From Candidatus Aminicenantota bacterium (lineage in GTDB: Bacteria; Acidobacteriota; Aminicenantia; Aminicenantales; Aminicenantaceae): 39,780 nucleotides of DNA. Below, piece by piece: positions 1 through 39,780 of this stretch. Each line of letters opens with the position of its first letter. The stretch's first letter is position 1. Location: NCBI GenBank assembly GCA_030669305.1, contig DAOVDU010000010.1, positions 1 through 39,780 on the forward strand. Reading direction: 5' to 3'. Below the pieces are notes generated by a model. It had not been told where the DNA came from and did not search any database. It saw nothing but the letters and a program-made list of their open reading frames with translations. A program made the position numbers and the translations under genes.

Positions 1-1164
1 ACCTTAATTCTCTTTATTTTTTCCTTCTTATCTGCTCAAAACAACGATGCTAACCAAGACTACATCAAAGCCGTTACAACAAAAGACGTTGAACAAAGAA
101 TCCAACTTTTAAAAGAATATATTACAAAATGGGAAGGAAAAGGAACGCAGAACGAAAATTTTGTTTACGTCAACCTCTGTCTCACTCCCTACAAGGGTAA
201 GACACCCAAAGAAACTGTAGAATGCGGAGAAAAAGCTCTGGAGCTAGGTGGATTTGATGATTACACCAAGTATCAGATCTTAATCGCAGTCGCAGGAAGC
301 TACAATACACTTGGTCAAAACTTGGCAAAAGCAAAAAACTATGCCATGAATGCTGTAAATATTGCAAAGGCTAATAAGACTAAAAGTTCTACTACTATAA
401 CTCCGGCTCAGTGGAATAAGTTTATTGGAGCAGGTTACTATGTCCACGGGCAAGCTCTAGAAAAGGCAAAAAATTTAAGAGGAGCTGTTGATTCCTATAT
501 AAATTCCTATAACATCTTAAAGAATCCCCAGATCGCGAAAGACCTGAAAAGGATAGGAAAATCCCTTTACGATTTCAAATCCTATAAAGAAGCTGAAAAA
601 GCGTTTAAAGTTACTGCTTCTGTTTTAAAAGATTTTGCCAGCATATACTTCTATGCTAAAACTTTGCACAGAAACGGGAAAAGAGAAGAAGCACTTTCAA
701 ACTACAGACAAGCCTATATGAAACAAAAGAGCGGTGATATTGCCTATAACATAGGGATTATCCTAGCTGGAAAGGCCAAAAAAAATCCTTCTTTTTCTGA
801 TGAAGCGATAAAATATTTGCTCGATGCCAGCTTCCTTTCTCCAGCCAACTCAAAAAAAGCCATGCAGATGGCAGAGAGCCTTTTTTTCACGTCAAAAAAA
901 GACCTTAAATACAACGAAAAAATAAAAGAACTCGAAACCAGAAGCAAAAAACTAGAAGAACTCACCAATTCCTTCAACAAGAAATTCGGAGAGAAAGATG
1001 AAGAAGATCTATCCGACGCAGAAAAAAAAGAAATGAAGTCAATACTGGATAAAATCGAAGCTGAACAAAAGAGCATTCAAGAAATTGAAGCCGAGCAAAA
1101 TGCAGTTTTAGATAAATTTAATAAACTTATTGATAAAACCAAAGAAAGATTAGGAATAAAATAA
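1..1164 (+). CDS. TPR-repeat secreted/periplasmic protein, 5' truncated by the window
   Basis: Frame 1 is open from base 1 (TLILFIFSFLSAQNNDANQDYIKAV..., end of a signal peptide) into the listed 322..1164 ORF, so the TTG at 322 is not the real start. TPR-like helices, then a Lys/Glu coiled-coil C-terminus. Confidence 0.8.
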   Translation, partial: TLILFIFSFLSAQNNDANQDYIKAVTTKDVEQRIQLLKEYITKWEGKGTQNENFVYVNLCLTPYKGKTPKETVECGEKALELGGFDDYTKYQILIAVAGSYNTLGQNLAKAKNYAMNAVNIAKANKTKSSTTITPAQWNKFIGAGYYVHGQALEKAKNLRGAVDSYINSYNILKNPQIAKDLKRIGKSLYDFKSYKEAEKAFKVTASVLKDFASIYFYAKTLHRNGKREEALSNYRQAYMKQKSGDIAYNIGIILAGKAKKNPSFSDEAIKYLLDASFLSPANSKKAMQMAESLFFTSKKDLKYNEKIKELETRSKKLEELTNSFNKKFGEKDEEDLSDAEKKEMKSILDKIEAEQKSIQEIEAEQNAVLDKFNKLIDKTKERLGIK

Positions 1165-1177
1165 GGCCTTTTACTAC

Positions 1178-1230
1178 CAGTTACTCAGTATTCCAGTTTA
1201 TCTAGTTTATCTCGTTTGTCTCGTTAGTTT
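1178..1230 (+). repeat. Degenerate 8-9 nt period tract downstream of the TPR gene
   Basis: cagttact cagtattc c agtttatct agtttatct cgtttgtct cgttagttt. Confidence 0.65.
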
Positions 1231-1301
1231 GATTTAATGTTGAATGTTTAATACTAAATGAAAAATATAAATACCTCAAACTTTAAACCTTAAACAAAAT
1301 A

Positions 1302-1326
1302 TGTCTTTCCTGTCTATCCTGTCTTG
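1302..1326 (+). repeat. 9-nt period tract
   Basis: tgtctttcc tgtctatcc tgtcttg. Confidence 0.5.
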
Positions 1327-1348
1327 CTTTATAATTTGAGAGAAAAGA

Positions 1349-3364
1349 ATGAGTATGTCTCACTCTCATAAAGAAGTCGTGAAAAAAATCGAAAAGCTGA
1401 GAGAAGAAATAAGATGCCACGAAAAAAAATATTACGTAGACAACGACCCTCAAATCTCAGACTATGATTTTGACCTTCTTGTTAAAGAGCTTCAAAAACT
1501 CGAAAAACAACACCCTGAATTAATTACACCTGAATCTCCCACGCAGAGAGTGGGTGAACAACCCCTTGAAGGATTTGTATCAGTTGAACACAGCACTCCA
1601 ATGCTAAGCCTGGACAACTGTTACAGCGTCGAAGAATTAGAAGAGTTCAAAAAGAGAATAGAAAAAATCATTCCAGCAAAAAAAAATGAATATGTTGCTG
1701 AGCTAAAAATAGACGGCCTGGGCATCTCCATAATATATCAGGATGGAAAGTACTCTCAAGCAGTAACTAGGGGTGATGGGTTCAGGGGGGATGACGTCAC
1801 AACAAGTGTCAAGACAATCAAGAGCCTTCCCCTCACGATTAACAACTCTCAAGAAGTTGAAGTAAGGGGTGAAATCTATTTACCCTTTAAATCTTTTCGA
1901 AAAATTAACCAAGAACGGGCAGAAAAAGGTGAACCTCTTTTTGCTAATCCGAGAAATGCAGCAGCAGGGTCTATTCGCATGCTCGATCCAAAAGAAGTGG
2001 CATCGCGGGAGCTTGATATTTTTCTTTATTCCATTTTCATTGAAAAAAAAGAAAAAGAAAGCCAATGGGAAAATCTGAAAACCCTGACAGTACTTGGTTT
2101 TAAAACAAATCCAAATTCCCGATTCTGTAATTCATTGGAGAAAGTCATATCCTATTACGATGAGTGGCTCGAACAAAGGGACAACTTTGACTATGATGTT
2201 GACGGGATCGTGATAAAAGTCAACTCAACTGAGAAGCAAAAGCTCCTGGGTAGCACTGCCAAGTTTCCCCGCTGGGCCATATCATATAAATTTCCAGCCA
2301 GGCAAACCACAACTAAAATAAAAGATATTATTATCCAGGTTGGAAGAACTGGTGCTTTGACTCCTGTGGCTATTTTAGATCCTGTTAAGCTCTCGGGAAT
2401 AACCATAAGCCGTTCTACCCTCCACAACGAGGATGAAATCAAAAGAAAAGACATAAAAATCGGCGATTATGTTCTCATCGAACGCAGCGGAGATGTCATT
2501 CCAAAGATTGTCTCTGTAATGAAAGAAAGACGAACTGGCAAAGAACTTAAATTCGTATTCCCCTCCTCCTGTCCAGTCTGCCATTCGTCAGCATTTAAGC
2601 CAGAAGGGGAAGCAATTGCACGCTGTACGAATTCATCATGCCCTGCGAAATTGAAAGAATCTCTTCTCCATTATTCCTCACGAAGAGCGATGAATATCGA
2701 TGGGTTAGGCAAGGCTATTGTTGATCAGCTCTTGAGTAAGAGATTGGTTGAAAAAATTCCAGACCTCTATTCTCTAAAATACGAAGACCTTATGCAGCTA
2801 GAAAGGATGGGACCAAAAAGCTCAAAAAATATATTGGACGAGATTGAAAAATCAAAGCAGAGGGATGTCTCGCATTTAATCTATGCCCTGGGAATAAGAT
2901 ATGTAGGAGAACGCACTGCCCAGGCCATGACATCACATTTAAAGAGTTTAGATGTATTAACCAATGCATCTTTAGAAGAGTTGATCCAGATTGAAGATGT
3001 TGGATCAAAGGTAGCCGAAAGTATTGTTTTCTTTTTTAAACAGCCCGAAAACATCGAACTAATAAAAAAATTGAGAGAGGCCGGCCTCAATTTTTCCAGC
3101 AAAGAGTCAGAAGCTCAAGGGGAAAGACCTTTAGAGGGGCAGACATTTATTCTAACTGGGGCGCTCTCCAGCTATTCCAGAGAAGAAGCCAAAAAAATCA
3201 TTAAAAGCCTTGGCGGAACAATTACATCTTCAGTCAGCAGTAAAACAAATTATGTGATTGCAGGAAAATCACCTGGTTTAAAGCTTCAGCAAGCTCGAGA
3301 GCTGAACATCCCTACGCTCGATGAAAAAGCGTTTTTAGAACTTATTAACAGACTAACAGACTAA
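1349..3364 (+). CDS. ligA: NAD-dependent DNA ligase LigA
   Basis: 671 aa; adenylation motif AELKIDGLGISI, DGDGFRGDDVT-like region, Cys4 zinc finger (CPVCHSSAF...CTNSSCPAK), HhH repeats, C-terminal BRCT (LEGQTFILTGALSSYSREEAKKIIKSLGG). Confidence 0.98.
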   Translation: MSMSHSHKEVVKKIEKLREEIRCHEKKYYVDNDPQISDYDFDLLVKELQKLEKQHPELITPESPTQRVGEQPLEGFVSVEHSTPMLSLDNCYSVEELEEFKKRIEKIIPAKKNEYVAELKIDGLGISIIYQDGKYSQAVTRGDGFRGDDVTTSVKTIKSLPLTINNSQEVEVRGEIYLPFKSFRKINQERAEKGEPLFANPRNAAAGSIRMLDPKEVASRELDIFLYSIFIEKKEKESQWENLKTLTVLGFKTNPNSRFCNSLEKVISYYDEWLEQRDNFDYDVDGIVIKVNSTEKQKLLGSTAKFPRWAISYKFPARQTTTKIKDIIIQVGRTGALTPVAILDPVKLSGITISRSTLHNEDEIKRKDIKIGDYVLIERSGDVIPKIVSVMKERRTGKELKFVFPSSCPVCHSSAFKPEGEAIARCTNSSCPAKLKESLLHYSSRRAMNIDGLGKAIVDQLLSKRLVEKIPDLYSLKYEDLMQLERMGPKSSKNILDEIEKSKQRDVSHLIYALGIRYVGERTAQAMTSHLKSLDVLTNASLEELIQIEDVGSKVAESIVFFFKQPENIELIKKLREAGLNFSSKESEAQGERPLEGQTFILTGALSSYSREEAKKIIKSLGGTITSSVSSKTNYVIAGKSPGLKLQQARELNIPTLDEKAFLELINRLTD

Positions 3365-3380
3365 CTGATTAACTGATTAC
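3349..3380 (-). repeat. Octamer repeat tract between ligA and the DnaJ/TPR gene
   Basis: Plus strand: cagactaa cagactaa ctgattaa ctgattac; includes the ligA stop codon and abuts the minus-strand stop at 3381. Confidence 0.75.
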
Positions 3381-4814
3381 TTATTTCTTCTTCTTTCCAA
3401 ACAATTCAAAAGATAAAATTCCTTTCAGCCCCTTTTTCACATTTTTTTGTTCTAAGCCTAATTCCTTGAGTGCAACTTTATTCTCCGGATCTATATTTAA
3501 TGCTCTTTTAAACTGCTTCCCAGCCTTCACAAAAAGTCCTTCTTTTTTGTACAGCAATCCTAATCCTACATAGCCATCCGGGCTCCATTGCCCTAATTTT
3601 ATTGCTTTCAAGAAATTTTCCTCAGCCTTCTTTGCAAATAAAGGTATCTTTGATTCTGTCATGGCAAGCAACAAAAAATAATTCGCTTTATCTGTTTTTA
3701 GCCTAATGGCTTCTTCTAAAAGGGCGAGAGCTTCTTCATACTTCCCCTGATCATACAATGTTTTGCCTTGACGGAACCTAACTTCTGCTCTCTTCGACAG
3801 ATCCTTTCTGTCTTCCTTAGGTGCAGAATAAACCTTAGCATCATAGTCGTGCTTTTTCTCCTCGTCGATAAGGATATGGTAAGCCTTCGTGATTTTGTCA
3901 AAAACATCTTCAATTTTTTCCTTGATGTCAGAAGGAAGATCACGACCATAAAGATCAGGATGATACCTTCGAGCTAATTGGAAATATGCTTTCTTTATTT
4001 CACTATGAGAGCTAGTCTCAGAAACATTCAAGATCTGATAATAATTCATGCTTGAGAGATCAAAGCTTAATTTCACGACTTCCTCGATTCTTTTGTATGA
4101 ATCCTCGGAATCCCTGTCTTTTTTCTCCTTTTCTTGTTCAGGAACATTTTCTTCGGCTTCAACATCGACTAAATCCAAACAATAGAAAAGATACAGGCTC
4201 TTCCAGAAAAGTTCGGGATTGATGCCTGAAGATTGCAGAATAGCTACCGATGCAGTCTTGCCTTCGATAATTTTTAATATATCCTTTTCCTCTTCTGTCA
4301 GTCGATAGAAAAAATCTTTTGATTTTGGAAAAGGGGCCTTTTTTTCCATGAATTTTTTCAAGTGAGGGTCATATTTCATGCGCCTTATGCCGTCTTCGAT
4401 CAAAACAGGAATACTGATCTTTGAGCCAAACTCCTGCTCAGCTAATTCATCCATTTCCTGGAATTTGAATTCTCCATCAAAATGAGAAAAAGTGTTCAAG
4501 ACAATCTCTCTCATTTGATAATTCAAGCCTTCATGCAAATCCTCAGTAGAAATCAGTCCCTTCTCAACTAAGAGCTCTCCAATATTTTTCTTAGGCTCGA
4601 TATAATCATCAATCTTGGAATGATTTTCATCGGAAAGCTTCCCCAACCTAAATAAGACTTCTCCCAACAATTCCTGCGGGCAATTCGTTTTGGCAAAAAC
4701 AACAAACCCATCCTGAAAGAAAAAATACTTTTGAACATTCTCATAACGGAAAGTAAGTCTTCCTTTTTTCTTACAAAAGAAAATCTCTTTGAGGTAATAT
4801 CCAATATGTTCCAT
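3381..4814 (-). CDS. DUF4388 (PatA-type) N-terminal domain + DnaJ J-domain + TPR protein
   Basis: J-domain with HPD (NYYQILNVSETSSHSEIKKAYFQLARRYHPDLYG) followed by TPR repeats; N-terminal region resembles DUF4388 proteins. Confidence 0.85.
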   Translation of the reverse strand: MEHIGYYLKEIFFCKKKGRLTFRYENVQKYFFFQDGFVVFAKTNCPQELLGEVLFRLGKLSDENHSKIDDYIEPKKNIGELLVEKGLISTEDLHEGLNYQMREIVLNTFSHFDGEFKFQEMDELAEQEFGSKISIPVLIEDGIRRMKYDPHLKKFMEKKAPFPKSKDFFYRLTEEEKDILKIIEGKTASVAILQSSGINPELFWKSLYLFYCLDLVDVEAEENVPEQEKEKKDRDSEDSYKRIEEVVKLSFDLSSMNYYQILNVSETSSHSEIKKAYFQLARRYHPDLYGRDLPSDIKEKIEDVFDKITKAYHILIDEEKKHDYDAKVYSAPKEDRKDLSKRAEVRFRQGKTLYDQGKYEEALALLEEAIRLKTDKANYFLLLAMTESKIPLFAKKAEENFLKAIKLGQWSPDGYVGLGLLYKKEGLFVKAGKQFKRALNIDPENKVALKELGLEQKNVKKGLKGILSFELFGKKKK

Positions 4815-4958
4815 ATGTTACGCTATCCTAAGGCAGTGCCATCTATTTTGTCGATAAGCTTTATTATACATAATAAAATAAATTTTTAAATATTCTCTTT
4901 ATTTTAGCTGCAAAAACCAAAATTGCAAATCACAAGAAATTGTGATAATTATTCAACC

Positions 4959-5807
4959 ATGAGAATTGTCTTAGCTCAGATCTCTCCATATCTGGGGGAC
5001 GTAGAAAAAAATTTTAGGCTCCATCTAAAATACATCGAAAAAGCTAAAAAGAAAAATGCAGACCTTATAATCTTCCCTGAACTTAGCCTGACAGGTTATA
5101 CTTTAAAGGATCTGGTCGAGAATGTTGCCTTAAATCACGAGAAAGATAGATTTTTTGGTCAACTTAAAACTTTAAGCAAAGAGATATCTATTGTACTGGG
5201 CTTTGTAGAAGAGAAAGAGAGAGGGCTGTTTTATAATTCGGGTGCTTTTCTCTCAAGAGGAAAAATTCTTCATGTCCACCGAAAGGTTTTTCTCCCTACT
5301 TATGGGATGTTCGAGGAAGGAAAATATTTTGGCCAGGGAAAAAATTTCAACACTTTCACCACCCCTTATGGAAATACAGGGATGATGATATGCTATGATT
5401 TTCTCCATTACAGCGCAAGCTATTGTCTTTTCGCTGGAGGCACAGAGATCATCATCGTTATCAGTGCGGCTCCAGGACGAGGGGTCTCAGATAAGGAATT
5501 CTATACCACAAGCCATATGTGGGAGCTGATGGGAAAAACCATTTCTCGCTTCTCCAGCGCTTTCCTCGTCTATTGCAACAGGACAGGATTTGAAGATGGG
5601 AAATCTTTTGCCGGTGGTTCTTTCATATACAACCCTGCTGGTGAGCTTATAGCCAAAGCATCCTATGTGGACGAGGATTTTCTAATCAAGGAGATCAACC
5701 TGGATGAAATCCGGACGATTCGAAAAAAATGGCCCTATAAAAGAGATGATAAGCCTGAAATCATACTCGAAGTACTCAAAAGGATAGTAAGGAAATATGA
5801 AGATTAA
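4959..5807 (+). CDS. Nitrilase-superfamily amidohydrolase, probable glutaminase partner of NAD synthetase
   Basis: E-K-C triad contexts: FPELSLTGYTLKD, HRKVFLPTYGMFEEGKYF, GMMICYDFLHYS. ATG at 4959 (MRIVLAQISPYLGDVEKNF) is a better start than 4923. Overlaps the next gene by 11 nt. Confidence 0.85.
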   Translation: MRIVLAQISPYLGDVEKNFRLHLKYIEKAKKKNADLIIFPELSLTGYTLKDLVENVALNHEKDRFFGQLKTLSKEISIVLGFVEEKERGLFYNSGAFLSRGKILHVHRKVFLPTYGMFEEGKYFGQGKNFNTFTTPYGNTGMMICYDFLHYSASYCLFAGGTEIIIVISAAPGRGVSDKEFYTTSHMWELMGKTISRFSSAFLVYCNRTGFEDGKSFAGGSFIYNPAGELIAKASYVDEDFLIKEINLDEIRTIRKKWPYKRDDKPEIILEVLKRIVRKYED

Positions 5808-6609
5808 CGGCCAGTTTGTGGAAAAAATTCTAACCAAATTTATCAAGGAGGAGCTATCTAAATTCGGCTATAAAAAAGGAATCTTGGGCATATCTGGCGG
5901 TCTTGATTCTTCTGTTTGCGCTTTTCTCGCTGCAAAAGCTCTAAAACCAGGAAATGTCATCGGCCTTATCATGCCTTATGGAAAGACCTTCAGCAGGGAT
6001 GTAAAGGGTGCTCAAGACCTCGCTCAGAATTTAGGAATCAAGCCAAGAGTTATAGATATCTCTCCCATGATTGATTCCTACTTCTCTAGATATCCGACAA
6101 GAAACAGAATCACAAAAGGAAACAAAATAGCAAGGGAAAGAATGTCCATTCTTTACGATTTTTCCGCCAGGGAGAAGGCCCTGGTTCTAGGAACAAGCAA
6201 TAAAACAGAGTTGCTCTTAGGTTACGGAACAATCTATGGCGATATGGCCTCTGCAATAAACCCTTTAGGTGATTTATATAAGACTCAAATCCGACAGCTC
6301 GCTCTCTATCTGGGAATCCCTGATAAAATTCTGAAAAAAAAGCCGACAGCTGGCTTATGGAGGGGGCAAACAGACGAGGCAGAACTGGGGCTTACTTATG
6401 ACAAAATAGATAAAATCCTGTTCCATCTGGTTGACAAGAGGAAATCAAAAAATGAGGTTATTTCTTTAGGATTCGAGAAGGAGAACGTAGAAAAAATTAT
6501 CACTCTCATAAAAAGCTCTGAATTCAAAAGAAAACTTCCTCCTATTCTCAAACTCTCCGAACGAACAGTTGGCCATGACTTTCTCTTCCCTTTTGATTGG
6601 GATAAATAG
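5797..6609 (+). CDS. nadE: NAD(+) synthetase, synthetase domain only
   Basis: PP-loop SGGLDSSVCAFLAAKAL; LVLGTSNKTELLLGYGTIYGDMASAINPLGDLYKTQIRQLALYLGIP; KKPTAGLWRGQTDEAELGLTYDKID. Confidence 0.95.
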   Translation: MKINGQFVEKILTKFIKEELSKFGYKKGILGISGGLDSSVCAFLAAKALKPGNVIGLIMPYGKTFSRDVKGAQDLAQNLGIKPRVIDISPMIDSYFSRYPTRNRITKGNKIARERMSILYDFSAREKALVLGTSNKTELLLGYGTIYGDMASAINPLGDLYKTQIRQLALYLGIPDKILKKKPTAGLWRGQTDEAELGLTYDKIDKILFHLVDKRKSKNEVISLGFEKENVEKIITLIKSSEFKRKLPPILKLSERTVGHDFLFPFDWDK

Positions 6610-6612
6610 GTA

Positions 6613-7329
6613 ATGCAAGGGGAAAATTCAGACCAAAAACCCCGGGGCAATCTGTATGTCGTCGCCACCCCTATAGGAAACCTGGAGGATTTAACCTTAA
6701 GAGCTCTAAGAATCCTTAAAGAAGTTCCTTTCATAGCTTGTGAAGACACCCGACAGACAAAAAAACTTTTGAATAGGTACAAATTAAGAAAATACCTTAT
6801 CAGCTATTTCCAACCTAAAGAAAGGCAAAAAATCCCAAGAATCATTAATCTACTCAAAGACGGCAAGGATGTGGCTTTGGTTTCTGATGCCGGAACCCCC
6901 GGACTTTCAGACCCAGGTTACCCTCTGATTAGAGAAGCCATCATCCAGGGAATAAGAATTATCCCCATACCTGGAGCTTCGGCGGTGACCGCTGCTCTCT
7001 CAGCTGCAGGCCTTCCTACACATAGATTCCTATTCCTAGGCTTTCCTTCTCCAAAAAAAGAAGCAACAAAAAAATTACTCAGTTCTCTAATAAATGAAGA
7101 AGCAACACTTGTAGTTTATCTTCCTTTCCGGAAGCTTTATTCCTTTCTCAAACTCGTCCAGCAAACACTGGGAAACAGGCAGGTTGTCATTGCAAAAGAA
7201 ATGACCAAGATCTATGAGGAATTCTTAAGAGGTGCAACAGATGAGCTGATTGAAAAACTGGAAGGAAGGATACTCAAAGGAGAAGCAACTATTCTTATTG
7301 AAGGTACCCATAAAAAAGCTCAAAACTGA
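6613..7329 (+). CDS. rsmI: 16S rRNA (cytidine(1402)-2'-O)-methyltransferase RsmI
   Basis: GNLYVVATPIGNLEDLTLRALRILKEVPFIACEDTRQTKKLLNRY; LVSDAGTPGLSDPGYPLIREAI; IPGASAVTAALSAAGLPT. Confidence 0.96.
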   Translation: MQGENSDQKPRGNLYVVATPIGNLEDLTLRALRILKEVPFIACEDTRQTKKLLNRYKLRKYLISYFQPKERQKIPRIINLLKDGKDVALVSDAGTPGLSDPGYPLIREAIIQGIRIIPIPGASAVTAALSAAGLPTHRFLFLGFPSPKKEATKKLLSSLINEEATLVVYLPFRKLYSFLKLVQQTLGNRQVVIAKEMTKIYEEFLRGATDELIEKLEGRILKGEATILIEGTHKKAQN

Positions 7330-7333
7330 TACT

Positions 7334-7380
7334 CGTAAGCCGTGAGCCGTAAATCGTAAGCCGAACAAACGGAATAGACG
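7334..7380 (-). repeat. 7-9 nt period tract next to the comF stop
   Basis: Plus strand: cgtaagc cgtgagc cgtaaat cgtaagc cgaacaaac ggaatagac g. Confidence 0.7.
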
Positions 7381-7382
7381 AT

Positions 7383-8126
7383 TTATGCTCGGGCCAGTGT
7401 GAGGGCTCTAACATCTTTTGCCCCCGCATTCTTCAGCACAGAGCTACACTCTCGAATTGTAGATCCAGTGGTGTAGACATCATCCACCAAAAGAATGACT
7501 TTCCCCTCTATCTTTTCCCTTTCTTTAATCCCAAATGCACCCTTAACATTTTTTTGCCTATCTTCTGCTTTAAGGGAAGTTTGGGGAAGAATATTCTTCA
7601 ATTTAACCAGTTGTCCTTCGACAAGTTTAATTCCTTTTAGCATTGCCAATTCTTTTGCTATGATAAAAGCTTGGTTAAAGCCCCGTTGCTTTTTCCTTTT
7701 TGGATGAAGGGGAACCGGGATTACTGCTTCTACACCCCACCATAAAGCTTCCTCGTTCCTCAAAGTTCGATATGCAAACCAGGCCAGATCTTTGCCTAAC
7801 ACCATGAACTTACGGTATTTAAAAAGAAGAATGACATCTTTTAATTTTCCATTATACTGGCCGCAAGAACGATGACAGGAAAAAGTTGGTCTTTTCTGCA
7901 GGCACTTTTGGCAGAGGTGAGGCTCACCTGTATCATCAAAAAATCGCCCACAGCATAAACAAAAAGAGGAATGCCGGGGTTTTAAGCTCTGCAGACATGT
8001 TCTACAGATGACCTTCTCATGTGGAAGCTCAAGAAGAGAGGAACACAACTCACAAAAAGATGGGAAAAAAATAAGCTCAGCTAATCGAGCACAGGATGTA
8101 GCATTTTTATGCAGAGAGGAAATCAA
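7383..8126 (-). CDS. ComF family phosphoribosyltransferase-like protein
   Basis: Cys-rich N-terminus (CELCSSLL...CLCCGRFF...CQKCLQKRP), VIPVPLHPKRKKQRGFNQAFIIAKELA, PRT loop VILLVDDVYTTGSTIRECSSVLKNAGAKDV. Confidence 0.93.
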   Translation of the reverse strand: MISSLHKNATSCARLAELIFFPSFCELCSSLLELPHEKVICRTCLQSLKPRHSSFCLCCGRFFDDTGEPHLCQKCLQKRPTFSCHRSCGQYNGKLKDVILLFKYRKFMVLGKDLAWFAYRTLRNEEALWWGVEAVIPVPLHPKRKKQRGFNQAFIIAKELAMLKGIKLVEGQLVKLKNILPQTSLKAEDRQKNVKGAFGIKEREKIEGKVILLVDDVYTTGSTIRECSSVLKNAGAKDVRALTLARA

Positions 8127-8497
8127 GAAGATTCTTCCTCTTCTTTTTCTTGACAGTTAATACAATATGGAGTCCAGGGAATAGCCTCCAGCCTTTTTTT
8201 CCCAATTTCTTGAGTACATCTCTGACAAATACCAAAAGTGCCTTTTTCAATTCTTTTTAGCGCCTCATTTATTAAAGACAGCTGCTTTCTCTCTTTATTA
8301 GAAAGGCTCAGCAGAAATTCTTTGGTGTAAGAGCTTTCTGCCCTATCCACTACATCCTGGGCAATCCCAGTCTCGACTTCTTTACTTTCTGTATAAAATT
8401 CACTCAAATGATGATTGATTTCTTTTTTCTTCTCGAGTAGCTCTTTCTTGTACCTTTCTTTTTCTCTTTTATTCAATATATCCCCCTTACTTAGCAT
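8123..8497 (-). CDS. TraR/DksA-type zinc finger protein
   Basis: C-terminal GTFGICQRCTQEIGKKRLEAIPWTPYCINCQ. Confidence 0.9.
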   Translation of the reverse strand: MLSKGDILNKREKERYKKELLEKKKEINHHLSEFYTESKEVETGIAQDVVDRAESSYTKEFLLSLSNKERKQLSLINEALKRIEKGTFGICQRCTQEIGKKRLEAIPWTPYCINCQEKEEEESS

Positions 8498-8954
8498 ATT
8501 GCATGCCTTTCAAGATAGTTAAAGAGCGGTAAATCTGTTCTAAAAGAATGACTCTAGTCAACTCATGAGAAAAAGTCATCTTTGAAAGAGAAAGAAAAAA
8601 ATCAGCCTTCTTCAAAATTCTCTCTTCCAAGCCCAGGAATCCTCCAACTACGAAAGTTATCACACGTGCTGAGCTTAATGAGATTTTTTCTAATAAAACA
8701 GCAAATTCCTTGGAGTTCATTTCCTTGCCTTCATGAAAGAGGCAGATAATATAATCCTCTTTAAAGTATTTTTCAAGTCCTTCGGCTTCAATTTTTTTAA
8801 TTCTAGTGGTAAATTTTTCTGCAATTCCTTTAGCTTGCTTTGTCTCTATTAGCTCGCATTTCTCCAATTGATTGATTCTTTTTAAATAAAAGTCCTGTAA
8901 GCCTTTTATATTTTTATCGTTTGTTCTCCCGGGCCACAGGATCTTTAATTTCAT
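8487..8954 (-). CDS. rlmH: 23S rRNA (pseudouridine1915-N3)-methyltransferase RlmH
   Basis: VITFVVGGFLGLEERILKKADFFLSLSKMTFSHELTRVILLEQIYRSLTILKGMQYAK. Confidence 0.93.
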   Translation of the reverse strand: MKLKILWPGRTNDKNIKGLQDFYLKRINQLEKCELIETKQAKGIAEKFTTRIKKIEAEGLEKYFKEDYIICLFHEGKEMNSKEFAVLLEKISLSSARVITFVVGGFLGLEERILKKADFFLSLSKMTFSHELTRVILLEQIYRSLTILKGMQYAK

Positions 8955-9089
8955 AGAAATCTTGACTGCTCCTATTTGTTAAAAATTAACTACCTCTCCT
9001 TTTTATTAAAAATTGTTCATAAAAAATAATGATTAAAATTGAAAATGTCAACTATTTTTTTGAAAAAAAAATAGGTTCTGAAATAAATA

Positions 9090-9116
9090 ACTGACTAAAC
9101 TGGCTAAACTGATTAA
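9090..9116 (-). repeat. 9-nt period tract overlapping the rsfS stop
   Basis: Plus strand: actgactaa actggctaa actgattaa; the rsfS stop (9113-9115) is in the third unit. Confidence 0.7.
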
Positions 9117-9493
9117 TAGGTTATCTTTGGAGCATCGCCCCACAATTTTTCCAAAGAATAATATTCACGCGCTTTCTCGGAGAAAATATGAATTATAAAA
9201 CTCCCATAATCCATTAATATCCACTCTGCATTTTTCTTTCCTTCTATGCTCAAAGGCATAACATTTTTCTTTTTCAACTCCAGTGCAATATTCTCATAAA
9301 GAGCAAAGTTCTGCCTGCTGGAGTTTCCATGCATTATAATAAAAAAATCTGTAAAAGAAGATATCTCGCTTAAAAACAAAACAATGATATCTTCGCCTTT
9401 TTTTGCCTGGCTTGCCTTTACAGAAATTTTAACACCTCCAGGGAGACTTCGCTTGGAAAGTTTCTTTGATGGCTCTTTATTCATTTTTCTCAC
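9113..9493 (-). CDS. rsfS: Ribosomal silencing factor RsfS
   Basis: KGEDIIVLFLSEISSFTDFFIIMHGNSSRQNFALYENI...EGKKNAEWILMDYGSFIIHIFSEKAREYYSLEKLWGDAP; follows nadD as is common. Confidence 0.92.
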   Translation of the reverse strand: MRKMNKEPSKKLSKRSLPGGVKISVKASQAKKGEDIIVLFLSEISSFTDFFIIMHGNSSRQNFALYENIALELKKKNVMPLSIEGKKNAEWILMDYGSFIIHIFSEKAREYYSLEKLWGDAPKITY

Positions 9494-10155
9494 TGATAAA
9501 GCTTGTGTTTCTCAATATAGGCTCCCACAGACTCTGAAACCAGCCTTCTTATGGAATTTCTGCTCTTTACTCTTTTCCTTACTTCAGTCGACGAAATATC
9601 TAAAGCATCTATGGACAAAAGGAATATCTTAAAAAGATTTAACTTGTCCTCTTTTATTTCTTCGTATTGAGAAAGTTCATACATGCTGTCTACGTATTTC
9701 CAATCCAAGATTCTCCTTACATCATCTAAACAATATCCTGGCCTACTGATAACGATAAAGTAACATTGTTCCATCACTTTTTTATAGTCTCTCCAGGTAT
9801 CTATCTCTAAAAAAGCATCGATACCGAGGATAAAGAAAATCCACGCATCCGGAAAGATTTTTTTTATTTTACCCAATGTTATGATTGAGTAGGATCTTTC
9901 TTTTGCTTCGATCTCGATAGAAGATGGAATAAATCGAGGATAAGAAGCAACCGCTAGTTCGACCATGCTCAGCCTATCAAGCGGAGAAGCAACCTCAGAG
10001 GATTCTTTGTGAGGCGGAATATAAGAAGGGATAAATAGAATCTTATCTAATAAAAACTTTCTTTGCACAACTTCGGCTGCCTTCAAATGGCCCGAATGAA
10101 CTGGATTAAAAGTCCCGCCAAAAAGTCCAATCTTCTTCTTTTTTTTGAAGTTAAT
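9490..10155 (-). CDS. nadD: Nicotinate-nucleotide adenylyltransferase NadD, apparent ATT start
   Basis: The listed ORF starts at TTG 10086, after the essential motif. Upstream in the same frame: (ATT)NFKKKKKIGLFGGTFNPVHSGH-LKAAEVVQ, containing GGTFNPVHxGH. There is no ATG/GTG/TTG between the upstream in-frame TAA and the motif; GGAGGAG precedes ATT at 10155. Confidence 0.85.
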   Translation of the reverse strand: MNFKKKKKIGLFGGTFNPVHSGHLKAAEVVQRKFLLDKILFIPSYIPPHKESSEVASPLDRLSMVELAVASYPRFIPSSIEIEAKERSYSIITLGKIKKIFPDAWIFFILGIDAFLEIDTWRDYKKVMEQCYFIVISRPGYCLDDVRRILDWKYVDSMYELSQYEEIKEDKLNLFKIFLLSIDALDISSTEVRKRVKSRNSIRRLVSESVGAYIEKHKLYQ

Positions 10156-11167
10156 CTGTCTTCTCCTCCAGAATACTTAAAATCCTTCCCATCGAAGAAA
10201 TCAGTTCTTTAAGCCCTGTACTCTTTAAGGCGGAGATGGCAAGAAAAGGAAGCTCTTTTCTACGGGCCAATGTTTTTACTTTTTCCAATTTACCTTTATC
10301 CTCTCCAATAAGGTCAATTTTATTTGCGACTAAGATCTGAATCCTCTCATCCAATCGATGGTTGAAAGCTTCAAGTTCCTTCATAACAGTTATAAAGTCT
10401 TGTACCGGATCTCTCTGCATACAAGGAGAGACATCGATAAGATGAACCAATATTTTCGTCCTTTCCACATGTTTTAGGAATTTAATGCCCAATCCGTGGC
10501 CCAAGTGAGCACCTTCTATCAAACCTGGTATATCTGCAACAACATAACTCCTGAATTCATCCAAATCCACAACGCCTAAATTAGGGACAAGAGTAGTGAA
10601 GGGATAGTCTGCAATGACAGGTTTAGCCGATGAAATCTTTGATATGAGTGTGGATTTCCCCACATTTGGAAAACCGATAAGCCCCACATCAGCAATAAGT
10701 TTCAATTCCAGGATTAAATCTTTTTCCTCTCCTTGTTGTCCTTGTTCCCGTATCCTTGGAGACTGGTGAGTCGAAGAAGCAAAAGAGGAATTGCCTCTCC
10801 CTCCTTTCCCTCCTTTAGCAGCCAAAAACTTTATTCCTGGTGCAACAAAATCGAACAGAACTTCTTCCTTATTTTTTTCTCTTACAATAGTTCCCATGGG
10901 AACTTTGAGGCATAAATCATCTCCTCTTTTTCCCTGACGATTTCCACCTTCTCCATGAGCGCCTTTTCGGGCTTTATTTATAGGATGAAAGCGAAAGTAG
11001 GCAAGAGAATTGAGATCTGTATTGGAGACAAGAAAGATGCTTCCTCCATTGCCTCCACAGCCGCCATCAGGTCCGCCTCGAGGAACTCTTTTTTCCCTCC
11101 GGAAACTTACACACCCGTTTCCGCCTTTTCCAGCCCGGAGGATCACTTTAACCTGGTCAACGAACAT
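10151..11167 (-). CDS. obg: Obg/CgtA GTPase
   Basis: Gly-rich Obg fold (MFVDQVKVILRAGKGGNGCVSFRREKRVPRGGPDGGCGGNGG), G1 GFPNVGKSTLISKIS, DIPGLIEGAHLGHGLG, NKIDL. Confidence 0.98.
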   Translation of the reverse strand: MFVDQVKVILRAGKGGNGCVSFRREKRVPRGGPDGGCGGNGGSIFLVSNTDLNSLAYFRFHPINKARKGAHGEGGNRQGKRGDDLCLKVPMGTIVREKNKEEVLFDFVAPGIKFLAAKGGKGGRGNSSFASSTHQSPRIREQGQQGEEKDLILELKLIADVGLIGFPNVGKSTLISKISSAKPVIADYPFTTLVPNLGVVDLDEFRSYVVADIPGLIEGAHLGHGLGIKFLKHVERTKILVHLIDVSPCMQRDPVQDFITVMKELEAFNHRLDERIQILVANKIDLIGEDKGKLEKVKTLARRKELPFLAISALKSTGLKELISSMGRILSILEEKTD

Positions 11168-11188
11168 ATCTAGCGGAGCCTGAACCTC

Positions 11189-11443
11189 CTAAGAAGGAAT
11201 GACAGAGACAATTTTACTCTTCCTCCCTTTAGTTTCAAAGCGAACCATTCCAGATATCTTAGCAAAGAGGGTATCGTCTCCTCCTCTCCCAACGTTTTTT
11301 CCAGGCTTAAACGGGGTTCCTCTCTGTCGTATTAGGATAGAACCAGCTGGGACGTACTGACCTGCCGACCGCTTGACACCAAGCCTCTTTGAACGGCTGT
11401 CCCTTCCATTCTTCGCACTTCCGCCAGATTTCTTATGAGCCAT
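11189..11443 (-). CDS. rpmA: 50S ribosomal protein L27
   Basis: [65 protein letters not shown]. Confidence 0.98.
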
Positions 11444-11444
11444 T

Positions 11445-12041
11445 CTATTTCTCCTTGTTTATGGTAGATTTCTTCGCTTTGACAGCGGCTTTAGTTCCAG
11501 TCTTCTTCCCAACAGGAGATTTTCTCTTTGATTTTTCAGTACTGACAGCTCTGGCTTTTGGTTTAGCAGCGATTACCTTCTTTGCTTGCTTTTTTGCTTC
11601 CTTTTTTATAGGTGTTTCAGCTTTTTTCTCCTTTAGTTTTGCTTCAGCCTTTGGTTCTTGTTTTTTGACTTTCTCCTTTTCTTCAGCCTTCTTTACTGGT
11701 GCTGGTTTCTTCTTGGGCGATACTTTCATATCTGATACGATCTCCTCGATTTTGATTCTTGTCAGCTCCTGCCGGTGCCCTCTTTTTTTCTTGTATTGCT
11801 TTCTCCTTTTCTTCTTGAAGACAATAACTTTTTTATCTTTGAAATTCGCAATAACCTCAGCATTAACCAGAGCCTTCTCAATAAAGGGAGTTCCTATCAT
11901 AGTCTCTTCCTCATGCTCTATAAGGAGAACCTGATTAAAAGCGATGTTCTGGCCCTCCTCTGCGTCGAGTTTTTCGACTTGAAGAATATCTCCCTTTTTA
12001 ACCTTGTATTGTTTTCCTCCTGTTTTTATAACAGCAAACAT
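11445..12041 (-). CDS. rplU: 50S ribosomal protein L21 with long Lys/Ala-rich C-terminal extension
   Basis: [31 protein letters not shown]...[25 protein letters not shown] is the L21 core; about 95 further residues are low-complexity K/A/E/P. Confidence 0.95.
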
Positions 12042-12100
12042 CTTTCTACCTTTATTTTAGTTAAATTGCAAAAATTATCATTGAAAGAAACGGAACCTAA

Positions 12101-12128
12101 ATTTAACATATGACTATTCTTATGTCAA
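12101..12128 (-). promoter_or_regulatory. Candidate sigma70-type promoter for the rplU-rpmA-obg-nadD block
   Basis: On the minus strand TTGACA (12128-12123), 16 nt spacer, TTAAAT (12106-12101), about 60 nt upstream of rplU. Confidence 0.55.
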
Positions 12129-12140
12129 TTCCAATATTCC

Positions 12141-12169
12141 TTGACAAAAAATAATCTTTTCTCTACCTT
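12141..12169 (+). promoter_or_regulatory. Candidate sigma70-type promoter for tRNA-Val
   Basis: TTGACA (12141-12146), 17 nt spacer, TACCTT (12164-12169), tRNA begins at 12204. Confidence 0.45.
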
Positions 12170-12203
12170 AATTATGGTTTTCAAAGTCAAGGCTATAAAT
12201 AAA

Positions 12204-12278
12204 GGGCGGTTAGCTCAGCGGTAGAGTACCGGTCTTACAAACCGGGTGTCACTGGTTCGAATCCAGTACCGCCCACCA
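12204..12278 (+). tRNA. tRNA-Val(TAC), CCA encoded
   Basis: Acceptor GGGCGGT/ACCGCCC, anticodon stem CCGGT-CTTACAA-ACCGG, T-arm CTGGTTCGAATCCAG, A73, CCA at 12276-12278. Confidence 0.95.
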
Positions 12279-12422
12279 GATATTCCTTGGATTTATCAGG
12301 GGAAATTAGCTGTTCCTTTAATTCTGCCCTTTAAGCACCGTTAGCCGTAATTGGGCGATTTCAGTAAAAATCTTTACTAAAGAATTAGTTTTTATATAAT
12401 AATATCAAAAGGAGAAATTTTA

Positions 12423-13949
12423 TTGAGCAAGGAAAATGAAGTCACAAAAGAATTCTTAGATAATATCTTGGCAAGCATGGATGGGGGGGTCTTTACTGTA
12501 GACAAAAATGCTAGGATCACCACATTTAATCGTGCTGCTGAGGAGATTACTGGTTTCAAGAAAGAGGAAGTACTGAATAAGGAATGTCGTCATATTCTTA
12601 AGAGTGATCTCTGTAAAGGAAAATGTCCTTTAAAAGAAACCTTAAAAACTGGAAAACCGATTTTTAATTATGAGATCATGATCATCAATAAAGCAGGGAA
12701 TAAAGTTCCTGTAAACATAACGACTTCACCGTTGCGATCCAGCAATAATGAGATAATTGGCGCTATAGAAAACTTCAGGGATTTAACCAAACATAAGGGA
12801 TTATGGGGGAAGTTGCGCCAGGAAAGAAACAGAGCACAGCAGTACCTAAATATAGCGGGTTGTATAATCGTAGCTATTAATGACAAAGGAATCGTCACCC
12901 TTATCAACAAAAAGGGATGTGATGTTTTGGGTTTCAAAGAAGAAAAAATTATTGGCAATAACTGGTTTGGTTTATGTGTCCCGGAAAGAGTGAGGAAAGA
13001 AAGAATAGGTTCTTTCAAAAAACTGATGGCTGGAAAAAACGAGATGGTTGAAGACTATGAAAACTCAATTTTGACCAAATCTGGTGAGGAAAGGATTATC
13101 GCATGGCACAATACTTTACTAACAGATGAAAAGGGTCATATCATTGGCACCCTTAGTTCAGGAGCAGACATCACCAAGCGTAAGCAAGCAGAGGCAGAAT
13201 CGATCAGATCAGAAAAATTAGCCTCCTTAGGCCAGTTAGCCGCAAGCGTTGCTCACGAAGTAAATAATCCATTAGCCGGCATTCTGGTCTATATAAAACT
13301 TCTTCTCAAGAAGTATAAAGAAAAAAAACTGCAGACTGAAAGGACAGAAGAGCAGCTTTTGAAGATGGAAAAAGAACTGGAGAGAACTTCCCGGATAATC
13401 AGAAATCTTCTCGATTTCTCACGCCAATCAGAACCAAACATAAGACCAGTCGAACTGAATAAAGTAGTAGAAGCAGCTTTGTTATTAGTCGGACATCAAA
13501 TTAGCCTTGAAAAGATAAGGCTTGAGAAGAACTTAGATGAGCAACTTCCTCTTGTTCTTGCGGACTTTGACCAAATCCAGCAGATATTGATGAATATCAT
13601 CCTGAATGCGACTCAGGCAATGCCTAAGGGCGGTAACTTAACAATTACCACATCGGTTTCTAAAGGCATTAAAATAAGTGAATCACTAAAAAATCCTGTT
13701 AGAATTGATATCAGGGATACAGGAGTTGGTATTTCCAAAGAAAATCTGAGTAAACTTTTCACACCTTTCTTCACAACTAAAGAAAAAGGCAAAGGTGTGG
13801 GACTTGGATTACCAGTTGTTCATGGGATTATTGAGCGGCATAAAGGAAAGATAGAAGTAGACAGTGAGCCAAACGTAGGTACAACATTTACGATATATCT
13901 GGAGGTTATGGATGAAAAAGAGGACAAAAATACTCGTCGTAGACGATGA
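12423..13949 (+). CDS. PAS-PAS sensor histidine kinase
   Basis: PAS domains (ITTFNRAAEEITGFKKEEVLNKECRHIL; VTLINKKGCDVLGFKEEKIIGNNWFGLCVPE), H-box SLGQLAASVAHEVNNPLAGILVYI, HATPase DTGVGISKENLSKLFTPFFTTKEKGKGVGLGL. TTG start preceded by AAAGGAGAAA. Confidence 0.93.
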   Translation: MSKENEVTKEFLDNILASMDGGVFTVDKNARITTFNRAAEEITGFKKEEVLNKECRHILKSDLCKGKCPLKETLKTGKPIFNYEIMIINKAGNKVPVNITTSPLRSSNNEIIGAIENFRDLTKHKGLWGKLRQERNRAQQYLNIAGCIIVAINDKGIVTLINKKGCDVLGFKEEKIIGNNWFGLCVPERVRKERIGSFKKLMAGKNEMVEDYENSILTKSGEERIIAWHNTLLTDEKGHIIGTLSSGADITKRKQAEAESIRSEKLASLGQLAASVAHEVNNPLAGILVYIKLLLKKYKEKKLQTERTEEQLLKMEKELERTSRIIRNLLDFSRQSEPNIRPVELNKVVEAALLLVGHQISLEKIRLEKNLDEQLPLVLADFDQIQQILMNIILNATQAMPKGGNLTITTSVSKGIKISESLKNPVRIDIRDTGVGISKENLSKLFTPFFTTKEKGKGVGLGLPVVHGIIERHKGKIEVDSEPNVGTTFTIYLEVMDEKEDKNTRRRR

Positions 13950-15264
13950 AAGCATAGTAAGAGAATCACTCCGCGACTGGCTGGAAAGTGTTGATTATAA
14001 AGTGCTAATTGCCGATTCTGGAGAGGAAGCACTCCGGATAATCAGGCAGAAGAAGATCAAAATTATGGTTGCCGACCTAATCATGCCAGGCATGAACGGT
14101 ATCGAACTAATGAAAGAGGCAAGAAAAATAGTTCCTACAATCTCTACGGTCATTATAACGGCTCACGGCTCAATACAAACCGCAATAACCGCGATAAGAG
14201 AAGGCGCTCATGATTACATCGAAAAACCGTTCTGCCCGGAAAAAGTTGAACTTCTCATAAAAAATTTGAAGGAACATCAGGATCTGATTGAGGAAAATAT
14301 CTCTTTGCGGCGGAGGATTGAGGATAGATACAACTTCGAGGGGATCATCGCTAAAAGCCATAAGATGCTAAAAATATTTGAACTTATTAAAACAGTAGCC
14401 CCAACTAGTGCCACTTTATTAATTACTGGAAAAACAGGTACAGGCAAGGAAGTTGTTGCCAGGGCTATTCATCACCAAAGTCAACGACGAAACAAACCCT
14501 TTATTGTCACAAGTTGCGCAGCCCTTCCAGAAAGTCTCCTGGAAAGTGAACTTTTCGGTCATGAAAAAGGCTCCTTTACAGGTGCGGTGGAAAGAAAGAA
14601 AGGTAAGTTCGAAGCGGGAGATAAAGGCACTCTATTTCTTGATGAAATAGGCGAAATAAACGCCAATACACAGATCCATCTACTAAGAGCGCTTGAAGAG
14701 AAAAAAATTACCAGAGTTGGCGGTAACGAAGAAATTGATGTTGATGTACGTGTCATTACTGCTACAAATAGGCATTTGAAAACTTTGGTTGAGCAGGGGA
14801 AATTCAGAGAGGATCTGTATTACCGATTAAATGTAGTAACTATTGACCTCCCCCCGCTTATGGATAGAAGAGAGGATATCCTCCCATTGGCTGAGCATTT
14901 CTTAAAAAAGTATGCTGAGGAAAATAAAAATCGTATTAAAAATTTCTCTCCTGAGGTAGTAGAATTTATGCTGAATTACTCCTGGCCCGGTAATGTTAGA
15001 GAGTTAGAAAACATGATCGAACGCGGCGTTATTCTATCAAAAAACAATGCAATCACTCTAGCTGAACTTCCACAGGACATTATTCATCCAACTCCTGCAG
15101 AAAGAAAAACCATCGAGGCAGTGATGAGAAATCATATTATTAATATACTTGAGGAGACAAAAGGTAATATTTCAAAGGCAGCGAGAATACTTGGTATCCG
15201 GCGGATGACTCTTTATAATAAGCTAAAAAAATATAACTACAGTGTCAACAATTTAGACACTTAA
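13912..15264 (+). CDS. Sigma-54-dependent NtrC-family response regulator
   Basis: REC domain, AAA+ with GKTGTGKEVVARAIHHQS and GAFTGA-type loop (HEKGSFTGAVE), Fis-type HTH (GNISKAARILGIRRMTLYNKLKKY). Overlaps the kinase by 38 nt. Confidence 0.95.
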   Translation: MKKRTKILVVDDESIVRESLRDWLESVDYKVLIADSGEEALRIIRQKKIKIMVADLIMPGMNGIELMKEARKIVPTISTVIITAHGSIQTAITAIREGAHDYIEKPFCPEKVELLIKNLKEHQDLIEENISLRRRIEDRYNFEGIIAKSHKMLKIFELIKTVAPTSATLLITGKTGTGKEVVARAIHHQSQRRNKPFIVTSCAALPESLLESELFGHEKGSFTGAVERKKGKFEAGDKGTLFLDEIGEINANTQIHLLRALEEKKITRVGGNEEIDVDVRVITATNRHLKTLVEQGKFREDLYYRLNVVTIDLPPLMDRREDILPLAEHFLKKYAEENKNRIKNFSPEVVEFMLNYSWPGNVRELENMIERGVILSKNNAITLAELPQDIIHPTPAERKTIEAVMRNHIINILEETKGNISKAARILGIRRMTLYNKLKKYNYSVNNLDT

Positions 15265-15389
15265 TGTCCATATAATTTACACCATCGCCCTCTTTTATAG
15301 TCTTTCGACAATCCTGCTGTTTATCATAACCCCTTTATTTTTATAGAGTTAGTGTAATTCTTAAAATAATCTTTAAACTATGCGTTTTT

Positions 15390-15405
15390 TGGCACACTAT
15401 TTGCT
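15390..15405 (+). promoter_or_regulatory. Sigma-54 (-24/-12) promoter
   Basis: TTGGCACactaTTTGCTA; TGGCAC-N-TTGCT with canonical 12-nt GG-to-GC spacing, about 100 nt upstream of the 15509 CDS and downstream of an NtrC-family gene. Confidence 0.8.
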
Positions 15406-15508
15406 ATATAAATCTATCTAATGAGATAACTAATTCCAATAGGATAGTCACTAACGTCTGAACCGTCCTAAAGGAAATAAGTTAAAAAACAAAGATTGGA
15501 GGTTAACA

Positions 15509-16303
15509 ATGAAAAAAGAATCTATGTTGGTTGTAGAAGATGAGGATATTATGCGGGAGGCATTGCTTGATTACTTTTCAGACGAGGGTCATAAGGTTGA
15601 TACTGCCAATGATGGTGATAAAGCATTGAAAAAATTTAATTTAGAAGATTACAACGTCATGATAATCGATCTTAAATTACCTGGCCGCGATGGGCTTGCG
15701 GTACTAAAAGAGGTAAAAGAGAAGAATCCGAAAGCGAAAGTTATTATCATCACAGCTTATCCCTCGATTGAAACTGAAACAGAGGCAATACGTAGAGGAG
15801 CTTTTAATTATTTGCCAAAACCTTTTGAGCTAGACTATCTTGAAACCTTAATCAGGCAATCTTACGAAGTCGAAGTGGTTCCTACTCCGCCTGTTGAAGA
15901 ACCCATCGTTGAAGAAGAAATTATCACTCCCTGCATCTGGATGCAAGCAGGCATAGTCAAGAAACGCATGTGTACCCGTCGTTATCGATGTGATAAAGGA
16001 TGTGATTTTCATGAAGCGATGATGAACAAAGAGAAATTCAGAAATGATCCAAGGATTAAACCTTTCATCGAAAAACTTTATGCTCAGTTAGGAAAAAAAC
16101 AGTGCAGATATACTATGAGTGGGAAGATTTCTCACCGGTCCTGTCCACAACTTTTTCACTGCGAGAGCTGCGAATTTGACCAAACAATCCAGGATGAAAT
16201 AGACCGCCAACTTGCTTTTAAAACTGCTCAAAAAGAAAGAAAGCAGGCAAACAGGATCAGCCAGGTAACAATGATACATAAACCGGTCCGAAAAGACCAC
16301 TGA
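15509..16303 (+). CDS. Response regulator receiver with duplicated Cys-rich C-terminal module
   Basis: REC domain (MLVVEDEDIMREALLDYF...MIIDLKLPGRDGLAVLK) followed by two Cys4 modules (CIWMQAGIVKKRMCTRRYRCDKGCDF and CRYTMSGKISHRSCPQLFHCESCEFD). Confidence 0.9.
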   Translation: MKKESMLVVEDEDIMREALLDYFSDEGHKVDTANDGDKALKKFNLEDYNVMIIDLKLPGRDGLAVLKEVKEKNPKAKVIIITAYPSIETETEAIRRGAFNYLPKPFELDYLETLIRQSYEVEVVPTPPVEEPIVEEEIITPCIWMQAGIVKKRMCTRRYRCDKGCDFHEAMMNKEKFRNDPRIKPFIEKLYAQLGKKQCRYTMSGKISHRSCPQLFHCESCEFDQTIQDEIDRQLAFKTAQKERKQANRISQVTMIHKPVRKDH

Positions 16304-16307
16304 ATCC

Positions 16308-16327
16308 TGTGCTTCAATTGAATCACA
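16308..16327. promoter_or_regulatory. Near-perfect 20-bp palindrome
   Basis: TGTGCTTCAATTGAATCACA, one mismatched pair, 4 nt after the 16303 stop; function unknown (operator or 3' hairpin). Confidence 0.5.
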
Positions 16328-16392
16328 AGGCCGGAGAAAAACTGTTTATCGATTATCCCGGTTCCAACATTCCTTACGTATAATCCACGACC

Positions 16393-16423
16393 CCGGGTTA
16401 TTTGTTCTAGCCCAGTACCGCCC
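16393..16423 (+). pseudogene. Degenerate 3' fragment of tRNA-Val
   Basis: CCGGGTtatttGTTCtagcCCAGTACCGCCC versus tRNA-Val CCGGGTgtcactgGTTCgaatCCAGTACCGCCC; includes a 12-nt exact match to the acceptor/T-arm 3' strand. Confidence 0.5.
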
Positions 16424-16678
16424 TTCATTTCATACCCCTGTTCTTTGGTCGCGAATCTGTATTGGCGATTAAATACCCACACAAATAGGAGAAGGGCCGT
16501 TATAAATAACCACCTCTGAAGATAAGAAAATATCACCTCCAAATCCATCTTAAAAGGTGATTGATCAATTACAATTGTTTTGACAAAATAATTGCTGTAA
16601 TAGGTTAATTATAAGGATGAAGTATACTTTTTGTCCCTATAGCGATATTAAATCGCCTTCTATTTTAGGCATTGCAAA

Positions 16679-18166
16679 ATGAAGCACAAAGACAAAACAA
16701 AAAACCAAAATATAAGCGAACTGGAAAAACTGCAAGAAAGGATTAAAGAATTAGAAATATTAGAGACTGAGCACAAACGAATAGAGGAGATACTGCTGGA
16801 ACACAAAGAAGAATTTAAGGCAATTTTTGATGGCGCCAATAATGGAATAGCTGTACTCGATATGACGGGCAAGCTTATCAGAGTTAACAAATATATGCTG
16901 GATGTCGGAGGATATTTTGAAGAAGAGCTTGTTGGAAAACGATTCAATCTTTTAAAAATGTTTCCTCCCAAAAGCATCGCAAAGATGATCTCTGTTTTTA
17001 GCAAAATTAAAAAAGGTAAAGATGTTCCTCCATACGAGATGGAATTGTTTGTTAAAAGCGGGAAAAAAAAGACAGTTGAAGTCCGCAACTCTTTATTAAG
17101 AAAAAAAGGGAAAGTTATGGGAACCATTGTGGTCCTCACTGATATTACCGAACAAAAACTGGCAGCGGAGGAATTGAAAAGTTCAGAGGAAAGGCTAAAA
17201 ATATTATTCGAATTTGCTCCTGATGCATATTATTTGAACGATTTGAAAGGAAACTTCATAGATGGAAATAAAGCGGCAGAGAAATTGGTAGATTTCAAGA
17301 GAGATGAGCTGATAGGAAAAAGTTTTTTAAAATTGAAAATACTGCCTCCCATCCAGATTCCAAAGGCTGCAGCGTTGTTAGTTAAAAATATGCTCGGGCA
17401 TCCTACTGGCCCTGATGAGTTTATTTTAAACAGAAAAGACGGCAACCAGGTTACAGTTGAAATAAGCACATTCCCTGTAAAAATCAAAGGAAAAACTGTG
17501 GTACTAGGAAATGCCCGAGACATCACAGAGCGTAAACAAGCAGAGGAGAAAATCAAGGCATCTCTTAAGGAAAAAGATTTGATGCTGAGGGAAATCCACC
17601 ATCGAGTGAAAAACAACATGCAGATTATTTCCAGCCTGCTCAGGCTTCAATCCAGGAAAGTCAAAGACGAAACAGCGCTTGACATATTCAAGGTAAGCCA
17701 AAATCGTATAAGGTCCATGGCATTTATCCACGAAGCACTCTATCAATCTGAAAACCTGGCTATGATTGATTTTTCTATTTATATAAAGAAGCTTATAACT
17801 CATCTATTTTCTGTATATGGTACTGAAACAAAACTTCCAAACTTAATGTTAAATGTAAAAGATGTTTATCTCGACATAAATAGAGCGATTCCGTGTGGAT
17901 TAATCATCAATGAACTCGTATCTAATTCCCTGAGGCATGCTTTTCCTGACAGCAGGAAAGGAGAGATCACTGTAGAAATGCGTTCGGATAAAAAAGGGAA
18001 GTATACACTAATCGTAAAAGATACTGGGATTGGAATGCCGAAAGAATTAAATATTCAAAAGACAGAGACACTAGGGATGCAACTGGTAAATGATTTAGCT
18101 GAACAAATTGACGGAACAATTGAACTCAATAGAATAGGTGGAACAACTTTTTCGATTATGTTTTAA
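16679..18166 (+). CDS. PAS-PAS sensor histidine kinase (HisKA_2/HWE-like)
   Basis: Two PAS domains; LKEKDLMLREIHHRVKNNMQIISSLLRLQSRKVKDE H-box; C-terminal HATPase (LIINELVSNSLRHAFP...DTGIGMP). Confidence 0.92.
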   Translation: MKHKDKTKNQNISELEKLQERIKELEILETEHKRIEEILLEHKEEFKAIFDGANNGIAVLDMTGKLIRVNKYMLDVGGYFEEELVGKRFNLLKMFPPKSIAKMISVFSKIKKGKDVPPYEMELFVKSGKKKTVEVRNSLLRKKGKVMGTIVVLTDITEQKLAAEELKSSEERLKILFEFAPDAYYLNDLKGNFIDGNKAAEKLVDFKRDELIGKSFLKLKILPPIQIPKAAALLVKNMLGHPTGPDEFILNRKDGNQVTVEISTFPVKIKGKTVVLGNARDITERKQAEEKIKASLKEKDLMLREIHHRVKNNMQIISSLLRLQSRKVKDETALDIFKVSQNRIRSMAFIHEALYQSENLAMIDFSIYIKKLITHLFSVYGTETKLPNLMLNVKDVYLDINRAIPCGLIINELVSNSLRHAFPDSRKGEITVEMRSDKKGKYTLIVKDTGIGMPKELNIQKTETLGMQLVNDLAEQIDGTIELNRIGGTTFSIMF

Positions 18167-18172
18167 GAACTT

Positions 18173-19582
18173 TTGAAGATGATGGATAGGACAAAAATTC
18201 TACTTGTGGAAGACGAAAGTATAGTAGCACGAGATATCCGCAACATGCTCTTAGGGCTTGGCTATAAGGTTGCTGCCGTTGTCTCTACTGCTAGGGAAGC
18301 CGTTCAAAAGGCAGAAGAAATGAAGCCTGATATAGTTTTGATGGATGTCATGCTGAAAGGCGGACCTACCGGGGTGGATGCAGCTGATAAAATCTATACC
18401 CACTTCAATATTCCAGTCGTCTATCTTACAGCTTATGCTGATGAGAACACACTTCAGCAGGCAAAGAAAACTGAACCATTTGGTTATATCCTAAAACCTT
18501 TTGAAGAAAAAGAACTCCAAACAACTATTGAAGTCGCCCTCTACAAATTTAAGATGGAAATGAAGCTGAAGAACAGGGAACGATGGCTCTCTACCATACT
18601 GAAAAGCATAGGAGACGCAGTTATTGCTACTGATCAAAAAGGAGCCGTCACATTTTTGAATCCACTCGCAGAAGTTCTCACCGGATGGAAACAGGAAGAG
18701 GCATTGGAGAAGCCTTTAAACAGCATTTTCAATATTATGGACGGAAAAACAAGAAAACCACTTAAAACTTCCGTTGAAAAGGTTTTACAAGGAAACAGTT
18801 TAAGAAACCCGAATGAAGCTATCCTTATTTCAAATGCAGGGGTAAAAACAGCTATCGACCATAGAGCAGCTCCCATCAGGGATGGAGGAGGAAACATATC
18901 CGGCATAGTATTAGCTTTCACTAATATCACCCGCCGGAAAAAAGCAGAAGATGAACTAAAGAAAAGTTGGGAACAGCAAAAAATTGCGATGGAAGGGACT
19001 GTTCAGGCTATGGCATTCACTATTGAAACACGAGACCCCTACACAGCAGGCCATCAACGACGGGTAACAAAGCTAGCTTGTGCTATAGCTGAGGAAATGC
19101 AACTTCCTAAATATCAAGTTGAAGGTCTGCGCATGGCAGGAGCACTCCATGATATCGGAAAAATTTATGTTCCTGCAGAAATTCTCAGTAAGCCAGGTAA
19201 AATTTCAGAAGCAGAATACAACATTATCAAAACCCATCCCCAGGTCGGATATGACATTATAAAAACAATAAAATTCGCCTGGCCTGTTGCCGAAATAATA
19301 CTTCAACATCACGAACGAATGGATGGAAGCGGATATCCAGCAGGATTAAAAGGAGACAAGATCCTTCTTGAAGCAAGAATTTTAGCTGTGGCTGATGTGG
19401 TCGAGGCAATGGCTACACACAGACCCTATCGACCTGCCCTGAGTATAGAAGAATCGCTTAAAGAAATCTCAAAGAACAAAGGAAAATTATATGATCCTAA
19501 AGTAGCGGATGCCTGTTTGAAAATTTTTAAAAAGAAAGAGTTCATATTTGATAAGATTATTAGCCATCATTATGCTGAATGA
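18173..19582 (+). CDS. Response regulator with PAS and HD-GYP domains (putative c-di-GMP phosphodiesterase)
   Basis: REC domain (ILLVEDESIVARDIRNMLLGLGYKV), PAS, HD-GYP (ALHDIGKIYVP...THPQVGYDIIK...HHERMDGSGYPAGLKGDKI). ATG at 18179/18182 may be the true start. Confidence 0.93.
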   Translation: MKMMDRTKILLVEDESIVARDIRNMLLGLGYKVAAVVSTAREAVQKAEEMKPDIVLMDVMLKGGPTGVDAADKIYTHFNIPVVYLTAYADENTLQQAKKTEPFGYILKPFEEKELQTTIEVALYKFKMEMKLKNRERWLSTILKSIGDAVIATDQKGAVTFLNPLAEVLTGWKQEEALEKPLNSIFNIMDGKTRKPLKTSVEKVLQGNSLRNPNEAILISNAGVKTAIDHRAAPIRDGGGNISGIVLAFTNITRRKKAEDELKKSWEQQKIAMEGTVQAMAFTIETRDPYTAGHQRRVTKLACAIAEEMQLPKYQVEGLRMAGALHDIGKIYVPAEILSKPGKISEAEYNIIKTHPQVGYDIIKTIKFAWPVAEIILQHHERMDGSGYPAGLKGDKILLEARILAVADVVEAMATHRPYRPALSIEESLKEISKNKGKLYDPKVADACLKIFKKKEFIFDKIISHHYAE

Positions 19583-19830
19583 ACTCTGAACCTCTTGAAA
19601 AAATAACTCAATTCCCCGATTATATAGATGAAAGAGTGAAAAAAATACATTCTTATCTCTTGCTCACAGCTTCTGTATTAGCTTCTTTAAGCGGCGTTGC
19701 GCTTTTTGTTTTTCTTTTTGTTCTTGATTTCAATATCTACTGGCTTATTCTATCACCCGTTATTTTTGCGATTTACCAGGGCCCTGCTGTTTATCTATAC
19801 TGGCTCTGGAAGAAAAAGAAAAATGATTGA
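19579..19830 (+). CDS. Small protein with two predicted transmembrane helices, unknown function
   Basis: 83 aa, 4-nt overlap with the HD-GYP gene; hydrophobic segments LLLTASVLASLSGVALFVFLFVL and IYWLILSPVIFAIYQGPAVYLYWLW. Confidence 0.65.
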   Translation: MNSEPLEKITQFPDYIDERVKKIHSYLLLTASVLASLSGVALFVFLFVLDFNIYWLILSPVIFAIYQGPAVYLYWLWKKKKND

Positions 19831-19890
19831 ACTTACCAGATAGACTTTAATTGCTGACAAATGGATGCTGACAACTAAAAGCTTAAATAA

Positions 19891-19918
19891 CGGAATAGAC
19901 GGAACAAACCGAATAGAC
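19891..19918 (-). repeat. 9-nt period tract next to the tRNA-Glu 3' end
   Basis: Plus strand: cggaatagac ggaacaaac cgaatagac; shares the words gaacaaac and ggaatagac with the 7334 tract. Confidence 0.65.
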
Positions 19919-19926
19919 ATTTATTG

Positions 19927-20001
19927 CGCCCCCGACGGGATTTGAACCCGTGTTGCCGCCTTGAAAGGGCGATGTCCTAGACCAAGCTAGACGACAGGGG
20001 C
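19927..20001 (-). tRNA. tRNA-Glu(TTC), CCA not encoded
   Basis: Reverse complement GCCCCTGTCGTCTAGC...CGCCCTTTCAAGGCG...GGGTTCAAATCCCGTCGGGGGCG; anticodon TTC. Confidence 0.94.
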
Positions 20002-20011
20002 GCTGATAGAG

Positions 20012-20086
20012 TGGTGAGCCGTGCTGGACTCGAACCAGCGACACCCGGCTTAAAAGGCCGGTGCTCTCCCTCTGAGCTAACGGCCC
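20012..20086 (-). tRNA. tRNA-Lys(TTT), CCA encoded
   Basis: Reverse complement GGGCCGTTAGCTCAGAGGGAGAGCACCGGCCTTTTAAGCCGGGTGTCGCTGGTTCGAGTCCAGCACGGCTCACCA; anticodon TTT. Confidence 0.94.
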
Positions 20087-20135
20087 TATCTGAGTAAAGT
20101 ATTTTTTATAAAGGAAACAGCAAAGATAGTCAATA

Positions 20136-20825
20136 TCAGTTTAGATCTTCAAACTTAAGGATGATCCATCTCCCCCGAAAAGTCATTCCCGCAACTTCAT
20201 CTTTAAGAATGTACCTTTTTAAGCTGACTTTATAATCCTTTGTACCAGATTCCCCTTGAATCTTTACTTCTACGTCCTTTGAAAAAACTTCACCTGTGAA
20301 ATCTCTTATATTAGGAACCTCGCCTCTTCCCAGGGAGAAGGTTGAGATTTCTTCCTCTCTTTTTGCAGCGGTCTTTGCCTCATTGTAGTCCTTTTGTACC
20401 AAATTGTGTTTTTCCCGCTGTTCCTCGTATTTTGCCTTCATCTCACTTATTTTTTTCCTGGCTGCATTTCTTGCCGCTCGCGTACGAGCTTTCTCCAGGT
20501 CAAACTCAGCAATATCCAGATCTTCCTTGGCATCAAGTGTTATTCCAACAGATTCTTCTACTTTCTTCTTCAACTCCAATTCCTTCTGATTTATTTCTGA
20601 CAAAGAGGCTGGCTCAATCATCTCCTCTCCAACATTGATAATTTCCCAACTCTCAAAATCAATTTTAATCGGTTCTAAGGCCATCTTTGACATAGTCGCA
20701 ATATCATTTAGAGAACACGCATTAAAATATTTCTTTAAAAGAGCTTCTTCTGGGTGGGATGTACAGCTATAAGTAATAAACAAGAGAAGAATAATTCCTC
20801 CAATAGAAAAGATTTTTCTATCCAT
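20136..20825 (-). CDS. Putative lipoprotein with central coiled coil
   Basis: MDRKIFSIGGIILLLFITYSCTSHPEE (lipobox-like Cys), then long Lys/Glu/Ala-rich helical region. Confidence 0.7.
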   Translation of the reverse strand: MDRKIFSIGGIILLLFITYSCTSHPEEALLKKYFNACSLNDIATMSKMALEPIKIDFESWEIINVGEEMIEPASLSEINQKELELKKKVEESVGITLDAKEDLDIAEFDLEKARTRAARNAARKKISEMKAKYEEQREKHNLVQKDYNEAKTAAKREEEISTFSLGRGEVPNIRDFTGEVFSKDVEVKIQGESGTKDYKVSLKRYILKDEVAGMTFRGRWIILKFEDLN

Positions 20826-21136
20826 TCTTCCTCCTTCTTTATTGGATTTAATTGTTTTTAAATTTTACTTTCTTTTCAAGTAAAAAAGCAAGCTTAAATA
20901 ATTTGGATTCTCGAAAAAAATTTCCGACCACTTGGATTCCTAAAGGTAATTCTGCTCGATTTAATCCAAAAGGTTAAAAAAATAGCAGGTATTCCAGCAA
21001 GATTTACGCTTACAGTATACTTATCAGTCAAGTACATGGCAATAGGGTCTTTCTTTGCTGCGATCAAAAAAGCTGGCTCCGGAATTGTGGGGGGTTAGTA
21101 TACAATCAATTTTGGAATTTTTTTCACTTTTTTATT
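20808..21136 (-). pseudogene. gatA: Decayed C-terminal fragment of GatA (Asp/Glu-tRNA amidotransferase subunit A)
   Basis: Reverse-strand conceptual translation across two frameshifts: [82 protein letters not shown]. Shifts fall at a C6 and a T7 tract. The frame end overlaps the start of the 20825 gene. Confidence 0.8.
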
Positions 21137-21157
21137 GACAAGTGAAAAATTTCCAAA
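21111..21157. repeat. Long near-perfect inverted repeat (18-19 nt arms, 10-nt loop)
   Basis: TTTGGAATTTTTTTCACTT - tttttattgac - AAGTGAAAAATTTCCAAA. Confidence 0.8.
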
Positions 21158-21191
21158 TAGAATTTAACGTAATTATAAGGCTATATCTACT

Positions 21192-21220
21192 TTTCCTATA
21201 GTTACACTAAACTTTCCTAT
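21192..21220 (+). promoter_or_regulatory. Two direct TTTCCTAT repeats spaced 21 bp upstream of the hdr locus
   Basis: TTTCCTAT at 21192-21199 and 21213-21220; 21-bp phase (two helical turns) suggests an operator. Confidence 0.35.
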
Positions 21221-21307
21221 TGATGCAGGAGTTTTATGGACTTTTTTTCTTCACTGAACATCCCCTCTACACCTTAAATGTATTAAAATCTTTATAAAGG
21301 AGGATTC

Positions 21308-21889
21308 ATGGAAATCCAGGAAAAGATCAAATATGAGGAAGAATTAGATAAGAATTTTTTTGATGAAATCAAGGAAAAATCAGGATGTGACGAGATTAGC
21401 CAATGCATTCAATGCGGCACATGCAGCAGTTCCTGTCCTATGGCTGTCTATATGGACTATTCCCCAAGAAAAATAATCGCCATGATCAAAAGTGGCTTTA
21501 AGGATGAAGTGCTCAAAAGTTTCACTCCCTGGCTTTGTGCTTCCTGCTATAGCTGCCAGGTCCGCTGCCCTTCTAATATCAAAATAACCGATGTCATGTA
21601 TGCATTGAAAAGAAAAGCAATCAAGGAAAAAATTTATCCTTCTCGATTTTCCATTCCAGTCATGGACAAGGAAATGCACAAAATTCTCACCAAAAACGGC
21701 CGAAGTTCTGAGGTATGGCTAATGCTGAATCTGTTCCTCAAAACCAGGAATCCTTTGGGACTCATCAAAATGGCTCCTCTTGGCTTAAGCTTAATGAAAA
21801 CAGGACGCATGAGCTTGAAAAAGGAATCCATAAAAAATAAAAAACAACTACGGAAACTACTAAAAGCAGTGAAGGAGGGAACAAAATGA
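21308..21889 (+). CDS. hdrC: Heterodisulfide reductase subunit C-like ferredoxin
   Basis: CIQCGTCSSSCPM and CASCYSCQVRCPSNIKITDVMYALKR; SD AAAGGAGGA. Confidence 0.92.
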   Translation: MEIQEKIKYEEELDKNFFDEIKEKSGCDEISQCIQCGTCSSSCPMAVYMDYSPRKIIAMIKSGFKDEVLKSFTPWLCASCYSCQVRCPSNIKITDVMYALKRKAIKEKIYPSRFSIPVMDKEMHKILTKNGRSSEVWLMLNLFLKTRNPLGLIKMAPLGLSLMKTGRMSLKKESIKNKKQLRKLLKAVKEGTK

Positions 21890-22773
21890 ACGAATATATT
21901 TATTATCCTGGCTGTTCTGCAAAAAGCAATGCCAAGCACTACGAAGAATCCATTCTTCCTGTTTTTAAAGAAATAGGAATAAAGTTAGATGAAATGGAAG
22001 ACTGGAACTGCTGCGGTGCCACAGCTTCTTTGTCTGTGGACAAAACCAAGGCTGCTGCCATCAACGGCCGCAACCTATCTATCGCAGAAAAAGCAGACAA
22101 AGATATTGTCGCCCCTTGTGCAGCATGTTATCTCACTTTAAAGAAATCCAACCAATTTTTAATGAGTGAAACAGAGGAAGCAAAAAAAATATTGAAAGAC
22201 TTAGAAAGCGCTGGATGTGAATATAAAGGAACAGTTAAAGTTAACCATCCATTAGGGCTATTCACAGATGAAATTGGCCTGGAGGAAATAAAGAAAAAAG
22301 TAAAGAGAAAGCTTACAGGTTTAAGGGTCGCCTGCTATTATGGGTGCCAAGTGGTCAGGCCGTATACAGACTTTGATGACCCTGATTATCCCGTTAGGCT
22401 GGACAACCTCATGAAAGCTATAGGAGCCGAACCGGTGGATTATTCAGCAAAAACCCGCTGCTGCGGCGGTTCTCTAACAGCCAACCTCGAAGAAGCTGGA
22501 TTGAGACTGAATTATATCCTGCTAAAAGAAGCGAAACGAAAAGGCGCTGACGCCATAGTGACAATCTGTCCCCTCTGTCTATTTAACCTTGAAATTACCC
22601 AAAACAAAATAATCAAAAAATATAAAGACAATGTCAAAATTCCCATCCTCTTTTTTAGCCAGCTTATGGGCTTAGCTTTTGGCATTCCCAAGGAAGACCT
22701 TGGTTTCTCCCGGTCCATGATTTCTTTAAAGCCTATGTGGGAGAAACTCGGAAACGGAGGAACAAATGAGTAA
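21886..22773 (+). CDS. hdrB: Heterodisulfide reductase subunit B-like (two CCG domains)
   Basis: YYPGCSAKSNAKHYEES...WNCCGATA...APCAACY and ACYYGCQVV...RCCGGSL...TICPLC. Confidence 0.94.
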   Translation: MNEYIYYPGCSAKSNAKHYEESILPVFKEIGIKLDEMEDWNCCGATASLSVDKTKAAAINGRNLSIAEKADKDIVAPCAACYLTLKKSNQFLMSETEEAKKILKDLESAGCEYKGTVKVNHPLGLFTDEIGLEEIKKKVKRKLTGLRVACYYGCQVVRPYTDFDDPDYPVRLDNLMKAIGAEPVDYSAKTRCCGGSLTANLEEAGLRLNYILLKEAKRKGADAIVTICPLCLFNLEITQNKIIKKYKDNVKIPILFFSQLMGLAFGIPKEDLGFSRSMISLKPMWEKLGNGGTNE

Positions 22774-23617
22774 TAACGGACAACCCAGAATCGGAGTTTT
22801 CGTCTGCCACTGCGGAGCAAATATCGCTTCAAAAGTTAATGTTTATGAAGTCACAGACTTTGCTTCAAAGTTGGATAATGTGGTTGTTGCCAAAGAGTAT
22901 AAATTCATGTGTTCTGATCCGGGTCAGGAGTTGATCAAACAAAACATTAAAGAACATAACCTTAACAGAGTTGTCGTTGCTTCATGTTCTCCTCTTATGC
23001 ATGAGCCCACCTTCAGAGGTGTAACATCAGAAGGAGGCCTGAATCCCTTCTATTTCCAAATGTCAAACATTAGAGAACATGTTTCCTGGGTTACAAAAGA
23101 CCCGGAAAAGGCCACGAAAAAGGCCAAAGCTTTGATATCTGCTGCGGTTCGAAGGGTTGCTCTTCATGATCCATTGACTAAAAAAGAGGTTCCAGTCCGA
23201 CCAGAAGTTCTTATAGTAGGAGCAGGAATTGCCGGTATACATGCTGCCCTGACCTATGCAAATTCAGGGAAAAAAGTTTATTTAGTAGAAAAACAGGCTT
23301 CCATCGGCGGACATATGTCTTTCCTTGATAAAACATTTCCCACGCTTGATTGTTCAGCCTGCATCCTTACTCCCAAAATGTCGGAAGTCGGAAAACATCC
23401 CAATATTGAACTACTTACCTGGAGTGAAGTCGAAGAAATCTCAGGTTTTGTGGGAAGTTTTAAGGCAAGAATCAGAAAAAAAGCCCGCTTTGTAGACATC
23501 GACAAATGCAATGGCTGCGGTGCCTGCTGGGAAAATTGTCCGACAACCATCTTTCCTTCGGAAAGGATCATTAAAAAAGGTGATATTATTATAAAAAAAG
23601 TCGAAAAAGAACACTAA
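22766..23617 (+). CDS. HdrA N-terminal half (FAD-binding + first inserted ferredoxin motif)
   Basis: RIGVFVCHCGANIASKVNVYEV, MCSDPGQELIK, SCSPLMHEPTF, VLIVGAGIAGIHAALTYANSGKKVYLVEKQASIGGHM, CNGCGACWENCP; stops at 283 aa where full-length HdrA continues. Confidence 0.92.
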   Translation: MSNNGQPRIGVFVCHCGANIASKVNVYEVTDFASKLDNVVVAKEYKFMCSDPGQELIKQNIKEHNLNRVVVASCSPLMHEPTFRGVTSEGGLNPFYFQMSNIREHVSWVTKDPEKATKKAKALISAAVRRVALHDPLTKKEVPVRPEVLIVGAGIAGIHAALTYANSGKKVYLVEKQASIGGHMSFLDKTFPTLDCSACILTPKMSEVGKHPNIELLTWSEVEEISGFVGSFKARIRKKARFVDIDKCNGCGACWENCPTTIFPSERIIKKGDIIIKKVEKEH

Positions 23618-23618
23618 A

Positions 23619-23981
23619 ATGACTTTAAAAGAAATCAAAAAACTTCTCCAAGCCGAAGTCATATACGGAATTGACAGACTTGAAGAAGAAATCCAATGGG
23701 CAGGTGGATCTGACTTAATGAGCGACGTCCTGGCCTTCGGCAAACCGGGAATACTCTTGCTGACAGGGTTAACCAACGCTCAGTCGGTCCGAACTGCAAA
23801 CATAATCGATGCTAAGGCCATAGTATATGTCCGGGGCAAAAAGCCGGATAAGGAAGGAATAAAATTAGCCAGGGAGAAGGAAATCCCAATATTCTCAACC
23901 AAATATATGATGTATACGGCCTGCGGTCTTCTCTTCAGTCACGGTCTTCCTGGAGTAAGCAAAATCCAGAACAATAAATAA
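23619..23981 (+). CDS. DRTGG-domain protein (copy 1)
   Basis: Similar in length and pattern to 25788..26138 (GSDLMSDVLAF / TSDLLSDVIAN). Confidence 0.75.
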   Translation: MTLKEIKKLLQAEVIYGIDRLEEEIQWAGGSDLMSDVLAFGKPGILLLTGLTNAQSVRTANIIDAKAIVYVRGKKPDKEGIKLAREKEIPIFSTKYMMYTACGLLFSHGLPGVSKIQNNK

Positions 23982-23983
23982 TA

Positions 23984-24430
23984 ATGAGTACTGAGAATGG
24001 ATTATCTAAACGCTTTGAAATTACAGGCGGGGATTTTGGTAAAGCCGGAAGCATCTCGACCAAAATCAAGGAAATTCTTCAAGAAATCGGTATCAACTCC
24101 ACTATCATCAGACGAACAGCTATTGCCACTTATGAGGCAGAAATGAATGTTGTGATGTACGCTAAAAAAGCTGACCTTACGCTTCATCTGACACCGGCAG
24201 AGATAAGCATTAGAGTCTATGATGAGGGGCCAGGAATTGAAAATATTGAGATGGCCATGCAGGAAGGCTTTTCAACAGCAACTGATGAAATGAGAGAGAT
24301 GGGATTTGGAGCTGGACTGGGGCTTCCTAACATCAAAAAGAATGCCGATAGGTTTGAAATTTCCTCTACCCCAGGCAAAGGGACAGCATTAGATATAACT
24401 ATTTACCTAAATCAGGAAGGAAAAAAATGA
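23984..24430 (+). CDS. RsbW/anti-sigma-like HATPase (copy 1)
   Basis: STIIRRTAIATYEAEMNVVMYAKKADLTL..., VYDEGPGIENIEMAMQEGFSTA, GFGAGLGLPNIKKNADRFEISSTPGKGT. Confidence 0.85.
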   Translation: MSTENGLSKRFEITGGDFGKAGSISTKIKEILQEIGINSTIIRRTAIATYEAEMNVVMYAKKADLTLHLTPAEISIRVYDEGPGIENIEMAMQEGFSTATDEMREMGFGAGLGLPNIKKNADRFEISSTPGKGTALDITIYLNQEGKK

Positions 24431-25791
24431 ATCAATACTTTCATTCGATCCGCATCGACCCTGAAAAATGTGATGGAAGAATGAGATGCATGCGCGTTTG
24501 TCCGACTCAAGCCATCAGGATTAGAAATGGCAAAGCCGTAATTATCGAAGAAAAGTGTATAGATTGTGGAGAATGCATTACAGCATGCCCAAACGGGGCT
24601 ATCATTCCTTTAACAGACCCCTTTGGAGAACTTACAAAATTCAGACATACCGTAGCTATACCTTCTCCTGCTCTTTATGCCCAATTCGGAAGGGAAATTT
24701 TGCCAGATAAAATATTAGCCGGGTTGAAAAAATTGGGTTTTGACGACGCCTTCGACCAAGCCTTTACATGCGGAGAAGTGAGCTTTGCGATCCAGGAGTA
24801 TCTCAGAGAACACAAAGGTCCCAAGCCGCTGATCTCCAATGCCTGCCCAACGGTTGTTCGATTAATTCAAGTGAAGTATCCTGATCTCATTGACCAGATC
24901 ATTCCTATAAACACGCCAAGAGAAATTGCAAGTCGAGATATCAAGAAGAAAAAATCAAAACAATATGGCCTTAAGGAGAAAGAAATTGGTGCATTCTACA
25001 TTACTCCCTGTCCTGTAAAAATGATTTCTATAAAACAGCCTGCAGAAAAAGGCAAATCTCACTTAGATGGAGCCATCTCCATCTCTGACATATACGGGCC
25101 TCTTCTCTCTGCTATGGAAAGTGTCGAGAAAGCAAGCTATAAAAAAGCTCTGGAAAGCATATGCATTCTTGGAATAGGCTGGGCTATGGTGGGAGGAATC
25201 TGTCGAACTTTGAGATTAAAAAATTCTCTAGCTGTTTCAGGATTGAATGAAATCATAAAAGTCTTTGATGATATTGAGCGCGGAAAGCTGAGAAATATTG
25301 ACTTCATCGAAGCCTATTCCTGTCCCCAGGGATGTGTGGGAGGATCACTGACAGTCGAAAACCTTTATATTTCTTACAATAAAATTCTAAAGCTGATTGA
25401 AACTTTAGAGTATGAAAAAATAAAAGCCTGTCCAGATATACAAGAGGTAAGAAAACTTTACAAGCAGAAATATTTCTTCTTAGAAGGGAAATTAGAGCCC
25501 CGCCCCATCAAACCTCTCGATGAAGATTTAGGTAAGGCTATAAAGAAACGAAAGGAAAAGGAAGAAATTTATGAAACCCTGCCCAAAATTGATTGCGGAG
25601 CATGCGGCTCTCCAACCTGCTTGACTTTTGCTGAAGATGTAGTCAAAGGAAAATCAGAGCTTACTGATTGTATCTTCGAACTTCCTCAAAGATTTAAAGA
25701 GCTTTCTCAAGAGTTGTGTGAGCTGCTTAATAGAATTGGTCCCATGAATCCTGCCAAGCCTGGCTCAAAAAAGGCAAGAAAGGAGGAATGA
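24427..25791 (+). CDS. Divergent [FeFe]-hydrogenase-like (large-subunit C-terminal domain) Fe-S protein, HsfB/sensory type
   Basis: Two 4Fe-4S motifs (CDGRMRCMRVCP, CIDCGECITACP), degenerate H-cluster motifs SNACPTVVR / ITPCPVKM / EAYSCPQGCVGGSL, and C-terminal CGACGSPTCLTFAEDVVKG. Confidence 0.88.
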   Translation: MNQYFHSIRIDPEKCDGRMRCMRVCPTQAIRIRNGKAVIIEEKCIDCGECITACPNGAIIPLTDPFGELTKFRHTVAIPSPALYAQFGREILPDKILAGLKKLGFDDAFDQAFTCGEVSFAIQEYLREHKGPKPLISNACPTVVRLIQVKYPDLIDQIIPINTPREIASRDIKKKKSKQYGLKEKEIGAFYITPCPVKMISIKQPAEKGKSHLDGAISISDIYGPLLSAMESVEKASYKKALESICILGIGWAMVGGICRTLRLKNSLAVSGLNEIIKVFDDIERGKLRNIDFIEAYSCPQGCVGGSLTVENLYISYNKILKLIETLEYEKIKACPDIQEVRKLYKQKYFFLEGKLEPRPIKPLDEDLGKAIKKRKEKEEIYETLPKIDCGACGSPTCLTFAEDVVKGKSELTDCIFELPQRFKELSQELCELLNRIGPMNPAKPGSKKARKEE

Positions 25792-26138
25792 AAAAAATGA
25801 AGTTAAATGAAATTATCGAAAAACTCAAGCTTCAAGTTTTAACAGTTCAGGATAAGTTAGACACAGAAGTAAGCTACGGGTATACAAGCGATCTCTTAAG
25901 CGATGTTATTGCCAACAGTAAAGAGGGAAACCTCTGGATTACTTTACAGACTCACCAAAACATAATCGCAGTGGCCAAATTGAAAGACCTGGCAGGGATA
26001 ATCATCGTAAATAACCGCAAGCCTGAAGAGGAAACCCTCAAAAAAGCTGAAGAGGAAAATGTGCTTCTTATCACTACTGAGGAAACTGCTTTCAATATAT
26101 CTGGAAAATTGTATCAACTTATTAGTACTCAAGAATAA
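25788..26138 (+). CDS. DRTGG-domain protein (copy 2)
   Basis: KLDTEVSYGYTSDLLSDVIANSKEGNLWITLQTHQNIIAVAKLKDLAGIIIVNNRKPEEETL. Confidence 0.75.
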   Translation: MKKMKLNEIIEKLKLQVLTVQDKLDTEVSYGYTSDLLSDVIANSKEGNLWITLQTHQNIIAVAKLKDLAGIIIVNNRKPEEETLKKAEEENVLLITTEETAFNISGKLYQLISTQE

Positions 26139-26141
26139 ATC

Positions 26142-26873
26142 ATGCTAAGAGCTTTAAAAGCTGACTTACACATTCATACATGTCTCTCCCCTTGTGCTGA
26201 CCTCAAGATGTCTCCTCTTGCAATTGCAGAGCAAGCAAAAATTAAGGAAATCGATATCATTGGGATCTGTGATCACAATTCGGCAGAAAATGTTCCTGCC
26301 CTTATAAAAGCAGCCAATAAATATAAAATATGCGTCTTGCCGGGTCTGGAAATTACATCTCAAGAGGAAGTTCACATATTAGCTCTCTTCAATGAGCTCA
26401 AGCCTGCCCTTAGACTTCAGGAAATCATCTACGATAATCTTCCAGGAGAAAATGACGAAGACACCTTCGGGATGCAGGTTGTCGTAAATCACAAAGGTGA
26501 AGTTCTTCGCTTCAACAAAAAACTTTTGATCGGGGCTTCAACTCTCACTGTAGAAGACGTCGTACAAACCATCCATTCCCTGAATGGTCTTGCGATAGCT
26601 GCCCATATTGACCGGGAAGGTTTTAGCCTTATTGGCCAATTAGGCTTTATCCCGGAACATTTAGAGCTTGATGCATTAGAAATTTCGCCTCTCATTTCCT
26701 ATGAAGAAGCATCTAATAAATTTGATCCTAATTATCCAATCACCTGTTCATCAGATGCCCATTTCATAGGAGATATCGGCAAAAGTTTCACTACGTTCTA
26801 TATTGAAGAGGGAACAACAGAAGAAATAAAAAAGGCCTTTTTGAACAAGGAAGGAAGGAAAATTATACATTAG
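26142..26873 (+). CDS. PHP-domain metal-dependent phosphoesterase
   Basis: LKADLHIHTCLSPCADLKMSPLAIAEQAKIKEIDIIGICDHNSAEN, CVLPGLEITSQEEVHIL, CSSDAHFIGDIG. Confidence 0.92.
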   Translation: MLRALKADLHIHTCLSPCADLKMSPLAIAEQAKIKEIDIIGICDHNSAENVPALIKAANKYKICVLPGLEITSQEEVHILALFNELKPALRLQEIIYDNLPGENDEDTFGMQVVVNHKGEVLRFNKKLLIGASTLTVEDVVQTIHSLNGLAIAAHIDREGFSLIGQLGFIPEHLELDALEISPLISYEEASNKFDPNYPITCSSDAHFIGDIGKSFTTFYIEEGTTEEIKKAFLNKEGRKIIH

Positions 26874-26881
26874 GATCAAAC

Positions 26882-27430
26882 ATGGAAGATTTATCTTTAC
26901 ATATTCTTGATATTGCCGAAAATTCAATCAATGCACAGGCCAAAAGAATTGAAATCAAAATCAAAGAAAACAAGGAAAAAGATCTTTTATCTTTAGAAAT
27001 CGTGGACAACGGAAAAGGAATGGATCAAAAAACAATCGAACGGGCTCTGGATCCTTTCTTTACAACAAAAAAAATCCGGCGTTTTGGATTAGGTTTATCA
27101 CTGCTCGCCGAAGCCGCAAAGCTTGCAAACGGCAGCTTCTCTATAGAATCAAAACCTACAAAGGGAACTAAAATCAGGGCAACCTTTCAATCGAGCCATA
27201 TAGATACAAAACCTCTTGGAGATATGGCACAAACACTGGTGACTCTTATCATGGGCCATCCAGAAGTGGATATTCTCTTCAGTCATAAAATCAATCATTC
27301 ACAGTATTATTTAGACACAAAAGAAATAAAGGCTCAACTTAACGGGCTCTCGATTAATTCTCCAGAGGTTATAGGATTAATCAAGAAAAATATAAAAGAA
27401 GGCTTATACAATCTAAGGAGGCGAAAATGA
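26882..27430 (+). CDS. HATPase domain protein (copy 2)
   Basis: LHILDIAENSINAQAKRIEIKI, IVDNGKGMDQKTIERALDPFFTTKKIRRFGLGLSLLAEAAKLANGSFSIES. Confidence 0.88.
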   Translation: MEDLSLHILDIAENSINAQAKRIEIKIKENKEKDLLSLEIVDNGKGMDQKTIERALDPFFTTKKIRRFGLGLSLLAEAAKLANGSFSIESKPTKGTKIRATFQSSHIDTKPLGDMAQTLVTLIMGHPEVDILFSHKINHSQYYLDTKEIKAQLNGLSINSPEVIGLIKKNIKEGLYNLRRRK

Positions 27431-27882
27431 ATGAAAGCAAATTAACGGAAATTATTGAAAAATACGGAAGTGATACCCATGCTGTTGTCGCTATTCTTCA
27501 GGACATCCAAGAAGAATTTAACTACCTCCCTAAAGATGTGCTTATGAAGCTCTCTGAGGAAACCAACGTTCCTCTCAGTCGAATTCTCAGTGTGGCAACT
27601 TTTTACAAGGCCTTTAGTCTTATACCCAAAGGAAAATATCCTATTCACGTTTGTCTTGGAACAGCCTGTCATGTGAGAGGAGGAGCAAGACTTATGGAAA
27701 AAATTGAGAGGCAGCTTGGGATCAAAAGAGGTAATACAACTGAGGATCTTAATTTTAGTCTTGATGAAGTGCGCTGTCTTGGTTGCTGCGGCCTTGCTCC
27801 TGTAATGATGGTTGGAAAAGATATTCACGGGAAATTGTCTGCCTCAAAAGCTGTCTCTATCTTGGATCAATATAAAAAATAG
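27427..27882 (+). CDS. NuoE/HydC/HndA-like thioredoxin-fold [2Fe-2S] subunit
   Basis: HVCLGTACHVRGGARLMEKIERQLGI...VRCLGCCGLAPVMMVGKDIHGKLS. Confidence 0.95.
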   Translation: MNESKLTEIIEKYGSDTHAVVAILQDIQEEFNYLPKDVLMKLSEETNVPLSRILSVATFYKAFSLIPKGKYPIHVCLGTACHVRGGARLMEKIERQLGIKRGNTTEDLNFSLDEVRCLGCCGLAPVMMVGKDIHGKLSASKAVSILDQYKK

Positions 27883-27899
27883 AGGAAGAAGGAGAAAAA

Positions 27900-28286
27900 A
27901 TGCCTAAATTAAAAATTGAAGATTTAGTAAAAATTAAAGAAAAAGCAACAAAAACAACTTCATTAAGAGAAGGCGGCCCGTATAAAACGAAGATAACGGT
28001 TCACATGGGAACATGTGGCATCGCTGCTGGCGCCCGAAAAATATTGGACAGCCTGATGAAAGAAATAGAAGAAAGAGATACTAAAGACATTTTCCTCACT
28101 ACTTCAGGATGTGCTGGTTTGTGCAGTCGGGAGCCCATGATCACAGTGGAATCTACAGGCAAGGCTCCGGTTAAGTATATAGAGCTGACAGAGGAAAAAA
28201 CAAAAGAAATTTTCGATAAACATATTATCGGCGGAAACATTGTTCAGGCATATGCCCTTGCTGTAGGAAGCGAAAGAGCTGTCTAA
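27900..28286 (+). CDS. Thioredoxin-like [2Fe-2S] ferredoxin (HndB-like)
   Basis: KITVHMGTCGIAAGARKILDSLMKEIEERD...TTSGCAGLCSREPMITVES. Confidence 0.88.
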   Translation: MPKLKIEDLVKIKEKATKTTSLREGGPYKTKITVHMGTCGIAAGARKILDSLMKEIEERDTKDIFLTTSGCAGLCSREPMITVESTGKAPVKYIELTEEKTKEIFDKHIIGGNIVQAYALAVGSERAV

Positions 28287-28298
28287 ACAAAGGAGAGA

Positions 28299-31200
28299 AT
28301 GATGAAAGATAAACTATATCGATTACATTTAATGGTTTGTGGTGGAACAGCTTGTGTATCTAATCACGCCTTTGAAATAAAGGAAGCCTTGGAAAAAGAA
28401 TTAAAAAAGCAAGGATTGGAAGATGAAGTACTGGTTGTCACCACAGGATGCAACGGTTTTTGTGAAGCAGGACCGCTATTGGTAGTAAAACCCGATAACA
28501 TATTTTACAACCTTCTTACAGTAGAAAAAATTCCCCACTTGGTCGAAGAACATTTTCTAAAAGGCAGACCAGTTAAGGAATTTATGTATACTCCTCCTGC
28601 CGAAAAAACTCCTGTGCCAAAATTAAGCGACATAGGCTTCTTTAAAAAGCAAATTCTTATTGCCCTCAGAAATAGAGGTTTGATTGATCCTGAAAAAATT
28701 GACGATTATATTGCTCGAGACGGCTATACCGCAATAGCAAAAGCCCTGACAAAAATGACTCCAGAAGGAATAATTAAAGAAATAAAGGAGGCAGGACTTC
28801 GAGGAAGAGGTGGGGCAGGATTTCCTACAGGACTGAAATGGGAATTTGTTCGAAATGCAGAGGGAGAACCGAAATATATCATATGTAATGCCGACGAAGG
28901 TGACCCTGGAGCGTATATGGATCGAAGTATAGCCGAAGCAGATCCCCATTCAGTTTTGGAAGGTATGTTAATAGGAGCCAAAGCTATAGGGGCTAAGAAG
29001 GGATTTATTTATATAAGGAACGAATACCCATTAGCTGTTCAAAGAATGTATATAGCTATCGACCAGGCTAGCGAGTATGGATTGTTGGGTAAAGATATTC
29101 TAGGTACAGGATTCGATTTCGATGTCAAGGTGATCAGAGGAGCAGGAGCCTTTGTCTGTGGAGAAGAGACAGCTTTGATGGCATCTGTTGAGGGCCGTCT
29201 GGGAGAACCCAGGCCTCGTCCCCCTTATCCTGCCCAGAGTGGTCTCTGGGAAAAGCCTACAAATATAAATAACGTCGAAACTTGGTCTAATATTGCCCCA
29301 ATTATTAATCGGGGAGCCAAATGGTATTCTTCCATAGGAACTGAATTGAGCAAAGGGACTAAGGTCTTTTCAGTTGTGGGCAAAGTCAAAGATACAGGTC
29401 TAGTAGAAGTACCTATGGGAATAAGTTTAGGTGAGATAATTTTTGACATCTGCGGCGGAATCCTTAAGGATCGAAAATTCAAAGCGGCGACAATCGGAGG
29501 TCCTTCTGGTGGATGTGTTCCTGCTGAGCTTTTGAATCTGCCTGTAGACTACGAGCAATTAACCAAGGCTGGATCCATGATGGGTTCAGGAGGTATGGTT
29601 ATAACCGACGAAAATACCTGTATGGTGGATATGGCCCACTACTTTCTCTCCTTCACCAAAGATGAATCCTGCGGAAAATGTACTCCATGCCGAGAAGGAA
29701 TTCCCCGAATGCATGAAATTCTTAGCAAGATAAAAAGGGGTGAAGCAGAAATGAAGGATCTTGATCTGCTTGAAGATTTAGCAATAAATATCAAAGCCAC
29801 GGCTTTGTGCGGATTAGGCAACACAGCTCCCAATCCTGTTCTGAGTACTCTTCGCTACTTCAGAGATGAATATGTAGCCCATATAAAATATAAAAAATGC
29901 CCGGCAGGCGTCTGCAATGAACTCGTTTCATCACCCTGCCATCATACCTGTCCTATCGATACAGAAGCCTGCTCATATGTGGCGTTAATTGCTCAGGGTA
30001 AATTCAAAGAAGCCTTAGAGGTTAATCGCTGGGTCAACCCTTTACCCAGTGTTTGCGGCCGAGTATGCCATCATCCCTGCGAAACAAGATGCAGAGCTGG
30101 GGAAGTCGGAGAGCCCATTGCAATAAGGCATCTTAAGCGATTTGTTTCAGATTACGAAAGAACAAATGGAGGGAAGCCTTCTGTAACACAAGTTCCAATT
30201 AAATACGAAAAAGTAGCCATTGTTGGTTCCGGACCTGCAGGTCTAATGGCCGGATGGGAGCTTGTAAAGCAAGGCTACGATGTAACAATTTTTGAGGCGG
30301 AGCGAGTCCCAGGAGGAATGTTAGCGTGGGCTATTCCTGAATACAGGCTGCCAAAAGACATTCTCAATTCTGAAATTGATACCATAAAAGAACTTGGAGT
30401 AAAGATCAAAACCAATACCTCTATCGGAAAAGATATTACTTTAGATGACCTCTTCAGCAAAGGATACAAAGCTGTGTTTATCGCTACGGGTGCCCCTGTA
30501 AATTTGAAATTAGGTATTCCAGGTGAAGAGGTAGAGGGAGTAATAGATCCTATAGAATTCTTGAAGAAATACAACCTGGAAAAAGAGGCAAAAATCGGCA
30601 AAAAAGTAGCGGTTATCGGAGGAGGCAATACTGCCATAGACGCTGCCCGAACCGCCTGGAGATTAGGAGCTGATGTGACCATTCTCTATAGAAGGACAAA
30701 ACCCGAGATGCCAGCCAATGAGGAAGAAATAGATGAGACTATTGAAGAAGGAATTAAAATTGAGTTCTTAATATTACCGATAGAGGCTTATTCTGAAAAC
30801 GGAAAGCTAACAAAAATAAAGTGTACAAGAATGGCTCTCAGCGATTTCGACAAATCAGGAAGACGAAGACCTGTGCCTGTTGAAGGAAGTGATTTTGAGA
30901 TGGAAATTGACACTCTTATTCCTGCCATTGGTCAGCAGCCAGACTTAGCTTTTCTCAACGGAAATACAAAACTTAATATCTCCAAATGGAAAACTTTAGA
31001 GGTTGATCCCGAAACCATGGCAACTAATGTTCAAGGAATATTCGCTGGAGGGGATGTCGTATCAGGACCAGCTAATGTTTTAGAAGCAATGCAAGCAGGA
31101 AAAATTGCTGCTGAATCCATGCATAAATATTTAAGAGGCGAAAGTTTTGTAAGGGAGTACAAGCCGACTAAGCCCAGGTTAGAGGTTTCTCCTGTGGAAT

Positions 31201-31373
31201 TAACTCCTGAAGAAGCAACTGAACTGGAAAGACCAAAAATCCCATCCTTACCTTTGGAAAAACGAATTGGTACATTCAAAGAAGTAGAACTTGGATTCAG
31301 CAAAGACATCGCCATAAAAGAAGCCAAACGATGCTTGAGATGTGATTTGGAAAGCAAAGGAGGAAAAAAATGA
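28299..31373 (+). CDS. Trx-like 2Fe-2S + NuoF/HydB-like + GltD/NfnB-like FAD/NAD(P) oxidoreductase fusion
   Basis: N-term MVCGGTACVSNHAFEI...TTGCNGFCEAGPL; NuoF GLRGRGGAGFPTGLKWEF, ICNADEGDPGAYMDR, ESCGKCTPCREG; C-half SSPCHHTCPIDTEACSYVALIAQGKFKEAL...GRVCHHPCETRC, IVGSGPAGLMAGWELVKQGYDVTIFEAERVPGGML, VIGGGNTAIDAARTAWRLGADVTILYRRT. Confidence 0.95.
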   Translation: MMKDKLYRLHLMVCGGTACVSNHAFEIKEALEKELKKQGLEDEVLVVTTGCNGFCEAGPLLVVKPDNIFYNLLTVEKIPHLVEEHFLKGRPVKEFMYTPPAEKTPVPKLSDIGFFKKQILIALRNRGLIDPEKIDDYIARDGYTAIAKALTKMTPEGIIKEIKEAGLRGRGGAGFPTGLKWEFVRNAEGEPKYIICNADEGDPGAYMDRSIAEADPHSVLEGMLIGAKAIGAKKGFIYIRNEYPLAVQRMYIAIDQASEYGLLGKDILGTGFDFDVKVIRGAGAFVCGEETALMASVEGRLGEPRPRPPYPAQSGLWEKPTNINNVETWSNIAPIINRGAKWYSSIGTELSKGTKVFSVVGKVKDTGLVEVPMGISLGEIIFDICGGILKDRKFKAATIGGPSGGCVPAELLNLPVDYEQLTKAGSMMGSGGMVITDENTCMVDMAHYFLSFTKDESCGKCTPCREGIPRMHEILSKIKRGEAEMKDLDLLEDLAINIKATALCGLGNTAPNPVLSTLRYFRDEYVAHIKYKKCPAGVCNELVSSPCHHTCPIDTEACSYVALIAQGKFKEALEVNRWVNPLPSVCGRVCHHPCETRCRAGEVGEPIAIRHLKRFVSDYERTNGGKPSVTQVPIKYEKVAIVGSGPAGLMAGWELVKQGYDVTIFEAERVPGGMLAWAIPEYRLPKDILNSEIDTIKELGVKIKTNTSIGKDITLDDLFSKGYKAVFIATGAPVNLKLGIPGEEVEGVIDPIEFLKKYNLEKEAKIGKKVAVIGGGNTAIDAARTAWRLGADVTILYRRTKPEMPANEEEIDETIEEGIKIEFLILPIEAYSENGKLTKIKCTRMALSDFDKSGRRRPVPVEGSDFEMEIDTLIPAIGQQPDLAFLNGNTKLNISKWKTLEVDPETMATNVQGIFAGGDVVSGPANVLEAMQAGKIAAESMHKYLRGESFVREYKPTKPRLEVSPVELTPEEATELERPKIPSLPLEKRIGTFKEVELGFSKDIAIKEAKRCLRCDLESKGGKK

Positions 31374-33142
31374 ATAATGATAAAAAAATTAAACTAACTA
31401 TTAATGATAAACCTATTGAAGTAGAAGAAGGAATAACTATTCTCCAAGCTGCCAAGATGCTGGATATTGATATCCCTACATTATGCTATCATCCTCTTCT
31501 GGAACCTTATGCAGCCTGCCGGGTATGCGTAGTAGAGAGAAAAATCGGAGAAAACTCTGACTTAGTCACATCCTGTAACACAAAAGTTCAAGAAGGAATG
31601 GTCATTTACACAGATTCGGAAAATGCAACAAAAGCAAGGCGATTAAATGTCGAGCTGCTCATGGCCCAAGCCCCTGCTGCAGAACCAGTTCAGCAAATCG
31701 CAAAAGAATTGGGTATCGAAAAAACAAGGTTCGAAATAGAAGATCCGAACGAAAAATGTATCCTCTGCGGGTTATGTGTACGAACATGCGAGCAGATAGT
31801 GGGAGCAGAGGCCATAAGCTTCATTGAAAGAGGAAAGAACCGAACAGTATCTCCTCCTTTCGGAGAGCCATCCGAAGCCTGTATTGGCTGTACAGCCTGT
31901 GCCTATTTCTGCCCTACAGAAGCTATTACAGTCGAAGATCTATATGGAAGAAAAGTTATCCATAATGAACTGAACCTTGGCCCCTCGACTGCAATTCTAG
32001 TTCCTATTCGCCAGGCTGTTCCTATGGTCCCCGTCATCGACGAAGAAGCATGTATTCATTTTAAAACCGGAGAGTGCAAAATCTGCGAGAAGGTTTGCGA
32101 GAAAGAAGCTATTAACTATGAAATGGAAGACGAAGAAATTGAAATCGAAGTGGGCTCTATAATTTTAGCCTCAGGCTTTAAACCTTTCGATGCTACGAGA
32201 ATACCTGCTTACGGATATGGAAGATTAAATAACGTCATAACAGGCTTGGAATTTGAAAGATTGAACAATGCCTCAGGGCCCACAGATGGAAAAATTCTCT
32301 TGGCCAACGGAGAAGAGCCGAAAGCAGTGGGTATTGTCCACTGTGTCGGATCTCGTGATAAAAACTATAATGAATACTGCTCCAGGGTCTGCTGTATGTA
32401 CTCATTAAAATTTGCCCATCTTATCAAGGAAAAAACAAACGCAGAAATTTACGATTTTTACATTGACATGAGATGCTTCGGAAAGGGGTATGAAGAATTC
32501 TATCATCGTCTATTAGAAGAAGGAACCAAATTTATAAGAGGATGCGTCTCTGAGGTGACAGATCTTGCTCTGACAGAGCAAGAAGAAGGCAAGCTCATCA
32601 TCCATGTCGAAGACACCTTGTTAGGAATAGTCAGAAGAATTCCAGTTGATATGGTCATTCTGGCCACAGGTCTTGAACCAGGATTGGATCAAAACGAAAT
32701 TGCAAAAATCTTTAACATCTCCTGCAGCCAAGATACTTTCTTCCTAGAGAGGCACCCAAAGCTTGCTCCTGTATCTACATTTTCTGATGGAATATTTCTG
32801 GCCGGGACATGCCAGTCACCAAAGGATATTCCAGATACAGTCGCACAGGCGGGTGCTGCAGCTTCCGAAGCTTTAGCTCTGGCCGATAAGGGAACATTTG
32901 AACTCGAACCTATTACTGCAGAAATAGACGAAGAGCTCTGTGCCGGATGCCAATTGTGCATTGGACTCTGCCCCTTCACAGCCATAACCTATAATAAAGA
33001 AAAAGGGATTTCTGAGATCAATGATGCCCTTTGTAAGGGTTGCGGGACCTGTGTCTCGGCTTGCCCCTCAGGTGCATCCCAACAGAAACACTTCCGAGAC
33101 TCACAAATCTTCGCGGAAATTGAAGGAATATTTATCGAGTAA
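31370..33142 (+). CDS. NuoG/HydA-type N-terminal Fe-S region fused to the C-terminal half of HdrA
   Basis: N-term 2Fe-2S (LCYHPLLEPYAACRVCVVE), 4Fe-4S (CILCGLCVRTCEQIVG; CIGCTACAYFCPTEAI), then HdrA-type AVPMVPVIDEEACIHFKTGECKICEKVCEKEAINYEMEDEEIEIEVGSIILASGFKPFDA...VHCVGSRDKNYNEYCSRVCCMYSLKFAHLIKEK, C-terminal CAGCQLCIGLCP and CKGCGTCVSACP. Confidence 0.93.
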   Translation: MNNDKKIKLTINDKPIEVEEGITILQAAKMLDIDIPTLCYHPLLEPYAACRVCVVERKIGENSDLVTSCNTKVQEGMVIYTDSENATKARRLNVELLMAQAPAAEPVQQIAKELGIEKTRFEIEDPNEKCILCGLCVRTCEQIVGAEAISFIERGKNRTVSPPFGEPSEACIGCTACAYFCPTEAITVEDLYGRKVIHNELNLGPSTAILVPIRQAVPMVPVIDEEACIHFKTGECKICEKVCEKEAINYEMEDEEIEIEVGSIILASGFKPFDATRIPAYGYGRLNNVITGLEFERLNNASGPTDGKILLANGEEPKAVGIVHCVGSRDKNYNEYCSRVCCMYSLKFAHLIKEKTNAEIYDFYIDMRCFGKGYEEFYHRLLEEGTKFIRGCVSEVTDLALTEQEEGKLIIHVEDTLLGIVRRIPVDMVILATGLEPGLDQNEIAKIFNISCSQDTFFLERHPKLAPVSTFSDGIFLAGTCQSPKDIPDTVAQAGAAASEALALADKGTFELEPITAEIDEELCAGCQLCIGLCPFTAITYNKEKGISEINDALCKGCGTCVSACPSGASQQKHFRDSQIFAEIEGIFIE

Positions 33143-33241
33143 AAACTTATTGTAGAATCTTTAATTTAATTTAGTTATAATATCCCGTTTATATTCTCTA
33201 CATGAAAAAGTGATTTAATAACAATCAAGAGGAGGCCAACT

Positions 33242-33682
33242 ATGGCAAATGAAGCATTCGAACCCAAATTAGTTGGTTTCTTGTGTAATTGGTGCTCCTA
33301 TACTGGTGCCGACTTAGCAGGAACAGCTCGAATGACCTACGCACCGAATATACGTATTATTCGAGTCATGTGCAGCGGCCGGGTGGACCCTCAATTTGTC
33401 CTTAAAGCATTCATAGAGGGAGCTGATGGTGTCCTTATTTCCGGATGTCACCCGGGTGACTGTCATTACCAAGAAGGCAACTATAACGCCTTAAGAAGGC
33501 ATAGACTCCTTTCCAAAATGCTGGAACAGTTCGGCATTGAGCGAGAAAGGTTCAGGTTGGAATGGGTTTCAGCTGCTGAGGGAGTAAAATTCCAGCAAAT
33601 CTGTGATGAATTTACAGAACAAATCAAGAAACTAGGACCTTTAAACTTAAACGGAGGCAAAGATGAGCACAGAGAAGCCTAA
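33242..33682 (+). CDS. mvhD: MvhD-like hydrogenase iron-sulfur (delta) subunit
   Basis: [76 protein letters not shown]. Confidence 0.95.
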
Positions 33683-34643
33683 GGTTGCTTTTTACTGGTG
33701 TGCATCCTGTGGAGGATGCGAAGAGGCTGTTATCGATCTGGCCGAAGACATTCTAAAGGTTGTCGAAGCAGTGGATATCGTCTTCTGGCCCGTAGCTTTA
33801 GACTTTAAGAAAAAAGACGTCGAAGCTATGAAAGATGGCTCAATTGCTGTTAGCTTTATCAACGGTGCTGTACGGCTTTCAGAACAGGAGGAGATGGTAA
33901 AACTTTTAAGACAGAAATCAGGGCTCGTCGTGGCCTTTGGAAGCTGCTCTCATCTAGGTGGAATTCCCGGGTTGGGAAACTTCTGGAACAAAGAAACCAT
34001 CTTCAGACGGGCTTACCTTACAACACCTTCCACAGATAATCCTGATGGAACTGTTCCCTTAGAAAAGACAGAAGTTGACGGCAAGGAACTTACACTCCCA
34101 CGCTTTTATGACACGGTATACACGTTAGACCAGGTAATCGATGTGGATTATTATCTTCCGGGCTGTGCTCCTCCTCCAGATTTGATTATGAATGCGCTGC
34201 AAGCCATACTGGAAGGAAAACTTCCTCCAAAAGGAGCGGTCCTTTCTCCAAATAAATCCCTTTGTGATGACTGCAAGAGGAATGAATCAAAGCCTGAAAA
34301 GCTAACTATCAAGGAAATCAAAAGACCCTGGGAAGTAGAGCTTGACCCTGAAAAATGTTTTCTGGCTCAGGGAGTCATCTGTATGGGACCTGCAACCCGA
34401 ACAGGCTGCGGCGAAAGATGCATAGAAGCCAACATGCCCTGCAGGGGCTGCTTCGGACCAACAGACCAGGTCATTGACCAGGGGGCAAAGTTCCTTTCAT
34501 CCCTTGCGTCGATTCTAGATACTGATGATGAAAAAGAGATAGAAAAGATTGTGGATACTATTGTTGACCCAGCTGGAACATTTTATCGTTTCAGTCTGCC
34601 TTCCTCAATCTTTAGAAGAAGAAGAATGGAGGATATAAAATGA
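33663..34643 (+). CDS. mvhG: [NiFe] hydrogenase small subunit, MvhG-like (group 3c)
   Basis: [83 protein letters not shown]. Confidence 0.94.
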
Positions 34644-36106
34644 CTAATAATAAAAGAATAACTATAGATCCCATAACTCGCTTGGAAGGACATGGCAAGA
34701 TTGAAATCTTTCTGGATGACAAAGGGGATGTGGAAAGAGCTTTTCTGCAGATACCTGAATTACGGGGATTTGAGCAGTTTGCCGTAGGAAGACCTGCAGA
34801 GGAAATGCCAAGAATAACCCCCCGTATCTGCGGAGTCTGCCCTACTGCCCATCACATGGCTTCGACTAAAACTTTAGATGACCTTTTCCACGTTGAGCCA
34901 ACTCCCACAGGCCGGATGATCAGAGAACTCATCTACAACGCTTTCCAGTTTGAAGATCATACCCTTCATTTTTTCTTCCTGGGAGGTCCAGACTTTGTCG
35001 TCGGACCTCAAGCCCCTGCTGGTGACAGAAACATACTGGGTGTTATTGGAAAAGTAGGCCTGGAGATAGGAGGCAAAGTCATCCGTGCAAGGAGAGAAGC
35101 CCGAGAAATTATCAATTATTTGGGCGGAAAAATAATTCACCCTGTCTGCGGACTTCCTGGCGGCGTCTCAAAAGCATTGGACGAGGAGCATAGAGTACAA
35201 TTCTTAGACTCAGCAAAGTTCATAGTAGAATTTTCACAGTTTGCCCTTCAAATCTTTGATGACATCGTCCTTAAAAACAAAGAGTATGTGGATATTGTTG
35301 TCGGAGACGCTTATCAAATCAAAACCTACTACATGGGCCTGGTTGACGAAAAAAACAAGGTAAATTTCTATGACGGAGATATTCGCGTTGTAGAACCTGA
35401 AGGAAAAGAGTTCGCAAAATTCAAAGCTCGAGATTATCTCGATCATATCTCTGAACATGTAGAACCCTGGACTTATGTTAAATTCCCATTCCTGAAAAAT
35501 ATTGGCTGGAAAGGGTTTGTTGAAGGAAAAGACAGCGGCGTATACAGGGTCGCTCCTCTGGCTCGGCTCAACGCTTCCGATGGAATGGCCACTCCTCTGG
35601 CTCAAGAACATTACGAAAAGATGTATGAAGTTCTCGGCGAAAAGCCATCACATCATACATTGGCCTTCCACTGGGCCCGATTGATCGAAGCTCTGCAAGC
35701 CAGTGAGTCAATGGTTCAACTTCTTGAAAACAAAGATATATTAGATCCCAACATCCGGAACATCCCCACAGAAACTCCAACAGAAGGCGTAGGTGTAGTA
35801 GAAGCACCCAGAGGTACTCTCTTCCACCACTATAAAACCGATGAAAAAGGAATCATAACTGAAGCCAACCTCATCGTAGCCACAGTAAATAATGCTGCTG
35901 CTATCAACATGTCTATCGAAAAAGCAGCCAAGGCTTTGATCAAAGGCGGAAAAGTTACAGAAGGGCTCTTGAATATGACAGAGATGGCCTTCAGGGCCTA
36001 TGACCCATGTCATGCCTGTGGAACCCATGCCCTTCCAGGAGACATGCCTCTAGTGATAAAAATCTACGACAAAGATAGAGAACTTGTCAAACAGCTAAAG
36101 AAATAA
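34640..36106 (+). CDS. mvhA: [NiFe] hydrogenase large subunit, MvhA-like (group 3c)
   Basis: ITIDPITRLEGHGKIEIF, RITPRICGVCPTAHHMAS (L1), YDPCHACGTHALPGDMPLVIKIYDKD (L2 with C-terminal extension as in a processed precursor). Confidence 0.96.
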   Translation: MTNNKRITIDPITRLEGHGKIEIFLDDKGDVERAFLQIPELRGFEQFAVGRPAEEMPRITPRICGVCPTAHHMASTKTLDDLFHVEPTPTGRMIRELIYNAFQFEDHTLHFFFLGGPDFVVGPQAPAGDRNILGVIGKVGLEIGGKVIRARREAREIINYLGGKIIHPVCGLPGGVSKALDEEHRVQFLDSAKFIVEFSQFALQIFDDIVLKNKEYVDIVVGDAYQIKTYYMGLVDEKNKVNFYDGDIRVVEPEGKEFAKFKARDYLDHISEHVEPWTYVKFPFLKNIGWKGFVEGKDSGVYRVAPLARLNASDGMATPLAQEHYEKMYEVLGEKPSHHTLAFHWARLIEALQASESMVQLLENKDILDPNIRNIPTETPTEGVGVVEAPRGTLFHHYKTDEKGIITEANLIVATVNNAAAINMSIEKAAKALIKGGKVTEGLLNMTEMAFRAYDPCHACGTHALPGDMPLVIKIYDKDRELVKQLKK

Positions 36107-36109
36107 ACT

Positions 36110-36149
36110 CGGTTGGTCGGTTAGTCGGTTGGTCGGTTAATCAGTTTAT
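36110..36149 (+). repeat. Octamer repeat tract after mvhA
   Basis: cggttggt cggttagt cggttggt cggttaat cagtttat, beginning 4 nt after the stop. Confidence 0.8.
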
Positions 36150-36152
36150 TTT

Positions 36153-36187
36153 AAGGGCTCCTCTTCCATTTGTGGGGATAAGCCCTT
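36153..36187 (+). terminator. Hairpin after the hydrogenase operon
   Basis: AAGGGCTcctcttccatttgtggggataAGCCCTT, 7-bp outer stem, about 45 nt after the mvhA stop; no strong U tract. Confidence 0.4.
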
Positions 36188-36290
36188 TAGCTCCAAAATT
36201 ACATTTATTGCTGATTGCCCGCGACTTAAATTAAAATCCCAAACTAATATTGGCAAGTCGTAAACGGACTAAACTTTTGTCTCACTTTTG

Positions 36291-36320
36291 TTGCATGTCT
36301 TGCTAATTTTAGAGTATAAT
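36291..36320 (+). promoter_or_regulatory. Candidate sigma70-type promoter for the Cache kinase/NtrC pair
   Basis: TTGCAT, 18-nt spacer, TATAAT, 35 nt upstream of the 36355 CDS. Confidence 0.5.
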
Positions 36321-36354
36321 CAATTTTAAAAGAAGCATTCTTCAACAAATAAAA

Positions 36355-38340
36355 ATGAATTTTCCTCATTTCTCTTTACGGACGAAGATTATACTCAGTT
36401 TTCTCATAATTATTATCATCGGAGGTTTAATCTCTCTGAGTCTTGGCTTCAGGTTGATTAAAAACACTCTTATCTCTCAAGCCCAGGTGAAGGTCAACCA
36501 TGATCTTGCTTCTGCCTGGATGGTATTCTACGAAAAGCTTAACGATATAAAAGACATCGTTAGTTTAACTGCCACCAGAGAAAGCGTTCAGGAAGCCTTA
36601 AGAAAAGGCAAACAAGACATTCTTCTTAAATATCTTAGCCGCGTAAGAAAAGAATATGGATTAGATATCTTAACACTTACCGATCACAAAGGAAAAGTGT
36701 TGGTGAGAACTAGAAACCCTGAAATAATGCGAGATAATCAATCTCAGGATGAAATAGTCAAAAGGTCCCTTAAAGGAGATATTTTAGCTTATCCTCAGAT
36801 TATCTCTCAAGAAGAACTCCTTAAAGAAGGACAAGATCTGGCTGAACAAGCCTATATAGAATTTATCCCAACCCCCAAGGCTGCTGCGCGTCCTGAAAAT
36901 AAAGAGACAAGCGGTATGATGCTAAAATCGGCTTATCCGATTATCGACGAAAACAACACCCTCCTAGGTGTACTTTATGGAGGAATATTGCTCAACCGAA
37001 ACTATGAGATTGTCGACCGCGTGAAGGAAATTGTATACAAAGAAGAAAAGTATAAGGGTCGAGAAGTTGGGACGGCGACGATTTTTCAGCATGATTTACG
37101 GATCTCGACCAATGTTAAAAATAAAACAGGAACCAGAGCCATCGGCACAAGAGTTTCTAAGGAAGTCAATACTGCTGTGCTAAAGGAAGGCAAAGCCTGG
37201 ATTCACAGAGCCTTTGTTGTTAACGACTGGTACATTACAGCCTATGAGCCTATAAAAAATATCGATAACAAAATTATCGGCATCCTCTACGTTGGGATGC
37301 TTGAAAAGCCCTACATTGATACAACTATGCAAGTCATGCTGACTTTTACCGTAATGGCTTCTCTCTGTGTTGTTCTGCTGTTGGTTATTCTGTATTTTTC
37401 CACAACAAGAATCATCAACCCGCTGCAAAAGATGGTCGTAGCTACTCAAGAAATTGCTAAAGGAGATTTGTCCCATAAAGTTGAAGTAAACTCCAAAGAT
37501 GAAATTGGCTACCTGGCTGAATCCTTCAACCAAATGACAGAAGACCTAAAATCGGCCAATCAAAAACTTATCGAATGGGGAAAAACTCTAGAGAAAAAAG
37601 TCGAAGAACGAACAAAAGAACTGACTAAAATGCAAGCCCATCTCTTTCAATCCGAAAAACTTGCATCTCTTGGAAAACTATCCGCAGGTATAGCGCATGA
37701 AATAAACAATCCATTAGGAGGGGTCCTCATCTACAGCCATCTATTGCTTGAAGATACAGATAAAAGTAGTCCGCATTATGAAAACTTAAAAAAGATAGTC
37801 AAAGAGACTTCCCGGTGCAAGGATATCGTCAAGGGGCTTCTTGAATTTGCACGTCCCAAAGATCTTGAAATGTCTTTGATAGATATCAACAAGCTCGTGG
37901 ACAAATCCCTTTCCATCATGGAAGGCCAGGCCCTATTTCAGAACATCAGAGTTGAAAAAAGATATTCATCTGACTTATCCAAAATAGTAGCCGACAGCGG
38001 GCAACTTCAACAGGTTTTTATGAATATCATCCTCAATGCCGCAGAATCTATGGACGGAAATGGGTCTCTCATCCTATTTACGTCTCTGGATAAGGATAGT
38101 AAGAATATCAGTATTAAATTTACAGATACAGGCCAAGGTATAAAGGAAGAAGACAAGAAAAGGCTCTTTGAGCCTTTTTTCAGCACAAAAGAAGTCGGCA
38201 AAGGAACTGGCTTAGGACTTGCCATAAGCTACAGCATTATTCAAAAGCATCAAGGAACAATAGAAGTAGCTAGCCAGGTTGGGAAGGGTTCTACCTTCAC
38301 TGTTAAACTCCCTGTAACGAAAGAAATCAAACATGACTGA
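36355..38340 (+). CDS. Membrane sensor histidine kinase (Cache-like sensor, HAMP, HisKA, HATPase)
   Basis: N-term TM, extracytoplasmic Cache-like region, second TM (VMLTFTVMASLCVVLLLVILYF), HAMP, H-box SLGKLSAGIAHEINNPLGGVLIYSHLL, HATPase DTGQGIKEEDKKRLFEPFFSTKEVGKGTGLGL. Confidence 0.94.
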   Translation: MNFPHFSLRTKIILSFLIIIIIGGLISLSLGFRLIKNTLISQAQVKVNHDLASAWMVFYEKLNDIKDIVSLTATRESVQEALRKGKQDILLKYLSRVRKEYGLDILTLTDHKGKVLVRTRNPEIMRDNQSQDEIVKRSLKGDILAYPQIISQEELLKEGQDLAEQAYIEFIPTPKAAARPENKETSGMMLKSAYPIIDENNTLLGVLYGGILLNRNYEIVDRVKEIVYKEEKYKGREVGTATIFQHDLRISTNVKNKTGTRAIGTRVSKEVNTAVLKEGKAWIHRAFVVNDWYITAYEPIKNIDNKIIGILYVGMLEKPYIDTTMQVMLTFTVMASLCVVLLLVILYFSTTRIINPLQKMVVATQEIAKGDLSHKVEVNSKDEIGYLAESFNQMTEDLKSANQKLIEWGKTLEKKVEERTKELTKMQAHLFQSEKLASLGKLSAGIAHEINNPLGGVLIYSHLLLEDTDKSSPHYENLKKIVKETSRCKDIVKGLLEFARPKDLEMSLIDINKLVDKSLSIMEGQALFQNIRVEKRYSSDLSKIVADSGQLQQVFMNIILNAAESMDGNGSLILFTSLDKDSKNISIKFTDTGQGIKEEDKKRLFEPFFSTKEVGKGTGLGLAISYSIIQKHQGTIEVASQVGKGSTFTVKLPVTKEIKHD

Positions 38341-39688
38341 AACAGCCAATATTTTAATAATCGATGACGATGAGACCATCCTGGATTCCTGCAGTCAAGT
38401 CCTCAAAAGAGAAGGCCACATTGTCAAAGGGGCTAAAGATGGAGAGAAAGGTTTAGAGCTCTTTAAGAAAGAATTCTTCCACATTGTGCTTCTTGATCTA
38501 AAATTGCCCGGTCTTGATGGGATGGAGGTTTTAAGCGTAATAAAAGAAGAAAGTCCTGAAACGCCTGTTATCATTATAACTGGATTCGCTTCTATCGACT
38601 CTGCAGTTGAATCTATAAAACGGGGGGCATTTGATTACCTGGCAAAACCTTTTAACCCAGAAGAACTGCGCATTATCACTAAGAAAGCTTTAGAAAGTAG
38701 AAAAATCTTTTTTGAAAACATCTATCTCCGCACAGAATTAGAAAAGAAGATTGAATTTAACATGGTTGTTGGCAAAAGCAAAGTTATGGAAAAAGTTTTG
38801 GATATCGTAACACGTGTCAGTCCTACAGAAAGCACAGTTCTTATCACTGGAGAGAGCGGCACAGGGAAAGAACTTATTGCAAGAGAAATTCACAATCACA
38901 GCCTCAGAAAATACGCACCCTTTGTTGTCGTAGATTGTGGAGCCCTGGTGGAAACCCTCTTCGAAAGCGAGCTCTTCGGTCATGTTAAGGGGTCGTTCAC
39001 AGGAGCTTTTGAAACAAAACATGGACGATTCGAAGTCGCCAACGGAGGGACGATCTTTTTAGATGAAATCAGCAACATCAGCCTTAATATCCAGGCTAAT
39101 CTATTAAGAGTTATTCAGGAACGAGAAATTACACGAGTTGGAAGCACAAAGCCTATCAAAGTTGATGTTCGCATTTTGGCAGCCACAAACGAAAATTTGG
39201 CAGATTTGGTAAGGAAAGGGAAATTCAGGGAAGACCTCTTCTATCGTCTGAGTGTTGTCCCTATTCATCTCCCTCTTTTAAAGGAGAGAAAAGAAGATAT
39301 TCCGCTTCTTGTTGATCACTTTTTACACAAGTACAACAAAAGATCGAATAAAAAGATCAACAAAGTTTCTCAGAATATTAAAAAAGCTTTAATGAAATAC
39401 GATTGGCCAGGGAACATCAGGGAATTGGAGAATACAATAGAAAGAGCCGTTGTCCTTTCTAAAAGCGATGAAATCGAACTCGAGGATTTAGTGTATCATG
39501 GAATCAGGTCTGGTTCATCTTTATTGGATCCGACAGACGGAAGGTATAAAACCCTGGATGAGATAGAAAAAGAATATATCAAAACTGTCCTTCAGGCTCA
39601 ATTCGGGAATAAAAGCAAAACGGCAAAAATATTGGGTATCGACCGCAAGACCCTCCTGGCAAAAGTCAAGAAATACAACATTCAGTAA
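38333..39688 (+). CDS. Sigma-54-dependent NtrC-family response regulator
   Basis: REC domain; AAA+ GESGTGKELIAREIHNHS and HVKGSFTGAFE; C-terminal Fis HTH GNKSKTAKILGIDRKTLLAKVKKY. Confidence 0.95.
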   Translation: MTETANILIIDDDETILDSCSQVLKREGHIVKGAKDGEKGLELFKKEFFHIVLLDLKLPGLDGMEVLSVIKEESPETPVIIITGFASIDSAVESIKRGAFDYLAKPFNPEELRIITKKALESRKIFFENIYLRTELEKKIEFNMVVGKSKVMEKVLDIVTRVSPTESTVLITGESGTGKELIAREIHNHSLRKYAPFVVVDCGALVETLFESELFGHVKGSFTGAFETKHGRFEVANGGTIFLDEISNISLNIQANLLRVIQEREITRVGSTKPIKVDVRILAATNENLADLVRKGKFREDLFYRLSVVPIHLPLLKERKEDIPLLVDHFLHKYNKRSNKKINKVSQNIKKALMKYDWPGNIRELENTIERAVVLSKSDEIELEDLVYHGIRSGSSLLDPTDGRYKTLDEIEKEYIKTVLQAQFGNKSKTAKILGIDRKTLLAKVKKYNIQ

Positions 39689-39690
39689 AT

Positions 39691-39730
39691 TGTTAGTCTG
39701 TTAGTCAGTTCATCTGTTGGTCTGTTAATA
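39691..39730 (+). repeat. Octamer repeat tract after the NtrC-family gene
   Basis: tgttagtc tgttagtc agttcatc tgttggtc tgttaata, beginning 3 nt after the stop. Confidence 0.8.
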
Positions 39731-39780
39731 GAATTACGATATTTTACATACTACATACGATATACAGTTTTCTGTGCCCA

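Follow-up and report, generated by a model that had tools for sequence, protein, structure and literature searches.

HdrA encoded in two halves that flank a HydABC-type NADH-dehydrogenase block in an Aminicenantota genome

Four kinds of electron-bifurcating core are known, and HdrA, which splits electron pairs on a flavin, is among them. Can it be supplied by two polypeptides whose genes lie 7.7 kb apart? The question is raised by a stretch of 39,780 nucleotides (the window) from a Candidatus Aminicenantota bacterium. A sequence-only reading had proposed that the gene starting at position 22766 encodes only the N-terminal half of HdrA, and that the missing half is the C-terminal part of the gene starting at 31370, behind a NuoG/HydA-type N-terminus. 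Both open reading frames are present at those positions on the plus strand, the hdrA N-half at 22766..23617 (P0001, 283 amino acids) and the fusion at 31370..33142 (P0002, 590 amino acids), and alignment bears out each part of the proposal. P0001 corresponds solely to HdrA residues 3-264, and to residues 3-261 in the alignment with HdrA from M. thermolithotrophicus (5odc; E 1.7e-98). It contains the N-terminal cluster domain, the half of the TrxR domain with the FAD-binding GxGxxG, and the first motif of the inserted ferredoxin, CNGCGACWENCP, after which it ends. P0002 corresponds from residue 202 on (residues ~202-590) to HdrA 264/275-652 (8rvv/8rvu alignment; E 1e-120), and this part holds inserted-ferredoxin motif 2, the bifurcation residues and the C-terminal ferredoxin domain. 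The N-terminal ~190 residues of P0002 are matched by chains of the BfuA/HydA/NuoG kind (9mqx_A, 1.6e-34; 8a6t_A, 5e-31). The break falls within the linker that joins the two 4-Cys motifs of the inserted ferredoxin domain, the region to which it had been assigned from sequence.

The two halves are complementary in their coverage of HdrA. They overlap at one point only, in that one aligner also accepts HdrA motif 1 as a match for the final 4Fe-4S motif of the NuoG part (C171-C181). The set of cluster cysteines, checked for the N-terminal domain, Cys194/197, the inserted ferredoxin (2x4) and the C-terminal ferredoxin (2x4), is complete and shared out between the two proteins. In the alignment to HdrA, E296 and K347 of P0002 are the equivalents of E356 and K409, which are bifurcation residues (PMC12054007), and both are kept. 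AlphaFold models of the single halves, built from input alignments of 9-12 rows, were of low confidence (pLDDT 67-68); their best Foldseek matches were HdrA chains, which lends weak support.

All the surrounding genes are likewise on the plus strand, and HdrC, HdrB, NuoE, NuoF-GltD, MvhD, MvhG and MvhA were identified with Pfam/NCBIfam, in agreement with the first annotation of these genes and their common orientation. Upstream lie hdrC (21308..21889), with two CxxCxxCxxxC motifs, and hdrB (21886..22773), with both CCG (noncubane-cluster) motifs intact. Downstream lie mvhD (FlpD; 33242..33682) and the [NiFe]-hydrogenase small and large subunit genes mvhG (33663..34643) and mvhA (34640..36106). 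MvhA has both NiFe-ligand motifs intact (RICGVCPTAH and DPCHACGTH). HypD was absent from the hits in this 91%-complete genome and was found in 19 of the 21 genomes searched. The 7.7 kb that separate the hdrA halves are a complete HydABC-type block together with its regulatory genes, which the sequence-only reading had not described. The regulatory part begins with a small protein (23619..23981), presumably DRTGG-like, whose place is conserved in split loci and in an [FeFe]-hydrogenase locus of Halanaerobium (L128). It continues with a putative RsbW-like ATPase (23984..24430), an [FeFe]-hydrogenase-like protein, probably a sensor, that matches Fer4 and FeS domains (24427..25791), a second DRTGG-like small protein (25788..26138), a putative PHP-type phosphoesterase (26142..26873) and a putative histidine-kinase-like HATPase (26882..27430). 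Then follow nuoE/hydC/bfuC, which by domain match encodes a [2Fe-2S] thioredoxin-like protein (27427..27882), a second thioredoxin-like [2Fe-2S]-type protein with three cysteines only (27900..28286), and a fusion of nuoF/hydB/bfuB with a GltD/NfnB-like flavoprotein whose second Rossmann motif is GGGNTA (28299..31373).

This arrangement may be read as an hdrCB-hdrA-mvhDGA operon with a HydABC/Bfu-type NADH-dehydrogenase block placed inside hdrA at the inserted-ferredoxin linker. Since hdrA lies in two genes flanking NADH-dehydrogenase genes, the flavin site would have to be rebuilt from two proteins, as had been supposed, and the complementarity of the halves supports that view. We consider it likely that the ferredoxin port of HdrABC-MvhADG has here given way to an NAD(P)H module of the HydBC/Bfu type, set around a HdrA of two chains, the N-half and the NuoG fusion joining in trans into one HdrA. 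The FAD pocket would then take its Rossmann GxGxxG from the N-half and Glu296/Lys347 from the fusion protein. Both chains would contribute ligands to each cluster of the inserted domain, provided that this is an ordinary 2[4Fe-4S] ferredoxin. We infer one large complex in which electrons from H2 would pass from MvhAG through MvhD and the C-terminal ferredoxin domain to FAD, where they would split between HdrC/HdrB, and so a disulfide, and the inserted ferredoxin. From the latter they would reach the NuoG clusters and the FMN of NuoF, so that NAD(H) would take the place of free ferredoxin. NADP(H) could be reached here through the fused GltD, and relatives with HydB-type B3/B4 clusters could use ferredoxin as well. 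The reverse direction of electron flow is equally possible.

In FlxABCD-HdrABC the NAD(P)H dehydrogenase subunits are FlxA/FlxB; the subunit in the window that would act on NADH is NuoF-like. It keeps the B1 and B5 cluster ligands (C458/461/464/504 and C14/19/51/55) and, relative to the B2 ligands of A. mobile BfuB (C438, C476, C531, C536 and H525), all but C476. We dropped the argument that the missing C476 marks a non-bifurcating enzyme, because C476 is also missing from the genuine [FeFe] HydB of L128. The C-terminal B3/B4 ferredoxin domain, present in the relatives without GltD, is missing from the window NuoF, and GltD stands in its place. The GltD part is specific to a lineage (this genome, G093, G120, G101 and AUK173), and NADPH is therefore not a general partner. 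The sequence-only reading had named H2 and NAD(P)H as partners; modules for both are present here, but neither GltD nor MvhAG is constant among relatives. This inconstancy weighs against the favored reading, as do the low confidence of the single-half models, the failure to find HypD, and the loss of B3/B4 and C476 from NuoF. These features bear on an unlikely alternative, in which the halves reassemble, the HdrA FAD is a mere electron conduit, and any bifurcation takes place at the NuoF/BfuBC FMN. BfuBC cores are able to bifurcate alone (PMC9304861), and the GltD FAD of StnC has lost bifurcation (PMC10482914). Against this, the two bifurcation residues are kept here, as are HdrB and HdrC, and the B3/B4 clusters of BfuBC are gone.

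Conservation and co-variation speak to whether the halves work together. The split halves keep every cluster cysteine of HdrA, with motif 1 intact in 24/24 N-halves and motif 2 in 29/29 C-halves, and all ligand cysteines of the N-half are 100% conserved. Co-variation is closer between the two halves than between the C-half and its fused NuoG domain: the distance correlation is 0.81 between the halves versus 0.59 within the fused chain, and in a second comparison 0.77 versus 0.55, with a difference of zero or less in 1.7% of subsamples. We therefore regard it as very improbable that the halves work apart, with the NuoG fusion pairing with a full-length HdrA and the N-half serving as an assembly factor or remnant. 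The genome does encode four further HdrA-like proteins (649 amino acids in C78; 593, 449 and 561 in C94), and HdrA heterodimers have been proposed for ANME archaea (PMC9012536). However, these four, which could have been thought to carry the function, sit in their own clusters and are just 40-55% identical. The fixed gene order of split loci and fusions of the N-half to NuoE, described below, also argue against separate roles.

A search for the same split in other genomes found it widely. Within the phylum, the fused C-half occurs in 17 of 297 sampled genomes, and GenBank records show split HdrA in about ten phyla, with archaea among them. The N-half precedes the C-half in all 17 phylum loci with enough contig and in 23 of the 26 GenBank loci that no contig end interrupts. 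Gene content is less constant around the hydrogenase: L044 and L052 are split loci without MvhDGA, and L056 has a formate-dehydrogenase-like protein in place of MvhAG. Such loci, and the fact that operons may mix complexes, could suggest that the NADH dehydrogenase and Hdr-Mvh are two separate enzymes that are just co-transcribed. That is highly improbable, as 19 loci in the phylum sample and over 20 from GenBank encode NuoG and the C-half as a single polypeptide, and a fusion of the N-half with NuoE in 12 other loci ties that half to the Nuo module as well. Unsplit relatives in which hdrB/mvhD or mvhG adjoins hdrA favor the main reading. Unsplit relatives do exist (L022, L025, L027 and L031), and the window comes from a fragmented genome of 122 contigs, apparently a MAG; yet an assembly, frameshift or pseudogene artefact has a negligible chance of explaining the split, because independent assemblies from many phyla show it and the genes between the halves are intact and conserved.

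The locus is best placed by comparison with known systems. It shares all subunits and cluster motifs, the HdrA domain order and MvhDGA with the HdrABC-MvhADG of methanogens (5odc, 8rvu), where HdrA is one polypeptide; here it is two genes with a NuoEF(G) module at the inserted-ferredoxin linker, and CoM-S-S-CoB cannot be presumed to be the HdrB substrate in a bacterium. With the Bfu/HydABC enzymes it shares NuoE and NuoF with B1 and B5 ligands and part of the B2 set (3 Cys and His), and a BfuA-like NuoG, and with [FeFe] HydABC the same regulatory block. The block order in split loci is HydABC-type and their NuoF is HydB-like. In L128, the same regulator block and NuoE, thioredoxin-like and NuoF genes surround a true group A6 [FeFe] HydA, which agrees with the idea that the HydA catalytic domain was replaced by the HdrA C-half. 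Bam-Bfu likewise has BfuABC joined to an HdrA-type module (PMC9304861), but in the window the partner domain of BfuA is half of HdrA, and B3/B4 are replaced by GltD; no gene for the tungstopterin BamB of this class II benzoyl-CoA reductase is among the window's open reading frames. The StnABC transhydrogenase (8oh5, 9bov) also unites HydBC-like, NuoG-like and GltD-like parts, but it is without HdrA, HdrB and hydrogenase, and in it the NuoG-like subunit, not NuoF, carries the GltD fusion.

The closest parallels to the position of the break are HdrAs with a pyridine-nucleotide flavoprotein in the same linker, namely type III HdrA, which carries a GltD insert (PMC12054007), and ANME-1 HdrA9-11, which carry an NfnB insert (PMC9012536). 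These are one continuous chain, with GltD, in the examples read, just before motif 2, whereas in the window there are two genes, the break falls just after motif 1, and the insert is NuoE, NuoF and NuoG. Both type III and split HdrA occur in this phylum. We found continuous HdrA with GltD in this linker in L058, L059 and L144, and GltD within HdrA also in L145. Split, unsplit and GltD-inserted HdrAs interleave on the tree. A single origin of the split in the main group was disfavored (p-AU 0.027), which is moderate evidence, the tree being a quick one and the group having been seen before testing. Tentatively, the linker may be a general evolutionary port, at which bacteria and archaea have repeatedly and independently swapped the free-ferredoxin outlet for hard-wired pyridine-nucleotide modules, either GltD or NuoEFG with a cut HdrA chain. 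The resulting enzyme would have a second potential bifurcation site in series with the first, and two polypeptides would share the ligation of its [4Fe-4S] clusters; it would connect H2 or formate with NAD(P)H, ferredoxin and a thiol/disulfide couple.

We found no published description of a split HdrA in the literature on HdrA with Nuo, HydBC, Bam, type III or Aminicenantes, although an earlier description is possible. A flavin domain encoded by two genes that enclose an NADH-dehydrogenase module would be a natural cut at the point where low-potential electrons exit. It predicts an entry point for NAD(H) into the Hdr complex, would allow each half to be expressed and mutated on its own, and suggests how large bifurcating complexes get assembled from pieces. 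As the split is found in many uncultured anaerobes, it would alter genome-based models of how they balance H2, NAD(P)H and ferredoxin.

DsrC was considered as a substrate of HdrB and rejected: the genome has a DsrC with both C-terminal cysteines, but without any tie to the hdr operon. A search for a NIR_SIR sulfite reductase found none. The DsrC gene adjoins genes for DsrM/DsrK-like proteins.

The split-HdrA locus (21308 to 36106, plus strand) lies in a host genome of 2.06 Mb in 122 contigs and comprises, in order, hdrC, hdrB, a gene for a 283-amino-acid HdrA fragment (22766 to 23617), six regulatory genes (23619 to 27430), nuoE, a small gene for a thioredoxin-like [2Fe-2S]-type protein, nuoF-gltD, a gene for a 590-amino-acid fusion protein (31370 to 33142), mvhD, mvhG, and mvhA. 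The 283-amino-acid protein matches HdrA residues 3 to 264 and nothing further along HdrA. The 590-amino-acid protein is of the NuoG/HydA type in its N-terminal third, and its remainder, starting near residue 202, matches HdrA residues 275 to 652, which bears out the division of HdrA over two genes proposed in the sequence-only reading. The closest named GenBank relative, a Candidatus Aminicenantes MAG (L060), has an arrangement identical in kind, and its fusion protein is 76% identical to that of the window over its first 268 residues. Neither a split HdrA nor a NuoG::HdrA-C fusion came up in the literature covered, mainly non-subscription papers. Insertion of GltD/NfnB at the same HdrA site has already been published (PMC9012536, PMC12054007). 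Also on record are a junction of BfuABC with an HdrA-type module, in Bam (PMC9304861), and the presence of nuoGEF-mvhD-hdrA clusters in Desulfotignum (PMC4046663).

The full fusion was found at 19 loci in 17 of 297 sampled genomes of the phylum, with 52 to 82% identity to the query, and the N-terminal half (HdrA-N) lay upstream on the same strand at all 17 phylum loci, the window included, with enough upstream contig. The commonest order was hdrC-hdrB-hdrA(N)-...-nuoE-nuoF-nuoG::hdrA(C); at one locus (L057), the N-half is inside a 525-amino-acid protein, and hdrB and hdrC were not recognized as separate genes. Among the bacterial and archaeal genomes scanned, the fusion was present at 28 loci (L060 to L087, of which L065 duplicates a contig of G111 from the phylum sample), hosted by Aminicenantes, Armatimonadota, Calditrichota, Zixibacteria, Spirochaetota, Planctomycetota, Thermodesulfobacteriota, Fibrobacterota, Cloacimonadota, Bipolaricaulota, and archaea. 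There, the N-half was upstream at 23 of the 26 loci uncut by a contig end and was fused in frame to NuoE at 12 loci. An assembly artefact, the alternative to a real split, is excluded by this occurrence in 17 phylum genomes and at 28 scanned loci. A large second group, splitX, has a NuoG::HdrA-C that runs on into a second HdrA, totaling about 1,000 to 1,140 amino acids, an apparent built-in asymmetric HdrA dimer. Loci of this type (L066, L068, L070 to L074, L076, L078, L081, L083, L084, L086, and L087), whose fused proteins measure about 1,060 to 1,140 amino acids, mostly have a shortened HdrA-N without the N-terminal domain.

In the HdrA of the methanogen HdrABC-MvhADG structure (5odc), the inserted ferredoxin domain has two four-cysteine motifs with a 37-residue linker between them (C256 to C293). 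Motif 1 (C248, C251, C254, and C258) ends the N-half, and motif 2 (C228, C236, C239, and C243) starts the HdrA part of the fusion. Among relatives, the motif 1 cysteines, the N-terminal-domain cysteines, and C194/C197 are kept in 24 of 24 N-halves, and motif 2 and both C-terminal ferredoxin motifs are intact in 29 of 29 C-halves; thus, all HdrA ligand cysteines are retained. HMMER can place a NuoG motif on HdrA motif 1, but motif 1 would be expected to decay if so substituted, and its integrity in every N-half argues against such a replacement. A cluster of an ordinary 2[4Fe-4S] ferredoxin is bound by three ligands of one motif and a fourth contributed by the other. By analogy, both clusters of the inserted ferredoxin should be coligated by the N-half and the C-half. 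The FAD Rossmann motif, GAGIAG, sits in the N-half, and the C-half carries E296 and K347, which correspond to HdrA E356 and K409, two residues with a key role in bifurcation according to PMC12054007.

Pairwise distances of HdrA-N and HdrA-C across split loci were correlated with an r of 0.81, versus 0.59 for HdrA-C and the NuoG domain of the same chain. With one near-duplicate dropped, the values were 0.77 and 0.55, a difference that was ≤0 in 1.7% of subsamples. The N-half and C-half trees agree in most of their groups. These comparisons indicate that the two HdrA halves belong together, and the weaker HdrA-C/NuoG correlation, with the concordant trees, means that the Hdr and Nuo parts have had partly separate histories.

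In a tree of the joined halves, split, unsplit, and GltD-inserted HdrAs are interleaved, and the starred branches cannot be reconciled with fewer than six changes of the split label; unsplit L025 is sister to split L054/L056, and GltD-inserted L144 to split L044/L052. A single clade for the main split group is disfavored, the constraint costing 105 log units (p-AU, 0.027, from a quick tree and for a group picked after the trees were seen). Split-locus NuoF is likewise dispersed among other HydB/Bfu proteins. The trees argue for gain, loss, or recombination at the HdrA joint several times. In the GltD-inserted HdrAs (L058, L059, and L144; 1,123 to 1,131 amino acids), GltD lies in the same linker as the split, but directly before motif 2, whereas the break directly follows motif 1, which also points to separate events.

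In Halanaerobium (L128), the six regulatory genes and nuoE, trx, and nuoF surround a genuine group A6 [FeFe]-hydrogenase HydA in nearly identical order. On the basis of this shared block, the inserted block resembles a HydABC operon in which HydA has lost the H-cluster domain and gained HdrA-C, in keeping with the exchange of the HydA catalytic domain suggested earlier. The ligands of clusters B1 and B5 are intact in NuoF, as are three Cys and the His of B2; it also has Ala/Met at two positions, a feature reported to be typical for bifurcating BfuB (PMC9304861). In the window and four relatives, a GltD/NfnB-like flavoprotein replaces the NuoF C-terminal ferredoxin domain (B3/B4); most relatives retain B3/B4 and have no GltD. 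The second nucleotide motif of this GltD/NfnB-like part is GGGNTA, which, by a rule quoted in PMC12054007, would favor NADP(H). Within the regulatory block, a protein that resembles [FeFe]-hydrogenase and bears ferredoxin and FeS domains (24427 to 25791), probably a sensor, is retained although the block no longer encodes [FeFe] HydA. Directly 3' of mvhA (36355 to 39688) are a histidine kinase and an AAA-type response regulator; several relatives retain one or both of them, L040, L041, and L043 having the kinase and L060 both genes.

The halves are complementary, conserved, and recurrent; the assembly of the chains, the electron path, its direction, and the HdrB substrate are what we infer beyond this. 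HdrA would be rebuilt from HdrA-N and NuoG::HdrA-C, with its ferredoxin outlet wired to the NuoG/NuoF module. Electrons from H2 would enter via MvhAG-MvhD and split at the HdrA FAD, one branch going to HdrC/HdrB and the other through the inserted ferredoxin, NuoG, and NuoF to NAD(P)(H); the whole route could equally run in reverse. AlphaFold models of the single chains match HdrA chains, although at low confidence; the least confident regions include FAD-domain pieces that would face the missing half, a result that shallow alignments alone could explain.

The partner genes vary. L044 (G111) and L052 (G064) are second copies of the locus without either MvhDGA or the regulatory block, in genomes that each also hold a hydrogenase-bearing copy, which implies that electrons enter these copies from a source other than H2. 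Beside the split HdrA of L056 (G070:C12, 2150 to 5000), a molybdopterin oxidoreductase resembling formate dehydrogenase occupies the MvhG/MvhA place, with a 277-amino-acid protein without a Pfam match. HypD, a [NiFe] maturation protein, is present in 19 of 21 searched genomes and missing from G070. It was also not found in the window's own genome (91% complete), so the hydrogenase activity of that strain is not certain.

Further gene clusters of note occur in the window's genome (G000). At C103:7179-9532 (L141), a dsrC with both C-terminal cysteines adjoins DsrM-like and DsrK-like genes; the genome yielded no sulfite reductase of the NIR_SIR type. C94:1-12900 (L142) encodes a thioredoxin reductase homologue, three HdrA-like proteins (593, 449, and 561 amino acids), HdrC, HdrB, and two MvhD proteins. 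At C78:28000-34500 (L143), a full-length HdrA and MvhD adjoin a 2-oxoacid:ferredoxin oxidoreductase (alpha, beta, and gamma) and HdrB/HdrC; the cluster may encode a 2-oxoacid oxidoreductase linked to Hdr.
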